Numbered from the stretch's first letter, positions 1 to 64,000 are shown. The stretch: 64,000 nucleotides of DNA from Candidatus Allofournierella pullicola (GCA_019114225.1 DXFW01000024.1:1-64000), one strand, 5' to 3'. The notes: generated by a model from the sequence alone, not told the origin. Translations and numbers: made by a program.

Positions 1-70
1 CCAGCATCGTCTCTATCACCATCTTCTTGAATTCTGGTGTGTAGCGTTTGTTTGGTATCCCTTTTGCCAT
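1..70 (-). CDS. IS3-family transposase OrfA, N-terminal fragment
   Basis: Starting from the ATG at 70, the frame begins MAKGIPNKRYTPEFKKMVIE. This is the usual opening of IS3/IS150-type OrfA proteins, whose N-terminal helix-turn-helix binds the element's ends. Only 23 codons lie in the window, so intactness and OrfB cannot be judged. The call rests on recognition of this conserved start and on the terminal repeat just upstream. Confidence 0.75.
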   Translation of the reverse strand, partial: MAKGIPNKRYTPEFKKMVIETML

Positions 71-131
71 AATAAAGCACCCCACTTGTTATCCAGTATA
101 TCATACTGTCTAACAAATGGGGTGCAGTTCA
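1..131 (-). mobile_element. IS3-family insertion sequence, left end (partial)
   Basis: The first 131 bases are the end of an insertion sequence that continues off the window. It holds the start of a transposase OrfA gene (1-70) and a terminal sequence at 107-131 which, read on the minus strand, begins TGAACTGCACCCC and ends GTTAGACA. This is the 5'-TG start and layout typical of IS3/IS150-group ends. The outer edge lies about 30 bp past the stop codon of the glycyl-radical activase gene, so the element inserted into, or just past, the 3' end of that operon. The other end and the target duplication cannot be seen. Confidence 0.75.
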
Positions 132-161
132 AACCGGTGCGGCGGTCTTTTGTTTTGTTTT

Positions 162-1070
162 TCAGCCGCCCACCCGGGCGTCCAGCCCCATGGAACAGGC
201 CAGCTGCCGCCAGGGTTCCACTTCTGCCTTGGTGAGCATGGGCGTGTCGCCCAGGGGGTAGTCCCTGCCCAGCGCGGCGTACTTGTTTTTGCCCAGGGTG
301 TGATAGGGCAAAAGGTCCAGCCGCTTTGCGCCGCAGGCCAGCGCCAGGGCAAAAATGCCCTTCATGCCGGCTTCGTCATGGTTGAAGCCGGGGATCACCG
401 GCACCCGGACCACCACCTCCCGGCCCAGCTCCACCGCGCGCCGCAGGTTGGCGGTCACACGGGCGAGGTCCGCGCCGGTCACGGCTGCAAGTTGGGCGCT
501 GTCGGCGCTCTTCAAATCGAAGAGGAACAGGTCCAGATAGGGCGCGCAGGTCTCCAGCGCCGCGGGCGAAAAGGCCCCGCAGGTCTCAGCGGCGGTGTGC
601 AGGCCGTGCTGTTTGCAGAGGGACAAAAACTCCGCCAGCGCTTCGGGCTGGGTCAGCGGCTCGCCGCCGGAGACGGTGACGCCGCCGCCGGAAGCTTCAT
701 AATAGTCCGCGTCCCGCAGCACCTCTTCCAGCAGCGATTCGGGGGTGCGCTCGGTGCCGGAGAGCTGCAGCGCTCCGGCGGGGCAGACCGCCGCGCAGGC
801 ACCGCAGGCAATGCACATTTCCCGGTCCAGCCGGGGCTTTTCCCCCGGTCTGCCGCTTCTGGCCCCTTGCGAGCAGGCGGTCAGGCAGCCGCCGCAGGCG
901 GTGCACTTATTGGCGAACCAAAAAAGCTGGGTCGCCGCGCTCTGGGATTCCGGGTTTGCGCACCAGGGGCAGTGGAGCGGGCAGCCTTTGAGGAACACGG
1001 TGGTGCGGATCCCCGGCCCATCCTTGGTGGCGAACCGCTCCACATCCATCACCCGCAGGGTCTTTGACAT
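162..1070 (-). CDS. Glycyl-radical enzyme activating enzyme (radical SAM)
   Basis: Activase that uses S-adenosylmethionine and a 4Fe-4S cluster to place the glycyl radical on the enzyme encoded just upstream. The 302-aa protein has the radical SAM cysteines as GCPLHCPWC near residues 30-38. An inserted pair of ferredoxin-type motifs follows (CTACGGCLTAC and CIACGACAAVCP), as in activases of the glycerol dehydratase/CutC/HypD type rather than the short PflA type. The frame opens at 1088, overlapping the glycyl radical enzyme stop. I chose ATG 1070 because GAGAGG lies six bases before it. It is the last gene of its operon, and the IS element begins about 30 bp after its stop with no obvious terminator in between. 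Confidence 0.93.
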   Translation of the reverse strand: MSKTLRVMDVERFATKDGPGIRTTVFLKGCPLHCPWCANPESQSAATQLFWFANKCTACGGCLTACSQGARSGRPGEKPRLDREMCIACGACAAVCPAGALQLSGTERTPESLLEEVLRDADYYEASGGGVTVSGGEPLTQPEALAEFLSLCKQHGLHTAAETCGAFSPAALETCAPYLDLFLFDLKSADSAQLAAVTGADLARVTANLRRAVELGREVVVRVPVIPGFNHDEAGMKGIFALALACGAKRLDLLPYHTLGKNKYAALGRDYPLGDTPMLTKAEVEPWRQLACSMGLDARVGG

Positions 1071-1080
1071 AGCGCGCCTC

Positions 1081-3360
1081 TCATTCATACATGACCCGGC
1101 TCATCAGCTCCTGCTGGATGTCCGGCTCCAGATTGACAAACACCGCCGAGAAACCGCTGACCCGCACGATGAGGTCGGGATAGCGCTCGGGATGGGCCAC
1201 CGCGTCCTCCAGAACGCCGTGGTCGATGACGGTGACCATCAGATGGCAGCCGCCCCGGGCGAAGTAGGTCTTGAACATGGCCTTGATCTTCTCCCGGTTC
1301 TCCCGGAAGAAGGGGGTGGCGAACTTGATGTTCTGCACCGACGCGCCGTGGAGGCGGGCGTCGAACTTGGCCAGCGAGTTGAGCATGGCGGTGGGGCCGT
1401 GGGTGTTGGCGCCGCCCTGGGGGTTGTTGGCGGGGTTCATGTACTGGCCCGCATGCCGTCCGTCCAGAGAGGCGGCGGTGCGGCGGCCCCACTCGGTGTT
1501 CAGCTGGTTGTTGCTGATGACGATGAGGTAATACTGCATGCCCGCGGCAATGCCCCGGTCACGCACGCCGTTTGCCACGAACTGATACAGCCGGTCGGCC
1601 ATGCCATCAGCGGTGTCCAGGTCGTTGCCGTACTTGTCGCACTTCCACAGGGCGGTGCGGATGTCCTCCGCGCCGGCAAAGTCGGCGTTGGCCGCGGCCA
1701 CCAGCTGGGGCAGGGTGTACTTCTTCTGGTCGTAGACCAGATCCTTGATGGCCCACAAAGCGTCGGAGGTGTTGATGTTGCCGTAGGTCTCGTTGGTGCC
1801 GCCCAGATAGCGCACGCCGCCGTCCAGCACGGCCTTGCCCCGGGCGATACAGTCGTCCATCAGCAGGCTGGTGAACAAAAAGCTCACCTGGCGGCGCATG
1901 ACCTCGTAGGAATGGACCTGGGCGTGGATGGAAAGGTCAAGGTAATGGTCCAGCAGGCGGGTGTACTGCGCCCACAGGTCCTCGAAGGTGTGCAGTTCGC
2001 TCGCCGGGGCCAGGGGCACGCCGTCGCTCTTGTCCTTGCCGTCCATGGGGTCAATGCCCTCGTTGAGGGCGATCTCCAGCAGCTTGAGCAGGTTGATACA
2101 GGTGTTGGGGGTGCCGGTGCTCTGGCCGGCAATGACGTACTCGCCGCAGCCGAAAGGCACATACTGCTCGGCGGTCTTTTCGTCCACCCGCATGGCGTAG
2201 GACACCGCGGGCACGTTCACATCGTCGTTGTAGAGGGTGGGATAGGTGGCTCCCCGGCCCAGCGCCTCCAGGGCGGAGTCCCAGATCTCTTCCGGCATGT
2301 CCTTGGTGACACGCAGGGTGAACTGAGGCTCCACATAGCGCAGCTCGGTGGCCGCCCGCATGGCAAAGCGCAGGAACACGTCCGCCTCGCGGGGGTGTTT
2401 GCGGCCGCGGCCGCCCACGATGATACGCCCGTTCACTGTGGTGCGGCGGTTCTCGATCATCCGCCACAGGCACTTGATGTGCTCATAGGCTTCGTCCTCG
2501 GTGAGGCTGCCCGCTTCCAGGTCTGCCGCCAGGTAGGGCCCCAGCAGGTCGTCCAGGCGGCCGTAGTTGATGACGCCTGCCATCAGCGCATAGAGCCAGA
2601 ACAGCTGCAGCGCCTCCGGGAAGGTCTTGGGCGCACCGTGCTGGATGTTCGCCAGCACAGCGGCCATGGCCTTCAGCTGGGCGGCACGGGGGCCGTCGGC
2701 GGTTCCGGCCGCCTCCAGCGCCTCGCCGCGCAGGTGCTCGGCGCAGGTGCAGAACAGGTCCAGCGCCTGCCGGGAGGCGGCATAGAAGGCGTTCTCGCCA
2801 TTGGCCGCCGCGCCCGCGTCGATACGCGCGCGCAGCCCGTCCACACCGCCGCTGAGCAGGGCTTCGTAGTCCAACATCATGCCGGACAGCCGCGCCGTGG
2901 CAATGAGCGGGGTCTCGCAGTCGATGAAACGGCCGATCACGTCGTCGATCAGCACCTCGTTGCAGTAGATGGTCTTGCAGTCATGGTCCAGCCAGTACTG
3001 GTACAGCGCGTCCAGCTGCTGCTTTTCTTCCTCGGTGGGCAGGCTCTCCCGCATGGCTTTCAGCTTGCCGAACACGCAGTAGTGGCCCACGCCGCCCAGA
3101 GAGGTGACGCAGCCGAAGCCGATGGGCAAAAAGTCCAGCCGGCCCAGGAACAGATCGCCCGGCTCCATCCGGCGCAGCAGCGCGGGATACAGCACCCGCA
3201 GGCAGCGCACTTCCCGCTCTTCCTTGCTCAGATCTGCGCAGGCGCGGTGGGTGTCGGTGTACCGCTGCATGAGCGCGAGCTGCTCGCTGGGAGACATCTG
3301 AGGAGGCAGCTTTTTGCTGACTTCCACATTTTGAATGCCGTCCACATTGAATTTTGCCAT
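1081..3360 (-). CDS. Glycyl radical enzyme of the PFL/glycerol dehydratase superfamily
   Basis: A 759-aa oxygen-sensitive radical enzyme. The glycyl loop near the C-terminus reads RVSGFS, with the radical glycine at about residue 736. The thiyl cysteine lies in FGCGEY (Cys405, Glu407). Pyruvate formate-lyase has two adjacent cysteines here, whereas dehydratases and C-X lyases of the superfamily have Cys-x-Glu, so this looks like an elimination-type enzyme. The substrate is not recognisable. The CGE variant differs from the CVE I know from glycerol dehydratase, CutC and isethionate lyase. It is followed by its activase and preceded by a NanE homologue 28 bp upstream, suggesting a sugar or sugar-derived substrate. 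The ATG has GAGGGG upstream. Confidence 0.9.
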   Translation of the reverse strand: MAKFNVDGIQNVEVSKKLPPQMSPSEQLALMQRYTDTHRACADLSKEEREVRCLRVLYPALLRRMEPGDLFLGRLDFLPIGFGCVTSLGGVGHYCVFGKLKAMRESLPTEEEKQQLDALYQYWLDHDCKTIYCNEVLIDDVIGRFIDCETPLIATARLSGMMLDYEALLSGGVDGLRARIDAGAAANGENAFYAASRQALDLFCTCAEHLRGEALEAAGTADGPRAAQLKAMAAVLANIQHGAPKTFPEALQLFWLYALMAGVINYGRLDDLLGPYLAADLEAGSLTEDEAYEHIKCLWRMIENRRTTVNGRIIVGGRGRKHPREADVFLRFAMRAATELRYVEPQFTLRVTKDMPEEIWDSALEALGRGATYPTLYNDDVNVPAVSYAMRVDEKTAEQYVPFGCGEYVIAGQSTGTPNTCINLLKLLEIALNEGIDPMDGKDKSDGVPLAPASELHTFEDLWAQYTRLLDHYLDLSIHAQVHSYEVMRRQVSFLFTSLLMDDCIARGKAVLDGGVRYLGGTNETYGNINTSDALWAIKDLVYDQKKYTLPQLVAAANADFAGAEDIRTALWKCDKYGNDLDTADGMADRLYQFVANGVRDRGIAAGMQYYLIVISNNQLNTEWGRRTAASLDGRHAGQYMNPANNPQGGANTHGPTAMLNSLAKFDARLHGASVQNIKFATPFFRENREKIKAMFKTYFARGGCHLMVTVIDHGVLEDAVAHPERYPDLIVRVSGFSAVFVNLEPDIQQELMSRVMYE

Positions 3361-3388
3361 GTTAGTCCCCTCTTTTATCTAAACATGC

Positions 3389-4147
3389 TTACTTTTTCTG
3401 GTGTTTGCTCTTTTCGGCGTCGCGCCAGTTGTTCTGATAGCCGCTCATCAGGTCCACAAAGCGCTTGGCGGTCAGGTGCGGGCGGGTGATGGCGCTGCCC
3501 ACCACCACGCTGTGGGCGCCCAGATACAGGCACTTGATGGCGTCCTCGGGCGAATAGATGTGGCCCTCCATCACAAAGTATGCCTCATCGCCCATATCAC
3601 GGCACATGCGGGCAAACTCACGCAGGTCGGGATACTCGATGGAGGCGGTCTCCTTGGTATAGCCGTAGAGGGTGGGACCCACGATGTCCGCGCCCAGCTC
3701 CACGGCGCGCTTGGCCTCGTTGTAGTTGGAGACGTCGGCGAAAATCATCGCCTCGGGGATCTCCTTTTTCACGATGGGCAGCAGCTCCCAGGCGGGGCGG
3801 CCCTCGTGGGTGATCTGATCGGTGCAGTCCAGCGCGATGATCTCGGCGCCGGCCTCCCACACCTCACGGGCAGCTTCCAGAGTGGGGGTGATGAACACGT
3901 CGGTGTCGTCGTGCCAAATTTTGTACAGGCCGATCATGGGCAGGTCCACCTTTTCTTTGATGGCACGGATCTGCTCGGGGGAGTTGGCGCGGATACCCAC
4001 GGCGCCGGCCCAGCGGGCGCCCTCGGCCATCTTCACCACCATGTCGTCGGTGTAGATGGGATCGTCCCACTGGACCTGACAGGACACGATGAGGCCGTTT
4101 TTGAAGCTTTCGAGGATGGCGCGCTTTTTCGGATCCTGGGTTTTCAT
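3389..4147 (-). CDS. nanE: Putative N-acetylmannosamine-6-phosphate 2-epimerase (NanE family)
   Basis: A 252-aa (beta/alpha)8 barrel of the NanE family, which interconverts ManNAc-6-phosphate and GlcNAc-6-phosphate in sialic acid breakdown. Family features seen are GLIVSCQ near residue 18, GAVGIRAN near 49, ITPTL near 86, and the C-terminal phosphate-binding stretch GAHSVVVGSAITRP. The lysine and glutamate expected for catalysis are present (Lys76, Glu194), but the flanking sequence (LYKIWHDD, MEGHIYSPED) differs from ordinary NanE, so the true substrate may differ. ATG 4147 has AGGAAGG upstream; a longer in-frame opening to 4336 runs through the promoter and is rejected. No sialic acid lyase or transporter lies nearby; the partner is a glycyl radical enzyme. 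Confidence 0.82.
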   Translation of the reverse strand: MKTQDPKKRAILESFKNGLIVSCQVQWDDPIYTDDMVVKMAEGARWAGAVGIRANSPEQIRAIKEKVDLPMIGLYKIWHDDTDVFITPTLEAAREVWEAGAEIIALDCTDQITHEGRPAWELLPIVKKEIPEAMIFADVSNYNEAKRAVELGADIVGPTLYGYTKETASIEYPDLREFARMCRDMGDEAYFVMEGHIYSPEDAIKCLYLGAHSVVVGSAITRPHLTAKRFVDLMSGYQNNWRDAEKSKHQKK

Positions 4148-4282
4148 GATTCCTTCCTTTCCCCACCCCGCCGGGCGGAAAACACCGCTGTTCCGGCCGC
4201 GGTGCGCCGTACTATGGGGCTTGGCCCCCGCGCGCCGCGGCTGCAAAAAAATGCAAACCGCCGCGCCTTTGTTTCCATAACA

Positions 4283-4311
4283 ATTATAGCGCAAGCGATT
4301 TGCATTTTCAA
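4283..4311 (-). promoter_or_regulatory. Promoter of the nanE-glycyl radical enzyme operon
   Basis: On the minus strand TTGAAA (4306-4311) and TATAAT (4283-4288) are separated by exactly 17 bp, a near-perfect sigma-A promoter. It would start transcription near 4276, about 130 bases before the nanE start. Confidence 0.85.
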
Positions 4312-4321
4312 TACTATTCTT

Positions 4322-4354
4322 TTCAAAACTGAACATTTTTGTTCATTTTTGAAC
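4322..4354 (-). promoter_or_regulatory. Tandem operator for the DeoR-type regulator
   Basis: Two inverted repeats of the form TTCA-N4-TGAA lie at 4322-4333 and 4341-4354, with centres 20 bp apart. The two inner half-sites also form TGAACA-N4-TGTTCA (4330-4345). They sit immediately upstream of the -35 box and overlap the stop codon of the deoR-type gene, a natural place for that regulator to act. The regulator assignment is inference. Confidence 0.6.
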
Positions 4355-5104
4355 GAGTGCGAAGTTCCCCGGAAGTTCTATTGCCTGCTGCGGACGGGTG
4401 CAGTAGACATGATCGAAGGCAGCCAGATCGGCAAAGCCGTAGAAGCCGCGCTTTTCCAGTTTGGAGTCATCCAGCAGCAGATAGCGGTGCGCGGCGTTTT
4501 CCATGCCGATGAGTTTGATGTTGGTGCTGGCCATGTCCAGGTCGTAGCACTTGCCCTCGGTCAGCGACACGCCGTAGCAGCCGATGAAGGCGTGCTCAAA
4601 GCGGAAGCTGCGCAGCATTTGCTCGGCCATGGTGCCGGTGAAAATGCTGTGGTGGGGGTCGTAGGAACCACCCAACATCACCAGCTCGGCCTTGGGCATT
4701 TTCACCTGGCTCAGCAGCAGGGTGCTGTAGGTGACGATCCGCACTTTGCGGCGCAGCAGAATGGCACCCAGGGGCGCGATGGAGGTGCCGCAGTCAAGAA
4801 AGACGGTGTCGCCGTCCTGCACGTTCTTTGCGGCTTCGGTGGCAACGGCCAGTTTTTCGGCGTGGTTGATCTGCATTTTGCTGCGCATGGCAAGCTCGCT
4901 CATGTCGCCGGTGTCGTCGCTGCCGCCGTTGCTGGTGGCGCCGCCCTGCACGCGGGTGAGTTTGCCCGCCCGCTCCAGCTTTTCCAAATCACGGCGGATG
5001 GTGGCTTCCGAGGTGCCCAGCTCCACGGCCACCTCTTTCAGGTTGATCACGCCTCGCTCATGGATCGCGCGCAGGATATACAGGCTGCGTTCCGATGCGA
5101 TCAT
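4343..5104 (-). CDS. DeoR/GlpR-family transcriptional regulator
   Basis: A 253-aa regulator with an N-terminal winged helix-turn-helix (LKEVAVELGTSEATIRRDLE, about residues 19-38, the family signature). A C-terminal DeoR sensor domain follows that normally binds a phosphorylated sugar; FLDCGTSI is the typical phosphate-binding loop. ATG 5104 overlaps the stop of the dehydrogenase gene as ATGA and has GAGGGA upstream, so the two genes are translationally coupled. It is the last gene before the strong nanE promoter and its repeated TTCA/TGAA elements, which it probably controls. A phosphorylated product of the ROK kinase or the epimerase is a plausible inducer. Confidence 0.92.
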   Translation of the reverse strand: MIASERSLYILRAIHERGVINLKEVAVELGTSEATIRRDLEKLERAGKLTRVQGGATSNGGSDDTGDMSELAMRSKMQINHAEKLAVATEAAKNVQDGDTVFLDCGTSIAPLGAILLRRKVRIVTYSTLLLSQVKMPKAELVMLGGSYDPHHSIFTGTMAEQMLRSFRFEHAFIGCYGVSLTEGKCYDLDMASTNIKLIGMENAAHRYLLLDDSKLEKRGFYGFADLAAFDHVYCTRPQQAIELPGNFALVQK

Positions 5105-6111
5105 ACAAAATCCCTCGTTTCTTCCGGTCGCGGAGCATGCGGCCGATAATCGATCCCCGCCTGACTGCGGACTTCGTCCAGGAGCTTCGCTGCCATCCCG
5201 GACCACTGCCGCCAGAGGGAGGGATCGAGCTCGCCCCGCACCATAGCGATAAAGTCTTCTATCTCATAATACATGTCCTGCTCACAAATAGCAAGCTCTA
5301 TCGTTTTCCATTCCTCGCCCCGTTTTTTCCAGCGTGCCCACCGGGGCGCGCCCACCGGGCCGAACTGGATGACGCCGTTTTCGCCGGCCACCTCGCAGGG
5401 GCAGCTGCTGTCGTGGATCTTGCTGTAGGTCAGGGCTGCGCTGAAGCCGGGGTAACGGGCAACGATATCGCCCATCGCGTCGATGGAACCGGGCAGGAAG
5501 GAGGCGTGGGCGCGGACGCTGCCGGGCTGCCCCAGCAGCATGACCAGCATGTTCACACAGTACACGCCCAGATCGGTGAGCGCGCCGCCGCCCATGGCCG
5601 GGTCGAAGGCGTTTTCCACAATGCCCTTCTTCCACTTGTCATAGCGGGAAGAATACTGGCAGTAGGAGAAAGACGCGGTGCGGATGGGCCCGATCTGCTC
5701 CATGGCGCTGCGCAGGGCGGGCACCACAGGGCCGTGGGCGCTGCGCATGGCCTCCAGCAGCACCACGCCGCTGGATTCGGCCGCCGCCTCCATCTGCGCC
5801 AGCTGTTCGGCGCTGATGGCCATGGGCTTTTCACACAGCACATGCTTGCCCGCCTTCAGCATGCGGATAGCCTGCTCGGCGTGGCAAACGTTGGGGCTGG
5901 CGATATACACCGCGTCCACCGTATCGTCGGCGGCAAGGCTCTCCAGCGTGTGGTGGGCGTGGGGCACGCCCCACTCCCGGGCCAGCTTTTGCGCCCGCTC
6001 CTCCGTGCGGGAATACACGGCTGTGATCTCGCAGTCAGAACAGAGCGCGGCGGCCTCGCGGAACCAGTCCACGATAAAATTGCTGCCGATGATGCCAAAA
6101 CGCACCTTCAT
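5101..6111 (-). CDS. Gfo/Idh/MocA-family oxidoreductase
   Basis: A 336-aa NAD(P)-dependent sugar dehydrogenase-type protein. The N-terminal Rossmann fold starts at residue 4 (FGIIGSNFI), and the family motif CEKP follows near residue 95. The C-terminal alpha/beta domain has the GGGALTDLGVY stretch typical of members acting on sugars and cyclitols. The substrate cannot be told from sequence. GGAGGA precedes the ATG. It lies just after a terminator hairpin that follows the ROK kinase gene and is coupled to the DeoR regulator downstream. It may supply or consume the sugar handled by the radical enzyme. Confidence 0.9.
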   Translation of the reverse strand: MKVRFGIIGSNFIVDWFREAAALCSDCEITAVYSRTEERAQKLAREWGVPHAHHTLESLAADDTVDAVYIASPNVCHAEQAIRMLKAGKHVLCEKPMAISAEQLAQMEAAAESSGVVLLEAMRSAHGPVVPALRSAMEQIGPIRTASFSYCQYSSRYDKWKKGIVENAFDPAMGGGALTDLGVYCVNMLVMLLGQPGSVRAHASFLPGSIDAMGDIVARYPGFSAALTYSKIHDSSCPCEVAGENGVIQFGPVGAPRWARWKKRGEEWKTIELAICEQDMYYEIEDFIAMVRGELDPSLWRQWSGMAAKLLDEVRSQAGIDYRPHAPRPEETRDFV

Positions 6112-6130
6112 TTCAACTTCCTCCGTTTTG

Positions 6131-6164
6131 TAAAAATGGCCCCCACAAGAACGCTGTGGGGGCC
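6131..6164 (-). terminator. Rho-independent terminator after the ROK kinase gene
   Basis: Ten-base arms GGCCCCCACA and TGTGGGGGCC (6138-6164) surround a seven-base loop and are followed on the minus strand by ATTTTTA. It stops, or partly stops, transcription about 20 bp before the oxidoreductase gene. Confidence 0.8.
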
Positions 6165-6184
6165 TTTGCTTGCAGGTCCCGGCG

Positions 6185-7135
6185 TTACGCGCCCAGCAGC
6201 GCGGCGCCGATGATCCCCGCGTCGTTGCCCAGGGTGGCCTTGAGGATGGCGGGCGGATCCATCAGGTCGGAGGCGTACACCGTTTCGCTCACGCGGCGGC
6301 GCACAGGCCCCAGAAGATATTCGCCCTCGTTGCTCAGGCCTCCGCCCAGAATGACGACGGAGGGGCGGAACGCGGTGACCAGGCTGCCAATGCCGGCGGA
6401 GAGGTATTCCACATAATTGTGGACCACCTGCAGGGCGGCTTCGTCGCCCTGTTTGGCCGCGTCAAAGGCGGTGCGCCCGCTGACCCGGCTCATGTTGCCG
6501 CCGCACATCTCGCACATCAGGCTGGTGGGGCAGGCGGCCATCATCTCGATGGTCTCGCGGATGAGAGCCGTCACCGAGGCATAGGCCTCCAGGCAGCCCC
6601 GCCGGCCGCAGGTGCACTGCACGCCGTTGTAGACCAGGATGGAGTGGCCGGGCTCGCAGCCGTAGCCGTTGCCGCCCAGATAGATCTTTTTGTTCATCAC
6701 GAAGCTGCCGCCCACGCCGGTGCCGAGGGTCAGCATAAGCACATTGTCATAGTCCTTTGCGGCGCCCGCAATGGACTCCGCCAGGGCGGCACAGTCGGCA
6801 TCGTTGGCGATGTGCACCGGGATATCCCAGTGTTTTTTGAACTCGCCCGCAAGGTCGGCCTTTTTCCAGCCGAGGTTGTTGGCGAACACGATACGCTGGG
6901 TGCCGGGCTCGATGGTACTGGGCGCTCCAATGCCCACATACCCGATGTCCTTTTCCGTCAGTCCGGCCTGCTCCACCACCGCGCGGGCGGCGGCGGCGAT
7001 GTCGCGCACCACCGTCTCAAAGGGACGGGTGCCCTTTGTGGGCACGCTGTGGCGGGCCACGAACTGATAGTTTTCATCGATGACGCCGGTGGCGATGTTG
7101 GTGCCGCCGAGGTCGATGCCGAGGTAATACTTCAT
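6185..7135 (-). CDS. ROK-family sugar kinase (glucokinase/NanK-like)
   Basis: A 316-aa ATP-dependent hexose kinase. It shows the phosphate-binding DLGGTN at residue 8, GTGVGG near 137, and the ROK zinc motif CTCGRRGCLE, so it is a catalytic type without an N-terminal DNA-binding domain. ROK kinases phosphorylate glucose, N-acetylmannosamine, N-acetylglucosamine or fructose. Beside a NanE homologue, a NanK-like role on ManNAc is possible but not shown. It follows the remnant isomerase gene on the same strand and ends at a strong terminator. Confidence 0.93.
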   Translation of the reverse strand: MKYYLGIDLGGTNIATGVIDENYQFVARHSVPTKGTRPFETVVRDIAAAARAVVEQAGLTEKDIGYVGIGAPSTIEPGTQRIVFANNLGWKKADLAGEFKKHWDIPVHIANDADCAALAESIAGAAKDYDNVLMLTLGTGVGGSFVMNKKIYLGGNGYGCEPGHSILVYNGVQCTCGRRGCLEAYASVTALIRETIEMMAACPTSLMCEMCGGNMSRVSGRTAFDAAKQGDEAALQVVHNYVEYLSAGIGSLVTAFRPSVVILGGGLSNEGEYLLGPVRRRVSETVYASDLMDPPAILKATLGNDAGIIGAALLGA

Positions 7136-7179
7136 GGATGTTCCTGCCTCTCGTTAGAATGGGATGGCGGGGGTGAAGG

Positions 7180-7470
7180 TCACACGCCCGCGTTCTTCAG
7201 CACGCCGTCCACGAACTCCTTGGCACGGGGGATACCGCCCTCGTCCAAATGCTCGATGATCAGGGGCATGTTGGGGTGATGTTTGGCCAGCAGCCGCACA
7301 TACAGGTCGTAGTTCAGGGAGCCCAGGCCCGCGGCGGGCAGCTCCACATCGCCGGAGCCACGGAAGGAGTGGGACTCGTCGGCGTCGATGTCGGCATGCT
7401 TCTCAGACAGCCCGGCGGGCGCAAAAGCGGGCAAAGGGCCGTGAACAGTGCCTGCGCCGGGGAAAGGCAC
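7180..7470 (-). pseudogene. 5'-truncated sugar phosphate isomerase/epimerase (TIM-barrel)
   Basis: The last roughly 75 codons match the C-terminal end of xylose isomerase-like TIM-barrel proteins: a KHADIDADE stretch, then GSGDVELP and PLIIEHLDEGG. Family members are usually about 270-300 residues, so most of the gene is missing. The frame upstream of about 7425 does not look like the family and opens only at 7470. A promoter lies about 100 bp further upstream, so a deletion probably joined promoter and leader to the 3' end of the gene. A functional short protein is unlikely. Confidence 0.6.
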
Positions 7471-7563
7471 ACGGTTTTGGGCTGCTTTTGAAAGAGCTGC
7501 GCAGAGGATAAAACCGGCAGTCCAAACAGTTTATCCAGTGACCTTACAAATTCCTTGTTACTA

Positions 7564-7591
7564 ATTATACAATAACCACGTGCAACGTCAA
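7564..7591 (-). promoter_or_regulatory. Promoter upstream of the truncated isomerase and ROK kinase
   Basis: TTGACG (7586-7591) and TATAAT (7564-7569) on the minus strand are 16 bp apart. It is the only good promoter seen for the ROK kinase unit. Confidence 0.75.
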
Positions 7592-7607
7592 CGCATTGCC
7601 TGCAACT

Positions 7608-7623
7608 TTGTATCAAGATACAA
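7608..7623. promoter_or_regulatory. Palindrome upstream of the ROK-unit promoter
   Basis: TTGTATC-AA-GATACAA is a perfect 7+7 inverted repeat centred about 27 bp upstream of the -35 box. It has the size of a dimer operator. The binding protein is unknown. Confidence 0.5.
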
Positions 7624-7688
7624 GAGTGTTAAAAATCTTTTGTGCAACATCCCGTTTGTTTGTGAAATTTTTTTGCAAAAATTTGAAA

Positions 7689-7719
7689 AGCCTCCGTGCA
7701 ACTGCACGGAGGCTTTTTT
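7689..7719. terminator. Bidirectional terminator between the ROK unit and manA
   Basis: AGCCTCCGTGCA and TGCACGGAGGCT form a perfect hairpin (7689-7714). It is followed by TTTTTTG on the plus strand and TTTTC on the minus strand. It terminates manA, which ends at 7725. Confidence 0.8.
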
Positions 7720-7724
7720 GTGGT

Positions 7725-8660
7725 TCAGATCTGTCCGGCGGGGACGCTGCACACCAGCGCCCAGGCGCTGCCGGTCAGCTTCCAATCGCCGCTGCCGGCG
7801 GGCAGGAACAGGCTGTCGCCCTTGCGCACCGCCAGCGTTTCGCCGCCGCAGGCAAGGCTGCCCGCCCCGTCGGTGATGAGCAGGCTGGTGAAGGAGTTCT
7901 CGCTGCAAACGCCCTCGGCGCTGCCCTGCACCGCGTCCGCCGTGAAGTACTCACAGGCAGCCAGATGTCCGCCGAAATCCTGCGGCCGGGGCGGAGCGCA
8001 CTCGGTCACTTCCAGCGCCTGGGCCACATGCAGCTGGCGGGGCTTGCCGTCCGCGCCCACGCGGCCGTAGTCGTAGACCCGGTAGGTCACATTGGAGTTC
8101 TGTTGGATCTCCGCAATGACAATGCCCTTGCAGATGGCGTGAAGCGTGCCCGCCGGGATGAAGAACACGTCCCCCTTCTTCACCGGGGCGGCGTTCAGCA
8201 CCTCGGTGAGGGTGTTGTTCTCAATGCGCTGCTTGTATTCTTCTTTGGTGATGGGGTGCTTGAAGCCGTAATAAAGGAAGGCGTCCGGCTCCGCTTCCAG
8301 CACGTACCACATCTCGGTCTTGCCGTACTGGCCTTCGTGCTCCAGGGCGTAGGCGTTGTCCGGGTGCACCTGGATGGACAAATCGCCCTTCGCGTCGATG
8401 AACTTGGCGAGGACGGGGAAATCCTCGAACCGGGCGCAGTTTTTGCCCAGCACTCCCCTGCCGTGCTTCTCGATGTACTGGGGCAGGGTCAGCCCCGCGT
8501 CGGGGCCGTTTTCCACCACGCTGGGGCCGTCCGGGTGGCAGGAGAGCACCCAGGCTTCCGCCAGCGGGTCGAGGTCCGAGGAGATGTTGTACTCCTCCCG
8601 CAGCTTGCTGCCGCCCCAAAGATAGCCCTTGCAGGCGGGCTTGAGTTTCAGAATGGGCAT
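7725..8660 (-). CDS. manA: Mannose-6-phosphate isomerase, class I
   Basis: A 311-aa zinc cupin that converts mannose-6-phosphate to fructose-6-phosphate. It has the metal-site LSIQVHPDN near residue 95, FIPAGTLHAI near 167, and EIQQNSNVTYRVYDYGR just after, all hallmarks of short bacterial type I ManA. AAAGGAG precedes the ATG. It stands alone between the two-component system and a terminator, with its own promoter inside the 3' end of the kinase gene. It feeds mannose from nearby uptake systems into glycolysis. Confidence 0.95.
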   Translation of the reverse strand: MPILKLKPACKGYLWGGSKLREEYNISSDLDPLAEAWVLSCHPDGPSVVENGPDAGLTLPQYIEKHGRGVLGKNCARFEDFPVLAKFIDAKGDLSIQVHPDNAYALEHEGQYGKTEMWYVLEAEPDAFLYYGFKHPITKEEYKQRIENNTLTEVLNAAPVKKGDVFFIPAGTLHAICKGIVIAEIQQNSNVTYRVYDYGRVGADGKPRQLHVAQALEVTECAPPRPQDFGGHLAACEYFTADAVQGSAEGVCSENSFTSLLITDGAGSLACGGETLAVRKGDSLFLPAGSGDWKLTGSAWALVCSVPAGQI

Positions 8661-8701
8661 GGGAACATCGCTCCTTTTCCGGCGTTGTCTTTCTGCTCCT
8701 T

Positions 8702-8729
8702 ATTGTATCACATGGTCATTCTAAATCAA
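8702..8729 (-). promoter_or_regulatory. manA promoter
   Basis: TTGATT (8724-8729) and TACAAT (8702-8707) on the minus strand with a 16-bp spacer. It overlaps the last codons of the upstream histidine kinase gene. Confidence 0.65.
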
Positions 8730-9986
8730 TCCCGGCAGGCAGACCACCAGCCGGAAATTCCCCTGCTCCTCCCCCGCCTGCAGGGTGCCGCCGCACCGCT
8801 GGGCGATCTCCCGCATGCCGGGAATGCCGAAGCCGTGGGCGGTGCGGTCCGCCTTGGTGGTGGCCAGGTCCGGGTCCACCGGCCCGGCGACGGGGTTTTC
8901 CACCTGCAGCATAAACAGGCCTTTGTCCTGCCGGCAGCGCAGGCGCACCCAGGGATCGGGGCAGCGGGCAGCGCCTTCCCGGGCGTTGTCCAGCGCGTTG
9001 CCCAGCAGGGCGCAAAGGTCGGTGTCCGCCAGGGGCAGCGACGGGGGCAGTTCGGCCCGGAAGTCGGCCCGCACGCCCGCCTGTTCCAGTTCCGCCGCTT
9101 TGACCGCCAGCACCACGTTGGCCGCTTCGTTCTCGCAAAAGCGCACCGGGCCGCGAAGCCCTTCCTGGCGGCCCAGCTCGTCCAGATAGGCGGTGGCTTC
9201 CGCCCAGCGCTGCTGTTCCAGCAGGCCGCCCAGCACCGAAAGATGGTTGCGCAGATCGTGGCGCAGTTGGCGCACCTGGCTCTCCCGGGCGCGGAGAGAC
9301 TGATAATACACTTCCCGCAGAGAGGCCAGCCGCCGGGCCTGTTCCAGTGTTTCGTGCTCGGCCAGCACCGTGATGGAAAAGAGCAGCAGCACCGAGGTGA
9401 CCAGCGCCACCGGCAGCACCGCAAGGCCCAGGCTCAAAGCGAGTCTGTCCACCTGAGGCGAGTGCTCTCCGCCGCCGCTGAGCAACACCGCCGCCGCCAG
9501 CGAACACAAGGGCATGGCGGCAAGGCCCAGCACCAGCCGCCACAGCCGGGGCGAAAGATTCACCGGCTGCTCCGGCAGGCGTTTTTTCAGCGCCAGCCAT
9601 ATTCCTGTCAGTACCATGGCCCGCAGCAAAAGAGCGAACACGTCGCTGGTAACGCCGCCCCAGAGCACCTCCGCCGCGTAGTTGTCGATGAGGGCGCTCA
9701 GCGACATGATGAGGCAGAAAAAGACCGCCGCCACCGCCAGCCGCCCTGCAATGTCGCCCCGGGTGCACAGCACGAACGCCGCCAGAAACACCGGCAGCGC
9801 ATACAGCAGATTCGGGTCGCCCACCCAGATGGGCAGGCTGCCCATGTAGCCCAGGCCCAGCAACATCAGAGCCTTTTGCCACCGGCGGCCCCGCAGGTCG
9901 GCAAAGGGGCGGCAGAGCAGAAAGGCGGGCGTTCCGATACAGGCGGAACACCCAAGGCTCAATAAAATCAGGAGCGCTCCATCCAT
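8721..9986 (-). CDS. Sensor histidine kinase, GHKL (AgrC/VirS-like) type
   Basis: A 421-aa membrane sensor with an N-terminal half of about six hydrophobic segments (residues 1-210), as in peptide-sensing AgrC-type kinases. The H box LRHDLRNHLS follows with phospho-His243, then a GHKL ATPase domain with N box GNALDNAREG and G box HGFGIPGM. It partners the LytTR regulator whose gene ends 3 bp upstream. The divergent BceAB-like exporter suggests a peptide or antibiotic signal, though that is inference. Its stop codon is TAG. Confidence 0.93.
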   Translation of the reverse strand: MDGALLILLSLGCSACIGTPAFLLCRPFADLRGRRWQKALMLLGLGYMGSLPIWVGDPNLLYALPVFLAAFVLCTRGDIAGRLAVAAVFFCLIMSLSALIDNYAAEVLWGGVTSDVFALLLRAMVLTGIWLALKKRLPEQPVNLSPRLWRLVLGLAAMPLCSLAAAVLLSGGGEHSPQVDRLALSLGLAVLPVALVTSVLLLFSITVLAEHETLEQARRLASLREVYYQSLRARESQVRQLRHDLRNHLSVLGGLLEQQRWAEATAYLDELGRQEGLRGPVRFCENEAANVVLAVKAAELEQAGVRADFRAELPPSLPLADTDLCALLGNALDNAREGAARCPDPWVRLRCRQDKGLFMLQVENPVAGPVDPDLATTKADRTAHGFGIPGMREIAQRCGGTLQAGEEQGNFRLVVCLPGLI

Positions 9987-9989
9987 CGG

Positions 9990-10709
9990 TCAGTCCTCCA
10001 GTTCCGCCCGGGCCATGGCCAGCAGCGCCGCCTGCCGGCAGGAGCGGCTCACCGGCAGCGAAATGCCGCCGTCAAGATACACCTCCGAGCCTTCCAGCCG
10101 CTCCACCGCCGCCGCCCGCACCAGATACCGCTGGTGCACCCGCACAAAGGCCGGCCCCAACTGAGCGGCCACATCGTCCAGCTTGCCGTAGAAGGTATAC
10201 TCCCTGTCCCGCGCCACACAGGTCACCTGCCGCCGGTCGGAAGAAAAATAGCGTATTTTCTTCAGGGGAATGCGGTAATACACCTCGCCGCTGCGGCAGA
10301 CAAAGGCCCGCTCCAGCTCGCGGCACAGCGCCGCCCCGGCCCGGTCCAGCATTTCCTCCAGCGCTTCGGGCGCCGGAGGCTTGAGCAGATAGCCCAGCGC
10401 CCCCACGCCGTAGCCGTCGAACACCCGGTCGGCGTGGCCGGTGACGAACACGATCTGCAGCCCCTCGTCCGCAGCCCGCAGCCGCCGGGCAGTCTCAATG
10501 CCGTCCACCTCGCCCATTTCCAGGTCCAGAAACACCAGGTCCAGCTCCCCCGCGTGGCTCTCCAGCCAGCGCAGCAGGTTCTCCCCGGCGGAAAATTCAA
10601 AAAACGCGGCGGCGGTGCGGCGCTTTTCCACCGCGCGCTCCAGCGCGGCCCGCAGCACCAGCCGGGCGTCATACACATCGTCGCAGATCCCGATGCGAAG
10701 CACGGCCAT
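9990..10709 (-). CDS. LytTR-family response regulator
   Basis: A 239-aa response regulator. The receiver domain shows the acidic pair D10-D11, the phospho-aspartate at Asp62 (FLDLEMGEVDG) and the LLKPP loop. A C-terminal LytTR DNA-binding domain (about 135-235) has RIPLKKIRYFSS and FVRVHQRYLV. The ATG at 10709 is only two bases after AAAGGAGG; the in-frame GTG at 10703 has better spacing and may be the real start. It forms an operon with the GHKL kinase. Confidence 0.93.
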   Translation of the reverse strand: MAVLRIGICDDVYDARLVLRAALERAVEKRRTAAAFFEFSAGENLLRWLESHAGELDLVFLDLEMGEVDGIETARRLRAADEGLQIVFVTGHADRVFDGYGVGALGYLLKPPAPEALEEMLDRAGAALCRELERAFVCRSGEVYYRIPLKKIRYFSSDRRQVTCVARDREYTFYGKLDDVAAQLGPAFVRVHQRYLVRAAAVERLEGSEVYLDGGISLPVSRSCRQAALLAMARAELED

Positions 10710-10735
10710 TTCCTCCTTTCGGCCTTTCTGCGGGT

Positions 10736-10765
10736 ATTGTACCACGGCGGGGCCTCCCCCGCCAA
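10736..10765 (-). promoter_or_regulatory. Promoter of the two-component operon
   Basis: TTGGCG (10760-10765) and TACAAT (10736-10741) on the minus strand, 18 bp apart, about 30 bp before the regulator start. Confidence 0.5.
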
Positions 10766-10772
10766 ACCAAAC

Positions 10773-10801
10773 TTGACGGCAGCGCCGCCAAATTTTACAT
10801 C
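10773..10801 (+). promoter_or_regulatory. Candidate promoter of the ABC exporter operon
   Basis: TTGACG (10773-10778) and TACATC (10796-10801), spacing 17 bp. It would give a leader of about 120 bases. The -10 is weak, which fits an activated promoter under LytTR control, but no LytTR direct repeat was recognised. Confidence 0.35.
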
Positions 10802-10930
10802 TCCCGGCCGCGCCGTGCAAAAACTGGCCGCGTCCGGGCCGAAAATGCCCCGCCCGTTTGCCCCGCCGTGCGGCAGCGGATATGCTTGGGTCAGAGGGCC
10901 TGCCCGGCCCCGGAAAGGACGGAACGCAAT

Positions 10931-11674
10931 ATGCTCACGGTGAAAGATCTTTACAAATCCTATCAAGCGGGAAAGAACCGTTTCGACGTGCTCAGCGGCG
11001 TGGACCTGACGGTGGGAAAAGGCGAGTTTGTGGCGGTGATGGGGCCCTCCGGCTCCGGCAAGACCACCCTGCTCAACTGCATTTCCTGCTATATCCCCGC
11101 CGACTCCGGCAGCATTCTGCTGGACGGAGTGGAGCTGGCCCGGCTGAAGGAGGACGAACTGGCCGAAGTGCGCAACCGCAAGCTGGGCTTCGTTTTTCAG
11201 GATTTTCTTTTGCTGGACGGCCTCTCGGTGCGGGAAAACATCCTGCTGCCGGCCATTCTGAGCGGGAACATCAACAGCACCGCCGAGGCCCGGGCGGACC
11301 AGCTGTGCGACGTGTTTGGCATTGGGGCCATCCGGAACAAATACCCGGCCGAGATCTCCGGCGGCGAAAAACAGCGCACGGCGGTGGCCCGGGCGCTCAT
11401 CAATCACCCGCTGCTGGTGCTGGCGGACGAACCCACCGGCAACCTGGACTCAAAGTCCGCCCGGGCGGTGATCGGCACCTTTGAACAGGCCCGTCAGGCG
11501 CTGGGGGCCACCATCTTCATGGTGACACACGACTCCTACGCCGCCTCCCACTGCGACCGGGTGATCATTTTGCAGGACGGCCGGGTGCGCCGCACCCTGG
11601 AAAAAGGCGGCATGGCGCGGAACGATTTTCAGGACGCGCTGCTGGACGTCATTCGGGAAATGGGAAAGGAGTGA
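10931..11674 (+). CDS. ABC transporter ATP-binding protein (BceA-like)
   Basis: A 247-aa ATPase of the MacB/LolD/BceA branch. It has Walker A GPSGSGKT (residues 38-45), signature ISGGEKQR, Walker B LLVLADEPTG with the DEPTGNLDS stretch, and VTHD. It works with the FtsX-type permease whose reading frame begins at its stop codon. The start at ATG 10931 follows AAAGGACGG. Bce-type pairs detoxify or sense cell-wall-active peptides, and the divergent two-component operon supports this. Confidence 0.93.
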   Translation: MLTVKDLYKSYQAGKNRFDVLSGVDLTVGKGEFVAVMGPSGSGKTTLLNCISCYIPADSGSILLDGVELARLKEDELAEVRNRKLGFVFQDFLLLDGLSVRENILLPAILSGNINSTAEARADQLCDVFGIGAIRNKYPAEISGGEKQRTAVARALINHPLLVLADEPTGNLDSKSARAVIGTFEQARQALGATIFMVTHDSYAASHCDRVIILQDGRVRRTLEKGGMARNDFQDALLDVIREMGKE

Positions 11675-11679
11675 GCGGG

Positions 11680-13800
11680 GTGAACAGCTTTTCTTCCGTG
11701 TGGGCGCGGCTGCGCAGCCGCAGCCGGGGCCGCTATGGTCTTTTGGCGGGGTGCTGCTTTTTTTCAGCACTGCTCATCACTGCCTATGCTTTTATGATGT
11801 GCGCGCCCACCATCCTTGAGGTGCTGCCGGAAGGGGGCGACAGCCGCAAGCAGGTGGACATGATTTTTGTTCTGGCGGTGCTGGGCTGCGCGGTGTTCAC
11901 CGCCTACGCCGCCGGGCTGTTTTTGCGTCAGCGTTCCCAAGAGACGGGGGTGTTTCTTGCGCTGGGTGCCAGCCGGGGGCAGGTGCAGGCGCTGCTTCTT
12001 CCGGAATTGTGCGTGCTGGGGCTGACGGCCTGCGGGGCGGGGGCGGTGATGGGTGTGCCGCTGGCCTTCGGGCTGTGGCAGCTGTTCCGCTTTTTTGTGG
12101 TGGACAGCGGCGAAATGCTTCTTCGCTTCGACTTCAATGCCCTGGCCTGGCCGCTCGCCTTTTCCCTTTACACAGTGCTCATGCTGCTTTGGATGGGCTG
12201 GCGCTCGGTGCGCAGAGCCAGTATCATGGAGGTGGTACGCCAAAGCCACACTGCAGAGCCGGTGCGGGCGGTGCCCCGCCGGTATGGCTGGCAGGGCATT
12301 CTGCTGACGGTGGCGGGCTGCCTGTGCGGCTATCTTGTGCCCACCATCTGCGTGCGGTGGCTGCACTGGTACGCCCCCTCTCTTTTCACTGCCCCTTTTT
12401 ATCTTCCGGCGCTGGCGGGGTTGTATATGATTTTGCTGCACACGGTGGCAAACGGCTGGGGCCGGAAGGCTCTTTGGCACCGGGATATCCTCTCGGTGTC
12501 CATGATGCGCTTTGAAGGCCGCCAGACCGTGCGCAACATGCTGGTGATGACGGTGCTCATCGGCGGGGCGTGCTTTGCCGGTTTCTACGCGCCCATGCTG
12601 GGCACCGGCTCCATGCTGAGCTATGACGCGCGCCCGGTGGACTTCGCCTTCCATTACCGGGCCGACCAGGACATGCCGCAAAAAGATGAAGTGCTGGAAC
12701 TGGCCGAAAAGTACGGAGTGGAACTGACCCGCTGGGCCGAAGCGCCCATGGCCCGCCTGGGGGTGGACGGCGAACATCAGGTGGAGACCGAGAGCCCGCT
12801 GGGCGTCACCTGGGAATCGGTGTACAGCGAACTGGACGCCTCGGCGCTGTTTTTGCCCGAAAGAGGCTGGAACGCCCTCGCCGGCGAGAGCGTGGACGTT
12901 GCGCCGGGGCAGGCCGCGGCGGTGCTGGACGCTTCCGGCAGCAGCCAGGGCAGGTTCGCCCCTGCCATCGGTCTGGTGACCAACACCGCCACGGGAGAGA
13001 GCTGGCCGGTCACCGCCGCTCCGCCGCTGCGCCACGATATGCTGTTCGGGCATTTTGTGCTGGACGACGGCGACTGGGCTGCAATGACCGCCGGCCTGCC
13101 CGGCGACTGGCGGGAGCAGATGGTCTTTTTTGACGTGGCGGAAGGCGGCGATGAATACGCCTTTGCCAAAGCGCTGTTCAACGAGATCGTGGACCGCTCC
13201 GGCCCGGAGGTGGCACAGCACAGCAGCTGGGACCCGGTGGTACGCCAGCGCTATATTGAGGAAGAGGGTTCCTATTTTCTGGACCGGGAGACCCTTTTGG
13301 CCAACGGCGAGAGCGCCATCGACTATTCCCTGCGGGACAGTTCCGAGTTCCGGCTTTTCTGGCAGTATATGCCCCAGTTCCGTGTGCTGGACAAGGCGGA
13401 CTTCGTGTGCACGCTGGCGGTGTTTCTCATCCTGTTTGTCTTCATCTGCGTCATCTGCTTCGCGGCGGCGGCAGTCATCGGTTTCACCCGCAGCCTCACC
13501 ATCGCCCTGGAAAACCGCCGGGTCTACGGTGACCTGCGCCGCCTGGGCGCGTCCCGGGCCTGGATGCGGCGTTCGGCTCAAAGCCAGGTGCGCCGGGTGT
13601 TCACCGTGCCGGCCGCCGCGGGTATCGGGCTGATCTACATCTTTTATAGTATGATCATGTTCTTCAACGACGGCCGCCTCAGCACCGGAGAACTGGCGGG
13701 GCTCGGCAGCTGCCTCCTACTCATCGCCGCGGTGGCCGCCGCACTCTGGGGAGTGTACCGGCTGGCGGTGCGGAGCGTTTTCAAAGCGCTGGACCTGTGA
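11680..13800 (+). CDS. FtsX-like ABC permease (BceB-like)
   Basis: A 706-aa membrane protein with hydrophobic segments at its start (about 20-45), a cluster between about 60 and 300, a large extracytoplasmic region (about 310-580), and a final group of segments. This is the BceB layout of roughly ten helices with one large external domain, usually about 650 residues. A GTG at 11671 overlaps the ATPase stop, but GTG 11680 has AAAGGAG eight bases upstream and is preferred. The external loop likely binds the peptide ligand. Confidence 0.88.
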   Translation: MNSFSSVWARLRSRSRGRYGLLAGCCFFSALLITAYAFMMCAPTILEVLPEGGDSRKQVDMIFVLAVLGCAVFTAYAAGLFLRQRSQETGVFLALGASRGQVQALLLPELCVLGLTACGAGAVMGVPLAFGLWQLFRFFVVDSGEMLLRFDFNALAWPLAFSLYTVLMLLWMGWRSVRRASIMEVVRQSHTAEPVRAVPRRYGWQGILLTVAGCLCGYLVPTICVRWLHWYAPSLFTAPFYLPALAGLYMILLHTVANGWGRKALWHRDILSVSMMRFEGRQTVRNMLVMTVLIGGACFAGFYAPMLGTGSMLSYDARPVDFAFHYRADQDMPQKDEVLELAEKYGVELTRWAEAPMARLGVDGEHQVETESPLGVTWESVYSELDASALFLPERGWNALAGESVDVAPGQAAAVLDASGSSQGRFAPAIGLVTNTATGESWPVTAAPPLRHDMLFGHFVLDDGDWAAMTAGLPGDWREQMVFFDVAEGGDEYAFAKALFNEIVDRSGPEVAQHSSWDPVVRQRYIEEEGSYFLDRETLLANGESAIDYSLRDSSEFRLFWQYMPQFRVLDKADFVCTLAVFLILFVFICVICFAAAAVIGFTRSLTIALENRRVYGDLRRLGASRAWMRRSAQSQVRRVFTVPAAAGIGLIYIFYSMIMFFNDGRLSTGELAGLGSCLLLIAAVAAALWGVYRLAVRSVFKALDL

Positions 13801-13882
13801 GCCGTCGTTGACATCCGGCCTGCGGCGTGGGATACTTATTGATAGAAAAAAGCGCGCCTGCGCGCAAAGGGAGGCCCCTGCC

Positions 13883-14497
13883 ATGACACGACCCTGCACT
13901 TCCTGGCCCGAGCGGTACTATGAGGAGACGGACCCGGAAAAGCGCCGCCTGCTGCTGGAGCAGGCCATGACCGCCGGCGAAGGCGACGCGGCGGAAAACG
14001 AGGTGCGCCGCAGGCTGTGGGAGCTGCGCTACACGAGGCCCCGCCGCAACGCGCCCCTGGCAGACCGGTACATCGCGCTCTGGCTGGCGCTGGACCACTG
14101 GCGCAAATCCGGGCTTGCACCCCGCCAGGTGCGGGCGGCTCAAAAAGAGCTGGAGGAGCTGGCCGGCCTTCTGCGGCCGGAGGGCGGCGCGGACCTTGTG
14201 CCGCCGCTGGTCCACAGCGAGCTGGTGCACGCGGTGCGGCTGTATCTGAGCACCTGCCTTCAGAGCAATTACGGCACCATGTTGATGGGTCTGATGCGCA
14301 TGAGCGACGAACAGCTGGTGGGCAAGGCCGCGAAGGAAGTTGCCGAGGTGACCTGCCTCGTGCCCCGGTGGGCGGGCATGGACGAGACCTTTGCCCCTCT
14401 CGCTCCTGCCGCACAGGAGGCGTTTGCGCTGGTATTTCCCGGCAAAGACGAGGTGCTGGAGCAGGCCCTTGCCCGGTGCGGGCAGGCCGGTGAATAA
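13883..14497 (+). CDS. Conserved hypothetical protein (DUF6553-like)
   Basis: A 204-aa soluble, charged, mostly helical protein beginning MTRPCTSWPERYYEETDPEK. I do not recognise a catalytic motif. The opening resembles small Clostridia proteins of the DUF6553 type, which is a weak impression only. ATG 13883 follows GGGAGG by eight bases; the frame opens further upstream without a ribosome site. It lies 82 bp after the permease and ends just before a strong terminator, so it may be the last gene of the exporter operon. Confidence 0.7.
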   Translation: MTRPCTSWPERYYEETDPEKRRLLLEQAMTAGEGDAAENEVRRRLWELRYTRPRRNAPLADRYIALWLALDHWRKSGLAPRQVRAAQKELEELAGLLRPEGGADLVPPLVHSELVHAVRLYLSTCLQSNYGTMLMGLMRMSDEQLVGKAAKEVAEVTCLVPRWAGMDETFAPLAPAAQEAFALVFPGKDEVLEQALARCGQAGE

Positions 14498-14513
14498 GAA
14501 CGGGCAAACCAAA

Positions 14514-14545
14514 ACGCAGGGTCTTTGCAAAGGCCCTGCGTTTTT
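14514..14545 (+). terminator. Rho-independent terminator
   Basis: ACGCAGGG and CCCTGCGT arms with an inner CTTTG/CAAAG stem, followed by TTTTT. It ends the exporter-hypothetical unit before trxA. Confidence 0.8.
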
Positions 14546-14568
14546 CTGCGTTTTGGGTGACATCGTCA

Positions 14569-14597
14569 CTGAAAAGCCGCCTCTTTGCGGGTATACT
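14569..14597 (+). promoter_or_regulatory. trxA-trxB promoter
   Basis: CTGAAA (14569-14574) and TATACT (14592-14597) with a 17-bp spacer, about 30 bp before the trxA start. Confidence 0.6.
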
Positions 14598-14628
14598 AAA
14601 CACAAACAGAGGAAAGGAGCTGACCGAT

Positions 14629-14952
14629 ATGGCAGCCATGAATATAAACGCAGAAGAATTCCGGCAGAATGTGATGGGGGACAAGCCCCTTCTTGTGGAC
14701 TTCTGGGCCCCCTGGTGCGGCTACTGCCGCCGGATCGGCCCCGCCTATGACCAGATCGCCGGGGAATACTCCGACCGGCTGACGGTGGCCAAGGTGAACA
14801 TCGACGAGGACGGCCAGTTGGCCAAGGACGCGGGCGTGGAGGTCATTCCCACCCTGGTGCTCTACCGGGACGGCAAGGTGCTTGGTTCCATCGTCGCCCC
14901 CGATTCCAAAGCAGCCATCGACCGGTTCATCCGGGAAACTCTGGAACAGTGA
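14629..14952 (+). CDS. trxA: Thioredoxin with CGYC active site
   Basis: A 107-aa thioredoxin fold protein that reduces protein disulfides using electrons from the reductase encoded 12 bp downstream. The active site is WCGYC (Cys30, Cys33), where classical thioredoxins have WCGPC. A tyrosine at this place is known from disulfide isomerases such as DsbC and should change the redox potential. The cis-proline is present (EVIPTLVLY). There is no signal peptide, so it is cytosolic. ATG 14629 follows AAAGGAG; earlier in-frame codons lie within the promoter. Confidence 0.93.
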   Translation: MAAMNINAEEFRQNVMGDKPLLVDFWAPWCGYCRRIGPAYDQIAGEYSDRLTVAKVNIDEDGQLAKDAGVEVIPTLVLYRDGKVLGSIVAPDSKAAIDRFIRETLEQ

Positions 14953-14964
14953 GGAGGGCAGGCC

Positions 14965-15894
14965 ATGAGCGGCGCCCATGTTTATGATATGATCGTGGTG
15001 GGCGGCGGCCCCGGCGGCTACACCGCCGCCCTCTATGCCGCCCGGGCCGGGCTGGACACGCTGGTGCTGGAAAAGCTCTCGGCGGGCGGGCAGATGGCCC
15101 TGACCGAAGTCATCGACAACTATCCCGGCTACGAGGAAGGGATCGACGGCTTCACCCTTGGCGAAAAAATGCAGCAGCAGGCCCAGCGGTTCGGCGCAAA
15201 GACCGGGTACGCTCAGGTGGAGCGGGCGGACCTGACCGCCTCCCCCAAGGTGCTGCACACCAGCGAGGGCGATTTTTACGCCCGCACGGTGGTGCTGGCC
15301 ACCGGGGCCGACCCCCGGCAGCTCGGCCTGGAAAACGAGACCGCCCTCACCGGGCGTGGCGTAGCCTACTGCGCCGCCTGCGACGGCATGCGCTATAAAG
15401 GCAAGACCGTGGCGGTGGTGGGCGGCGGCAACTCCGCGGCGGAAGACGCCCTGCTTTTGAGCCGCATTGCCGAAAAGGTGATTTTGATCCACCGCAGAGA
15501 CACACTGCGGGCCACAAAGGTCTACCAGCAGCCTTTGATGAACGCGCAAAACGTGGAGTTCCGCTGGAACAGCACCGTCACCGAGCTGCTCCACGACGGC
15601 AAGCTCACCGGCGTGAAGCTGCGGGACGTGAACACCGGCGAAGAGACCGTTCTGCCCTGCGACGGGCTGTTTATCAGCGTGGGGCGCAAACCCGCCTCTC
15701 AGCTGGCCGAAGGGCAGCTGGAACTGGACGCGGGCGGCTACATCGCGGCGGACGAGACCACAAAGACCAGCGTGCCCGGCGTTTTTGCCGTGGGCGATGT
15801 GCGCACGAAGCTGTTGCGCCAGGTGGTCACCGCCGTGGCCGACGGCGCCGTGGCTGTGCATATGGCTGAAGAATATCTGGCAGGCGGCGTCTGA
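14965..15894 (+). CDS. trxB: Thioredoxin reductase
   Basis: A 309-aa FAD/NADPH flavoenzyme. The FAD site GGGPGGYTAALYAARAG begins near residue 13, the redox-active cysteines are in YCAACDG (about residue 134), and the NADPH site GGGNSAAEDAL follows. It ends with the FAD-binding VFAVGDVR. It reduces the CGYC thioredoxin encoded just upstream and may also serve the arsenate reductase domain encoded 3 kb downstream. GGAGGGC precedes the ATG. Confidence 0.96.
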   Translation: MSGAHVYDMIVVGGGPGGYTAALYAARAGLDTLVLEKLSAGGQMALTEVIDNYPGYEEGIDGFTLGEKMQQQAQRFGAKTGYAQVERADLTASPKVLHTSEGDFYARTVVLATGADPRQLGLENETALTGRGVAYCAACDGMRYKGKTVAVVGGGNSAAEDALLLSRIAEKVILIHRRDTLRATKVYQQPLMNAQNVEFRWNSTVTELLHDGKLTGVKLRDVNTGEETVLPCDGLFISVGRKPASQLAEGQLELDAGGYIAADETTKTSVPGVFAVGDVRTKLLRQVVTAVADGAVAVHMAEEYLAGGV

Positions 15895-15912
15895 AAGACG
15901 CGCCGAAGAAGA

Positions 15913-15944
15913 GAAACACCGCAGACTGCCTGCGGTGTTTCTTT
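15913..15944 (+). terminator. Terminator of trxA-trxB
   Basis: GAAACACCGCAG and CTGCGGTGTTTC form a perfect 12-bp stem with a five-base loop (15913-15941), followed by TTTG. Confidence 0.75.
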
Positions 15945-16030
15945 GTGTGATTGCCAGACGGGGCCGCCCGTGCTATGATGGAACTGCGGGCAGCCCGGCG
16001 CCGCCCGGCAAAAGGAAGGAAGTGAGCCGC

Positions 16031-16537
16031 ATGGTCATTCTGATCGCAGGGGCCTCCCACACAGGAAAGACCGTTCTTGCCCAAAAACTTGTGAAACGAT
16101 ACGGCTGCTTCTGCCTTTCCATCGATCATCTGAAAATGGGCCTCATCCGCAGCGGCCGCACCTCCCTCACCCCCATGAGCAGCGACCGGGAGCTGACAAA
16201 CCTGCTGTGGCCGGTGGCGCGGGAGATGGTCAAGACCGCCATCGAAAACGGGCAGGACCTCATCGTGGAGGGCTGCTACATCCCCTTCGGCTGGGCCAAG
16301 GATTTTTCGGAAGAATACCTGGCCCACATCCGGTACCGCTGTCTGGTGATGAGCGAAACCTACATCCGCACCCATTACCGTGACATTCTGGCCCATGCCT
16401 GCGACGCGGAACACCGGATAAGCGACGACTGCACGCAGGAGGACCTGCTCCGGGACAACGCCCTGGCACTGGAAGCCTGCCGCAAATACGGTGCGGAATA
16501 TATCCTCATCGACGGAAACTATGAGGTGGATTTTTAA
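16031..16537 (+). CDS. P-loop nucleoside/small-molecule kinase-like protein
   Basis: A 168-aa P-loop protein with Walker A GASHTGKT at residues 6-13, the layout of small kinases of the adenylate kinase/zeta-toxin superfamily. The second acidic strand may be LIVEGCYIP. No lid or substrate motif identifies the acceptor. ATG 16031 follows GGAAGGAAG. The macro-domain gene starts 18 bp after its stop, so they form an operon; kinase plus ADP-ribose hydrolase suggests nucleotide or ADP-ribose metabolism. No antitoxin-like gene adjoins. Confidence 0.75.
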   Translation: MVILIAGASHTGKTVLAQKLVKRYGCFCLSIDHLKMGLIRSGRTSLTPMSSDRELTNLLWPVAREMVKTAIENGQDLIVEGCYIPFGWAKDFSEEYLAHIRYRCLVMSETYIRTHYRDILAHACDAEHRISDDCTQEDLLRDNALALEACRKYGAEYILIDGNYEVDF

Positions 16538-16555
16538 AGGAAGGAGGCGGTCCCC

Positions 16556-17548
16556 GTGCCTTTGCACATCGTGCGGAACGACATCACCACCATGAAGGTG
16601 GACGCCATTGTGAACGCCGCCAACGAGAGCCTGCTGGGCGGCGGAGGGGTGGATGGCGCCATCCACCGGGCCGCCGGGCCCGAACTGCTGGCCGAGTGCC
16701 GCGGCCTGGGCGGCTGCAAAACCGGGCAGGCAAAAATCACCAGAGGTTACCGCCTGCCCGCGAAATACGTCATCCACGCCGTGGGCCCTGTCTGGCAGGG
16801 CGGCGGCCACGGCGAGCGGGAACTGCTCGCCGGAGCCTACCGCGCCTCGCTGGAATTGGCGCTGGCCAACGGCTGCCAGGCGGTGGCTTTCCCCCTCATT
16901 TCCGCCGGGGCCTACGGGTACCCCAAAGACCGGGCGCTGAAAACCGCGGTGGATGTGATCGGGGATTTTCTGCTGGCCCATGACATGACAGTCTATCTGG
17001 TCATTTTTGACCGGGCGGCCTTTTCCATCGGGGAAAAGCTCTTTGCCGACATTGCCGCTTACATCGATGACCGCTATGTGGAGGAACATACCGACCGCCG
17101 GGAGGAGCAATACCGCCGGGCAATGGCCTTTGCCGCCGAGGCCCCGCCCCTGTGCACGTCCGCATGCCCATCGGTCCCCGGAAGCCTGGACGAGGCGCTG
17201 GGCCGGCTGGACGAGAGTTTCTCTCAAATGCTTCTGCGCAAAATAGACGAAAAGGGCATGACCGACGCCCAGTGCTACAAAAAAGCCAACATCGACCGCA
17301 AGCTGTTTTCCAAAATACGTTCGGACACGCACTACCGGCCTTCCAAGCCCACCGCCATGGCCTTTGCCGTGGCGCTGGAACTGCCGCTGGACGAAGCCCG
17401 GGAGCTGCTGGAAAAGGCGGGGTTCGCCTTTTCCCACGCAAGCAAGTTTGACATCATCGTGGAGTATTTCATCGCCCGCCGGAACTACGATATTTTTGCG
17501 ATCAACGAAGCTCTGTTCGCCTTTGACCAGAGCCTGCTGGGCGGCTGA
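16556..17548 (+). CDS. Macro-domain ADP-ribose hydrolase with C-terminal helical DNA-binding-like domain
   Basis: A 330-aa two-part protein. Residues 1 to about 170 are a macro domain of the O-acetyl-ADP-ribose deacetylase (YmdB) type, with [23 protein letters not shown] and the later loop [10 protein letters not shown]. Residues about 210-330 form a helical domain ([20 protein letters not shown], then [13 protein letters not shown]) that reads like an XRE-type helix-turn-helix. The start is a GTG, eight bases after AAGGAGG. The combination may link ADP-ribose sensing to gene control; the regulatory role is inference. Confidence 0.88.
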
Positions 17549-17568
17549 GACCGGAAAGGAGAGACCCC

Positions 17569-17919
17569 ATGCCCCGCACCGATGTGACACAGATGTCCTT
17601 TGCAATGCTCTATCCCCTGCTGGTGAACAAGGCGGTGAAGAAGGGCCGCACCCGGGAGGAAGTGGACCAGGTGACCGCCTGGCTCACCGGCTATTCCCCG
17701 GAAGAACTCGCCTGTCTGGAACAAAGCGGTACGAGCTACGGCGACTTTTTTCGGAACGCCCCTGCCATGAACCCCCGCCGGGCCCTTATCACCGGCAAGG
17801 TGTGCGGCGTGCAGGTGGAGACCATTGAGGACCCGCTGCTTCAGGCCATCCGCCAGCTGGACAAACTGGTGGACGAACTGGCCAAAGGCCGGCCCATGGA
17901 AAAGATCCTGCGCACATAA
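17569..17919 (+). CDS. DUF2200 family protein
   Basis: A 116-aa soluble protein that matches the DUF2200 family along its whole length: MSFAMLYPLLVNKAVKKGR near the start, WLTGYSPEEL, MNPRRALITGKVCGV, and LDKLVDELAKGRPMEKIL at the end. Function is unknown. It starts 20 bp after the macro-domain gene, with GGAAAGGAG upstream, and is probably the last gene of that operon. Confidence 0.88.
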   Translation: MPRTDVTQMSFAMLYPLLVNKAVKKGRTREEVDQVTAWLTGYSPEELACLEQSGTSYGDFFRNAPAMNPRRALITGKVCGVQVETIEDPLLQAIRQLDKLVDELAKGRPMEKILRT

Positions 17920-17954
17920 ATGTCGCCCGCCGGGCGACCTGACACAAGCGAAAG

Positions 17955-17999
17955 CCCCCTATACTGTGTTTGTAAGCAATTCACAGTACAGGGGGTTTT
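17955..17999 (+). terminator. Terminator-like hairpin overlapping the VWA gene leader
   Basis: CCCCCT-a-TACTGTG pairs with CACAGTA-c-AGGGGG, followed by TTTT. It can terminate the DUF2200 operon. Its GGGGG arm is also the only ribosome site before the VWA gene, so the fold could hide that site. A -10-like TATACT (17960-17965) lies in the left arm. Confidence 0.55.
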
Positions 18000-18002
18000 G
18001 TT

Positions 18003-18653
18003 ATGAAAAAAGATTTGACCGAACTGGTATTCATTCTGGACCGCAGCGGCTCCATGCAGGGGCTGGAGAGCGACACCATCGGAGGGTTCAATTCCCTGCT
18101 GGAAAAGCAAAAGCGGCAGCCCGGCGAGGCGCTGGTCTCCACCATTCTCTTTGACGACCGGGCCGAGGTGCTTCACGACCGGACGCCCTTGAGCCGGATC
18201 CGCCCCATCACCGACAGAGACTATTTTGTGCAGGGCTGCACCGCCCTGCTGGACGCGGTGGGCGGAGCCATCCGCCACATCGGGAACATCCACAAATACG
18301 CCCGCCGCGAAGATGTGCCGGAGCACACCCTTTTTGTGGTCATCACCGACGGCATGGAAAACGCCAGCCGCCACTTCACCGCCCGGCAGGTGCGGGAGAT
18401 GATCCAGCGGCAGAAAGAGCGGTACGGCTGGGAGTTCCTCTTTTTGGGGGCCAACATCGACGCAGTGGAAACGGCGGGCGCGCTTGGTATCGGCGCCGAC
18501 CGGGCGGTGAACTACCGCTGCGACAGCACGGGCACCCGTTTGAACTACGATGTGGTGAGCCAGGCAGCGGCCGCCGTCCGGTGCAGCGCCCCGCTGGACG
18601 CCCATTGGAAGGACGCCATCGAACAGGACTTTTGCCGTCGCGGCAACAAGTAA
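18003..18653 (+). CDS. VWA-domain protein
   Basis: A 216-aa von Willebrand A domain covering nearly the whole chain. The metal-ion-dependent adhesion site is FILDRSGSM (residues 10-18), followed by a conserved threonine region (GCTALLDAVG) and VVITDGMENAS. No signal peptide or membrane segment is seen, so it is cytoplasmic. Stand-alone VWA proteins of this kind are common in Firmicutes and usually lack a known partner. ATG 18003 uses the GGGGG in the upstream hairpin as ribosome site. Confidence 0.9.
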   Translation: MKKDLTELVFILDRSGSMQGLESDTIGGFNSLLEKQKRQPGEALVSTILFDDRAEVLHDRTPLSRIRPITDRDYFVQGCTALLDAVGGAIRHIGNIHKYARREDVPEHTLFVVITDGMENASRHFTARQVREMIQRQKERYGWEFLFLGANIDAVETAGALGIGADRAVNYRCDSTGTRLNYDVVSQAAAAVRCSAPLDAHWKDAIEQDFCRRGNK

Positions 18654-18654
18654 C

Positions 18655-18687
18655 AAACAGGCCGCCCGGTCACCGGGCGGCCTGTTT
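18655..18687. terminator. Bidirectional terminator between convergent genes
   Basis: A perfect 16-bp stem (AAACAGGCCGCCCGGT and its complement) around a single base serves the VWA gene and the opposing DUF5714-ArsC gene. Confidence 0.8.
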
Positions 18688-18692
18688 GCCGT

Positions 18693-19793
18693 TTATTTCA
18701 GTTCGCCTGCCAGAATGCGGTCTTTGAGGTCCCGCACCTTTTCTTCGATACGGGCCATCACACCCAGAAACACTTCGTCCCCCTGGCCGGTGGGGTCATT
18801 GAGGCCCCAGTCCTCCCGGTGGGAACAGGGCAGGAAGGGGCAATTGACGCCGCAGCCCATGGTGACCACCACATCCACCGCGGGCAGTTCGGAAAGGGGC
18901 TTGTTGTGCTGGGTCTTTTCCATATCAATGCCGTGGACCTGCTTCATCAGGCGCACCGCGTCGGGGTTTATCCTCACGCCCGGCTCGGTGCCGGCGGAAA
19001 AGCTCTCGAACACGTCTCCGGCCAGTTTTTTGCCCAGCGCCTCCGCCATCTGGCTGCGGCAGGAATTGTGCACGCAGAGAAACGCCACCTTGGGCTTTTG
19101 GAGGCGGGCTGCCGAGAAGGGACAGCGCCGGCCAATGCACTGGCCGTTCCGGGGGCTGTAGGAGCAGACGGGCATGTTCCGCTCCATCGCCACCCCCAGG
19201 TGTTCCCGCACAAAGTCCACGGCGGCCAGAATGGCCAGAAAGGAATCCCGCTTGCAGCAGCGGGGGCCGCCCGCGCTGCCGATGGCTTCCAGCGCCCGGG
19301 CGGTCATGCGGTTGCTCAGGCCCCAGGGTTCCCGGGCCAGAGGGGTGGACTGTGTGACGATGGCCAGGAACTGCCCCGTGCTGACGCCCGCACCGCAGGC
19401 GCCCCAAAAACCGCAGGCGCCGCCGGGCACGGCTTTGCCCCGGTCATACATCTCCCGCAGGGCCGGTTCCAGGTCCAACGTTCCGCCGGCGTTTTTGTAG
19501 GCGGTGAGCAGCGCCGCGCCCACCATCACATGGTGCTCCGGCCCATGCATGTGGCAGAAAGGCAGTTCCATCATCCGCCGCACGATGGCAATGGGGTCGG
19601 CAGAGGTCTCGGCAAGGCACAGCCCGAAGATACGGTCCAGCCCCTGGGTGTGGCAGTCGCTGCAAATGTAGTGCCCGTTCACACAGCGGGTCTTGCTCAG
19701 CTCCTTTTTGTGGCAGACGGCGCACTCCATCTCCTGGCTCTGCGTCAGATATTCCAGCGGCGCTTTGCAGATAAGGCATTCTTCCCGGTTCAA
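18693..19793 (-). CDS. DUF5714-arsenate reductase (ArsC) fusion protein
   Basis: A 366-aa fusion. Residues 1 to about 230 are a DUF5714 domain rich in cysteines (CLICK, CAVCHKK, CVNGHYICSDCH, GGACGFWGACGAG), which probably bind metal. Residues about 235-360 are a thioredoxin-type arsenate reductase/low-molecular-weight phosphatase fold. Its loop is CVHNSCR (Cys240, Arg246), followed by QMAEA and later TMGCGVNCPFLPC with EDWGLNDPTGQ. The start is TTG at 19793, nine bases after an AGGAG site. It shares a promoter with the lipoprotein rhodanese upstream. It may reduce arsenate, though no arsB or arsR is nearby. Confidence 0.9.
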   Translation of the reverse strand: MNREECLICKAPLEYLTQSQEMECAVCHKKELSKTRCVNGHYICSDCHTQGLDRIFGLCLAETSADPIAIVRRMMELPFCHMHGPEHHVMVGAALLTAYKNAGGTLDLEPALREMYDRGKAVPGGACGFWGACGAGVSTGQFLAIVTQSTPLAREPWGLSNRMTARALEAIGSAGGPRCCKRDSFLAILAAVDFVREHLGVAMERNMPVCSYSPRNGQCIGRRCPFSAARLQKPKVAFLCVHNSCRSQMAEALGKKLAGDVFESFSAGTEPGVRINPDAVRLMKQVHGIDMEKTQHNKPLSELPAVDVVVTMGCGVNCPFLPCSHREDWGLNDPTGQGDEVFLGVMARIEEKVRDLKDRILAGELK

Positions 19794-19820
19794 GGTCTTT
19801 CTCTCCTTCCGGCAGTCCGG

Positions 19821-20204
19821 TCACGACTCGGTTTCATAGGGCCAGGTGTTGATCCCGCCGAACTCATAAATACAGGTGTAGCCCAGCTCCGCCAGGGCGG
19901 CAGCAGCCGTCTTGCTGCGGTTTCCGCTGCGGCAGTAGACCAGCACCGTGAAGTCCTTTTCCGGGATGACTGCCGCGGCGGTCTCCCCGTCGATGGAACC
20001 CACCGGCAGCAGAACGGCGCCGGGGATGTGGCCCTCGTCGTATTCACTTTGCTCCCGCACGTCCAGCACCACCACGTCCTGGGTGTCCATCATCTCTTTT
20101 GCCTCTTCCTGGCTGATCTGCCGGTAGGCGGCGTCCGCTTTCTGCCCGCAGCCTGCCATCAGAAGAAGGCAGAGCGCCAGCAGCAAAGGAAAGATCCGTT
20201 TCAT
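19821..20204 (-). CDS. Rhodanese-like lipoprotein
   Basis: A 127-aa exported lipoprotein with a basic start, hydrophobic core and lipobox LMAGC (cysteine near residue 19). It carries one rhodanese domain with active loop YCRSGNRS. The C-terminal stretch EFGGINTWPYE nearly repeats that of the cytosolic rhodanese at 57928-58281. It would transfer sulfane sulfur, or handle cyanide or thiols, at the outer membrane face. It is the first gene of a two-gene operon with the DUF5714-ArsC fusion. TTTGGAGG precedes the ATG. Confidence 0.93.
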   Translation of the reverse strand: MKRIFPLLLALCLLLMAGCGQKADAAYRQISQEEAKEMMDTQDVVVLDVREQSEYDEGHIPGAVLLPVGSIDGETAAAVIPEKDFTVLVYCRSGNRSKTAAAALAELGYTCIYEFGGINTWPYETES

Positions 20205-20268
20205 CTGTGAACCTCCAAAGGCCGCCCGCCGGGAGACTGGCTCCTGCGGGGCGGGTTTTCGTTTTTAT

Positions 20269-20298
20269 ATCATACCGTTCCCTCTGTGTTCCTGTCAA
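20269..20298 (-). promoter_or_regulatory. Promoter of the rhodanese-DUF5714-ArsC operon
   Basis: TTGACA (20293-20298) and TATGAT (20269-20274) on the minus strand with an 18-bp spacer. The -35 is a perfect match. Confidence 0.8.
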
Positions 20299-20311
20299 TC
20301 TCGGGCGGGAC

Positions 20312-20349
20312 AAAAAGCCTCCGGCCGCCGCGGTGCGGCAGCCGGAGGC
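20312..20349 (-). terminator. Terminator of the AraC/GyrI-like gene
   Basis: GCCTCCGGC (20317-20325) pairs with GCCGGAGGC (20341-20349). On the minus strand the hairpin is followed by TTTTTG. Confidence 0.75.
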
Positions 20350-20356
20350 GAAGCTG

Positions 20357-21214
20357 TTATTTCTTTTCCACCGGGAGCCAGACCTCACAATAGTATTCCT
20401 GGTCCTGTGTGCCCTGTTCGAACCGGCTGGCGTCGCTGTACAACTCCACGTTGATCCCGGCCGCGATCTTGTAATCGGGGTTCGTGGGCAGCCACTGGGA
20501 GAAGATCTGCTGGTTCAGCCCCTGCAGCGCCTGAGGCATTTTGCCGGTGCAGGGAAACACCGCCCAGGTGTGAGCCGGGATGGTGCGGGTGGTGAAGCCG
20601 GCAGGCACCTCCATGGCGGGATCGTAGTTGTCAGCGATGAGGTATTCAAACTCATTGCCGCCCATGCTCTCGTCCAGGTTGATCCCGTACATCCCGCGCA
20701 CCACCTGGCCGCCGCCCGCGGCGAAGTGCTCGGCCCAGAACCGGGGCACCGCCGTGGCGCCTTCTTCGTATTTAAAGGTCTTTGCCCGGCAGAGAACGGT
20801 GAACGCCTCTTTTTTCATAATTTTGCAATCCATGTTTTGACCACCTTCCAATGTCACTTTGATCCGAAGCGGCGCAAAGGAACGAACCGCACCCCCGCTT
20901 TTTCGCAGTGCGGCGGGTGTGAGCCCATGGAAGCGGGCAAAGGCTTTGGTGAAGCTGTCCGGCGAGTCGTAGCCGAACTCCAGCGCGATGTCGATGATCT
21001 TCCGGTCCGTCGTGAGGACCTCCAGCCCGGCGGCGGAAAGCCGGCGCTGGCGGATGTAGTCGCCCACCGTCATGCCGCACAGCATGGCAAAGCCCTTTTG
21101 AAAATAAAAGGGCGACAAGGCCGCCTGCTGCGCCACATTTCGAACGGTCAACTCCTCCCGGAGATGGTCCTCGATATACTGGATCGCCCGGTGAATACTT
21201 TCCACCCAGTCCAT
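20357..21214 (-). CDS. AraC-family regulator with GyrI-like effector domain
   Basis: A 285-aa regulator. Residues 1 to about 105 hold the two AraC helix-turn-helix motifs (LTVRNVAQQAALSPFYFQKGF, then IDIALEFGYDSPDSFTKAFARF). The rest is a GyrI-like small-molecule binding domain ending in EYYCEVWLPVEK. This order is that of the Rob/SoxS-like multidrug sensors of Firmicutes, which bind lipophilic compounds. AAGGAGAG precedes the ATG. No efflux gene adjoins, so its target is unknown. Confidence 0.93.
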   Translation of the reverse strand: MDWVESIHRAIQYIEDHLREELTVRNVAQQAALSPFYFQKGFAMLCGMTVGDYIRQRRLSAAGLEVLTTDRKIIDIALEFGYDSPDSFTKAFARFHGLTPAALRKSGGAVRSFAPLRIKVTLEGGQNMDCKIMKKEAFTVLCRAKTFKYEEGATAVPRFWAEHFAAGGGQVVRGMYGINLDESMGGNEFEYLIADNYDPAMEVPAGFTTRTIPAHTWAVFPCTGKMPQALQGLNQQIFSQWLPTNPDYKIAAGINVELYSDASRFEQGTQDQEYYCEVWLPVEKK

Positions 21215-21296
21215 TGGTCACACTCTCCTTCTGGCTTCAGCATACCCCAAAGCGGCGGCTCCTGCCCGATTTTTCGTGTCAAAGTTTGTCCGGCGG

Positions 21297-21782
21297 CTAT
21301 CGCTTCAGAACGAACTCCTGCACCGGGCAGCCGAACTCCTCCCCCAGCCTGCCTTCCACAAACCCCAGGCGCTTGTAAAAGGCCCGGGCGGCGGCGCCCC
21401 GGGGGTCGCCCTCCCGGTAGGTGGTCACGGCAACGTCTTTTCCCTCATCCATCTGTGCCAGCATGGCGGACACCATTCTCTGCCCAATGTGCTGGCGGCG
21501 GCAGGCCGGGTCCACCGCCAGAAAACACAGCGCACCGGCTTCCTTCGAGAACAAAAGCGCGCCCACAAGGCGTTCGCCCCGCGCTGCGCAGAGCGCGGCC
21601 CCGCTTTGCACAAAGCGGAGCGTCACCGCCCGGTGGTCCCGCAGGCCGTCTGCACTTTCCAGCCCCGGAAAATCGTCTTTCACGCGGCGCACAAGGGCCA
21701 TCCAGCCCTCGATATCCCGGGGGCTCGCCAGGCGTATCTCCACCGCCTGCTCCCGTCTTTCAAGCCTTTCCCCCTGATCCAT
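21297..21782 (-). CDS. GNAT-family N-acetyltransferase
   Basis: A 161-aa acetyltransferase with the GNAT fold. The acetyl-CoA site is the RRQHIGQRMV stretch (near residue 97), and the chain ends with the usual ARAFYKRLGF. The acceptor cannot be predicted. AGGGGAGG precedes the ATG. It lies after the YhhN gene on the same strand but beyond a terminator, with an extended -10 element just upstream. Confidence 0.9.
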   Translation of the reverse strand: MDQGERLERREQAVEIRLASPRDIEGWMALVRRVKDDFPGLESADGLRDHRAVTLRFVQSGAALCAARGERLVGALLFSKEAGALCFLAVDPACRRQHIGQRMVSAMLAQMDEGKDVAVTTYREGDPRGAAARAFYKRLGFVEGRLGEEFGCPVQEFVLKR

Positions 21783-21807
21783 CCCGCTTCCCTCCCCTTT
21801 TTTCCAC

Positions 21808-21816
21808 AGTATACCA
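21808..21816 (-). promoter_or_regulatory. Extended -10 promoter element for the GNAT gene
   Basis: TGGTATACT on the minus strand is a TG-N extended -10 site. No good -35 box was seen. Confidence 0.4.
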
Positions 21817-21817
21817 C

Positions 21818-21845
21818 AAAAAGCACCTCCCTGGCCGGGAGGCGC
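21818..21845 (-). terminator. Terminator of the YhhN gene
   Basis: GCGCCTCCC and GGGAGGTGC arms (minus strand, one G-T pair) are followed by TTTTTG. Confidence 0.7.
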
Positions 21846-21860
21846 TTTCCGTTATTTTTC

Positions 21861-22529
21861 TCAAAAACCCAGGCTGACGGCCACCAGAAACATTCCGTAA
21901 TAATAGGTGGCCAGGTTCGCGGCGTGGATCGCCGGGTGGGATGTGCGGTAAAAGTAGAGGAACAGGATCAGAAGGTCCGAGATCCAGAACAGGGCCGCGC
22001 CCGCCAGCACCAGAAAGCACCAGGGCTGGCCCAGCCCCACCGCCAGCTGAACGCCCTTGCCCAAAAAGGCGGACACAAAAGCGGCGTAAACCGCGGCCAT
22101 GGGCAGCAGGCGGCCAAAACGCATGCCGGACAGGCGGCTCAGGGCCAGCACGCCCAGCGCGCCTGCGGCGGCTGCCGCTGGCACCAGCCAGTTGGCAGGC
22201 TGCAAACGGCAGAGCCCCCACACAAACAGGCCGTGCCCTGCCAGAAAACAGACCCCGCCCCCAACGAACCAGGGCAGCTTGCGCCGCCGGTTATACACTG
22301 CCAGCAGCACGTCCCCCGTCACGCAGCAGCCCAGGGCGGGCGCCAGATGGGCAAAGGCCTCCGGGCGGCTGCCCAGGCGTGCGGACACACCCGCCACCGC
22401 CACAAAAAGCAGGCTGCACAGGATCTTTTCCGCCAGATAGCTTTTGCGGGGCGAGCAGGCTTTGCGGATGAGCAGGCAGAGCGCTGCGGTATAAATCAGA
22501 AACATGCCTGCGGTCAGGGTGATGGTCAC
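21861..22529 (-). CDS. YhhN/TMEM86-family membrane protein (lysoplasmalogenase-like)
   Basis: A 222-aa protein with about eight hydrophobic segments. The conserved acidic motifs of the YhhN family are visible as GDVLLA near residue 72 and SDLLIL near 183. Characterised members hydrolyse lysoplasmalogens; many anaerobic Clostridia make plasmalogens, so a role in membrane ether-lipid turnover is plausible. The start is GTG with AAGGAGG upstream. Confidence 0.85.
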   Translation of the reverse strand: MTITLTAGMFLIYTAALCLLIRKACSPRKSYLAEKILCSLLFVAVAGVSARLGSRPEAFAHLAPALGCCVTGDVLLAVYNRRRKLPWFVGGGVCFLAGHGLFVWGLCRLQPANWLVPAAAAAGALGVLALSRLSGMRFGRLLPMAAVYAAFVSAFLGKGVQLAVGLGQPWCFLVLAGAALFWISDLLILFLYFYRTSHPAIHAANLATYYYGMFLVAVSLGF

Positions 22530-22662
22530 AGGGCGGTCCCCTCCTTGTTTTCATTGCGCGTGTCTGCGCGGGGGCGGGTCGCTTTTTTTAAGGATACCAC
22601 ATGCCCCGGAACCCTGTCTGCCCGCCGGGGCAGGCGATTTCTTGTATCTGCCACGCAGTTCT

Positions 22663-23598
22663 TCACCGTGCCTGGGGCGGCGGCTGCCGGGTCTCGATGT
22701 CCAAAAAGCGGCGGCGGTATTCCGAAGGCGGAATGCCCACGATCCGGGCGAACACCCGGGAGAAATAGTTCGGGTCGTTGAAACCGCAGGCGCCGGCCAC
22801 ATCCGCCACCGGCAGCAGGCTGTAGCGCAGCATACCCTTGGCCTGCTCCACCCGCACCTTGTTCACATAGGTGCTCACGTTCACTCCTGCGTGCCGCTTG
22901 AACAGGCGGCTGAGATAACTTTCGCTGCAATGACAGAAGCGCGCCAGCTCCGGCAGCGAAACGTGCTGGGTGCAGTTGATCCGCACATATTCCACCGCGT
23001 GGGAAAAGATGGTGTCCTCTCTGGAATTCTGGTAGCGCCGGGCCATGTTGGGGGCGGCGTGGGTATTGCTCAGCACCTGGTAGGACTGGCCCAAATGCCC
23101 CGCCGCCAGCTGCAGTTCCACCAGCAGGTCGTCCACGGGAATGGTGGGTGTTGCGATGTTTTCGGCATAAAGCTCCAGCGCCCGTTCGGTCTCCAGCCCC
23201 TCGCTGCAGCGGCAGGCGTGCCCGATACACCAGCGGGTGCGGGCTTCATTGGTCTGGAAAAACCCGGCGTTCACCGTGCCCAGAAGCAGTTCGCCGGAAT
23301 ACACCGGCACCACATACTCTCCCAGCCCTGCGTGACAGACGCCGAAAAAGGGCTTTTTTGTTCGCAGCAGCTTGTCGTGCATTTTTCGGATCATGGAAAG
23401 GCAGACATGAAACCGTTCCGGCTCGCTTTTCATATAAAGGCAGAAGGGATTGGTGTGAGCAAGAAACGGGTCCAGCACCTCGGAAAGATCCTTGTTGATG
23501 TGGATGAATCCGCCGAAGTCCTTCACGCAGATCTGGACGTTGTATTTGTCACGGATAAACTGCAGGTAATCTCCCACGCTTTGGTACGGGTTCGACAT
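22663..23598 (-). CDS. AraC-family regulator with PocR sensory domain
   Basis: A 311-aa regulator. The N-terminal half is a PocR-type ligand domain with its cysteine pattern (FCLYMKSEPERFHVCL, FFGVCHAG). A C-terminal AraC domain follows (LPELARFCHCSESYLSRLFK and VAGACGFNDPNYFSRVFARI). ATG 23598 is seven bases after AGGAGG; an in-frame opening 60 bases upstream lacks a site. It is divergent from the FAD oxidoreductase-ABC operon and is the likely activator of that operon. Confidence 0.93.
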   Translation of the reverse strand: MSNPYQSVGDYLQFIRDKYNVQICVKDFGGFIHINKDLSEVLDPFLAHTNPFCLYMKSEPERFHVCLSMIRKMHDKLLRTKKPFFGVCHAGLGEYVVPVYSGELLLGTVNAGFFQTNEARTRWCIGHACRCSEGLETERALELYAENIATPTIPVDDLLVELQLAAGHLGQSYQVLSNTHAAPNMARRYQNSREDTIFSHAVEYVRINCTQHVSLPELARFCHCSESYLSRLFKRHAGVNVSTYVNKVRVEQAKGMLRYSLLPVADVAGACGFNDPNYFSRVFARIVGIPPSEYRRRFLDIETRQPPPQAR

Positions 23599-23637
23599 CC
23601 TTTTTCCTCCTCTCTTCCGGGGCACTTGCCTGTTTTC

Positions 23638-23666
23638 AGTGTAGCCCATCTTTCGCACAGCGTCAA
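23638..23666 (-). promoter_or_regulatory. Promoter of the PocR/AraC regulator gene
   Basis: TTGACG (23661-23666) and TACACT (23638-23643) on the minus strand, 17 bp apart. Confidence 0.75.
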
Positions 23667-23869
23667 CAACTTAGTGCAGAATAATCCAGAAACAAAGCAA
23701 AACAATCATGGCGAAGGGCAGCATTTGCTGATAGAATTGAGACAAATCAAACAAAAAGTTTCTTCTTTTTCTCGTTTTTTTATATTTTACAGGAAAACAA
23801 GCGATTCCTTTTGCGGACAATCTTTCATTCAAGTGGAATAATCTGCTCTTAACAGAGGTGTGTGGAAGC
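23667..23869. other. AT-rich divergent control region
   Basis: About 200 bp between the PocR/AraC promoter and the FAD oxidoreductase start is much richer in A and T than its surroundings, with long T runs. It must hold the operon promoter and regulator sites. I could not pick a convincing -35/-10 pair on the plus strand. Confidence 0.4.
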
Positions 23870-26026
23870 ATGAAAGAGTTATACACCGATCTGGCCGTGG
23901 TGGGCGGCGGCCCCGCCGGCGTATGCGCGGCACTGGAAGCCGCGCGTCTTGGCCTGGAGGCCGTGCTCATCCAGAACCGCCCGGTGCTGGGCGGCAATTC
24001 CAGCAGCGAGATCCGGGTGTGGACCCGGGGCGCCGTGGGCGCGGGCAATCTGTTCAGCGAGGAGATGGGTGTGCTGGGTGCATTGAAAATGCGCAACCTT
24101 TACTCCAACCCCGACGGAAACCCCCTCTTCTGGGACGACGTGCTTCTGGACGCAGTGACCAGCCAGCCCGGCCTGACCCTCCTTTTGAACACCGATGTCA
24201 TTCAGGTGGAGGTGCAGGACCGCCGGCTGCTGTGGGTGCAGGGCAGCCAGCAGGCCAGCGAGCGCACCTGGCGGGTGCATGCCAAAATGTTCATCGACGC
24301 CACCGGCGACGGGTCGGTGGGTGCGAAGGCAGGGGTGCCCTATTGGATCGGCGAGCACCTGTTCCGAAAGGACGCCGCCCCTGAACCCACCGCTCTGCTG
24401 GGCAGCTCCATCCTTTATTATGTAAAGAAAGAAGACCACCCGGTGACCTTTGTTCCGCCCTCCTACGCCTACGGGCTGGAGGAAGTGGAGGCGCTTTTGG
24501 GCCGGGGCGGGCGTATCGTTTCCGAGACCCAGAGCGGCAGCGACTGCTGGTGGTTCGAATACGGCGGGCTGCGCAACACCATTGCCGACGCCCAGGACAT
24601 TGCCTTTGAACTGCGGCGTATTGTGATGGGGATCTGGAACCACATCAAAAACAGCGGGCATTTTGACGCCGCCTGCTATACGCTGGAGTGGGTGGGCAGC
24701 CTGCCCGGCAAGCGGGAATCCCGCCGGATGGACACCGCCTACCTGCTCAGCCAGGAGGATGTGCTGCGCCACACCGAGTTCGACGACGGCGGCTTTTACG
24801 GCGGCTGGTATATGGATTTCCACCCCGCAGAAGGGATCGGCAGCGACGAGGACAACTGCACCCAGATCCCGGTGAATGTTTACGCCGTGCCGCTGCGCTG
24901 CCTGTATCACGCCGATTTCCCGAATCTGCTGTTCGCGGGCCGGAACATCGGCACCCGGCGGGAAGCGTTCGTCTCCACACGGGTGATGAACACCTGCGGA
25001 CTTTCCGGCCAGGCGGCCGCTGCGCTCGCCTGGGGCTGCCTGCGGTGGCAAAAGAGCCCCGCCGGGCTTGCTCCCGGGGAAGTGGAGAACATCCGCCAAA
25101 CGCTTTTGCGGGAAGATATGTTCCTGCCGGGCCTTTTGAACCGGGACCCGGAAGACCTTGCCCGGAACGCCGCGGTGACGGCAAGCTCCTTCTACCTGCC
25201 CGACGGGGAAGCGCCCTCCGGCTGGTTCCCGCTGGAGCAGGGCGGGTTCATCGCCAGCCCTTGCCCCGATGAGCCCCAGGCGCGTTTTCTGGTTCGGGCC
25301 GACACGCCTTGCGAGTTGCGGGCAACATGGCACTGCTGCCCCCTGCCCAGCCGCCTTTGCCCCGGTCAGCCTGCCGGCGGGCAGAGTTGGAAACTGACCG
25401 CCGGGGAGAACTGGCTGGAAGCCCGCTTCCCTTCCCAGGCACAGGGACAATATGGTATGCTTGTGTTCGACCCTGCTCCCGGCGTCTCGCTGGGACTGGC
25501 AAAACGGAGGTCACCGGGCATTCTCTGCGGCCGGGCCGACGCGCCGGAATACCTTGACCCGCTTTTTCTGCCCGGCAAGAACAGCTTCTACGCGCCGGAA
25601 AACGTGATCGATGGCTGCAGCCGCGTGTGGCGCAAACCGCACCTGTGGTGTTCGGCCCCCGAGGCGGAGCCCTGGCTGGAACTGCGCTGGGACGCCCCCC
25701 GCACCTTCGACACCATCCTGCTGTATCTTGACCCGGAGCTTTCCATGGAGATCCCCAGCAGCCGCACCGACCACTGGGAGGACCACCACAAATTTGCCGC
25801 CCGCCGCGGCATGCCGCCCCAGCTCATGCGGGACGTGAGCGTGCAGACGCTGGGTGCGGACGGCTGGCACACAGTGGCCCGCTGCACCGGAAACTGGCGG
25901 CGGCTGCTGGAACTTCACACCGACGGCGCCGTGACCGCCGCGGCGCTGCGCCTTGTCTGCGAAAAGACCTGGGGCGATGAACGGGCGCACCTGTTCGAGG
26001 TGCGCGTATACAGGCAACACCGATGA
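23870..26026 (+). CDS. FAD-dependent oxidoreductase with C-terminal carbohydrate-binding-like domain
   Basis: A 718-aa protein. The first half is an FAD_oxidored (PF12831-like) flavoprotein: dinucleotide site VVGGGPAGVCAALEAARLG from residue 9, then NSSSEIRVW, FIDATGDGSVG near residue 145, and NIGTRREAFVSTRVM. The last roughly 150 residues (NSFYAPENVIDGCSR, WLELRWDAPRTFDTILLYLD) look like an F5/8 type C galactose-binding fold. No signal peptide is seen. It heads an operon with a sugar ABC transporter, so it probably oxidises an imported sugar or glycoside. ATG 23870 is chosen; a GTG four codons earlier is possible. Confidence 0.85.
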   Translation: MKELYTDLAVVGGGPAGVCAALEAARLGLEAVLIQNRPVLGGNSSSEIRVWTRGAVGAGNLFSEEMGVLGALKMRNLYSNPDGNPLFWDDVLLDAVTSQPGLTLLLNTDVIQVEVQDRRLLWVQGSQQASERTWRVHAKMFIDATGDGSVGAKAGVPYWIGEHLFRKDAAPEPTALLGSSILYYVKKEDHPVTFVPPSYAYGLEEVEALLGRGGRIVSETQSGSDCWWFEYGGLRNTIADAQDIAFELRRIVMGIWNHIKNSGHFDAACYTLEWVGSLPGKRESRRMDTAYLLSQEDVLRHTEFDDGGFYGGWYMDFHPAEGIGSDEDNCTQIPVNVYAVPLRCLYHADFPNLLFAGRNIGTRREAFVSTRVMNTCGLSGQAAAALAWGCLRWQKSPAGLAPGEVENIRQTLLREDMFLPGLLNRDPEDLARNAAVTASSFYLPDGEAPSGWFPLEQGGFIASPCPDEPQARFLVRADTPCELRATWHCCPLPSRLCPGQPAGGQSWKLTAGENWLEARFPSQAQGQYGMLVFDPAPGVSLGLAKRRSPGILCGRADAPEYLDPLFLPGKNSFYAPENVIDGCSRVWRKPHLWCSAPEAEPWLELRWDAPRTFDTILLYLDPELSMEIPSSRTDHWEDHHKFAARRGMPPQLMRDVSVQTLGADGWHTVARCTGNWRRLLELHTDGAVTAAALRLVCEKTWGDERAHLFEVRVYRQHR

Positions 26027-26118
26027 TCTTTCACGGGGACGCCCGGACGCTGGATCATCGGTTTGATAGGGCCCATTCAATCATCCGAACATCAAATATA
26101 GGACAAAGGAGAATCACA

Positions 26119-27426
26119 ATGAAAATGAGAAAAATGCTGGCGCTGAGCCTCAGCGCGCTCATGGCTGTTTCCCTTCTGGCCGGCTGCGGCGGCACTCCTG
26201 CTTCCACCGGCGGCTCCACCCCCGCCTCCACCGGGGACAGCGGCTCCACCGAGCCGGTGAATATCGTCTGGGCCGGCTGGTCCGGCGAGGAGGAAGCCTC
26301 CAAGGAAATCTTCCAGCGCATGCGCACCACCTATGAAGAGGCCAGCGGCAACACCGTGACCTGGGTGGGCTGGACCTGGGCCGACACCGCCCAGCAGCTG
26401 CTGATCCGCAACCAGGGTTCTGAACAGCTGGACCTGGCTCAGGTGGACATCGGTATCTTCAACACTGTGGCGCAGGCGGGCGTTCTGGCTGACTGGAACG
26501 ACATCCTGGGCGAAGAGTATCTGAAGGAAAACTTCACCTAGTCCGCTCTGGACGTGGGCAACGTGGACGGCAAACAGCTGGGCCTGCCCTGGAGCATGGC
26601 CTCCATCACCATGGTCTACAACCCCGAGATCCTGGCCCGTGCCGGCTGGGACACCGTGCCCACCACCATGGAAGAGTTTGAGCAGTGCCTGGACGATGTG
26701 GCCGCTCTGGGCGAGGGCATCGTGCCCTACGGCGTGTCCACCAAGGACGACACCTGCGCCGGCGACTTCATGCCCTGGCTGTGGACCTTTGGCGGCGCCT
26801 TCTTTGGCGAGGACGGCTCTGTGACCATCAACAGCGAGGCCGCCGTGGAGTGCGTCAAGTGGTATCAGAACATGCTGGCCAAGGGCTACATCGCCATGGA
26901 CACCGGCCGCAGCGAGGCCCGGCAGATGTTTGCCCAGGGCAAGATGGCTTTCTATGACGACGCTGTGGTTGCCAAGGGCCAGGCCGTGAGCAACGGCGTT
27001 GCCCCCGAGGACGTGGTGAACGTTTGCAGCGCCATGCCCCGCCCCGTGCTGAACGCCGGCGACCAGCCCCAGTCCACCATGTGGGGCCACATGCTGGTCA
27101 TCTTTGAAAAGAGCGAGTACAAGGAGCAGGCTGCCGACCTGGCCCTGACCCTGGTGAGCGACGAAGTCGCCATGGATTACTTCACCAACAACGGCATGCC
27201 CCCTGTGACCGTGAGCGCCTCCGAGCGTGAGGAAGTGAAGAACGACGCCTACCTGAACGGCTTCCTGGAGTCCACCTCCACCGCCCGTCTGGAGGAGACC
27301 GCCCGCACGACCAACGCCAGCGAGGTCAAGAGCGTCATCACCGAAGAACTGCAGGCCGCCCTGCTGGGCCAGAAGACCGCGGAACAGGCCGTGGCCGACA
27401 TGGAGAACCGCCTGAACGCCCTGTAA
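26119..27426 (+). pseudogene. Sugar ABC transporter substrate-binding lipoprotein interrupted by an amber codon
   Basis: Read through one stop, this is a complete 435-codon family 1 sugar-binding lipoprotein: signal peptide, lipobox LLAGC, a Ser/Thr/Gly linker, then a binding domain to the natural end. Codon 141 (26539-26541) is TAG, and the frame continues unchanged after it, so a single CAG-to-TAG change explains it. Other genes here use TAG as their real stop (the histidine kinase at 8721, the COG0523 gene at 37400), so recoding is unlikely. AAAGGAG precedes the ATG. Unless suppressed or a sequencing error, this transporter lacks its receptor. Confidence 0.85.
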
Positions 27427-27471
27427 TCTCCCTGCGCCTGCGCAGTTCCTTGCCGGACACATCTGACCTGA

Positions 27472-27504
27472 CCGGGGCCGCCCCCCAATGCGGGACGGCC
27501 CCGG
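27472..27504 (+). terminator. Stem-loop between binding-protein and permease genes
   Basis: CCGGGGCCG pairs with CGGCCCCGG across a 15-base loop. There is no T run, so it is more likely an mRNA-stabilising or processing hairpin than a full terminator. Confidence 0.5.
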
Positions 27505-27523
27505 CTGCTAAGGAGGCTTTTCC

Positions 27524-28414
27524 GTGAAAGGTATCAAAAACGGCGGCCACCTCACCGACCGCCAGGTGGGCTTCTTGCTGGTGGTGCCCGGTCTGGCGGT
27601 GTTTGCCGCCATCATTCTGTATCCCTTTGTGGACGCGGTGCTCATGTCCTTCACCGACCGGTCGCTGCTCTATCCCGACTACGACTGGGTCGGGCTGTCA
27701 AACTACATCAAGGTGTTCAAAGACCCCTACTTTGTGCCCACCCTTCTCACCACCGCAATCTTTGTGGTGCTGGCCACACTCATTCCCTTTGTACTGGGCT
27801 TCATCTGGGCCATCCTGCTCAATCAGGGATTCAAGGGCAGCGAACTCATGCGCGGCCTGACCCTGGTGAACTGGATCATTCCCGGCATTGCCATCGGCTT
27901 TTTGTGGAGCTGGATCTTCAACGGCCAGTACGGTGTGCTCAACGGTCTTTTGACGAACCTTGGCATTCTGGACAAGGGCGTAGCCTGGATGGGCCAGACG
28001 CAAACAGCGCTGCTGTGTGTGGTGGTCGCCCGTTCCTGGCAAATGCTGCCCTGGTATATGGCCTTCCTGCTGGGCGGGCTGCAGGGCGTTTCCATGGATC
28101 AGATCGAAGCCGCCCGTATCGACGGTGCCGGCAACTGGCAGACCTTCCTTCATGTGGTGCTGCCCCAAATGCGTTCCATCGTGACGCTGGTGCTGGTTTT
28201 GGGCACCATCGGCAACCTGCAGCACTTTGATCTGCCCTGGACCATGACCGAAGGCGGCCCCGCCCGGGCCACCACCACCCTGTCCATTGAGGTGTACACC
28301 ACCGCTTTCAAGAACTGGGACATGGGCAAGGCGGCCACCGTGGGCACCATTTGGGCGTTGCTGCTTGCCTGCTTCAGCTTTGTGTATCTGCGGCAGGTCA
28401 ACGAATCCGACTGA
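27524..28414 (+). CDS. Sugar ABC transporter permease (MalF/UgpA-like)
   Basis: A 296-aa inner-membrane protein with six hydrophobic segments and the ATPase-contacting EAA loop EAARIDGAGNWQTFLHVVLP. It forms the channel with the next permease. No ATPase is encoded here, so a shared MsmK-like ATPase elsewhere is expected, as is usual for these systems. The start is GTG, seven bases after AAGGAGG. Confidence 0.93.
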   Translation: MKGIKNGGHLTDRQVGFLLVVPGLAVFAAIILYPFVDAVLMSFTDRSLLYPDYDWVGLSNYIKVFKDPYFVPTLLTTAIFVVLATLIPFVLGFIWAILLNQGFKGSELMRGLTLVNWIIPGIAIGFLWSWIFNGQYGVLNGLLTNLGILDKGVAWMGQTQTALLCVVVARSWQMLPWYMAFLLGGLQGVSMDQIEAARIDGAGNWQTFLHVVLPQMRSIVTLVLVLGTIGNLQHFDLPWTMTEGGPARATTTLSIEVYTTAFKNWDMGKAATVGTIWALLLACFSFVYLRQVNESD

Positions 28415-28427
28415 GGGGGGTGACAGG

Positions 28428-29264
28428 ATGAAAATGTTTCAAAAGACCATTGGCTTCCGTATTTTCTTCTGGGTGTTCCTGGTGGCCATCGGCGCATTCG
28501 TGTTCCTGCCCCTTTTGTGGATGATCAACACAGCCCTGAAGCCCAGCGCCGACACCTTCACCCTCACCTTTTTCACCGGACCCAAAACGCTGGAAAACAT
28601 CCTGCGTATCATCCAGGATCCCACCATCATGGGCTATCTGCGTAACAGCCTGCTGGTGTCCTTTGCCAGCAGCTTCATGGCCACCATCGTGTGCGCTTTT
28701 GCGGGCTATAGCTTTTCCAAGTTCCGCTATCGGGGGCGCAAGTTCATCATGGGTCTGTTTATGATGAGCCAGGCGTTTCCCCAGGCCATTCTGCTGCTGT
28801 CCATCTATGTGCTGATGCAGCGCACCGGCCTGCTGGGCAGCTATTGGGCGCTGCTCATCAGCTATGTGGTGTTCACTCTGCCGGTGGGCACCTGGACGTT
28901 GAAAAGCTACTTTGACCAGCTGCCCGACGCGCTGATCGAGAGCGCCAAAATTGATGGAGCAGGCCATGCCCGTATCATGTTCCAGATCGTTTTTCCCATG
29001 GCGGTGCCCGGCATGATCTCCATTGCTATCTACGGCTTCGTCTGGAGCTGGAACGACCTGCTCTACTCCATGACCCTCGTCACCGACACCGCCCGCCGCA
29101 CCCTGGTGCCCGGCCTGGTGATGACCTTTTTGGGCGAGGCGTCCACCAACTGGAGCGCCATGATGGCCGCTTCGCTGGTGTCCGCCGTGCCGGTGACCAT
29201 CATCTTCGTCTTTTTGCAGCGCTACTTCATCCAGGGTCTCACCTCCGGTGCAGTCAAAGGATGA
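28428..29264 (+). CDS. Sugar ABC transporter permease (MalG/UgpE-like)
   Basis: A 278-aa inner-membrane protein with six hydrophobic segments and the EAA-type loop LIESAKIDGAGHARIMFQIV, ending in the family-typical QGLTSGAVKG. It pairs with the permease 13 bp upstream. ATG 28428 follows GAGGGGGG by eight bases. It is the last gene of the FAD oxidoreductase operon. Confidence 0.93.
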   Translation: MKMFQKTIGFRIFFWVFLVAIGAFVFLPLLWMINTALKPSADTFTLTFFTGPKTLENILRIIQDPTIMGYLRNSLLVSFASSFMATIVCAFAGYSFSKFRYRGRKFIMGLFMMSQAFPQAILLLSIYVLMQRTGLLGSYWALLISYVVFTLPVGTWTLKSYFDQLPDALIESAKIDGAGHARIMFQIVFPMAVPGMISIAIYGFVWSWNDLLYSMTLVTDTARRTLVPGLVMTFLGEASTNWSAMMAASLVSAVPVTIIFVFLQRYFIQGLTSGAVKG

Positions 29265-29275
29265 TTCACAAATGA

Positions 29276-29319
29276 ACAAAGCGGCTGTCACGGACTCAAG
29301 TCCGTGACAGCCGCTTTGT
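29276..29319. terminator. Bidirectional terminator between convergent operons
   Basis: A perfect 21-bp stem with a two-base centre, rich in T on the plus-strand exit. It ends the ABC operon on one strand and the PTS operon on the other. Confidence 0.85.
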
Positions 29320-29330
29320 TTTCTGCGTTT

Positions 29331-30935
29331 TTACATTTCCAGCACTGCCTTGCGAAGCGGCAGCACACGGGGGACCGTGACCGAAAGTTCGTCCACTCCC
29401 ATTTCCAGGAAGAGCGGGAGCAGCGCAGTGTCCGCTCCCAGTTCCCCGCAGATCCCGGCCCAGATCCCGCTGTTATGCGCGTTTTCCACCGTGCGGCGGA
29501 TCAGGCGCAGCACCGCCGGGTCGTGAGGATCCATCCCCGCGGTCACTGCCGGATTCTGCCGGTCCGCTGCAAGCGTGTACTGGGTCAGATCATTGGTGCC
29601 AATGCTGAAAAAGTCCACTTTTTTTGCCAGCACATCGCTCATCACCGCGGCTGCAGGCGTTTCCACCATGATCCCCACCTGGTCCAGCCCGAAGGCCGTG
29701 CCAGCTGAACGCAGCTGCTCCTTCGCCTGCTCCAGAAGCTCCAGCGCCCGATCCAGCTCCTGTTCTGAGGCGATCATGGGAAACATGATACGTACCGGGC
29801 CGAAAGCGCCGGCCCGCAGCATTGCCCGCAGCTGGTCGAGAAAAAGCCCGGGCCGGGCAAAGCACAAGCGGATTGCCCGCAGCCCCATTGCCGGATTTTC
29901 CTCTCGGGGAAGGTCCAGATAATCCACCTGCTTGTCCGCCCCGATGTCCAGCGTGCGGAGCACCACCGGCCTGCCGCCCATCGCCTGAACGGCCGACTTG
30001 TAAACGAGAAACTGTTCCTCCTCCGTGGGAGCTGCCCCGCCGGCCAGATACAGGAATTCCGTGCGAAACAAACCGATCCCTTCCGCCCCGCTTTCCGCCG
30101 CGTTGCAAACATCCTCCAGACTTGCCGCGTTGGCAAAAATCTGTATTTTCCGGCCGTCGCCGGTGCGGGTCTCCCGGTCCTTCAACCGCTCCAGTTCACA
30201 CTGTTCCCTCTTTGCTTGCTCGGCAAACTGCCGTGCCCGTTCCAGCTGGGCCTCGTCCGGTTCCAGGCAGAAGGCGCCTGTCCCGGCGTCCAGCATACCC
30301 GGACGGCCGTTCCAACCGGGCTCCACAGGCACGCCGGACAACGCGGGCACTCCCAGTGTGCGGGCCAGAATGGCGGTGTGCGAATTCTGCGAACCCAGCT
30401 GTGTGATAAATCCGAGGATGAACCGGCGCGGAACACGGATGGTCTCGCTGGGTGTCAGTTCCTCCGCAGCCAGGATAACAGGCCGGTCAAGGGCGGCCAG
30501 CCGGTCCTCTTCATGATTGAGGACGGCACACAGTGCGTCGGCAATGTCCGCAAAGTCCACCGCGCGCTGGCGGAAGTATTCGTCATCCATCGCTGCGAAC
30601 TGTTCGGAGAATTCCTTGCCCGCCCGCGCAGCGGCCTCCGCGGCCCCGGCGCCAGCCAAAACAGCCTCATGCACCTGTTCCTGAAAGTCCTCGTCTTCCA
30701 CCAGCATTGCGTGGATCTCAAAAATCTCCGCCGCTGCCGGGTCTGCTTCTTCGCGGGCTTTTTGCGCCAGCGCCAGGCGTTGTTCTCGAACGGTTGCGGC
30801 CGCCCGTTCAAAACGCGCCCACTCCTCGCCGGGCTCCTGGGCGGTCGGCAGACCGGTCCGGTCCGGCCTGCGGTAGAAAAAGACTTCCCCTGCCGCGATC
30901 CCCGGCGCAAGCGCCTGTCCCTGCCATTGTTTCAT
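29331..30935 (-). CDS. ptsI: PTS phosphoenolpyruvate-protein phosphotransferase (Enzyme I)
   Basis: A 534-aa Enzyme I that takes phosphate from PEP and passes it to HPr. The phospho-histidine is His186 in GSQNSHTAILAR. The C-terminal PEP-binding barrel has GIGLFRTEFLY, RTLDIGADK, SIGTNDLTQY and the catalytic cysteine in GICGELGAD. It is shorter than the usual 570-575 residues and the active loop differs from the common GGRTSHSAI, so it is probably a paralogue dedicated to this operon. It is the last gene, 15 bp after HPr. Confidence 0.95.
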   Translation of the reverse strand: MKQWQGQALAPGIAAGEVFFYRRPDRTGLPTAQEPGEEWARFERAAATVREQRLALAQKAREEADPAAAEIFEIHAMLVEDEDFQEQVHEAVLAGAGAAEAAARAGKEFSEQFAAMDDEYFRQRAVDFADIADALCAVLNHEEDRLAALDRPVILAAEELTPSETIRVPRRFILGFITQLGSQNSHTAILARTLGVPALSGVPVEPGWNGRPGMLDAGTGAFCLEPDEAQLERARQFAEQAKREQCELERLKDRETRTGDGRKIQIFANAASLEDVCNAAESGAEGIGLFRTEFLYLAGGAAPTEEEQFLVYKSAVQAMGGRPVVLRTLDIGADKQVDYLDLPREENPAMGLRAIRLCFARPGLFLDQLRAMLRAGAFGPVRIMFPMIASEQELDRALELLEQAKEQLRSAGTAFGLDQVGIMVETPAAAVMSDVLAKKVDFFSIGTNDLTQYTLAADRQNPAVTAGMDPHDPAVLRLIRRTVENAHNSGIWAGICGELGADTALLPLFLEMGVDELSVTVPRVLPLRKAVLEM

Positions 30936-30950
30936 AGCTTTTGCCCTCTG

Positions 30951-31208
30951 TTACAAGTTCTCTGCAAAGAAACGGCTCAGTTCTTCCTTTTCCTCCTGCT
31001 CCTGGGGCCCCTCCAGGCTCACGGTGACTGTTTCGCCCCGTTTGACGCCCAGCGCCATGACGGCGATGATCTTTTTTGCGTCGGCGCTTTTACCTTTCGC
31101 CTGCAGGGTGATGACCGAGCCCATCTGCTTGGCCTGTTTCACCAGAAGCCCTGCCGGGCGGGCGTGCAGGCCCACCTCGTCGGTGATGGTATATTGGAAT
31201 GTCTCCAT
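30951..31208 (-). CDS. HPr-family phosphocarrier protein lacking regulatory Ser46
   Basis: An 85-aa HPr. The active-site histidine is His15 in GLHARPAG. Ungapped alignment to B. subtilis HPr places lysine (Lys46, in AKKIIAVM) where Ser46 lies, the residue phosphorylated by HPr kinase for carbon catabolite repression. It can still carry phosphate from Enzyme I to the IIA of this operon but should not act as a CcpA corepressor. It lies between a TIM-barrel gene and Enzyme I. Confidence 0.94.
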   Translation of the reverse strand: METFQYTITDEVGLHARPAGLLVKQAKQMGSVITLQAKGKSADAKKIIAVMALGVKRGETVTVSLEGPQEQEEKEELSRFFAENL

Positions 31209-31251
31209 GCCGTGTTTCCTCTTTTCTAAAAAATCGTACAGGCCGCCGGGC

Positions 31252-32082
31252 TCACAGAGCCAGCAGGTTTTCCACCGTATCGGCCGTGGTGTCCTGCAGG
31301 ATATTGTCCAGCGCAGTGGACATCACCAGGATATCGAATCCGATCTTTTTGACCGCGCCGATGTTGCCCGGCTTTATGCCACCTTCCAGCACTTTGACCA
31401 CATGGGTGTTGTTCAGGAAAAGTTCGAACCGGTGCATGCACTCGTCACTGAAGCCGGTGGCGCTCTGCCCCTGATAGATCATACCGGTGCAAAGACCCAG
31501 CAGATCCACGCCTGCGTCCTCATAATCGCGGATCGCTTGCAGCAGGCTCTCATCGGTGGGAGCCTGCACGCCGAAGGTGTCGTAGGCCGAGATGTACGCT
31601 TCGCACAGAAGGCCTGCGTTGTGGGCATATTCCGCGATCTGCCGTACGTCCTCAATGTTCGACTTGTGGGTATGCAGGCAGTCGGCGCCAGCACAGGCAA
31701 TGCGCAGCGCGTCCTCCTGGGTAAAGGGGACCACCTGTTCCTCCGTGAATGCGCCGCGGGCAGCGCAGGTGATGAAAATATCGTCGCCCAGGGTGGCCCG
31801 CAGTCCCTCCACGGCAGTGGTCATGCGCTCCAGCGGCACCAGATGGCGGATGGACTCGGCCTCGTTCATGGTCGTCGCTCCCCGCAGGCCCATCTGCAGT
31901 GCCATGGCCGGATGGTTGGGCTCAAAGATACGGCAGCCACCCCGGTAAGCGCCCTTGGCAATGCGCATGTCGGTGGCCATGATACCGCCGAGCATAAGCC
32001 CGGTGCCCTGCTGTTCCAGAATCTTTGCCAGTTTCTCTTTGCGTGCCGCCTGACCGGCAGCCGCTTCGTAATGTGTGGTCAT
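31252..32082 (-). CDS. Putative TIM-barrel sugar-phosphate enzyme (unrecognised family)
   Basis: A 276-aa soluble protein with no signal peptide. The order of strand-like segments and the ending EGGIKPGNIGAVKKIGFD then ILVMSTAL resemble the phosphate-binding end of (beta/alpha)8 aldolases and epimerases such as NanE or HisA/F. Other stretches (FEPNHPAMALQMGLRGATT, GADCLHTHKSNIEDVRQIAE) match nothing I recognise. Lying between the PTS IIC and HPr genes, it is the only catabolic candidate of the operon and probably acts on the phosphorylated sugar the PTS delivers. Confidence 0.65.
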   Translation of the reverse strand: MTTHYEAAAGQAARKEKLAKILEQQGTGLMLGGIMATDMRIAKGAYRGGCRIFEPNHPAMALQMGLRGATTMNEAESIRHLVPLERMTTAVEGLRATLGDDIFITCAARGAFTEEQVVPFTQEDALRIACAGADCLHTHKSNIEDVRQIAEYAHNAGLLCEAYISAYDTFGVQAPTDESLLQAIRDYEDAGVDLLGLCTGMIYQGQSATGFSDECMHRFELFLNNTHVVKVLEGGIKPGNIGAVKKIGFDILVMSTALDNILQDTTADTVENLLAL

Positions 32083-32125
32083 TGTTCAGCCCCTCTTTTC
32101 GTCTCAGGTTAAAAACCGGCAGCGC

Positions 32126-33400
32126 TCAGGCGCCCAGCCCCAGCAGCCGGCAGATAAACAGCAGAATGGTATACAACGGGTTGCCCGCGCTGATACTGGA
32201 CACGAACATGGTGCCTTCGGGGATCATGTCCGGCGCCATCATCACTGCAGTCTCGGTGTAGGTGGCAGCCACATAGGTGCCGCACAGCAGATACAGCGCC
32301 GCGCCCACGGTCGCCGCCACCAGCGCGCGGAACATATTGCCGCGGCAGGCGATGACCGCCCACAGAATGTACAGTGTCATGCTGGACAGGTCCGCAAAGG
32401 GAAGCATGCGGTTGCCGGGCAGGATCATGGCAAGCACCAGCATGATGGGGATGATCAGAATGCTGAGGATCAGCACGTTGGGATTGCCCACACCGATGGC
32501 CGCGTCCATGCCGATACGAATTTCGCGTCCCTTCATTTTGCGGCTGGCCATTTCCTGGGTTGCTTCCGCGATGGGCGCAAGGCCCTCCATCAAAATCGAG
32601 CACACCTTCGGCATGAGCACCATGGTGGCGGCGCAGACCATGCCGATGTTCAGAATGCCCAGGCCGTCGAACCCGGCGCCAGCACCCAGCAGCGCGCCCA
32701 GGATCAGGCCCATCACGGCGGGTTCGCCGAATACGCCGATCTTCTCTCCGATCTTTTCGGTGGAAATGTCCCAGTCGCGGACCTTGGGGATCTTGTTCAG
32801 CACCCAGTTCACGCCAAAGTAGACCGGGGCCATGGTGATGGTGTCTTCGTGAGGCAGCGTAATGCCCTCGGGCACAAACTCACCCTCCCAGGCGCGGTCG
32901 GCAAAGACGTCCGCCAGTTTGGTGACCACCACAGAGGACAGGATGATCGCGGCCAGGCCGATCCAATAGCTTCCGGTGTATTTCTGCACCAGGACGCCGC
33001 CGGTGATCATGATCCAGTAGTTCCACATGTCGATGTTGAGGGTCTTGACGAAGCCCACCAGGATAAGCAGGATGTTGACGCCCAAAATGCCCACAACGGC
33101 CAGCGGCAACAGGGTGGACCCGAAGGCCATGGCCGAACCCAGCATCCAGCCTGCGTCGATCACATCCAGGTGCAGGCCAAGGTTGGTGGAAATCCCGTTT
33201 GCCGCTTCGGCAAGGCTGCCCATGAAATAATCCAGCACCAGCCACAGGCCCGCAAAACCGATGCCGTACAGCAGACCGGACTTGAATGCGTCCATGAATT
33301 TCATGCCAACGATAAGGCCCAGAATGGTGAAAATAATGGGCATCATCAAAGTTCCGCCCAGGTTGTTCACAAAATTAAAAACAGCTGTGATGATCTCCAC
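32126..33400 (-). CDS. PTS galactitol-type IIC permease
   Basis: A 424-aa membrane protein of the PTS galactitol (Gat) IIC family, with about ten hydrophobic segments and the hydrophilic stretch FVPEGITLPHEDTITMAP in the middle. It moves the sugar or polyol while IIB phosphorylates it. Gat-type IICs also carry other substrates, so galactitol is not assured, and no galactitol-1-phosphate dehydrogenase is present. The start is GTG, eight bases after AAGGAGG. Confidence 0.9.
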   Translation of the reverse strand: MEIITAVFNFVNNLGGTLMMPIIFTILGLIVGMKFMDAFKSGLLYGIGFAGLWLVLDYFMGSLAEAANGISTNLGLHLDVIDAGWMLGSAMAFGSTLLPLAVVGILGVNILLILVGFVKTLNIDMWNYWIMITGGVLVQKYTGSYWIGLAAIILSSVVVTKLADVFADRAWEGEFVPEGITLPHEDTITMAPVYFGVNWVLNKIPKVRDWDISTEKIGEKIGVFGEPAVMGLILGALLGAGAGFDGLGILNIGMVCAATMVLMPKVCSILMEGLAPIAEATQEMASRKMKGREIRIGMDAAIGVGNPNVLILSILIIPIMLVLAMILPGNRMLPFADLSSMTLYILWAVIACRGNMFRALVAATVGAALYLLCGTYVAATYTETAVMMAPDMIPEGTMFVSSISAGNPLYTILLFICRLLGLGA

Positions 33401-33425
33401 AGATCCTTCCTCCTTTTTTGTTTGT

Positions 33426-33719
33426 TTACTTCAGAGCCTCAATGATCTCGGCCCAGGTCTCGTCCGCCCCCTGACCGGACAGCAGGTTCACGCCATACAC
33501 CACCGGGATCCCTTCGGGCACCCGCACGTTTTTTCCCACATTGGAGATGATGATGTCCGGCTTAAAGCTGGCGGCTTTGCTTTTGGCTTCGTTGCTGGTG
33601 CAGGTCTGCACTTCCGCATCGATCCCCAGTTCCTTGAACTTCTTTTTGCACTTCATCGAAACCATTGTTGAAGTCGCCACACCGTTGGCGCAACAGATAA
33701 GTACACGTTTCACATCCAC
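33426..33719 (-). CDS. PTS galactitol-type IIB component
   Basis: A 97-aa cytosolic IIB. The phospho-cysteine is in LICCANGVATSTM (Cys10 by comparison with GatB). It takes phosphate from IIA and gives it to the sugar in IIC. The frame opens at 33764, but GTG 33719 is seven bases after AAAGGAGGT and gives the normal family length. It lies 25 bp before the IIC gene. Confidence 0.92.
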   Translation of the reverse strand: MDVKRVLICCANGVATSTMVSMKCKKKFKELGIDAEVQTCTSNEAKSKAASFKPDIIISNVGKNVRVPEGIPVVYGVNLLSGQGADETWAEIIEALK

Positions 33720-33756
33720 AAAAAGCACCTCCTTTCTTTTGGGGCCTCTGCCCGAT

Positions 33757-34209
33757 TTAATCAATAAGACCTTTGCGCTCCAAAAGCGCGACCGTCTCTT
33801 CCTGCGTGGGCGCCTCGTACAGGCTTTGGAGCATTTCCTCGTCGGAGAACAACTCCATCAGGTCCGAAAGCATGTCCATGTGATCCTCGCCGCTCACCGC
33901 CAACAGCAACACGATGGAGGCGGCCACCGGATTCTGTTCGTCCCCCATCTGCCGGAATTCCACCGGCTGTGCCAGCTTGAGCATGCACACGGCATTCCGG
34001 TTCACATGGCGGGAGTCCGTGTGGGGGATAGCGATCCCGACGGGTTCCGTGGGCAGTCCCGTGGGAAACTGGGCCTCGCGTTCAATGACCGACGGACCGT
34101 AGCTTTCCTTCACATAGCCCCGGCCACACATCTCCCGCGCCCCGAATCCGATCGCCTCCTGCGGAGTGTCGAATCTCAGGCCCGTGAAAATCAGCTCCTT
34201 TTTCAGCAC
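33757..34209 (-). CDS. PTS IIA component (fructose/mannitol/galactitol type)
   Basis: A 150-aa cytosolic IIA. The phospho-histidine is His63 in VGIAIPHTDSRHV, the motif of the fructose-mannitol IIA fold also used by GatA. It accepts phosphate from the HPr encoded downstream and passes it to IIB. The start is GTG with AAAGGA upstream. It follows the BglG-type regulator by 27 bp. Confidence 0.93.
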   Translation of the reverse strand: MLKKELIFTGLRFDTPQEAIGFGAREMCGRGYVKESYGPSVIEREAQFPTGLPTEPVGIAIPHTDSRHVNRNAVCMLKLAQPVEFRQMGDEQNPVAASIVLLLAVSGEDHMDMLSDLMELFSDEEMLQSLYEAPTQEETVALLERKGLID

Positions 34210-34236
34210 GTGTATCCTGTCCTTTCCTGTGCGATA

Positions 34237-36297
34237 TCATTCTGCCTCCTGCAGCAGCGTCAGCAATTCCTGTTTCGTCTCGGCCCTGTTCATCGCCTCC
34301 ATCGCCTGCTCGCTGCCGATCAGGTGGGCCAGCTGCACCAGCGCGTTGAGATGGCTGGTCTTGCTGAGGGTGCAAAGCGTCAGGATCCACCGCACCTGGG
34401 CACCGCTGTCCTCCAGAGAAAGCGGTGTTTTGAGCCGCACGATGGAGATTCCCGTTCGTTTCACATAGCGCCCGGCGATCGAGTGGGGCATGATCATGTC
34501 CGGCCCGATGAACATGAACCGTGCGCTGTGCTCCACTGCCTGCTCCACCGTGCGGGTATACTCCGCTTCGGTATAGCCGCTTGTCTCCAGCATGGTGCAG
34601 CCTGCGTGGACCGCTTCTGCCAGTGAGCCGAACACCGCGTCCAGCAGTATGTTCTCCGGTTCCACCAGATCCGCAAGGCGCAGCGGTGCGTCTGTGGCCT
34701 TGTGCTCTCCCACCGCGTGTTCCACCTCGCTGAGGTAGGCCATTTGGTTCAAAAACGTGCTGTTGCTGCCCGCCGCGGACTGTGCGTCGGCATAACGCAC
34801 TTTTCTTTGGGGAAACACCGACCAGAGATTTTTGAGATCTGCTTCGGTCAGCAACGCGTTGACAAACATGCAAGGCACCTTTTCGCTCACCAGCGGGACG
34901 GTGGTGACGATGTGATCCACCTGACGTTCCCGCAGATATTCCGGCACCTCAAAGGCGCTGATGGTATCCACCACCTCGATGTCCAAAAAAAGCTGCAGCT
35001 TGTTGCTCATCAGGCGGGAAACGACCGACCCGCTGTTGCACACCACCAGTACCTTGGGTTTACGGGGTGCCTGAGGCTCGCTTTTTTCATACAGTTCCAA
35101 AAAGCCCATCATCAAGTCCACCAACTGCCGTTCCGTCAGCGGACGGCCAAACGCCTGGGCCAGGACCTCGCTTTTCTGCTGCACGATGTCATAAAGCGCC
35201 GCATACTCCGTGCGCAGCGACAAGACAATATGGTCATCCCACACACGCAGCGGCTCTTCACAGCCAAGAAAAATCTGGAACAGCTCGTCCCGGATAAAAC
35301 TGATAAGCCGGGGCGTTACCTCCCCATGAAACTTTGCACAGACCTCCGAGGCAAAATTTGCCGCCAGCACCCGCCAATCGATATGACGGTTGAGGTACAG
35401 CGCATTCTCATAGTCGCTTCCCGCCCCCAACAGCGCCAGCGCCAGCGGCCAGAACAGCGCGGGCCGTTCCTGCGTCGGGTCCAGCATGCTGTCGATCTTT
35501 TCGGCCATCTCCCGGGCTGCGGCGGCCGCTTCGGTGCCAGCCAGCAGCTTTGCCTCCTTTGCTCCGGGGGTGTGATCCTGCCCGCGGCGCAGCAGACAGA
35601 TCAGTGCCATCAGCGCGCAATTGCCTGCCATGCGGTAGGCGAACCCCTGCTCGTGCAACACCCGGCCCGCGATCCTCTCGGCCTGCTGATAGCTGATCCC
35701 CTCGCTCTGATAAAAGCAATAGGGGCGCTGCATTTCCAGCAGCTGTTCCGCATGCAGTCGGCCCACCACATTGTTGGCTTCCATCAGCTGCAGCAGCATG
35801 GCCTGTGCATAAAGGCACACATTCGTCTCGTCGCCGCTCAGCCGAAACCCGCTGGCCGTGGTGGCATTCAGTGTGATCTGAAAAGCCCCCGTTCCCTTTT
35901 TCAGCACCTCCAGGTCGTTGCTGATGGTGGTTTTGGACACATCCAGCTCCTCCATCAATGCTGCGAGGCGGACGGGATGTCCGCAGAGAAGCCGCCAGAG
36001 GATGTGTTCCTGCCGTTCTTCCGGGGTGTAGAGGACGTTTTCGCACTGCTCTTCTATGACCTTGCGCAGGCAGGCGCGCCAATCGGTGCTTTTTCCTTCA
36101 CAGGAGACCGCGCCGTTGTCCACACGCAGGTCCACCGGGCAGCCAGACTGCTGCAAAAGTTCCTGCAGCATTTCCAGATCGTAGTAGATCACCCGATGGG
36201 ATACCGCATACAAATTTGCCAAATCATTGATGTGCAGCTGCACGCTGCTGTGCATTACATAATTCAGAATGCTGAGCATTCGGTTCGTAACGATCAT
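34237..36297 (-). CDS. BglG/LicR-type PTS transcriptional activator
   Basis: A 686-aa multi-domain regulator. In order: two N-terminal helix-turn-helix regions (about 1-130; the second includes LMEELDVSKTTISNDLE), PTS regulation domains (about 190-400), a GatB-like IIB domain (KVLVVCNSGSVVSRLM, near 425), and a C-terminal IIA domain with the histidine in FIGPDMIMPHSIAG. This is the LicR/ManR/MtlR plan, in which phosphorylation by HPr and the cognate IIB sets activity. It is the first gene of the operon, so it likely activates its own transcription. GGTGGGG precedes the ATG. Confidence 0.93.
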   Translation of the reverse strand: MIVTNRMLSILNYVMHSSVQLHINDLANLYAVSHRVIYYDLEMLQELLQQSGCPVDLRVDNGAVSCEGKSTDWRACLRKVIEEQCENVLYTPEERQEHILWRLLCGHPVRLAALMEELDVSKTTISNDLEVLKKGTGAFQITLNATTASGFRLSGDETNVCLYAQAMLLQLMEANNVVGRLHAEQLLEMQRPYCFYQSEGISYQQAERIAGRVLHEQGFAYRMAGNCALMALICLLRRGQDHTPGAKEAKLLAGTEAAAAAREMAEKIDSMLDPTQERPALFWPLALALLGAGSDYENALYLNRHIDWRVLAANFASEVCAKFHGEVTPRLISFIRDELFQIFLGCEEPLRVWDDHIVLSLRTEYAALYDIVQQKSEVLAQAFGRPLTERQLVDLMMGFLELYEKSEPQAPRKPKVLVVCNSGSVVSRLMSNKLQLFLDIEVVDTISAFEVPEYLRERQVDHIVTTVPLVSEKVPCMFVNALLTEADLKNLWSVFPQRKVRYADAQSAAGSNSTFLNQMAYLSEVEHAVGEHKATDAPLRLADLVEPENILLDAVFGSLAEAVHAGCTMLETSGYTEAEYTRTVEQAVEHSARFMFIGPDMIMPHSIAGRYVKRTGISIVRLKTPLSLEDSGAQVRWILTLCTLSKTSHLNALVQLAHLIGSEQAMEAMNRAETKQELLTLLQEAE

Positions 36298-36354
36298 TTC
36301 CCCACCTGTTCTCCGTTACCCGGCCTCTCTGTTCTCATCGTTTCTGTCAACTTT

Positions 36355-36384
36355 ATTATAGAAAAGTTTCTTTCACTGGTTCAA
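36355..36384 (-). promoter_or_regulatory. Promoter of the PTS operon
   Basis: TTGAAC (36379-36384) and TATAAT (36355-36360) on the minus strand, 18 bp apart, about 50 bp before the regulator start. Confidence 0.75.
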
Positions 36385-36413
36385 TCTCATATTTCGCACG
36401 GCTCAATTTGTCA

Positions 36414-36442
36414 AATTTGTCATTTTCTTTCCACGGTATAAT
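36414..36442 (+). promoter_or_regulatory. Candidate promoter of the COG0523 gene
   Basis: A perfect -10 TATAAT (36437-36442) has only the poor -35 AATTTG at 17 bp. A zinc-repressor palindrome was looked for and not recognised. Confidence 0.4.
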
Positions 36443-36479
36443 GAAATATTATTATAGTAGACGAAAGAAGGGCTGCCAT

Positions 36480-37400
36480 GTGCCATACATCGATATTATT
36501 TCCGGTTTTCTCGGAAGCGGAAAAACCACTTTTCTCCGCCAGCTGGCCGGACGAGTTTATGCCGGTCAGCGAATCGCTGTGATTGAAAACGACTTTGGCG
36601 ATGTGAGCATTGACGCAGAGCGCCTTGGCGCGGAGGGTCTTCTGGTCAGTGAGCTCACCGCCGGCTGTGTTTGCTGTTCGCTCACCGCGCGTCTGCAGGG
36701 TATGATGGGAGAAATCCTGCGCACTTTTTCTCCCGACCGTATCCTGTTGGAGCCCTCCGGGGTGGCCCGGCTTTCAGATGTGCTCCGCGCAGTGGACAGC
36801 GTCTGCCGCGACACTCCGCTGCGAAAAGGCATGGTGTGCACTCTTGCGGCTCCCCTTCCCCGCCGGGAATACGCCCGGCAGTTTTTGAGCGTTTACAAAA
36901 ACCAATTGCAAAGCGCTTCGCTGATCCTGCCCACGCGGATGGAACTTCTTGCCGCAGAGCAGCGCGAAAGTTTTTTGGACTTTCTGCGTGAAACAGCTCC
37001 CGGCACTTTTCTGCTTGAGCGGGACTGGCGCAGCCTTTCCGACACGGAACTGGCACAACTGGTACAGCAACCGCCGGCCCCTGTGCAGACGCAGGCCCGC
37101 AGCTTCATCCGTGTGCCTGCCTCTGAGGCGGACAGCTTCACCAGCGTCTTTGCCGGGACCTGCGCGCCCGCAAGGCTGAAAGCCGCCCTGAAGGAACTGG
37201 GCGGTGCCCCGGAACGTTACGGGTGCGTGCTTCGCGTCAAGGGTGCGCTGCAGTCAGTGGACGGCCCTCTTCAGGTGGACTACACGCCGGGCGGCTGTTT
37301 TCTGCAGCTCTGCGCCAAAGCAGATAACCGGCTGGTGTTTATCGGTTCCGGCATGCAGCGCGCCGCCATCCGCCGGGCGTTGCAAAGCACATTTGAATAG
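36480..37400 (+). CDS. COG0523-family G3E GTPase (CobW/ZNG1-like)
   Basis: A 306-aa metallochaperone-type GTPase. It has the P-loop GFLGSGKTT (from residue 9), ENDFGDVSID, and the metal-binding CxCC motif as GCVCCS (Cys63, 65, 66), followed by LLEPSGVARLSDV. A smaller CobW C-terminal domain ends the protein. Relatives deliver zinc or cobalt to client enzymes; no client or metal transporter adjoins, so the metal is open. The start is GTG 36480, seven bases after AAGGG; an earlier ATG at 36479 is out of frame. It is divergent from the PTS operon and ends in TAG. Confidence 0.9.
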   Translation: MPYIDIISGFLGSGKTTFLRQLAGRVYAGQRIAVIENDFGDVSIDAERLGAEGLLVSELTAGCVCCSLTARLQGMMGEILRTFSPDRILLEPSGVARLSDVLRAVDSVCRDTPLRKGMVCTLAAPLPRREYARQFLSVYKNQLQSASLILPTRMELLAAEQRESFLDFLRETAPGTFLLERDWRSLSDTELAQLVQQPPAPVQTQARSFIRVPASEADSFTSVFAGTCAPARLKAALKELGGAPERYGCVLRVKGALQSVDGPLQVDYTPGGCFLQLCAKADNRLVFIGSGMQRAAIRRALQSTFE

Positions 37401-37412
37401 CCCCAACATGTC

Positions 37413-37457
37413 AAAAAGAGGTCTGCCGCCCGTTTCACAGGCGGCAGACCTCTTTTT
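37413..37457. terminator. Bidirectional terminator between convergent genes
   Basis: AAAAAGAGGTCTGCCGCC and its complement surround a nine-base loop, giving T runs on both strands. Confidence 0.85.
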
Positions 37458-37494
37458 GTCAAAATCAACCTTCTTGGTGTCTTCCCTTCGCGGC

Positions 37495-38493
37495 TCAGGC
37501 CAAACGGTCCGGCATTTCCATTCCTGCTCCGTACAGCGCCGTCATTATGCTGGCAAGATCGCCCAGCTGTTCACCGGTCTGTGCCGGGAGGACACGGCAG
37601 GCTGCCAGCGAATACGGGATACACTCCCGTTCCAGCACCTGCTCCATAGAAGGGCGAAGAAGCGCCTCGCAGCGAACAAAAATGCTGCCGATGATAACAG
37701 CCTCCGGATTGAGGGCGTCGATGAGGAGCGCGACCCCCTTGCCCAGCTTTTCGCCCACAAGGGCAAAAATGCGCCTGGCGTCCCGGTCGCCCGCAGCTGC
37801 CGCGTCCGCAAGTATTTTGGCGGTGAGCGACGAAGCTGTCTGCCGGTCCCGCGCAAAGGCATACGGCGCACCCTGTTCCAGCGCCTGGAGCGCGAGCGCA
37901 CTGGCCAGCCGCCCGATCCCTCCGCCACTGGTAAAGCCGGAAAAAGACCCGTGTTTTCCGAATCCCACGGGGCCGTCCGGTTCGATACGCATATGGCCTA
38001 TCTCACCGCCCATATCGCAGGCACCGCTGACGAGCCGGCCTTCCGCGATGATCCCGCTGCCCATTCCGGTGCCCATGGTCAGGAAGATCATATTGTTTGT
38101 GCCCCGGCCCTCCCCCAGTTTCCATTCCACCAGGGCGCAGGCTTTTGCGTCGTTCAGCAGATAGGCCGGCGCCCCGAACGTATCCTGCAAAAGTTCCACG
38201 ATGGGAATGTCGACCCATGTGGGCAGGTTCGGCGGGCAGAGCACCACGCCCCGGCGGCTGTTCAGCGGGCCGCCGCAGCTGACGCCGATGGCGCTCACCT
38301 GCGCGGGGGGCACGCCTTCCTCCCGAAGTACCTGGCGCACCGCACCGAACAACTCCGCCTGTATCTCCGCAAAAGGCCGCTCCGCGCGGGTCGGAAACGC
38401 GGCCCTGGCCCGAATGCGGATCTCACGGCCGGCCTGCGCCAGGACCACAGCGCATTTGGTCCCGCCCACATCCAAGCCAACGATCCACTTCAT
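37495..38493 (-). CDS. ROK-family kinase (possible fructokinase/glucokinase)
   Basis: A 332-aa ROK protein without a DNA-binding domain, so a kinase. It has LDVGGTK at residue 7, GTGMGSG near 141 and GGEIGH near 163. The usual zinc motif CxCGxxGCxE is absent, replaced by GFGKHGSFSG, which occurs in a minority of ROK kinases. It is the last gene of the sucrose phosphorylase-like operon, 48 bp after it. A free hexose from phosphorolysis, probably fructose, is the likely substrate. Confidence 0.88.
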   Translation of the reverse strand: MKWIVGLDVGGTKCAVVLAQAGREIRIRARAAFPTRAERPFAEIQAELFGAVRQVLREEGVPPAQVSAIGVSCGGPLNSRRGVVLCPPNLPTWVDIPIVELLQDTFGAPAYLLNDAKACALVEWKLGEGRGTNNMIFLTMGTGMGSGIIAEGRLVSGACDMGGEIGHMRIEPDGPVGFGKHGSFSGFTSGGGIGRLASALALQALEQGAPYAFARDRQTASSLTAKILADAAAAGDRDARRIFALVGEKLGKGVALLIDALNPEAVIIGSIFVRCEALLRPSMEQVLERECIPYSLAACRVLPAQTGEQLGDLASIMTALYGAGMEMPDRLA

Positions 38494-38541
38494 TGCAACC
38501 CCCTTGCTTTCTTTGCTCCGGCTGCGCCCCGGCGGGACGCC

Positions 38542-39987
38542 TCAGAGCCTGACCTGCCTCCACGGGCCGCCCTGTTCCCGCACTTCCACGCAGAAGTCAA
38601 CAGCGGCCAGATCGGCGCGCAGACGGGCTTCATACCCGTTGTATTCCCGCCGCACCTCCAGCAGATGGGGCTGCAAAAGCACCGCTTTGCAACCCGCACG
38701 CTCATCAAAGGCAGGGCATTCGCCGCGCCAGCGCATCATCTGCACAAGGCGCTGCACCACGGGGCGCTCCAATGCCTCGTCGATCTCGGCCGCGGTATAA
38801 TCGTGCCGGTTGATACTGCGCCCCTCCCGGGTCCGCTCCAGCTTTTCGATGTCGTTTCTGCCCGCCAGAAGGCCCACATAATACACCTGCGGCACACCCG
38901 GGGCAAAGAACTGGATCGCGCGGGCCAGAAGATAGGCGTCGTCCCGCTCTCCCAGCGCCGAGTAATAGGTCGTGTTCACCTGATAAATGTCAAGATTGTT
39001 GTAGTCCGGCGTATTGTATTCCGGCTTCACGCCCGCGCCGCAGTTGAAAATGCACTGTTTTGTGAAGGCGATTTCTTCCGGCGTCAGCAGTTCCTCCACG
39101 TCCACCACCCCGATCCCGTCGTGGGTGTCCAGCGTGGTGTACTGACAGCGCGGACAGTTGTTCAGCCAGTCTGCCAAATGTGCCCCGCTGGCGCTGTAGA
39201 TGGCATGGAGCACCAGCATTGGCAGACAAAAGTCGTAAGTCCAGTAGCCGTGGTCCGCCAGCTTTTTTTGCACGGTGGGCCCCCGGTGGATCTCCGGGAG
39301 GATCCGCGTGCCGAAGGGCCGCAGGATCTGTTCCACCCAGCGGAACATCTCCCAGATGTCGGGTTCCACAAAAAAGCAGTTGGTCCCGGCACGCTTGGTG
39401 GAAAAAGCAAATGCGTCCAGCCGGATGGTCTTTGCGCCATGCCGCGCCAGGCCCGAGAGGTTCTCTTCCACGAAGCGCCGTCCCACAGCGCTTTTCAGGT
39501 CGATGTCCAGCTGTTCCTCGCCAAAGGTGCACCACAGCTCCTCGGTGGTGCCGTCCGCGAAGCGGACCGGCACATGAGGCGCCCGGGGCTTTCGCTTGTA
39601 GATCATTGCCAGCTGTTCCGGCGAAGGCTCGCCGCCCGGCCAGAATTCTCTCCAGCGTATGAACAGATCCCGCCAGGGCGAAGCGTCTTTATTCTTCAGA
39701 TAGTCCTGGCAATAGGGGCTCTGGCGGGAGATGTGGTTGATCATAAAATCACACATCAGATCATAACGGGCCGCCAGTTCTTCCACGTCATCCCAGCTGC
39801 CGAATGCCGGGTCCGGCCGGTCATAGCGCAAAGGTGCGAATCCCCGGTCGCCTGAGGAGGGATAGAAAGGCAGCAAATGCACCTGCCCCACAGCCCCCTG
39901 CAGACGGCTGTCCAGAATGCGGGTGAGCGCAGCAATGCTGCCGCCCATGCTGTCGGGATATGTGATGAGCAGGATCGGCTGTATCAT
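38542..39987 (-). CDS. Sucrose phosphorylase-like GH13 subfamily 18 enzyme
   Basis: A 481-aa cytosolic enzyme that splits sucrose or a related glucoside with phosphate to give glucose-1-phosphate. Catalytic residues fit sucrose phosphorylase: nucleophile Asp191 (IRLDAF), acid/base Glu232 (LPEIH), and Asp290 (LDTHDG). Two further stretches, DIYQVNTTYYSALG and FFAPGVPQVYYVGLLAG, closely match bifidobacterial sucrose phosphorylase. GH13_18 also holds sucrose-6'-phosphate and glucosylglycerate phosphorylases, so the exact acceptor is open. GGTGGAGAA precedes the ATG, 3 bp after the previous gene. Confidence 0.92.
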   Translation of the reverse strand: MIQPILLITYPDSMGGSIAALTRILDSRLQGAVGQVHLLPFYPSSGDRGFAPLRYDRPDPAFGSWDDVEELAARYDLMCDFMINHISRQSPYCQDYLKNKDASPWRDLFIRWREFWPGGEPSPEQLAMIYKRKPRAPHVPVRFADGTTEELWCTFGEEQLDIDLKSAVGRRFVEENLSGLARHGAKTIRLDAFAFSTKRAGTNCFFVEPDIWEMFRWVEQILRPFGTRILPEIHRGPTVQKKLADHGYWTYDFCLPMLVLHAIYSASGAHLADWLNNCPRCQYTTLDTHDGIGVVDVEELLTPEEIAFTKQCIFNCGAGVKPEYNTPDYNNLDIYQVNTTYYSALGERDDAYLLARAIQFFAPGVPQVYYVGLLAGRNDIEKLERTREGRSINRHDYTAAEIDEALERPVVQRLVQMMRWRGECPAFDERAGCKAVLLQPHLLEVRREYNGYEARLRADLAAVDFCVEVREQGGPWRQVRL

Positions 39988-39990
39988 CGT

Positions 39991-40935
39991 TTATTCTCCA
40001 CCCACTTCAAAATCAAACCTCTCGATGTACCGTTCAAAATGGCTGGAACGGGTGTTCACGGCAACGCCCCACATGGAGGAGATGTCATCGGCTGCAGCCC
40101 CCTGAGGAACAAAAATGCCGCTGGCCCTGTTTTCAAACTCGCAGCAGGGTTCGAAGCAAACGCCGTCCTCGCTGTAGTAGAGATACTGATGGCCGGTGGG
40201 GTCATGCCAGTTTCCCCTGTAAATATACCCCTCATGGGCCTTGTGCTTGAGCCCGCTGAGCAAAAGCAGCCCGCCTTTGTACGGCCAAAGGGAAAACGCA
40301 TGACCGCGGATGACCGGGCTGTGCGGATCGCGGCGGTAGGGGCCTTCGATGGACGGGGCACGGGCAAACCCCAGCTGCGTCATGTCGGCGTCATGCTCAC
40401 GGCTGTTGCTGCCTTTGTAGTAGATCCTCCACTCCCCGTTCCAGAACAGGGCCGTGATATCGTCCACCCCAAAGTCATCCCACTCGCCGGGTGCTCCCGG
40501 ACCGAACGCCGGGCCGCCGCTCTTGCGCACAAACGGGCCGTCCGGGGTGTCCGCCACCGCCCAGCTGCAGCTGCGGGGCTGAGGCGCTTCGTCACTGTAA
40601 TTCTCGCCCACCCCGCTGTACCACATGTAGTATTTTCCCTCGGCAAAGATCACGTTGGCGGTGAGCACACCGCCTGCGTCCCAACTGCCCGGTTCGCCCG
40701 GCAGCAGCGCGTCGAAAGGCTCGTCCCAGTTCTCGCCGTCTGCCGAGGTGACGCACATGATCTTGCAGCCGGTATAATGGCCATAAGGCAGATCGTGCAC
40801 GTGCTGGGTATACCACAGATAATATTTCCCGTTGTAGAAGAGGATGTTTGAGGGGTCATGGTTGTTGTCGCTCGGGAGCCCCTGTGTGGGATGTGCCGCG
40901 CGGCGCACCCGTCCGAGTTCCTTCGGTATGTTCAT
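39991..40935 (-). CDS. Five-bladed beta-propeller glycosidase-like protein (GH43/GH32-related)
   Basis: A 314-aa protein without a signal peptide. Blade-like repeats such as NNHDPSNILFYNGKYYLWYT, FAEGKYYMWYSG and FGVDDITALFWNGEWRIYYK show a five-bladed propeller of the GH43/GH62/GH32/GH117 kind. Possible catalytic acids are Asp27 (HDPSN) and the aspartates of FGVDD. I cannot place it in one family. Between a phosphorylase and ABC permeases it probably removes a terminal sugar from an imported oligosaccharide in the cytosol. Confidence 0.75.
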   Translation of the reverse strand: MNIPKELGRVRRAAHPTQGLPSDNNHDPSNILFYNGKYYLWYTQHVHDLPYGHYTGCKIMCVTSADGENWDEPFDALLPGEPGSWDAGGVLTANVIFAEGKYYMWYSGVGENYSDEAPQPRSCSWAVADTPDGPFVRKSGGPAFGPGAPGEWDDFGVDDITALFWNGEWRIYYKGSNSREHDADMTQLGFARAPSIEGPYRRDPHSPVIRGHAFSLWPYKGGLLLLSGLKHKAHEGYIYRGNWHDPTGHQYLYYSEDGVCFEPCCEFENRASGIFVPQGAAADDISSMWGVAVNTRSSHFERYIERFDFEVGGE

Positions 40936-40969
40936 CGATGTTTCCTCCCGTCGGCCTTTGGCCTGTGTA

Positions 40970-41818
40970 TCATTCCTTGCCGGAGCCTTCCACGATTCCT
41001 TTTACCAGCTGCTTGTTGAACACCGCATACATCACCAGGATGGGCAATGCGCTGAGGGTGACCGCCGCCAGCAGAATGCCATAGCCGCCGTTCATGGAAA
41101 CGTCGCCTATGCTGCGCAGCATGGCCGTCACCGTGAGGTTCTCTTTGCGGTTCATAATGATGATGGGCCACAAAAAATCGTTCCAGGTGTTCATAAAAGT
41201 GAGGATCGCCAGCGAAAAGATCCCCGGCGCCAGCATGGGGAACGCGATCCGGAACAAAATGCGCGCTTCCGAAGCGCCCTCGATCCGGGCAGCTTCCATG
41301 GTCTCGGTCGGCACGCCGTTCGAGGCAAACTGCCGCATCATAAATACGCCGAACGCCGGCGTCAGCCCCGGCAAGATCAGTGACCACAGCTTGTCTGCGC
41401 CGCCAATGCTCCGGAACAGCATGTAGGTGGGGACCAGCCGGGTCTCCAGCGGCAACATCAGCGTGGCAAGGACCAGGATGAACAGGATGTTTTTGCCGGG
41501 GAAACGGTACTTTGCAAAGGTGAACCCGCTGAGGGTGCAGAAAAAGCACGCTCCCGCCGTGGTGACCACGGACACGATAATGCTGTTCATCATCGCCTTG
41601 TCAAAGGGCCAGCTGGCAAAAAGCTGGCGGTACTTATCCAGGCTGAACCCGTTCTGGGGCAGCAGCTTGGGCGTCAGGGTAAAGATCTCATAGTCCTCTT
41701 TGAAACTGCCGAAAAACATCAGCACAAACGGAAAGCAGGAGATCACAATGATGACGAGCAGCAGCACCAGGGAGAGCAGTTTGACCAGGTTTGCGCGAAG
41801 TTTGTAGTTCTTGTTCAC
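40970..41818 (-). CDS. Sugar ABC transporter permease (MalG-like)
   Basis: A 282-aa inner-membrane protein with six hydrophobic segments and the EAA loop METMEAARIEGASEARILFR. It is paired with the permease 3 bp upstream. The start is GTG after GGAGGGG. No ATPase is encoded in the operon. Confidence 0.93.
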   Translation of the reverse strand: MNKNYKLRANLVKLLSLVLLLVIIVISCFPFVLMFFGSFKEDYEIFTLTPKLLPQNGFSLDKYRQLFASWPFDKAMMNSIIVSVVTTAGACFFCTLSGFTFAKYRFPGKNILFILVLATLMLPLETRLVPTYMLFRSIGGADKLWSLILPGLTPAFGVFMMRQFASNGVPTETMEAARIEGASEARILFRIAFPMLAPGIFSLAILTFMNTWNDFLWPIIIMNRKENLTVTAMLRSIGDVSMNGGYGILLAAVTLSALPILVMYAVFNKQLVKGIVEGSGKE

Positions 41819-41821
41819 CGC

Positions 41822-42745
41822 TCACCCCTCCATGTCTTTGTAGTAATGTTTGGCCAGCAGCCCGCTGAACGCCAGCAGCAGCACGAAGAGAATAAAGCTC
41901 AGTGCCGCGGAGTAGCCCATCTTGCCGTACTCATACGCGTTTTGGTACAGATAGTACACCAGGGTGGTGGAAGAATTGATGGGGCCGCCCTGCGTGAGCA
42001 CCATCACATCGCTGACGTTTTGGAAGATCCAGATGGTGGAGATGAGCGAAACGAAGAATATCTCCGGCATCATCAGCGGCACAGTGATGGAGAAAAATTT
42101 GCGCACCGGGCCCACGCCGTCCAACATGGCCGCCTCATGCACCGACTGAGGGATCTTTTGCATCCCCGCCAGCATCACCAGGGCAAAATAGCCGGTCATA
42201 CGCCAGATGTTCATCATGGCCACCGACACTTTGGACAGCGCAGTGGTATCCAGCCAGCCGATGGGGTCGATACCGAACAGGTTCCCCAGCAGCACGTTCA
42301 CCAGGCCGCCCTCTGTGGTGAGCACGATACGGAAAACAATGGCCACGATGGCCACTGCCGTAATGTAAGGCAGAAGCACAATGCTCTGATACACTTTGCG
42401 CCCCAGGATCCGCTTGGAATTGAGCAGGACGGCGAACAGCAGCGCCAGGATCGTGCGCGCCGGCACGATCAGTGCCCACAAAACCACCGTGTTCCACAGC
42501 GAGGAATAGAACTTCGGGTCACGGAATGCTTTCACATAATTGGAGAACCCGACAAAGTCCATTCGAGCCAGTCCGTCGTAGTTGGTCAGGCTCACATAAA
42601 AGCCGTAACAGGCGGGATACAGGCACAGAAAAACGAACAGGATAAAGAACGGCGCCAGCCACACATAGCAGTGCTTGTTTCGCTTGATCTCCGTCCAAAT
42701 GCCGGCCCGGCTTCGAACGCCGGACCGCTCAGATCTCTTATTCAA
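41822..42745 (-). CDS. Sugar ABC transporter permease (MalF-like)
   Basis: A 307-aa inner-membrane protein with six hydrophobic segments and the EAA loop VHEAAMLDGVGPVRKFFSIT. The start is TTG, eight bases after AAGGAGG, a clear case of a rare start fixed by its ribosome site. A stem-loop separates it from the binding-protein gene upstream. Confidence 0.93.
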   Translation of the reverse strand: MNKRSERSGVRSRAGIWTEIKRNKHCYVWLAPFFILFVFLCLYPACYGFYVSLTNYDGLARMDFVGFSNYVKAFRDPKFYSSLWNTVVLWALIVPARTILALLFAVLLNSKRILGRKVYQSIVLLPYITAVAIVAIVFRIVLTTEGGLVNVLLGNLFGIDPIGWLDTTALSKVSVAMMNIWRMTGYFALVMLAGMQKIPQSVHEAAMLDGVGPVRKFFSITVPLMMPEIFFVSLISTIWIFQNVSDVMVLTQGGPINSSTTLVYYLYQNAYEYGKMGYSAALSFILFVLLLAFSGLLAKHYYKDMEG

Positions 42746-42770
42746 GGGCGATCCCTCCTTGCTTCGATCC

Positions 42771-42814
42771 CGGGAAAAGAGAGGGCGGCAGTCAGCTCTC
42801 TGCCTGCCGCCCTC
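42771..42814 (-). terminator. Terminator-like stem-loop between binding-protein and permease genes
   Basis: On the minus strand GAGGGCGGCAG pairs with CTGCCGCCCTC, then TCTTTTC. It probably lowers permease expression relative to the binding protein. Confidence 0.6.
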
Positions 42815-42825
42815 CGGGAGACGAC

Positions 42826-44196
42826 TCAGATAAGTTCAATGCGGGCGCGCATTTCTGCCGCCGCGGTTTCGGGCGTGTAGGCGTCGTTCAGGAACATCTC
42901 GCCCAGCACTTCCGCGATCACGGTTTTGATCTCGGCCGTGCGGACATCCACATAAGGCAGAACGATGGTGTCGGCCTTGTCCAGCAGGTCCTGCGCCAGA
43001 AGCGCCACAGTCTTTTCACCGCCGAAGGGAGCCGATTCAGCCACGCCTTCGCCCTGGGCCAGAGCTTCCAGGCCGGGCAGGTAGCCGGTGCCGAAACGGG
43101 CCATCAGGCCTTCTTCGTTGATGTTTGCGCACTTCTGGGCGGCTTCCACCGTCTGAGTGAGGTAAGCCACCACCATGCGGGCAGCATTGGGGTATTTGGT
43201 GTTGGCGTTGATGGCCCAGAATTCGGTGTTGTTCAGGTAAGTGTCCGGGCCTTCCTCGGAGAATTTCATCGCAGGGGCGATCCGCAGGGTGCCGTAGCCG
43301 CCCTGGCCGTTGGGATCGGCGTTGGTCTCATAGTAGGCAACATGAGCGGCTGCGCCGGGGAACGCCGCGATCTTGCCGGCATTGAACGCGGTCCAGTACT
43401 CGTCGCTGTTGCTCTGGTCGCTCTTGTGCCAGATACCGGCGTCATAGCACTTCTCCAGCAACGCGATCGCTTCTTCCGCCTTGTCCAGGGAGATATTGCC
43501 CTCCTCGTCCAGCACTTCGCCGCCGAGCATGTACACGTAGTTCATAAACAGGCTGACACAGTCGGGGTCGGAGGGGTCCCAGGCGCCGGCGTAGTAGCCC
43601 GCTTCCTTCAGGGTCAGCGCCTGATCGAAATACTCGTCAAACGTCGTGGGCGCGCTCAGGCCCAGCTCATCGTACACATCGCCGCGGTACATGAAGATGA
43701 ACTGATTGGTCACCTGGTTGGGCAGGCCGTAAACGCCGCCGTTGTACTGCACGGGCGTGAGCACATCCAGAGTATTCTCGCTGTCGTAAATGCTGCTCAG
43801 CTCCATCAGATAGCCCGCCTCCACGAACTGGCGGACAAACTCGTCGTGAACGATCAGCACGTCGGGCACCGAGTCGCCCTGGCTCATGGCGATCTTCATC
43901 TTTGTGGGATACTCTTCATAGGAATACTTTTCGAAGTTGATCTTGATCCCGGTCTCTTCCATGAAATCCTTCAGCACGTATTCCGCCACAGAGGTCAGGT
44001 GCGCGCCGCCCATAATGGTCAGTTCCGCGCCCTCCTCGGGGGTCATGTCATCCCAGTGCAGCAGCTCCTGCGTCTCTCCCGTGCCGGAAGGCGCAGGGGC
44101 AGAACTGCCCCCGGTGCTGGCTGCGGGAGCGCCGCAGCCTGCCAGACACCCGATCATCATCAAAGCGGATAGCAACATTGCAACATACTTTTTCAT
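42826..44196 (-). CDS. Sugar ABC transporter substrate-binding lipoprotein
   Basis: A 456-aa family 1 extracellular binding protein with a signal peptide and lipobox CLAGC near residue 21, then an Ala/Ser/Gly linker. The substrate cannot be read from sequence; the operon (GH13_18 phosphorylase, ROK and PfkB kinases, aldolase) favours sucrose or a fructose-containing oligosaccharide. Its ATG overlaps the stop of the PfkB gene as ATGA. Confidence 0.94.
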   Translation of the reverse strand: MKKYVAMLLSALMMIGCLAGCGAPAASTGGSSAPAPSGTGETQELLHWDDMTPEEGAELTIMGGAHLTSVAEYVLKDFMEETGIKINFEKYSYEEYPTKMKIAMSQGDSVPDVLIVHDEFVRQFVEAGYLMELSSIYDSENTLDVLTPVQYNGGVYGLPNQVTNQFIFMYRGDVYDELGLSAPTTFDEYFDQALTLKEAGYYAGAWDPSDPDCVSLFMNYVYMLGGEVLDEEGNISLDKAEEAIALLEKCYDAGIWHKSDQSNSDEYWTAFNAGKIAAFPGAAAHVAYYETNADPNGQGGYGTLRIAPAMKFSEEGPDTYLNNTEFWAINANTKYPNAARMVVAYLTQTVEAAQKCANINEEGLMARFGTGYLPGLEALAQGEGVAESAPFGGEKTVALLAQDLLDKADTIVLPYVDVRTAEIKTVIAEVLGEMFLNDAYTPETAAAEMRARIELI

Positions 44197-45161
44197 AACG
44201 GTCCTCCTTTGGTTTCGATACTGTATTGTTTTGGATCAGAAAGCATGATCTGACTCAACAAACGACGAACATCATCCGGCGACACGCACGCCACCGCATC
44301 CGACATGGAGTTGGCCACTCCGCAGGCCATACCCAGCGCAAAAGCCTGGCGTGGGGGCATTCCCCTGGAAAGGCCCACGCAAAACCCGGCCACGCAGGAA
44401 TCACCGCTGCCGATGGTGGACATGACCGGCACGTCCGGCACCTCCGCCAGGCAGCACTCCGTTCCGCTGACCAGCAGCCCACCCTGTGCGCCCATGGAGA
44501 CCATGATCCACTCGAAGCGCCCGGGCAGCACTTTGCGTGCCATCCGGCACAGCGCTTCGGCGTCGGTGGTCGGCGCCTCGCCGCACAGTTCGGCCAGCTC
44601 GTTCTGATTGGGCTTGCAAAGATAGTACCGGCCCTCGGCGGCATTTCGCAGCGTGGCGCCGTTGGCGTCCAAAATGCACATTGCGCCGGCCTTTTCGCAC
44701 ATTGCGCCGATCCGCACATAAATGTCTTCAGGCGCGCCCGGAATGGAGATACCGGAACACACCACGATGTCCCCTTTTTCCAGGTCCTCTTCCAGCCGGC
44801 AGAGCAGCAGCTCCGCCTGTGCCGGCACCACGCTGGGCCCCATTTCCAAAATCTCGGTCTCCAGATTTTGGCTGCGGTCGATCACATTGATGGTGGTGCG
44901 GGTCTCTCCGGCCACCTCCAGAAGGCAGACACTGCTGCAGCAGCGGGCCATCTCCGCCCGCACCCGCCCGCCTGCCGTTCCTCCGACGAATCCATAGACC
45001 GCCGCCGGTTCCCCCAATTGGGCGCAGACTTTGGCCACGTTCACACCTTTTCCGCCCACGCACTCGCTGGGTTCATTGTTCTTGTACTGGCGGCCTGCGG
45101 TGAACTGGTCGATGTAATAGGTCCGGTCGATCACCGGATTCAGGCAAACCGCTCGGATCAT
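44193..45161 (-). CDS. 1-phosphofructokinase family hexose kinase (FruK/LacC type)
   Basis: A 322-aa PfkB-fold kinase. It begins with the FruK/LacC signature MIRAVCLNPVIDRTYYID, has GGKGVNVAKV near residue 37, and the catalytic anion hole TIGSGDSCVAGF near 250. Family members phosphorylate fructose-1-phosphate, tagatose-6-phosphate or fructose-6-phosphate to a bisphosphate. The class II aldolase gene lies 21 bp upstream, so it likely supplies that enzyme's substrate. GGAGG precedes the ATG. Confidence 0.92.
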   Translation of the reverse strand: MIRAVCLNPVIDRTYYIDQFTAGRQYKNNEPSECVGGKGVNVAKVCAQLGEPAAVYGFVGGTAGGRVRAEMARCCSSVCLLEVAGETRTTINVIDRSQNLETEILEMGPSVVPAQAELLLCRLEEDLEKGDIVVCSGISIPGAPEDIYVRIGAMCEKAGAMCILDANGATLRNAAEGRYYLCKPNQNELAELCGEAPTTDAEALCRMARKVLPGRFEWIMVSMGAQGGLLVSGTECCLAEVPDVPVMSTIGSGDSCVAGFCVGLSRGMPPRQAFALGMACGVANSMSDAVACVSPDDVRRLLSQIMLSDPKQYSIETKGGPL

Positions 45162-45182
45162 CGCTCCATCCTCCTCCCCGGC

Positions 45183-46115
45183 TCACAGCCAGTTTTTCCC
45201 TGCGCAGCCGCAGACGTTCCGCATTTTGTGGCGCACCTCGGCGGAAAACGCCTCTCTGGCAGGCCGCAGATACACCCGCGGGTCATACTTGTCCGGCGTG
45301 TCCCGCAGCACCCGTCGCACCTCCCGCGTGAAGCAGAGGAAGTTGTCCACATCCATATTGGCCTTGCAGACTCCGAACTGCCCGGTGCGGGCGATGTCCG
45401 TTTCGCTGCAATTGCGCATGAAGGGCACTTTTCCGCCCACATGGTTCACGTCTTCGATCAGTTCCGCCGGCAGGCTGGCCGCTCCGTGCAGCACAAGCGG
45501 ATAACCGGGCAGCGCTGCGTGGATCCGGGCCAGCACGTCAAAGTCCAGCGGGAGCGGGCCGTCCGCGATCACCCCTCCGTGGGACGTGCCCACCGACACT
45601 GCCAGGCTGTCGCAGCCGGTTTCCTCCACAAAGCGGGCCGCCATTGCGGGGTCGGTAAATGCCGCATGCTCGGCAAACACCTCATCCTCAAAGCCCGGCA
45701 GCCGGCCGAGTTCCGCCTCTATGCCGGCCCCCCGTTCGTGGGCCCAGTCCGCCAGTGCGCGGGTCAGCCGGATGTTCTCTTCACAGGGCAGGTGGGAGCC
45801 ATCGAACATTGCCCCGGAAAAGCCCCAGCTGATGGCTTCCATCGCGGCTTCGGGCGTGGGGCAGTGGTCATGATTCAGGGCCACCGGCACCGGCGTTTCC
45901 TCCGCCATCCGTTTCATCAGTGAAACAAAAGCCGGAACGCTGGGCACATATTTGCGTGCTCCCATGCTCATTTGCAGGATCACCGGTGCGTTTTCCTGCC
46001 GGGCCGCGTCCAGCACGGCGCCCAGCGATTCCAGATTGCACACGTTGAATGCACCGACGATGTACCGTTCCTGCGCCGCATGCTCCAACAGCTGCTTTAC
46101 CGTCTTTAATGCCAT
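45183..46115 (-). CDS. Class II fructose/tagatose-bisphosphate aldolase
   Basis: A 310-aa zinc aldolase that splits a ketohexose bisphosphate into DHAP and glyceraldehyde-3-phosphate. Zinc ligands are visible in NHDHC (near residue 81), with further sites in EAELGRLPG and LHGAASLP. Class II aldolases of this size include Fba, GatY and KbaY, and sequence alone does not decide. It is the first gene of the eight-gene operon, directly behind two copies of a LacI-type operator. Confidence 0.93.
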   Translation of the reverse strand: MALKTVKQLLEHAAQERYIVGAFNVCNLESLGAVLDAARQENAPVILQMSMGARKYVPSVPAFVSLMKRMAEETPVPVALNHDHCPTPEAAMEAISWGFSGAMFDGSHLPCEENIRLTRALADWAHERGAGIEAELGRLPGFEDEVFAEHAAFTDPAMAARFVEETGCDSLAVSVGTSHGGVIADGPLPLDFDVLARIHAALPGYPLVLHGAASLPAELIEDVNHVGGKVPFMRNCSETDIARTGQFGVCKANMDVDNFLCFTREVRRVLRDTPDKYDPRVYLRPAREAFSAEVRHKMRNVCGCAGKNWL

Positions 46116-46174
46116 TTTATCTCCCTCCGAACATCAAAGGCCGCCTGTGCCTGTTTTTTCCAACTTTGCCGCAG

Positions 46175-46194
46175 AATAGAAAACGTTTTCTATT
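46175..46194. promoter_or_regulatory. LacI-type operator 1 of the aldolase operon
   Basis: AATAGAAAACGTTTTCTATT is a perfect 20-bp palindrome with the central CG of LacI-family sites. It lies 60 bp upstream of the aldolase start. Confidence 0.85.
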
Positions 46195-46208
46195 CAGACG
46201 CACATATC

Positions 46209-46222
46209 AGAAAACGTTTTCT
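46209..46222. promoter_or_regulatory. LacI-type operator 2 of the aldolase operon
   Basis: AGAAAACGTTTTCT repeats the core of operator 1, with centres 31 bp apart (about three turns). This suits cooperative binding of the LacI-type protein encoded next to it. Confidence 0.85.
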
Positions 46223-46273
46223 ATCAGGATACGCCTGCACGGCGTCCGTGTCGGGGATGTCCCCCTCCGGCAG

Positions 46274-47278
46274 TTATTCGTGCATGTTCCGCACCGAGTC
46301 GCCCCGCAGCAGCGGCGCGTCCAGCTGAACTCTGGTGCACCCGCAATCGGCGGATTGGAGCAGCTGGCGAAGCAGCAGCCCTGCCTGGCGGCCCATTTCG
46401 CAGCTGTCCTGATACATACAGGTGACGCGCAGACCAAAATACGAATCCACCATTCCAAAGGAGACCAGGGAAATATCCCGGCCGATCTGCAGCCCCAATT
46501 CCGCACATGCCTTCAGCGTACCCGAAAGCACGATGTTGTTGGCGCAGAAAAGCGCTGTAGGGTGGTCCGGGCGGGCCAGAAGGCCGCGGACCCATTTGTA
46601 TGCCGACTCGGCGTCAAAATTGGAGGGGCTGACCCACTCTTCTTCCACCGGGAGGCCGCTTTCTTCCATTGCCTGCACAAACCCGTGATACCGCTCCTGG
46701 CCGTTGCGGTTTTTCAGCGAGACGTTCACGATCCCGATCTCGGTGTGCCCCGCGTCGATGAGTTCCCGCGTAATGCGGCGGGAGGCTTCGTTGTTGTCCC
46801 ATCCCACCTGGTTCGTTTCCAGTCCGTCCAGCACACGGTCGATCTGGACCACCGGAACGCGAAGTTCCAGAAATCTTTGAATAGAATCGATCTTGCTGTC
46901 GCTGCTGGCGATCACGAGGGCGTCGATCCGTTTTTCCAGCAGAGATTCCAGCAGCTGGCGTTCTTTTTCTGCTTTTCCGTCGCTTCCGGCCACCACAAGG
47001 TTATAGCCGTCGGCGGCGATCTCCCGCTCCAGCCCTTTTGCCGCTTCCATAAAAAACAGGTTGGAAAGGTCCGGCACCACCAGCGCGATCAGATTGGTGC
47101 GGTTGCTGCGCAGGCTGCGGGCCACGGCGTTGGGCCGGTAACCCAGCTCCCGAACCGCTTTGCGCACCCGCTGCTGCACCTCAGCGCTGACAGGATAGTT
47201 CCCGTTCAGGGCGCGGGAGACCGTTGTGATGGAAACACCCGCGGCTTTTGCAATGTCTTTGATCGTCGCTTGCTTCAC
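46274..47278 (-). CDS. LacI-family regulator of the sucrose phosphorylase operon
   Basis: A 334-aa repressor. Helix-turn-helix and hinge: TIKDIAKAAGVSITTVSRAL at residues 5-24, then YRPNAVARSL. The periplasmic-binding-protein-like sensor domain follows. Its gene lies directly upstream of, and on the same strand as, the aldolase operon, separated by two perfect operators. A two-mismatch copy of the same operator lies just downstream of its own promoter, so it is probably autorepressed. The start is GTG 47278 with GGGGGA upstream. Confidence 0.95.
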   Translation of the reverse strand: MKQATIKDIAKAAGVSITTVSRALNGNYPVSAEVQQRVRKAVRELGYRPNAVARSLRSNRTNLIALVVPDLSNLFFMEAAKGLEREIAADGYNLVVAGSDGKAEKERQLLESLLEKRIDALVIASSDSKIDSIQRFLELRVPVVQIDRVLDGLETNQVGWDNNEASRRITRELIDAGHTEIGIVNVSLKNRNGQERYHGFVQAMEESGLPVEEEWVSPSNFDAESAYKWVRGLLARPDHPTALFCANNIVLSGTLKACAELGLQIGRDISLVSFGMVDSYFGLRVTCMYQDSCEMGRQAGLLLRQLLQSADCGCTRVQLDAPLLRGDSVRNMHE

Positions 47279-47296
47279 AGCGCATCCCCCGGCAAC

Positions 47297-47310
47297 AGTT
47301 AACGTTTTCT
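47297..47310. promoter_or_regulatory. Autoregulatory LacI-type operator
   Basis: AGTTAACGTTTTCT differs from the aldolase operators at two positions. It lies about 10-20 bases downstream of the expected transcription start of this lacI gene. Confidence 0.65.
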
Positions 47311-47325
47311 ATCCTCTTCGCCTTT

Positions 47326-47354
47326 AGGATAGACGCTTTTGTTTTTTCTGTCAA
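47326..47354 (-). promoter_or_regulatory. Promoter of the first lacI gene
   Basis: TTGACA (47349-47354) and TATCCT (47326-47331) on the minus strand, 17 bp apart. Confidence 0.8.
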
Positions 47355-47465
47355 TACTGCCGCAAACAAATCGGTCAACTGCCGCATTTTTCTATCCGTT
47401 TTCTATACATGTTGCCCGCCTGTCGGCCAACATTCTGACATTTTCTTTGGGAAGGAAGCGTTTTC

Positions 47466-47479
47466 TGGAAACAGTTCCA
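47466..47479. promoter_or_regulatory. Putative operator of the second LacI protein (upstream site)
   Basis: TGGAAACAGTTCCA is a palindrome (TGGAA-N4-TTCCA) eight bases before the -35 box of the second lacI gene. A near-identical site overlaps the start of the operon it would control. Confidence 0.55.
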
Positions 47480-47487
47480 CATTTTCA

Positions 47488-47516
47488 TTGAATCCTCCCG
47501 CAGTTTGGTATATGAT
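47488..47516 (+). promoter_or_regulatory. Promoter of the second lacI gene
   Basis: TTGAAT (47488-47493) and TATGAT (47511-47516) with a 17-bp spacer. Confidence 0.75.
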
Positions 47517-47574
47517 AATGATAAAACATCATCCGGAGCCCTTTTTGGCGCCCGGAAGGAAGGCGGTCGCACAG

Positions 47575-48561
47575 ATGGCGAGGATTCAGGACGTTGCGGA
47601 AAAAGCGGGAGTCGGCGTGGCCACAGTGTCCCGCATGCTGAACGGTTCGGGATATGTTTCTGCGGCTTCTCGGGCAAAGATCCAGGCCGCCATGGACGAG
47701 TTGAACTACACGCCGAACGAGCTGGCGCGCAACCTTTATCACAAGCGTACGGGTATCATTGCGGTGGTGGTGCCCACCATTGCCCATCCGTTTTATGCGG
47801 AATTTGTGAACTGCGCGGAAATGGAGATCCACCGCCGGGGCTTCAAGACCATGCTCTGCAATGCATCCAGCGGATATGCGGAGGAGCTGGAATATCTGGA
47901 CATGCTCAACCGCCACATCGTGGACGGAGTCATCAGCGGCACCCACACGATGGACACCGAAGCTTACAATAAAATCAAAAAGCCCATTGTGTCCCTGGAC
48001 CGGTATCTGGGCGAGGACATCCCGCTGGTGGCGGTGGACCACGTGAAGGGCGGCCGCCTTGCGGCGCAGGCATTGCTGCAAAGCGGCTGCAGGCGTGTGC
48101 TTCATTTCCGGGGCGAAACCACCGTGGAGGCTCCCTATCACGACCGCCATTTTGAATTTTCCCGTATCATGCGGGAAAACGGCGTGGAGGTCTATGATTA
48201 TGAACTGGCCTGGAACCGCTTTGACGTGGAATACCACCAGCAGGTAGTGGACGATGTCTTTTCCTCCGGGCTGGAGTTTGACGGAGTGTTCGGCGTAGAT
48301 CAGCTGGCCGCCATCTGCATGAACGAGCTGCTGCGCCGGGGCCGGCGCATTCCGGAGGACGTGAAGCTCGTCGGCTACGACGGCACCTACATCTCCCGCC
48401 TCTCCCGGATCCCGATGACCACCGTGGTGCAGCCCATCGACGCTCTGGCGCGGGAATCGGTGCGCCTTATCCTGGACTGCATGGCCGGCAAACAAGCCAA
48501 GAACGAGCGGGTCATGCTGGATGTGAGCTTGCGGCAGGGCGAAACTACCCTTCCGGTATAA
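47575..48561 (+). CDS. LacI-family regulator of the GH172-GH32 operon
   Basis: A 328-aa repressor with helix-turn-helix MARIQDVAEKAGVGVATVSR at its start and hinge YTPNELARNL, then a sugar-binding sensor domain. ATG 47575 follows GGAAGGAAGGCGG; upstream in-frame codons lie in the promoter. It is divergent from the other lacI gene and lies just before the second sugar operon, whose promoter carries a matching palindrome. The two repressors differ and so probably answer to different sugars. Confidence 0.95.
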   Translation: MARIQDVAEKAGVGVATVSRMLNGSGYVSAASRAKIQAAMDELNYTPNELARNLYHKRTGIIAVVVPTIAHPFYAEFVNCAEMEIHRRGFKTMLCNASSGYAEELEYLDMLNRHIVDGVISGTHTMDTEAYNKIKKPIVSLDRYLGEDIPLVAVDHVKGGRLAAQALLQSGCRRVLHFRGETTVEAPYHDRHFEFSRIMRENGVEVYDYELAWNRFDVEYHQQVVDDVFSSGLEFDGVFGVDQLAAICMNELLRRGRRIPEDVKLVGYDGTYISRLSRIPMTTVVQPIDALARESVRLILDCMAGKQAKNERVMLDVSLRQGETTLPV

Positions 48562-48626
48562 TCAACAAAAAGCGGGCTTTTGTATTCTCATTTTCAACAA
48601 AAATAGTTTTAGACGGGTATTTTTAG

Positions 48627-48655
48627 TTGACATTTCGCACGATTTGTTTTATTTT
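48627..48655 (+). promoter_or_regulatory. Promoter of the ABC-GH172-GH32 operon
   Basis: TTGACA (48627-48632) and TATTTT (48650-48655), 17 bp apart. Confidence 0.7.
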
Positions 48656-48664
48656 ATAGACATG

Positions 48665-48678
48665 TGGAAGCGGTTCCT
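48665..48678. promoter_or_regulatory. Putative LacI-type operator at the operon start
   Basis: TGGAAGCGGTTCCT has the central CG of LacI/CcpA sites and matches the site at 47466-47479 in 11 of 14 positions. It lies at the expected transcription start, so a bound repressor would block the promoter. It also fits a cre site. Confidence 0.6.
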
Positions 48679-48742
48679 CATTTTTTTAATCCAAAATGTG
48701 GAATGGGTTTCACATCAATACATTTTTACAGGAGGATACACC

Positions 48743-50065
48743 GTGAAAAAAGCATTATCGCTGGGCCTGGCCCTGAGCATGGCGCTCGGACTGATGGCCG
48801 GATGTGCAGGCTCTCCCAGCAGCTCCACCACATCCGCCGGAACATCCACATCGGCTTCTGCCGAAGAGACCGTCATCACCTTTGGCATTCATGTTGCCAA
48901 CCCCGAAAGCCAGGAAGCGGTCACCTGGCAGATCGTGCAAGCCTTCAACGAAGCCTATGCCGGCAAGTACAAGGTGGAGTTCCAGGCGGCCGATACCGAG
49001 ACTCACACCACGAACATGATGCTGCAGGCCACCGACGGCACCCTTCCCGAGATCTTCTGGATGGATGCCAGCCAGGCGCCCGAATATGCTGAATCCGGTT
49101 ATCTTCTGGACCTTTCGGATTTCCTGAGCCAGAACGAAGCCGTGGACACCGCCCTGGGCGGCATGGAAGACGCCTTCAACAACGGCTCCATGCAGTACGG
49201 CCTGCCCTATCAGTGCAACGTGCAGGGTTTCTTCTACAACAAGGACATTTTTGACGCGGCTCAGGTGGCTTATCCCACCGAGGACACCACCTACGACGAA
49301 TTCCTGACCATGATCGAGCAGCTGAAAGCAGCCGGCACCACCCCCATCGCCATCGGCAGCAAGAACAGCGCCTACGCCATGTGGGAGTTCAACGAGTTCC
49401 TGGCCCGCTACGGCTGGGAGGAAGACATCGACGCTTACAACGCCGGTGAGACCCCCTTCAACAACGAAAAGCTGGTCTCCTGCTTTGAAAAAGTGAAGGG
49501 CCTTGCCGACGCGGGCGCCTTCCCCGAGAACATGGCCACCATCGAATACTTTGACGCGAAGCAGCTGTTTGTGGACGGCAGCGCGGCGATGTTCGGCACC
49601 GGCCAGTGGGACTGCGCCGCTTTCGACGAGTCTCTGGGCGACAGCATCGGCTTCTGGTGGGGTCCCAAGTTCGAGGACTCTGACGCCGAGCAGGAGATCG
49701 CCATGAAGGTGCCTTCCGCTCCCATCGTGGTGAGCAGCAAGGTCGCGGATGACCCCGCTGTTCAGGAAGCGGTGTATGCCTTCCTTGCGTTCTATTACAG
49801 TGAGGACGCCACCGGCATTTCCTACGAAGGTTCCATCTTCCCCGCCACCAACTACTCCGGCGTTGCTGCCAGCGAGACTCAGTACGCCATGAACCAGATG
49901 ATCGAGGCCCTGGCCTCCGGCTGGGCGGTTCCCGAAGCGGCGCCCGACCAGACTCTCACCCCCTCTGTGCAGGAGGCGCTGTACGACGGCCTGTTTGGCG
50001 TTATGCAGGGTGTGTACACGCCCGAGCAGGCACTGGACAACATGGACGCGGCGCTGGCTTACTGA
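48743..50065 (+). CDS. Sugar ABC transporter substrate-binding lipoprotein
   Basis: A 440-aa family 1 binding protein with signal peptide and lipobox LMAGC near residue 21, then a Ser/Thr linker. The start is GTG 48743, seven bases after AGGAGG; an in-frame opening about 100 bases earlier lies across the promoter. Its operon encodes GH172 and GH32, so the ligand is likely a fructose disaccharide or dianhydride. It is followed by a terminator-like hairpin before the permease genes. Confidence 0.95.
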   Translation: MKKALSLGLALSMALGLMAGCAGSPSSSTTSAGTSTSASAEETVITFGIHVANPESQEAVTWQIVQAFNEAYAGKYKVEFQAADTETHTTNMMLQATDGTLPEIFWMDASQAPEYAESGYLLDLSDFLSQNEAVDTALGGMEDAFNNGSMQYGLPYQCNVQGFFYNKDIFDAAQVAYPTEDTTYDEFLTMIEQLKAAGTTPIAIGSKNSAYAMWEFNEFLARYGWEEDIDAYNAGETPFNNEKLVSCFEKVKGLADAGAFPENMATIEYFDAKQLFVDGSAAMFGTGQWDCAAFDESLGDSIGFWWGPKFEDSDAEQEIAMKVPSAPIVVSSKVADDPAVQEAVYAFLAFYYSEDATGISYEGSIFPATNYSGVAASETQYAMNQMIEALASGWAVPEAAPDQTLTPSVQEALYDGLFGVMQGVYTPEQALDNMDAALAY

Positions 50066-50097
50066 TCCTGTCCCCCACACGCTCCATTTGACCTGCA

Positions 50098-50131
50098 AGC
50101 GGGCGCCGGCCGACAGCCGGCGCCCGCTTTT
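50098..50131 (+). terminator. Intra-operon attenuator/terminator
   Basis: AGCGGGCGCCGGC and GCCGGCGCCCGCT form a perfect 13-bp stem with a five-base loop, followed by TTTT. Because co-directional permease genes follow at once, it probably allows partial readthrough and keeps the binding protein in excess. Confidence 0.75.
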
Positions 50132-50149
50132 ACCAAAGGAGGATTCGTT

Positions 50150-51022
50150 TTGCACTGGCTCAGCAAAAAAAGATATCTGGTGGGGATGACACTGCCCTCC
50201 CTTCTGGTCTACACGGTGTACATCATCCTGCCGATCGGCATTGCCGTGTACTACAGTCTGACGAAATATTCCGGCATCGGCAAACCCACCTTCGTGGGGT
50301 TCTTGAACTATGCCCGCATGCTTGAGGACAAGGTGTTCTGGACATCGCTCAAAAACACAATGATCATGTTTGTGCTTGCGTTTGCCCTGCTGCTCACCCT
50401 TTCCTTCCTGCTGGCACTGCTTCTGAACAGCCGGCTGAAGTTCGCGGATCTGTCCAAGTCACTGATCTTCTCGCCCGCCATCATCGCCCCCATCATCGTG
50501 GGCATTATCTGGGTGTACATCCTGGATCCCAACATCGGCGTCATCAACAATCTGCTGGACGCCATCGGCGCTTCGGCGCTCAAGCAAAAATGGATCGGCG
50601 GCGAGGTGCTGTCTCCCTACAGCATTGCGGTGATCTATTTCTGGCAGCAGCTGGGCTATCTCACCACCATTTTCATCGCCGGCCTGAAGATGATCCCGGA
50701 GGATGTTCTGGAGGCGGCCACCATCGACGGCACCACCTTCCCCCAGAAGGTGCGGTTCGTGATCCTGCCCATGATGAAGACCACCATCTCCACCGTGGCC
50801 GTGCTGATCATTACCGGGGTGTTCAAGATCTTCGAGATCGTGCAGCAGACCACCGGCGGCGGGCCGAACCATCTTTCCGAAACGCTGGTGACCTACAGCT
50901 ACGCACAGACGTTTGACAGCGGCAACTACGGATACGGCATGTCCCTTGCCACGTTCACCAGCCTGCTCTCCCTGCTGATCACGGCCATCTATTCCCTGCT
51001 CACACGAAATAAGGAGGACTGA
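50150..51022 (+). CDS. Sugar ABC transporter permease (MalF-like)
   Basis: A 290-aa inner-membrane protein with six hydrophobic segments and EAA loop VLEAATIDGTTFPQKVRFVI. The start is TTG 50150, seven bases after AAAGGAGG. It pairs with the permease starting 2 bp after its stop. Confidence 0.94.
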   Translation: MHWLSKKRYLVGMTLPSLLVYTVYIILPIGIAVYYSLTKYSGIGKPTFVGFLNYARMLEDKVFWTSLKNTMIMFVLAFALLLTLSFLLALLLNSRLKFADLSKSLIFSPAIIAPIIVGIIWVYILDPNIGVINNLLDAIGASALKQKWIGGEVLSPYSIAVIYFWQQLGYLTTIFIAGLKMIPEDVLEAATIDGTTFPQKVRFVILPMMKTTISTVAVLIITGVFKIFEIVQQTTGGGPNHLSETLVTYSYAQTFDSGNYGYGMSLATFTSLLSLLITAIYSLLTRNKED

Positions 51023-51024
51023 CC

Positions 51025-51855
51025 ATGACCAAAAAGCAGACAAGGCTGATTCTGTATCCGGTGATGATCCTCATCACCCTGGTGGTGGTGTTTCCTTTTT
51101 TGTGGATGCTGATGCTCTCCTTCAAATCCAGCGGAGAGATCCTGTCTGACCCGCTGGCGTTCCCCACCTCCCTCAATCTTGAAAACTTTGCAAACGCCCT
51201 GAACACGCTGAACTTTCCCCAGCTTTATGCCAACACGTTCCTGATCTGCGCCGCGTCGCTGATCTTTGAACTGGCCATCACCTTTTTGAGTTCCTTTGCA
51301 CTTGCCCGGCTGGAGTTTCCCGTCCCGAAGGTCCGCACACTGATCTACAGTTTCCTGATCCTGGGCCTTTCGGTGTCGCCCTTCATCCTGCTGTTCCCTG
51401 TGTATAAGATCAATGTGTTTTTCGGGCTGCGCGGCAAGCTGGCGCTGGTTTTGCCCTATGTGGCCACCTCCATCTCCTTCAACACCCTGCTGCTGGTGGG
51501 CTATCTGAAGGCTTTGCCGCCGGAAATAGACGAGGCGGCCATCATCGACGGCTGCAACGTGTGGGACCTGATGTTGCGGGTCACGCTGCCCATGGCAAAA
51601 CCGGTCATCGCCACCATTGTGATCTTCAACGTGCTGTATATCTGGAACGAATTCCCCTTTGCTTCGGTCATGCTGCGGGACGCAGCGGACTACACCCTCT
51701 CCATGGGCACCTCGTTCTTCAAAGGCACCTACACAGTGGACTACGGCGGCATTGTGGCCACCAGTGTGATGATCATCATCCCGGAACTGATCTTCTACGG
51801 CATATTCCAGAAAAACATCGTGGATGGCATGACGGCGGGCGCCGTCAAGGGCTGA
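51025..51855 (+). CDS. Sugar ABC transporter permease (MalG-like)
   Basis: A 276-aa inner-membrane protein with six hydrophobic segments and EAA-type loop IDEAAIIDGCNVWDLMLRVT, ending in VDGMTAGAVKG. AAGGAGG lies in the end of the preceding gene. The cognate ATPase is not encoded in this window. Confidence 0.94.
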   Translation: MTKKQTRLILYPVMILITLVVVFPFLWMLMLSFKSSGEILSDPLAFPTSLNLENFANALNTLNFPQLYANTFLICAASLIFELAITFLSSFALARLEFPVPKVRTLIYSFLILGLSVSPFILLFPVYKINVFFGLRGKLALVLPYVATSISFNTLLLVGYLKALPPEIDEAAIIDGCNVWDLMLRVTLPMAKPVIATIVIFNVLYIWNEFPFASVMLRDAADYTLSMGTSFFKGTYTVDYGGIVATSVMIIIPELIFYGIFQKNIVDGMTAGAVKG

Positions 51856-51887
51856 CACGTTCAAATGCATGAAAAGGAGTTTTGAGC

Positions 51888-53237
51888 ATGAACAATCAAA
51901 GCGGTATTTTCGGTGACCTGACCCATGTTGCCAAAGCGCGCAACGGCAGGCTTTCCAGCTGGGACCAGCGGGGAAAGAACCAGGACTACTGGCAGATCCC
52001 TGCCGGCGAGACCATCTGCCTGGGCGAAGTGGAGGGGCCCGGCTGCATTACTCATATCTGGATGACTTCTTCCTGCCGGCGGGTCAAATCCCCCAGCATT
52101 CTGGACCCCGTCCTGAACGCCAGCGCCGCCCCGGTAATGGAGATCCATCCGGCTCTCGGCGTCATTTGGGATGACTACGACCCCTTCTACTACCGCAAGG
52201 CCCTGATCCGGATCACCTGGGACGACCAGAGCAACCCCAGCGTTCTGGTTCCCTTTGGCGATTTCTTCTGCATTGGAAACTGCTACCCCGGCAACTTCAC
52301 TTCCCTGCCCTTCAACGTGTCGCTCAAGCCGGAAGAGGCCGGCCGCTACGGCGCGCCCTGCTCTGTGTCCTGCTACTTCCCCATGCCCTTCAACAAGAAG
52401 GCTAAAATCGAGATCGTCAACGAAAACGACGTTCCTTTCATCCTTTACTTCAACATCGACTACGAAATGTATCCCGAACCGCTGAGCGAGAACACCGCCT
52501 ATTTCCACGCCTGCTGGAACCGCGAGAACCCCTGCAAGGGCTGGGGCAACGACCTGCAGGTGAACTCTCCCGAAGTGAACAACGTCACCAATTTCAAGGG
52601 CGAGAACAACTATACCGTTCTGGACGTGGAAGGCTGCGGCCATTATGTGGGCTGCAACCTGACCGTCAAGCACTACCAGGGCAGCTGGTGGGGCGAGGGC
52701 AACGACATGTTCTTCATCGACGGCGAGGAATACCCCAGCCTGAACGGCACCGGCACCGAGGACTATTTCAATCACGCCTGGGGCATGCAGCGCAATGCGT
52801 ATCCCTTCTTCGGCACCATCGTTCACGAGGGTGACAGCGGTGATTTCCAGGTGTCCTACCGCTTCCACATCACCGACCCCGTCCGTTTTGAAAAGCACCT
52901 GCGTGTGACCATCGAGCATGGGCATGCCAATCAGCTTTCGGATGACTGGAGTTCCACCGCCTACTGGTATCAGCTGCTCCCCACCCAGAAAGAGCTCACG
53001 GTGCCGCCGGTGGAAGAGCGCCTTCCCAACGTGCCCCAGCTGCACACCCCCGCCGCCGCGCTGCCCGAGCTGACCGAAGAGATGAAAGCCGCCCGCGCCG
53101 CGTGGCAGGAGCGCTGGGAGACCTATTCTCCCGAGCGGCAGCAGCAGCTGCGTATCAAAGAGGACAAAGCGCGCCGTGAATCCCGTCTGAACACCGAGTT
53201 CGCCAAAAAGCTGCGGGATCAGTACGACAATCGTTGA
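51888..53237 (+). CDS. GH172 (DUF2961) family enzyme, probable difructose dianhydride/alpha-fructofuranoside hydrolase
   Basis: A 449-aa cytosolic protein of the DUF2961 family, now GH172. Family stretches seen include GEVEGPGCITHIW near residue 45, DDYDPFYYRKALIRI, and NGTGTEDYFNHAWG near 285, which contains acidic residues likely to be catalytic. Characterised GH172 enzymes are a difructose dianhydride I synthase/hydrolase and arabinan-active enzymes. Here a GH32 gene follows 18 bp later and a fructokinase after that, which favours the fructose-active role. ATG 51888 is eight bases after AAGGAG; a TTG two codons earlier is rejected. Confidence 0.9.
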   Translation: MNNQSGIFGDLTHVAKARNGRLSSWDQRGKNQDYWQIPAGETICLGEVEGPGCITHIWMTSSCRRVKSPSILDPVLNASAAPVMEIHPALGVIWDDYDPFYYRKALIRITWDDQSNPSVLVPFGDFFCIGNCYPGNFTSLPFNVSLKPEEAGRYGAPCSVSCYFPMPFNKKAKIEIVNENDVPFILYFNIDYEMYPEPLSENTAYFHACWNRENPCKGWGNDLQVNSPEVNNVTNFKGENNYTVLDVEGCGHYVGCNLTVKHYQGSWWGEGNDMFFIDGEEYPSLNGTGTEDYFNHAWGMQRNAYPFFGTIVHEGDSGDFQVSYRFHITDPVRFEKHLRVTIEHGHANQLSDDWSSTAYWYQLLPTQKELTVPPVEERLPNVPQLHTPAAALPELTEEMKAARAAWQERWETYSPERQQQLRIKEDKARRESRLNTEFAKKLRDQYDNR

Positions 53238-53255
53238 ATGCATTGGAGAGAGAGC

Positions 53256-54743
53256 ATGTCAGAACAACGTATGCAACAGCAGATCGAGGCTGCGTGTGCG
53301 CACATTGCCCAGCACGCGGAGAGCGTTCGGCACAGCCGCTACCGCCAGAGGTACCACTTCATGCCCCAGTGCGGCTGGCTGAACGACCCCAACGGCCTGA
53401 TCTATTTCAAAGGCAAGTATCATTTCTTCTATCAATACAATCCCTATTCCGGTTTTTGGGACCGCATGTTTTGGGGTCATGCGGTGAGCGAGGACCTGCT
53501 CCACTGGGATTACCTTCCTGTGGCGCTGGCCCCCAGCGAAGAATACGACGATCACCCCAAGGGCGGCTGTTTTTCCGGCAGTGCCATCGTGATCGGCGAC
53601 AAGCTGTGGGTGATGTACACCGGCACCTGCAACAACGGCAACGGGTTTGAGCAGTCCCAGTGCGTTGCCTGGAGCGAGGACGGCGTCCAGTTCCACAAAT
53701 ACGAGGGCAACCCCGTGCTGACGGCTCCCGAGGGCGTGCGTCCCGACTGCTTCCGCGATCCGAAGGTGTGGGAGCACGACGGTCTTTACTACATGGTCTG
53801 CGGCGCCAGCCGTGACGGCAAAGCCCAGGCGCTTGTATACCGCTCGGCCGATTTTCTTCACTGGGAATTTTTCAATGTCCTGGCCGAAAGCCGCGGCGAG
53901 TGGGGGTACATGTGGGAGTGCCCGGATTTCTTCCCTCTGGGCGACAAATATGTGCTGATGTTTTCTCCCATGGGCGGCGGTGAGCGCACCAGCGTCTACC
54001 TTGTGGGCGATTTCGATTATGAGACCGGAAAGTTCCAGTGGTCCACCAGCGGCGAAAACGATTGGGGATTCGACTATTACGCGCCTCAATCCTTCCTCGC
54101 GCCGGACGGCCGCCGTATCATGGTAGCCTGGGCAAACTCCTGGGACTGGATGCCGACCTGGAAAGACTGGGGGCCCACCTACCGGGAGGGCTGGAACGGC
54201 TTTTTCGATCTGCCCCGGGAAGTGCGCCTTTTGCCGGACAATTCGCTTCAGTTCCTGCCGGTAAAAGAGCTGCGCGCGCTGCGCCGCGATCCTCAGTTCA
54301 AAGACGTGCTGGAACTGCAGCCAGATCAGGAGCAGTCCGTGACTGCCGGCGACGGTGTGGCTTTTGAACTGCGGTTCACTCTGGATCTGGAGCACACCGA
54401 CGCGGAGCAGGTGGAGCTTTCTCTGCGCTGCGGCGAAGGCCGCCGCACGGTCTGCACGCTGGATCTGAAACACAGCATGATGTATGTGGACCGGAACAAC
54501 TCCGACGGCTGGAGCCGCGGTGTGTCCAAAAGTCCCCTTTTTGTCCGTGACAAGACGCTTTTGGACGTGCACGTTTTTTCCGACCAGAGCTCCCTTGAGA
54601 TCTTCACCAGCGACTGCACCACCAACCATTCCCTGAACGTGTTCGCCTCTGACGCGCAAAACGGCATTCTGCTGTGCGCCCGGGGCGGCGGCGCCCGTCT
54701 GCTTTCGCTGGAAGGCTACGGTCTGGAGCGGACCTTTTGCTGA
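53256..54743 (+). CDS. GH32 beta-fructofuranosidase
   Basis: A 495-aa enzyme that releases fructose from sucrose, inulobiose or fructo-oligosaccharides. The propeller holds the nucleophile Asp44 in WLNDPNG, FRDPKV with the transition-state aspartate, and the acid/base glutamate in WECPDFF. A C-terminal beta-sandwich follows. There is no signal peptide, so it works on imported sugar. An ATG at 53238 directly follows the GH172 stop, but ATG 53256 has GGAGAG at good spacing. It probably acts after GH172 in the same pathway. Confidence 0.95.
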   Translation: MSEQRMQQQIEAACAHIAQHAESVRHSRYRQRYHFMPQCGWLNDPNGLIYFKGKYHFFYQYNPYSGFWDRMFWGHAVSEDLLHWDYLPVALAPSEEYDDHPKGGCFSGSAIVIGDKLWVMYTGTCNNGNGFEQSQCVAWSEDGVQFHKYEGNPVLTAPEGVRPDCFRDPKVWEHDGLYYMVCGASRDGKAQALVYRSADFLHWEFFNVLAESRGEWGYMWECPDFFPLGDKYVLMFSPMGGGERTSVYLVGDFDYETGKFQWSTSGENDWGFDYYAPQSFLAPDGRRIMVAWANSWDWMPTWKDWGPTYREGWNGFFDLPREVRLLPDNSLQFLPVKELRALRRDPQFKDVLELQPDQEQSVTAGDGVAFELRFTLDLEHTDAEQVELSLRCGEGRRTVCTLDLKHSMMYVDRNNSDGWSRGVSKSPLFVRDKTLLDVHVFSDQSSLEIFTSDCTTNHSLNVFASDAQNGILLCARGGGARLLSLEGYGLERTFC

Positions 54744-54781
54744 GACCGCTGCCGGGCGACATGAGAACGGAGGAAAGATCC

Positions 54782-55753
54782 ATGAAGCAGTTTGACGTTG
54801 TGGCCATGGGTGAACTTTTGATCGATTTCACCGAAAACGGGACCAGCTCCCAAGGCAATCCCCTTCTTGAGGCGAACCCCGGCGGAGCGCCCTGCAACGT
54901 GCTGGCCATGCTTGCAAAACTCGGCAAAAGCACAGCCTTTATCGGCAAGGTGGGCAGCGACCAGTTTGGCAGCCAGCTGAAGGACACGCTGCGCGCCGTT
55001 GGGATCGACATGCGCGGCCTTGTCACCGATCCCGTCGTTCACACCACACTGGCGTTTGTGCACACTTTGCCTGACGGGGACCGCGACTTTTCCTTTTACC
55101 GCGCCCCCGGCGCCGACATGATGTTGACGGCGCAGGAACTGGCGCCCGGGCTGGTGGAACAGGCAAAGATATTCCATTTCGGAACTCTGTCCATGACCCA
55201 CGACGGCGTTCGCGCCGCGACCCTTTGCGCATTGGACCGGGCCCGGGAAGCCGGAGTCAAAGTCTCCTTCGACCCGAATCTCCGCCCGCCCCTGTGGTCT
55301 TCCATGGAACTTGCCAAGGAATGTATGGGGTTGGGGATGTCCCGCTGCGACTATCTGAAGATCGCGGACAACGAAGTGCGCTTCTTCACCGGCACAGAGG
55401 ACTGCGAAGAAGGCGTCCGCCTCATCCGCGAACGGTATCCCAACATCTCGGTGCTTTTCCTGACGCTGGGGCCGGACGGCAGCCGTGCTTACTGCCGCGG
55501 CCTGCGTGCCGAGCAGCCCGGTTTTGTGGTGGGTACCGTCGACACCTGCGGCGCGGGTGACACCTTCTGCGGCTGTGCGCTGGGGTATCTGCTGGACCAT
55601 GACCCCGACCAGCTCACCCAGAGCCAGCTGGAAGAACTTTTGCGCTTTGCCAATGCGGCGGCCGCGCTGGTCACCACCAAAAAAGGCGCCATCCGCTCCA
55701 TGCCGGAGCGGTGGCAGATCGACGCTCTGCTCAACGCCCCTGCGGGGCATTAA
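54782..55753 (+). CDS. PfkB-family fructokinase
   Basis: A 323-aa ribokinase-fold kinase that makes fructose-6-phosphate. It has GGAPCNVLAMLAKLG near residue 37 and the catalytic DTCGAGDTFCG near 258, the usual fructokinase (ScrK-type) pattern. ATG 54782 follows GGAGGAAAG; longer in-frame openings overlap the GH32 end. It is the last gene of the operon and phosphorylates the fructose freed by GH32. Confidence 0.92.
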   Translation: MKQFDVVAMGELLIDFTENGTSSQGNPLLEANPGGAPCNVLAMLAKLGKSTAFIGKVGSDQFGSQLKDTLRAVGIDMRGLVTDPVVHTTLAFVHTLPDGDRDFSFYRAPGADMMLTAQELAPGLVEQAKIFHFGTLSMTHDGVRAATLCALDRAREAGVKVSFDPNLRPPLWSSMELAKECMGLGMSRCDYLKIADNEVRFFTGTEDCEEGVRLIRERYPNISVLFLTLGPDGSRAYCRGLRAEQPGFVVGTVDTCGAGDTFCGCALGYLLDHDPDQLTQSQLEELLRFANAAAALVTTKKGAIRSMPERWQIDALLNAPAGH

Positions 55754-55758
55754 AGAAC

Positions 55759-55810
55759 AAAAAAGCCGGGGGCGGCTCCTCCTTTCGGAAGGGACCGTCT
55801 CCGGTTTTTT
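55759..55810. terminator. Bidirectional terminator between convergent units
   Basis: GCCGGGGGCGG pairs with CCGTCTCCGGT using G-T pairs, flanked by A6 and T6. It serves the fructokinase operon and the guanine deaminase gene. Confidence 0.75.
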
Positions 55811-55815
55811 GCATT

Positions 55816-57081
55816 TCAGAACAGCTGCCGCCCGGCCACATACTTGGCAAGAGGCAGGCCGTCGGAGAGCCAGACCACTCGCTCCAGACGTTCGGTGAGG
55901 GTGCACTGGCGGGTGGTGGGCAGGGCGCTGTCGTCCATGACGATGGCGTCGAACTCATAGCCCGGCTCGAAGCTGCCCACTTTGCCGAAGAACTCGCCGC
56001 CGCCTTTGGTGGCAAGATACAGCGCTTCGGGCAGGGTGAGCGCGGGCAGGCTGTCATCCACCAGGCGCCAGCGCAGCTTGGAGCACTGGATGGCGTCGGT
56101 CATGGCGCGGAAGATGGAAAGGTGCGCGCCGCCGGCCACGTCGCTGCCCAGACCCGCCTTTTGGCCTTCCCGCAGCCAGGTGCGCACGGGCGCAATGCCG
56201 GAGGAAACGTTCATGTTGGACTGTGGGCAGTGTGCCAAAAACACGCCCCGCTCCTTCATCAGGGCCCGCTCCTCCTCGCCGCTCCAGATACAGTGGGCCA
56301 TCACGGTGGGACACTCGCCGCCAAACAGGCCCGGCTGACTGTAGGCTTCGCCGTAAAACCGGGTGGAGGGGCGCAGCTGTTTGACCCACTCGATCTCGGA
56401 GAGGTTCTCCGACAGGTGCGACTGCATTGCCGCGCCGAACTGCCGCTGCAGCCCGCCCAGGCCGTTCATCAGCGTCTCGGAGCAGCTGGGGATGAACCGG
56501 GGGGTGATGACCGGACGCACACCGGAAAAGCCGGCGCTTTCTTCCAGCCAGCGGCGGGTCTCAGCCAGGGAACCTTCGGTGGTCTCCCGCAGATAGTCCG
56601 GGCAGTTGGAATCCATGTTCAGCTTGCCCACAAAGCCCCGCAGGCCCGCCTTTTCCAGCAGGTCCATCAGCAGCAGGGTGGCGGGCCGGTGCACCGTGGC
56701 AAAGATACTCGCGCGGGTGGTGGCGCTGCGGGTCAGTTCATCCGCGAACACCCGGTAGGCCGCCGCCGCATAGGCCGGATCGGCAAAACGGGCTTCCTCC
56801 GGGAAGGCGTTTTCTTCCAGCCAGTCCAGCAATTCCATATCCATGCCCAGGCCCCGGTAGGCATACTGACTGGCGTGAACGTGCAGGTCCACCAGGCCGG
56901 GCAGGATGAGCCGGTCGCCATGTTCATGGACGGGGATGTTTGCAAACCGCTCGGGCAGCGTCTCAAAAATGCCCGCCACAAGCCCGTTTTCGCAGACGAG
57001 ATACTGCCGGGGCCGCACTTCCAGCTTGCCGCAGACAGGCGTAAAAATAATATTGCCCTTCAGGGCGAAGGTTTGTTCCAT
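55816..57081 (-). CDS. guaD: Guanine deaminase-like amidohydrolase
   Basis: A 421-aa zinc amidohydrolase that turns guanine into xanthine and ammonia. Metal ligands appear as LVDLHVHASQYAYRG (near residue 65), HLSEN, MAHC and GSDVAGG. LNMDSNCPDYL is typical of GuaD. It supplies nitrogen and feeds purine salvage. It has its own promoter and stands alone. Confidence 0.92.
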   Translation of the reverse strand: MEQTFALKGNIIFTPVCGKLEVRPRQYLVCENGLVAGIFETLPERFANIPVHEHGDRLILPGLVDLHVHASQYAYRGLGMDMELLDWLEENAFPEEARFADPAYAAAAYRVFADELTRSATTRASIFATVHRPATLLLMDLLEKAGLRGFVGKLNMDSNCPDYLRETTEGSLAETRRWLEESAGFSGVRPVITPRFIPSCSETLMNGLGGLQRQFGAAMQSHLSENLSEIEWVKQLRPSTRFYGEAYSQPGLFGGECPTVMAHCIWSGEEERALMKERGVFLAHCPQSNMNVSSGIAPVRTWLREGQKAGLGSDVAGGAHLSIFRAMTDAIQCSKLRWRLVDDSLPALTLPEALYLATKGGGEFFGKVGSFEPGYEFDAIVMDDSALPTTRQCTLTERLERVVWLSDGLPLAKYVAGRQLF

Positions 57082-57127
57082 TGTGTTCTCCTTGATTTTT
57101 CAGGGGGCGTGACTTTCTCCGCTGAAC

Positions 57128-57156
57128 ATTGTACGCAAAAAGGCGCAAAAACACAA
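57128..57156 (-). promoter_or_regulatory. guaD promoter
   Basis: TTGTGT (57151-57156) and TACAAT (57128-57133) on the minus strand, 17 bp apart. Confidence 0.65.
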
Positions 57157-57187
57157 GGGCTTTTCGTCGCCCGCAAAGGGAACGCCC

Positions 57188-57931
57188 TCATGTTTCCCGC
57201 AGGAACACGAGGACGTTCTCCGATGAATATCCGGGGGCAAAGCGGTAGCCCAGGCGGTCAAACGAGCAAAGGTCTTGCGGGCGTTCGGCGCCGGTCTCAG
57301 CCATATAGCGCACCATCTCGCCCCGGGCCATCTTGCACAGGGTGCCCTTTTCCACCACCCTGCCCGCCTGTTCCTCGCCAAAAACACAGCGCACCAGCCG
57401 CACGGAAGGCGGCAGGTGTTTGGTCACCGCGTCGCTGTATTCCCGGGAGGCCAGGTCCAGCACCCAGTCTGTGCCCTCGGCCAGCGCCACCGCCAGGCCC
57501 GCGCCCCAGAACCCGTAGAGGTCTTTGGCGCCATCCACCGCCAGCTTCGCCTGCATTTCCAGCCGATAGGGGGTCACCCCGTCAAAGGGGCGCAGCAGAC
57601 CGTAAAACCCGGAGAGAATGCGCAGGTTCTTTTGCAGATAGCCAAACTCCCTGTCGGTGAACACGTCCGGCGCCATATAGCGGTACTGAATGCCCTCATA
57701 GCTCAGAATGGCGGGCGTGAGGTTTCGGCGCAGATCCATCGTTTTTAGCCGGCGCAGATTTTCCTCCGCGATGGAGTCGTTGCACTTCCAGAGCGTTTTG
57801 AGCCGGTCATAGGGCATGGCCCGCAGCGTCTCCAGAAGCCGCTGGGTCTTTTCCAGAAAAAGCGGAAGTTCCTGCCAGGGCAGGCCGTCGTCCGATTTCA
57901 TCTTTTTGGCCGGCGAAATGATGATCTTCAT
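57188..57931 (-). CDS. yaaA: YaaA (DUF328/UPF0246) peroxide stress protein
   Basis: A 247-aa protein matching the YaaA family from start to end: MKIIISPAKKM at the N-terminus, FYGLLRPFDGVTPYRLEM near residue 109, and a C-terminal SFDRLGYRFAP. YaaA limits intracellular iron and damage during peroxide stress. Its ATG overlaps the rhodanese stop as ATGA. It ends the bcp-rhodanese-yaaA operon. Confidence 0.94.
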   Translation of the reverse strand: MKIIISPAKKMKSDDGLPWQELPLFLEKTQRLLETLRAMPYDRLKTLWKCNDSIAEENLRRLKTMDLRRNLTPAILSYEGIQYRYMAPDVFTDREFGYLQKNLRILSGFYGLLRPFDGVTPYRLEMQAKLAVDGAKDLYGFWGAGLAVALAEGTDWVLDLASREYSDAVTKHLPPSVRLVRCVFGEEQAGRVVEKGTLCKMARGEMVRYMAETGAERPQDLCSFDRLGYRFAPGYSSENVLVFLRET

Positions 57932-58281
57932 TCGGCCGTTACCTCATAGGGCCAGGTCATAATGCCGCCAAACTCGTACACGTTGGAATAGCCCAGCCGC
58001 GCAAGAATGGCCGCGGCTTGCTTGCTGCGGCTGCCGCTGCGGCAGTAGACCAGCACCTGAGCGTCCTTTTCGCCGATCACGCCGGCGGCGCTGGCTTCGC
58101 TGATCGTGCCCAGGGGCAGCAGCACCGCGCCGGGGATGTGGCCGCCGGCGTACTCCGCCGGCTCACGCACGTCCAGCACCAGAACGCCGCCTGCGTCCAT
58201 CCGTTTCTTCGCCTCCTGCTGGCTGATCTGTTGATAGCCCTTTGCGCCCGGCGCAAACAGGCTGGAAAACATTCCTTTCAT
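57928..58281 (-). CDS. Cytosolic rhodanese-like protein
   Basis: A 117-aa single rhodanese domain with active loop YCRSGSRS. No lipobox or signal peptide is seen. The ending EFGGIMTWPYE nearly repeats that of the lipoprotein rhodanese at 19821-20204, so the two are paralogues. It lies 3 bp after the peroxiredoxin gene and overlaps yaaA. Sulfur-transfer or persulfide handling during oxidative stress is likely. Confidence 0.93.
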   Translation of the reverse strand: MKGMFSSLFAPGAKGYQQISQQEAKKRMDAGGVLVLDVREPAEYAGGHIPGAVLLPLGTISEASAAGVIGEKDAQVLVYCRSGSRSKQAAAILARLGYSNVYEFGGIMTWPYEVTAE

Positions 58282-58284
58282 GGT

Positions 58285-58749
58285 TCATCCCTCTCCCTTC
58301 AGCAGCCGGAGCACCTCGGCTGCGTTTGTATCCGGCTTGACCTTGGGCATTACCGCCGCCACGACCCCCGCCTCGTCGATCACGAAGGTGGTGCGGACCA
58401 CGCCCATGCTCACCTTGCCGTAGAGCTTCTTTTCCTGCCAGACGCCGTATGCCTGGATGGCTTCCAGCTGCGGGTCACTGAGCAGCGTGAAGGGAAGGCC
58501 GTATTTATCGGCGAACTTGCGGTGAGAGGCAACGGAATCCTTGCTGACGCCCAGCACCACCGCGCCCTGCGCCCCGATCTCATTCAACGCGTCGGCAAAG
58601 GCGCGGGCCTGCCGGGTGCAGCCGGGGGTGCTGTCCTTGGGATAAAAATAGAGCACCACTTTTTTGCCCCGATAGTCCGCAAGGCTCACTTCGCGGCCGT
58701 CCTGGTCCTGCAGGGTGAATTCCGGCGCTTTCATGCCAACTTCCAACAT
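58285..58749 (-). CDS. bcp: Thioredoxin-dependent thiol peroxidase (Bcp/PrxQ), one-cysteine type
   Basis: A 154-aa peroxiredoxin that reduces hydroperoxides. The peroxidatic cysteine is Cys44 in TPGCTRQARAF. Many Bcp proteins have a resolving cysteine five residues later; here that position is Arg49, so this is a 1-Cys form. ATG 58749 is nine bases after AGGGAG; an ATG three codons earlier sits on the ribosome site. It is the first gene of the stress operon. Confidence 0.94.
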   Translation of the reverse strand: MLEVGMKAPEFTLQDQDGREVSLADYRGKKVVLYFYPKDSTPGCTRQARAFADALNEIGAQGAVVLGVSKDSVASHRKFADKYGLPFTLLSDPQLEAIQAYGVWQEKKLYGKVSMGVVRTTFVIDEAGVVAAVMPKVKPDTNAAEVLRLLKGEG

Positions 58750-58775
58750 CGTCCCCATCTCCCTTTTTTGTTTTT

Positions 58776-58784
58776 ATTATACCA
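58776..58784 (-). promoter_or_regulatory. Extended -10 promoter of bcp
   Basis: TGGTATAAT on the minus strand is a perfect -10 with the TG extension. No good -35 is present, as is common for extended -10 promoters. Confidence 0.6.
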
Positions 58785-58826
58785 CAAAACCCGCCGCGGA
58801 CAGTGATATCATCACCGGAAACAGGC

Positions 58827-58855
58827 TTGGCGCGGCGGACCGTTGCGGTTATAAT
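58827..58855 (+). promoter_or_regulatory. cobA promoter
   Basis: TTGGCG (58827-58832) and TATAAT (58850-58855) with a 17-bp spacer. Confidence 0.7.
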
Positions 58856-58898
58856 AAAGAAAAAGCAACGGCGCTCCGGCACCGAAAAGGAGACACGA

Positions 58899-59429
58899 AT
58901 GAACAAGCTTTCTGAGGGAAAGGTGCAGGTCTACACCGGAAACGGCAAAGGCAAGACCACCGCCGCCCTGGGCCTTATGCTGCGGGCCGCGGGCGCGGGA
59001 ATGGAGATCTACTTCGGCCAGTTTATGAAAACCGGCAACACCAGTGAAGCGCGGGCACTGCGGGAGTTTTTGAGCGGTGCGGTGACGATGGAGCAGTATG
59101 GCAGCGGCGAAGAGCTTTCCGGCCCGGACCGGGAGCGGGACGCCGCCTGCGCCCGGGCAGGCTACGACAAAGCCCGGGCAGCCCTTGTCAGTGGGCAGTA
59201 CGACCTGGTGGTTCTGGACGAGATCCTGGTGGCGGAACACCTGGGTCTGCTGGCTGTGGACGACCTGCTGCGGCTGATGGATGAGCGTCCTGCGCACACC
59301 GAGCTGGTGTTCACCGGGCGCTGGGCTGCCGAAGCGGTGCGCCAGCGGGCGGACCTGGTCACCGAGATGGGCGAGGTGAAGCACTACTTCCACGCCGGGC
59401 TTCCCGCCCGCACCGGTATCGAAATGTGA
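58899..59429 (+). CDS. cobA: Cob(I)yrinic acid a,c-diamide adenosyltransferase (CobA/BtuR type)
   Basis: A 176-aa P-loop enzyme that attaches the adenosyl group to cobalamin. It has GNGKGKTTAALGLMLRAAG from residue 14 and VVLDEILVAEHLGLL near 107, both typical of CobA. ATG 58899 is six bases after AAAGGAG; earlier in-frame codons lie in the promoter. The short leader (about 35 bases) has no room for a cobalamin riboswitch. It stands alone, divergent from bcp. Confidence 0.93.
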   Translation: MNKLSEGKVQVYTGNGKGKTTAALGLMLRAAGAGMEIYFGQFMKTGNTSEARALREFLSGAVTMEQYGSGEELSGPDRERDAACARAGYDKARAALVSGQYDLVVLDEILVAEHLGLLAVDDLLRLMDERPAHTELVFTGRWAAEAVRQRADLVTEMGEVKHYFHAGLPARTGIEM

Positions 59430-59436
59430 GCAGACA

Positions 59437-59474
59437 AAAAAAGGATGGGTCCCCGCGGGGGCCCATCCTTTTTT
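59437..59474. terminator. Bidirectional terminator between cobA and tspO
   Basis: AAAAAAGGATGGG and CCCATCCTTTTTT surround a GC-rich centre, with T runs on both strands. Confidence 0.85.
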
Positions 59475-59947
59475 CAGTTCAAAAGCCACACGCCGGCATT
59501 GAGGTAGCCGGCAAAAGCCACCCACACAAGGTAGGGCAGCTGCAGCCGCGCCGCCAGCAGCTCCATGCGGTAAAAGACCAGCACCATGGCCGCGATCAGC
59601 GCCCACAGGACCACCAGCCACAGCAGCGCAAAGCCAAACCACTGGAGGTTGAAAAAGAAAATGCTCCAGAAAAAGTTGAAGGCAAGCTGCCCGGCATACA
59701 GGCCAAGGCCCAGCCGGCGGTCATCCGAGGGCGGAGCCATCCAGATCCGTGCGGCGCTCACGCCCATCAAGGCGTAGAGGACGACCCACACGATGGGAAA
59801 CACGATGGCCGGCGGAGAAAGCGGCGGCTGGACGATTTGTTCGGTGTAGAGCTTTGTTCCCTCCCGGGTGAGCCAGCCGGCGAGGCCGCCCACCGCCTCG
59901 GTCAGGAGCACCCAGGCTGCATAGGTCTTCCAGGGAAATCTTTTCAT
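59474..59947 (-). CDS. tspO: TspO/MBR family membrane protein
   Basis: A 157-aa protein with five hydrophobic segments and the family stretches PPLSPPAIVFPIVWVVLYALMG-like (near residue 41) and NFFWSIFFF. TspO proteins bind porphyrins and influence tetrapyrrole and stress responses. It starts 4 bp after the lipoprotein gene with GAGGGTG upstream, so it is probably the last gene of the LysR-linked operon. Confidence 0.92.
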   Translation of the reverse strand: MKRFPWKTYAAWVLLTEAVGGLAGWLTREGTKLYTEQIVQPPLSPPAIVFPIVWVVLYALMGVSAARIWMAPPSDDRRLGLGLYAGQLAFNFFWSIFFFNLQWFGFALLWLVVLWALIAAMVLVFYRMELLAARLQLPYLVWVAFAGYLNAGVWLLN

Positions 59948-59951
59948 TGTA

Positions 59952-60545
59952 TCACCCTCTGGTAGGGTATGCAGCAGAGGGAACGGCTATGCGCCCGCCC
60001 GCTCGCGGTTCCAGCGACAGGGTAAAAGAAGTCTCACTGCCGGACAAAACATCCTTCAGACCCTCGGTGTCGGTGATATGGGCCAGTTTTGTGTAGGACC
60101 AGGTGTTGCTGCCGTAGAACAGCACCACGGAACTCCCCTGATAGAGCATTACGTCCCCCGGGCCCGCGGCGGTGCGCACATCGTTTTGGGGCAGGCGTTC
60201 GGGCAGCGCGCCCACCTTTTCAAAGCCGCCGTAGTTTTCTGCCTCAAGGGTGAGGGGGCCTTCTTCCAGCAGCGCTGCCAGCGCCCCGGCGGAAGGGTTC
60301 TCTTCCAGAACGGCGGTAAGGGTCGTATCTCCGATTTGAATGTACAGCAAGGTCTCTTCCTCCTGTGGGTCGGCGGACGGACCACCGATTTCCTGCGGAT
60401 CGCTCTCCGTGTGGGATCCCGCCACGAAGGGAACGGCCGTGGGCGCCGCCTCGCTGCTTTGCGGCGCGGGAGCTGCCCCGCAGCCGGTCAGCGCCAAAAC
60501 CAACAGCGCGGCAAGCGTGCGGCCCAAACGCGCCGCCCGGCTCAC
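59952..60545 (-). CDS. Cyclophilin-like domain lipoprotein
   Basis: A 197-aa exported lipoprotein with lipobox LTGCG near residue 22. After a Ser/Pro/Glu-rich linker it has a cyclophilin-like beta-barrel domain: IQIGDTTLTAVLEENPSA, then NYGGFEKVG and GPGDVMLYQGSSVVLFYG. This domain often accompanies flavodoxin genes in Firmicutes, but its job is unknown. The start is GTG 60545, overlapping the flavodoxin stop as GTGA, with no strong ribosome site, so it relies on translational coupling. A longer arginine-rich opening is rejected. Confidence 0.85.
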   Translation of the reverse strand: MSRAARLGRTLAALLVLALTGCGAAPAPQSSEAAPTAVPFVAGSHTESDPQEIGGPSADPQEEETLLYIQIGDTTLTAVLEENPSAGALAALLEEGPLTLEAENYGGFEKVGALPERLPQNDVRTAAGPGDVMLYQGSSVVLFYGSNTWSYTKLAHITDTEGLKDVLSGSETSFTLSLEPRAGGRIAVPSAAYPTRG

Positions 60546-61084
60546 AGCGCCCGGCCCGCGTCCAGCGCGCGCTGCATGGCCTCGCTGCCGCGCGCCTCGC
60601 CGGGAGCGGTAACGCCGCCGCCGAACACGACCCCCGCCAGCTTTGCCTTGGGGAAGCACTCTACCCAGCCGCCCAGGCCCGCGGCGGCGCGCTGCCACAC
60701 CTCGTCGCCCTCCTCGGCGGCGCAGGCCAGCAGCCACACCTCCCGGAAGGCATAGTCCGCGGAATAAAGGGGATTTGCCCGGTCCAGCAGGGTCTTCATC
60801 TGGCCGCTCATCTCATAGTAGTAAATGGGGGTGGCAAAGACCAGCACGTCGGCATGGAGGATCTTCTCCTGCACGATGGCGTCCGCGTCGTCGTGGATGA
60901 CGCACCGGCCGCTGGTCTGGCAGGCAAGGCAACCCTTGCAGAAGCGGATATCCTTGCCCGCAAGGGAGATGAACTCCACCTCATGGCCCGCCTGGCGCGC
61001 CCCCTGGGCGAACTGCTGCGCCAGCAGCCCGGAGTTGGAATCCTGGCGCAGGCTGGTGGAAATGATCAGCACCCGTTTGCTCAT
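60542..61084 (-). CDS. NAD(P)H-dependent FMN reductase/flavodoxin-like protein
   Basis: A 180-aa flavodoxin-fold protein. The FMN phosphate loop is STSLRQDSNSG at residue 9, and TPIYYYEMSGQMKTLLDR near 86 binds the flavin and dimer partner. FCKGCLACQTSGRC is a cysteine-rich stretch common in the iron-sulfur flavoprotein-like members. It probably reduces quinones or other small electrophiles. Confidence 0.92.
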   Translation of the reverse strand: MSKRVLIISTSLRQDSNSGLLAQQFAQGARQAGHEVEFISLAGKDIRFCKGCLACQTSGRCVIHDDADAIVQEKILHADVLVFATPIYYYEMSGQMKTLLDRANPLYSADYAFREVWLLACAAEEGDEVWQRAAAGLGGWVECFPKAKLAGVVFGGGVTAPGEARGSEAMQRALDAGRAL

Positions 61085-61098
61085 GGTGTTTCCTCCTT

Positions 61099-61848
61099 TT
61101 ATTTCAGCGTTTCATACTGCGCGCCGCTCACCGGCTCGCACCACTCGTTGTTCGTCTCCTCGCCGGGCACCTCCAGCGCCAGGTGAGAGAACCAGCTGTC
61201 CGCCGCGGCGCCGTGCCAATGCTTCACCTCGGGCGGGATGTTCACCACGTCGCCGGGGCGCAGCGCCCGGGCGGGCTTGCCCTCTTCCTGATACCAGCCC
61301 CGGCCGGCCACGCAGATCAGGATCTGGCCGCCGCCGCTCTTCGCGTGGTGAATGTGCCAGTTGTTGCGGCAGCCCGGCTCGAAGGTGACGTTGAACACCC
61401 CCACCTGACTGGCCGAAAGGGGCGCAAGGTAGCTCTGGCCCACAAAGTACCGGGCATAGGCGTCGTTGCGCGCGCCGATGGGGAACACCATCTCGCTCTG
61501 GTGGCGGGCCTTTTCGTCAACGCCCTCCTCGGCCCACACGTCCTTCGCCATGCGGAACGCCGCCCACGCCTTGGGCCAGCCCGCGTAAAAAGCCGCATGG
61601 GTGAGGATCTCGGCGATCTCGGTGCGGGTGATCCCGTTCTGCTTCGCCGTGGTGAGATGGTAGCGGAAGGATTCATCCACCATCCCCTGGGCCATCAGCG
61701 ACACCACCGTGACCAGCGAGCGGTCCCGCAGGGAGAGCGCCTCTTCCCTGCTCCACACTTCGCCGAACAGCACATCATCGTTCAGATGGGCGAACTCCGG
61801 GGCGAACTGCCCCAAAGAATCCCGCCCTGCCGTCTGTTTCACTGCCAT
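61099..61848 (-). CDS. Carboxymuconolactone decarboxylase-cupin fusion protein
   Basis: A 249-aa fusion. Residues about 15-115 are a CMD/AhpD-like helical domain (LRDRSLVTVVSLMAQG, then ILTHAAFYAGWPKAW). The cysteines of AhpD peroxidases are absent. Residues about 150-240 are a cupin with metal ligands NNWHIHHA and HWHG. The arrangement is common beside flavodoxin and LysR genes. It is coupled within the operon, 16 bp after the alcohol dehydrogenase. Confidence 0.92.
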   Translation of the reverse strand: MAVKQTAGRDSLGQFAPEFAHLNDDVLFGEVWSREEALSLRDRSLVTVVSLMAQGMVDESFRYHLTTAKQNGITRTEIAEILTHAAFYAGWPKAWAAFRMAKDVWAEEGVDEKARHQSEMVFPIGARNDAYARYFVGQSYLAPLSASQVGVFNVTFEPGCRNNWHIHHAKSGGGQILICVAGRGWYQEEGKPARALRPGDVVNIPPEVKHWHGAAADSWFSHLALEVPGEETNNEWCEPVSGAQYETLK

Positions 61849-61864
61849 GGTCGTTTCCTCCCTT

Positions 61865-63031
61865 TCACATGCTTGCTTTCAGAATGTTCAGCACATCTTC
61901 TCTGGTGAGGGTGCGGTAGCCGCCGGTCATCAGGAAGGTGCCGTCGGCAATGCCCTCCAGCATATCTTCGGTGACGCCCAGCTGACGGATGTTCCGGGCC
62001 ACGCCCAGCACCTCCATCCAGCGCTCCATTGCCGCAAGGCCCGCCTCGGCCAGCGCTTCGGCGCTCTTGCCCGCCGGGTCCACGTCCCACACGTTCACGG
62101 CAAAGCGGCCGAATTTGGCAAGGCCGTCCGCCATGATGAAGCGGTAATAGGCCAGAGACACGGCGGAAAGGGTCATGCCGTGGGTGGCGTTGGTGTAGGC
62201 CCCGATGGACTGGCCGATCATGTGCACCTCCCAGTCGGTGGATTTGCCCATGGCCAGCAGAGTGTTCAGCGCCCAGGTGGCCGCCCACATGATGTTGCTG
62301 CGGGCTTCGTAGTTTTCCGGCTGGCGCACCGCCGTGCGGGAACTGGCGATCAGCGAGCGCATAAGGCCCTCGGCGATGTAGTCGGTGGTGTTGTCATCCG
62401 TGCCGGAGAAATACTGCTCACAGATGTGGTTGAAGGCGTCGTAAATGCCGGCCACCATCTGCTCCCTGGGCACGGTGTAGGTGAGGGTGGGGTCCAGGAT
62501 GGAAAAGCGGGGCATGACATTGCTGCCGAACACATGGCCGATCTTGCGTTTCTGGCCGGGGTGGGTGATGACCGCGCCGCCGTTCATCTCCGAGCCGGTG
62601 CCCACCATGGTGAGCACGCAGCCCACCGGGATGATGGTGTTGTCCACATCTTCCATGCGCAGAAAGTACTTGTCCCAAGGGTCCTCGGCGCACCAGGCGG
62701 AAACGGACACTGCCTTGGCGTAGTCACACACCGAGCCGCCGCCCACCGCCAAAATCAGGTCCACATTGTTTTCCCGGGCCGCACGGCAGCCCTCATAGAG
62801 TTTTTCCACCGTGGGGTTGGGCATGACCCCCGGCACCTCAAATACTTCCTTGCCGCAGGTTTTGAGGATGGCAATGACCTTGTCGTAAAGGCCGGTCTTT
62901 TTGATGGAACCGCCGCCGTAGGCCAGCAGCACCCGGCTGCCGCAGTTCTTCAGTTCGCCCGCCAGCTGCTCCAGCGCCTGTTCGCCAAAGTGCAGCCGGG
63001 TGGGGTTGCAGTAGGTGAAATTTCCCAGCAT
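61865..63031 (-). CDS. Iron-containing alcohol dehydrogenase (YqhD/BDH-like)
   Basis: A 388-aa group III alcohol dehydrogenase that reduces aldehydes with NAD(P)H. It begins MLGNFTYCNPTRLHFGE, has GGGSIKKTGLYD near residue 40, GGGSVCDYAKAVS near 96, and iron ligands in DAFNHICEQYF and later ATHGMTLS. This is the YqhD/BdhA type. ATG 63031 is seven bases after GGAGG and 2 bp after the preceding stop; a far longer open frame upstream is an artefact of GC-rich DNA. Confidence 0.95.
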   Translation of the reverse strand: MLGNFTYCNPTRLHFGEQALEQLAGELKNCGSRVLLAYGGGSIKKTGLYDKVIAILKTCGKEVFEVPGVMPNPTVEKLYEGCRAARENNVDLILAVGGGSVCDYAKAVSVSAWCAEDPWDKYFLRMEDVDNTIIPVGCVLTMVGTGSEMNGGAVITHPGQKRKIGHVFGSNVMPRFSILDPTLTYTVPREQMVAGIYDAFNHICEQYFSGTDDNTTDYIAEGLMRSLIASSRTAVRQPENYEARSNIMWAATWALNTLLAMGKSTDWEVHMIGQSIGAYTNATHGMTLSAVSLAYYRFIMADGLAKFGRFAVNVWDVDPAGKSAEALAEAGLAAMERWMEVLGVARNIRQLGVTEDMLEGIADGTFLMTGGYRTLTREDVLNILKASM

Positions 63032-63033
63032 GT

Positions 63034-63312
63034 TCAGTCCTCCCGTTTCTGTTGGTTTTGTTTGATCCTGTAGACCAGATAGTCCAGGCAGTCGATCTTT
63101 TTTTCGCACCTGTGCACCTCGTCCAGCAAGGCCGCCCGGTGCCGCGCAAGAAGTTCCAGCAGGCGGCGGGGATCCCGCACGTCTGCCATCAGCGCGGCGG
63201 CGGCCTCCTCGGTGCAGCCCGCGTCCCGCAGGGTCTGGGCCAGTTCGCCCTCTTCCATGGCACAGCAGGCGCATGCCCAGGGCTTCTTTCCCTGCGGCTG
63301 CGAACATTCCAT
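63034..63312 (-). CDS. Small cysteine-containing protein with MerR-like C-terminal coiled coil
   Basis: A 92-aa protein of unknown role. It starts MECSQPQGKKPWACACCAME, with four cysteines that could bind metal. It ends in a charged helix (LLARHRAALLDEVHRCEKKI, then DCLDYLVYRI) like the effector-end coiled coil of MerR regulators, but has no DNA-binding domain. ATG 63312 is seven bases after GGAGG. It is the first gene of the LysR-divergent operon. Confidence 0.75.
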   Translation of the reverse strand: MECSQPQGKKPWACACCAMEEGELAQTLRDAGCTEEAAAALMADVRDPRRLLELLARHRAALLDEVHRCEKKIDCLDYLVYRIKQNQQKRED

Positions 63313-63349
63313 GGCCGCTCCTCCCCTCGTGCTTTCGTTCTCTGATTTT

Positions 63350-63378
63350 AGTGTAAACCCGCAGCCGTGAAATAGCAA
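63350..63378 (-). promoter_or_regulatory. Promoter of the small-protein/alcohol dehydrogenase operon
   Basis: TTGCTA (63373-63378) and TACACT (63350-63355) on the minus strand, 17 bp apart. Confidence 0.7.
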
Positions 63379-63393
63379 ATACCCATATCGTAT
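63379..63393. promoter_or_regulatory. LysR-type binding site ATAC-N7-GTAT
   Basis: ATAC (63379-63382) and GTAT (63390-63393) are seven bases apart, the classical LysR-family recognition motif. It directly abuts the -35 of the operon promoter and lies between the two divergent promoters. Confidence 0.65.
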
Positions 63394-63406
63394 CCCGTGA
63401 CATGCC

Positions 63407-63435
63407 TTGCAGGCATTGATTTGGAGGGATATAAT
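63407..63435 (+). promoter_or_regulatory. Promoter of the lysR-type gene
   Basis: TTGCAG (63407-63412) and TATAAT (63430-63435) with a 17-bp spacer. Confidence 0.75.
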
Positions 63436-63463
63436 AAAACAAAAACGGAAAGGACACTGCCTT

Positions 63464-64000
63464 ATGGAACTTCGGCTGCTGCGCTATTTTCTCACCGTTG
63501 CCCGGGAGGGCAGCATTACCAACGCGGCGGAGGCGCTGCATATCACCCAGCCCACCCTCTCCCGCCAGATACGGGAACTGGAAGAGGAACTGGGCCAGCC
63601 GCTGCTGGTGCGAGGCAGCCGCAGCGTTTCGCTGACCGGCGAGGGAATGCTTTTGCGCAAGCGGGCAGAAGAGATCCTGGAATTGGTGGAAAAGGCTGAG
63701 CGGGAGGTCTCGCTGGGGGATGACGTGATCACCGGCGAGGTAAGCGTGGGCGCGGGCGAAACGGTGGGGGTGCATTTTCTCACCCAAGCGGCGCAGGAAC
63801 TGCGCCGCCGCTGGCCCGAGGTGCGGTTTCAGATCATCAGCGGCGACGGCATGGAGGTCTGCGAACTGCTGGACAAGGGCCTCATCGACTTTGGCCTGGT
63901 GTTCGACCATGTGGACCGGGCAAAGTACAACGCGCTGCCGGTGCCCTGGCGGGACGTGTGGGGCGTGCTGGTGCGGCGGGACGACCCGTTGGCCGAAAAG
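63464..64000 (+). CDS. LysR-family transcriptional regulator (partial, runs off the window)
   Basis: The first 179 residues of a LysR regulator. The N-terminal helix-turn-helix is GSITNAAEALHITQPTLSRQ (near residue 16), followed by the linker helix and the start of the effector domain (GEVSVGAGETVGVHFL). ATG 63464 follows AAAGGA. It is divergent from the small-protein/alcohol dehydrogenase operon, with an ATAC-N7-GTAT site between, so it probably activates that operon. The C-terminal third is outside the window. Confidence 0.94.
   Translation, partial: MELRLLRYFLTVAREGSITNAAEALHITQPTLSRQIRELEEELGQPLLVRGSRSVSLTGEGMLLRKRAEEILELVEKAEREVSLGDDVITGEVSVGAGETVGVHFLTQAAQELRRRWPEVRFQIISGDGMEVCELLDKGLIDFGLVFDHVDRAKYNALPVPWRDVWGVLVRRDDPLAEK

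Follow-up and report, generated by a model that had tools for sequence, protein, structure and literature searches.

The founding member of GH172 is αFFase1 of Bifidobacterium dentium (PDB ID: 7v1v), a difructose dianhydride I (DFA I) synthase/hydrolase in which E291 and E270 form the catalytic pair (Kashima et al. 2021, PMC8605356). Its reaction is reversible, with an equilibrium of about 9:1 in favour of DFA I (PMC8605356). The same work described a LacI-GH32-GH172-ABC gene set in B. dentium, mentioned clostridial homologues and stated the growth of B. dentium on DFA I as unpublished data. Therefore, neither the enzyme nor its gene company is new. A further described system is the Blautia DFA III cluster (GH91 DFA-IIIase, GH32, ABC, sugar kinase; PMC11538131), in which a cyclic difructose is likewise imported and opened to inulobiose, from which GH32 yields fructose. 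However, its ring opener is an unrelated GH91 instead of a GH172 enzyme, and it handles another ring isomer.

Here, we analysed a stretch of 64,000 nucleotides from Candidatus Allofournierella pullicola (GCA_019114225.1 DXFW01000024.1:1-64000), referred to as the window. An initial annotation had read one of its operons as a likely locus for the utilisation of difructose dianhydrides or inulobiose, and this reading is supported by the similarity of its GH172 protein to αFFase1, the conserved pocket residues and a gene company as in B. dentium. The main substrate of the operon is very probably DFA I or a close α-fructoside, with diheterolevulosan II (DHL II) and other α-fructosides being equally possible as cargo. 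The operator motif, the empty-site comparison, the GH32 and GH91 content of the genome and the GH91 genes beside related cassettes, all described below, are additions to the cited work.

Organization of the operon

The operon spans positions 48743-55753 on the plus strand, from the start of the solute-binding lipoprotein gene to the stop codon of the fructokinase gene. The lipoprotein (SBP, CUT1 type; 48743-50065; PF13416/PF01547) has a GTG start at 48743, a GGAGG ribosome site and the lipobox LMAGC. It is followed by ABC permease 1 (50150-51022; PF00528), ABC permease 2 (51025-51855; PF00528), a GH172/DUF2961 protein (51888-53237; PF11175, E 5e-84) that is a DFA I synthase/hydrolase by similarity, a GH32 β-fructofuranosidase without signal peptide (53256-54743; PF00251, E 1e-97, and PF08244) and a PfkB-family fructokinase (54782-55753; PF00294). 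The intergenic gaps are 84, 2, 32, 18 and 38 bases, and a Shine-Dalgarno-like sequence precedes each gene. These six genes indeed form one plus-strand operon, with every gene named in the initial annotation in its place. The LacI gene (47575-48561, plus strand; PF00356, PF13377), behind which the operon had been said to lie, is located outside this span, 181 bases upstream of the SBP gene. No ABC ATPase gene is present within the operon; a single MsmK-like ATPase (47% identity) is encoded elsewhere in the genome.

The B. dentium-type set of LacI, ABC importer, GH172 and GH32 is complete at this locus. In comparison with the αFFase1 operon of B. dentium JCM 1195 (BBDE_2039-2043), these components are shared, the GH172 proteins agree in their pocket residues and both hydrolases are cytosolic. 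In contrast, the LacI gene is upstream in the window and downstream in the Bifidobacterium loci compared, the window adds a PfkB fructokinase gene, and the two organisms belong to different phyla.

GH172 protein and its active site

In a phmmer search against the PDB, the GH172 protein matched αFFase1 (7v1v) with 911.6 bits, while the next solved relatives, including the exo-α-D-arabinofuranosidase 8ic8, reached only 105-182 bits. The alignment with 7v1v is gap-free, places residues 3-447 on 3-447 with 369 of 445 positions identical (82.9%), and spans both jelly rolls as well as the C-terminal helix, so that the similarity is full-length. The catalytic residues E270 and E291 are conserved, as are W267, Y187, D292 and W298 of the -1 subsite, E85 and K147 of the +1 subsite, and N31, D33 and N272. 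Across the 56 rows of the DFA clade compared, the tested residues are constant, except for N272D in seven actinobacteria; E85 and K147 are present in all of them. In 15 other GH172 proteins (from 14 acidobacterial loci and locus L002), the alignment shows a gap at both 85 and 147. Mutation of E85 or K147 in αFFase1 left 0.5-5% of the activity on inulobiose, compared with 94-100% on pNP-α-D-arabinofuranoside (PMC8605356). Combined, the sequence comparison supports the window protein as a near-orthologue of αFFase1, the characterised enzyme, with all of the tested substrate residues retained. It has no secretion signal, and no second GH172 gene was found in the genome (97.6% complete).

Predicted pathway

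The GH32 protein carries the WLNDPNG/RDP/EC signature (NDPNG-43, RDP-167, EC-221) and belongs to the broad ScrB subfamily, which suggests that it would act on sucrose or kestose too. It is the sole clear GH32 of the genome. The other match, at 40567-40860 (minus strand), is weak and was rejected as a second GH32, since it falls within a GH43/GH32/GH117-like protein of the neighbouring operon. For the PfkB protein, the best NCBIfam match is PRK09434 fructokinase, which scores below the curated cut-off. The nearest solved relatives of the SBP bind xylan and chitin oligosaccharides, and the similarity is low; we infer that its ligand would be DFA I or its kin.

Based on these assignments, the operon very probably serves the LacI-controlled scavenging of DFA I and close kin such as DHL II and inulobiose. 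The SBP and the two permeases, powered by a shared ATPase encoded elsewhere, would bring in the cyclic or linear disaccharide. In the cytosol, GH172 would open DFA I to inulobiose in a retaining reaction with E291 as the nucleophile and E270 as the acid/base. The cytosolic GH32 would then release two fructoses from inulobiose, and PfkB would convert fructose into a fructose phosphate for glycolysis. As the equilibrium lies towards DFA I, net ring opening would need the removal of inulobiose by GH32, which presumably pulls the GH172 reaction forward. When the inducer is missing, LacI would occupy the paired operators just 3′ of the -10 box and block transcription.

Related cassettes

The order LacI-SBP-permease-permease-GH172-GH32 was found in the majority of some 30 clostridial loci, indicating that the arrangement is not due to chance. 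The cassette occurs with conserved order in Lachnospiraceae, Oscillospiraceae, Anaerovoracaceae and Treponema, while Bifidobacterium and Actinomyces keep the gene set with LacI downstream. Clostridial cassettes of Faecalicatena, Extibacter, Claveliimonas, Faecalimonas and Enterocloster (L003-L023, L033, L034, L055) share both the gene order and the paired operator with the window; however, L004 and L007 carry an additional GH91 gene which the window lacks. A fructokinase gene follows GH32 in L004, L006, L012, L016, L021, L033 and L055. At the same position, permease 1 is 72-80% identical in most relatives, the SBP at most 71%, and LacI 59-63% in most Lachnospiraceae relatives.

The GH172 (100/95) and SBP (92) trees pair the window with L021 (Anaerovoracaceae), the GH32 tree pairs it with Bifidobacterium/Actinomyces (SH-aLRT 96), and the LacI tree groups it with Lachnospiraceae. 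Since the gene trees disagree and are quick single-gene trees with long branches, no one donor is named. The identity of GH172 to the window protein is 73-83% in Bifidobacterium and only 54% in Streptomyces. A transfer between phyla is not claimed, as a single actinobacterial clade is compatible with the data (AU p 0.50). Carriage by a virus or plasmid was likewise considered and rejected: the peptide patterns had no match among viral contigs, and the best plasmid matches had at most 57% identity.

Predicted LacI operators

A candidate sigma-70-like promoter, TTGACA-17-TATTTT, is located at 48627-48655 on the plus strand (consensus scan, 10/12). Three LacI operators are predicted around it. 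O1 (TGGAAACAGTTCCA, 47466-47479), a perfect TGGAA-N4-TTCCA, lies between two divergent LacI genes, 5′ of the plus-strand one; O2 (TGGAAGCGGTTCCT, 48665-48678) is directly past the -10 box, and O3 (TGGAATGGGTTTCA, 48699-48712) is 34 bp past O2. A position just downstream of the -10 box is where a repressor site is expected. A position-specific operator matrix built from other loci, with the window excluded, ranked the sites at 48699, 48665 and 47466, in this order, as the top three on both strands of the 64 kb. The operator core is TGGAA-cggg-TTCCA, and the consensus with flanks is ATGTGGAACGGGTTCCACAA.

Within 400 bases 5′ of the SBP match, TGGAA-N4-TTCCA with at most one mismatch occurs 50 times in 25 of 35 relatives, compared with a mean of 0.36 and a maximum of 2 in shuffled sequences. 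Operator pairs are spaced by 34-90 bp in 21 loci of the relatives; the spacing of 34 bp between O2 and O3 is shared by the window and L021, with 45-70 bp in most relatives. Genome-wide, the bare perfect palindrome is not enriched (3 occurrences compared with 4 in the reversed control). Therefore, the support for the operators comes from the matrix and the conserved placement, which together suggest that LacI would bind O1-O3.

Accessory stretch of sugar genes

A 33-kb stretch (22655-55805), which includes the operon, is missing from three sister species (G058, G148 and G150). In these genomes, the sequence corresponding to about 22.6 kb of the window joins that of about 55.81 kb within 73-440 bases on one contig, giving a clean empty site. 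In a fourth sister species, this site is occupied by different sugar genes (FBA-like, LacI-like), and GH172 is absent from these four other species of the genus. In the wider family, one of 147 other sampled genomes had a GH172 above threshold, which was only 47% identical, and the remaining 146 had no match. The GC content of the stretch is 0.596, compared with 0.63-0.64 in its flanks, and it showed no recognisable integrase or flanking repeat. The operon was probably acquired together with this stretch of sugar genes. The junction adjoins a guanine deaminase gene (55816-57081), and this site is likely a hotspot for sugar operons.

In addition to the DFA operon, the stretch contains a divergent sucrose phosphorylase operon, PTS genes and a further ABC operon. 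The divergent operon (37495-47278, minus strand) encodes a LacI, a class II aldolase, a 1-phosphofructokinase-type PfkB, an SBP, two permeases, the GH43/GH32/GH117-like protein, a sucrose phosphorylase (38542-39987, minus strand; TIGR03852, 667 bits) and a ROK kinase. The presence of the aldolase and the 1-phosphofructokinase in one operon suggests that its sugar is processed as a 1-phosphate. The GH43/GH32/GH117-like protein (314 aa; 39991-40935, minus strand) adjoins the sucrose phosphorylase, is distantly similar to 3,6-anhydro-α-L-galactosidases (80 bits) and has no good fit among curated families. The PTS group (29331-36297, minus strand) comprises a PtsI-like enzyme (534 aa), a galactitol-type EIIC-GAT, an EIIA and a PRD/Mga-type regulator with an EIIA domain. 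In an ABC operon downstream of a gene for a 722-aa FAD-dependent oxidoreductase, an SBP gene (26023-27426) is broken by an in-frame TAG at 26539-26541 into two ORFs of one frame, which may reflect a pseudogene, readthrough or a sequencing error.

Source of DFA I

GH91 inulin fructotransferases produce DFA I from inulin. In the genome of the window (97.6% complete), no GH91 match was obtained at E values up to 10, while the same query detected the L004 and L007 genomes as positive controls. Consequently, the known route from inulin to DFA I is not available to this genome, and a complete pathway of GH91, GH172 and GH32 within it was ruled out. Lacking GH91 as well as any other clear GH32, it harbours an operon that looks like that of a scavenger.

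In relatives, GH91 genes stand beside the cassette in L004 (3371-4552), L007 (4548-5729) and eight actinobacterial loci (PDB relatives 8hsn and 2inu). This gene neighbourhood provides a link between the cassette and DFA I that does not depend on the study of B. dentium. The GH91 genes start with MA(D/T)TxYDVTT or similar directly after the ribosome site and show no recognisable signal peptide. This suggests that DFA I may arise inside the cell there and that a longer fructan may be taken up, although GH91 of S. davawensis was called extracellular (PMC8605356), contrary to such an intracellular origin. An origin of DFA I from processed food (caramel) is a published hypothesis (PMC8605356). For the gut-type bacterium of the window, caramel is a plausible origin, and fructan-derived DFA I from GH91-bearing neighbours would be an equally good one.

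Alternative roles of the operon

Among the other explanations, the one which survives best is an operon of general use for sucrose or short fructo-oligosaccharides of the inulin type, with GH32 as the main enzyme and GH172 merely recovering DFA I formed in side reactions. The broad ScrB character of the only clear GH32 would suit such a role, as would the cassette-adjoining GH91 without signal peptide in relatives, which suggests that fructan oligosaccharides enter the cell there. However, no other protein of the cassette is as well conserved as GH172 (84-87% compared with 60-67% for GH32 in Lachnospiraceae), which keeps its position with or without GH91 and fructokinase in the locus. Moreover, sucrose is already served by the sucrose phosphorylase operon next door with its own importer. 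We thus regard this general role as unlikely.

It is much less probable still that GH172 makes DFA I, hoarding fructose in ring form, instead of using it. Such synthesis would be in line with the 9:1 equilibrium, but the operon also encodes an importer, an inulobiose-removing GH32 and a fructokinase, all of which would draw the flux towards degradation, and no exporter is present. Finally, action on α-D-arabinofuranosides such as mycobacterial arabinan fragments can practically be dismissed. αFFase1 does cleave pNP-α-D-arabinofuranoside (PMC8605356) and other GH172 enzymes are D-arabinofuranosidases (PMC10115798; PDB ID: 8ic8), but the neighbours of GH172 are fructose enzymes, and E85 and K147, required for inulobiose and not for the arabinoside, are kept in the window and its whole clade, while the remaining GH172 proteins of the comparison lack them. 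The retention of these two residues makes activity on arabinofuranosides only, a case named in the initial annotation, unlikely.

Implications for the lineage

Returning to the utilisation of DFA I, a wider picture can tentatively be drawn, which we consider possible rather than probable. The cassette could be a spreading accessory module with a two-operator LacI switch, for which inulin, via GH91-bearing neighbours, would be the main natural source of DFA I and caramel a secondary one. In that case, genomes such as the present one, which have GH172 and GH32 without GH91, would be those of bacteria cross-feeding on DFA I. In GH91-bearing relatives, DFA I would partly be an intracellular intermediate, as their GH91 shows no recognisable signal peptide.

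The empty-site comparison either dates the cassette after the split from the sister species or implies repeated loss, and the cassette is an accessory trait in this lineage. Its presence here widens the known range of a recently described pathway for cyclic fructose that is formed by heat or derived from fructans. While the LacI operator motif offers a prediction of the regulon, the motif and the empty site together make dietary dianhydride feeders testable through strain comparison.
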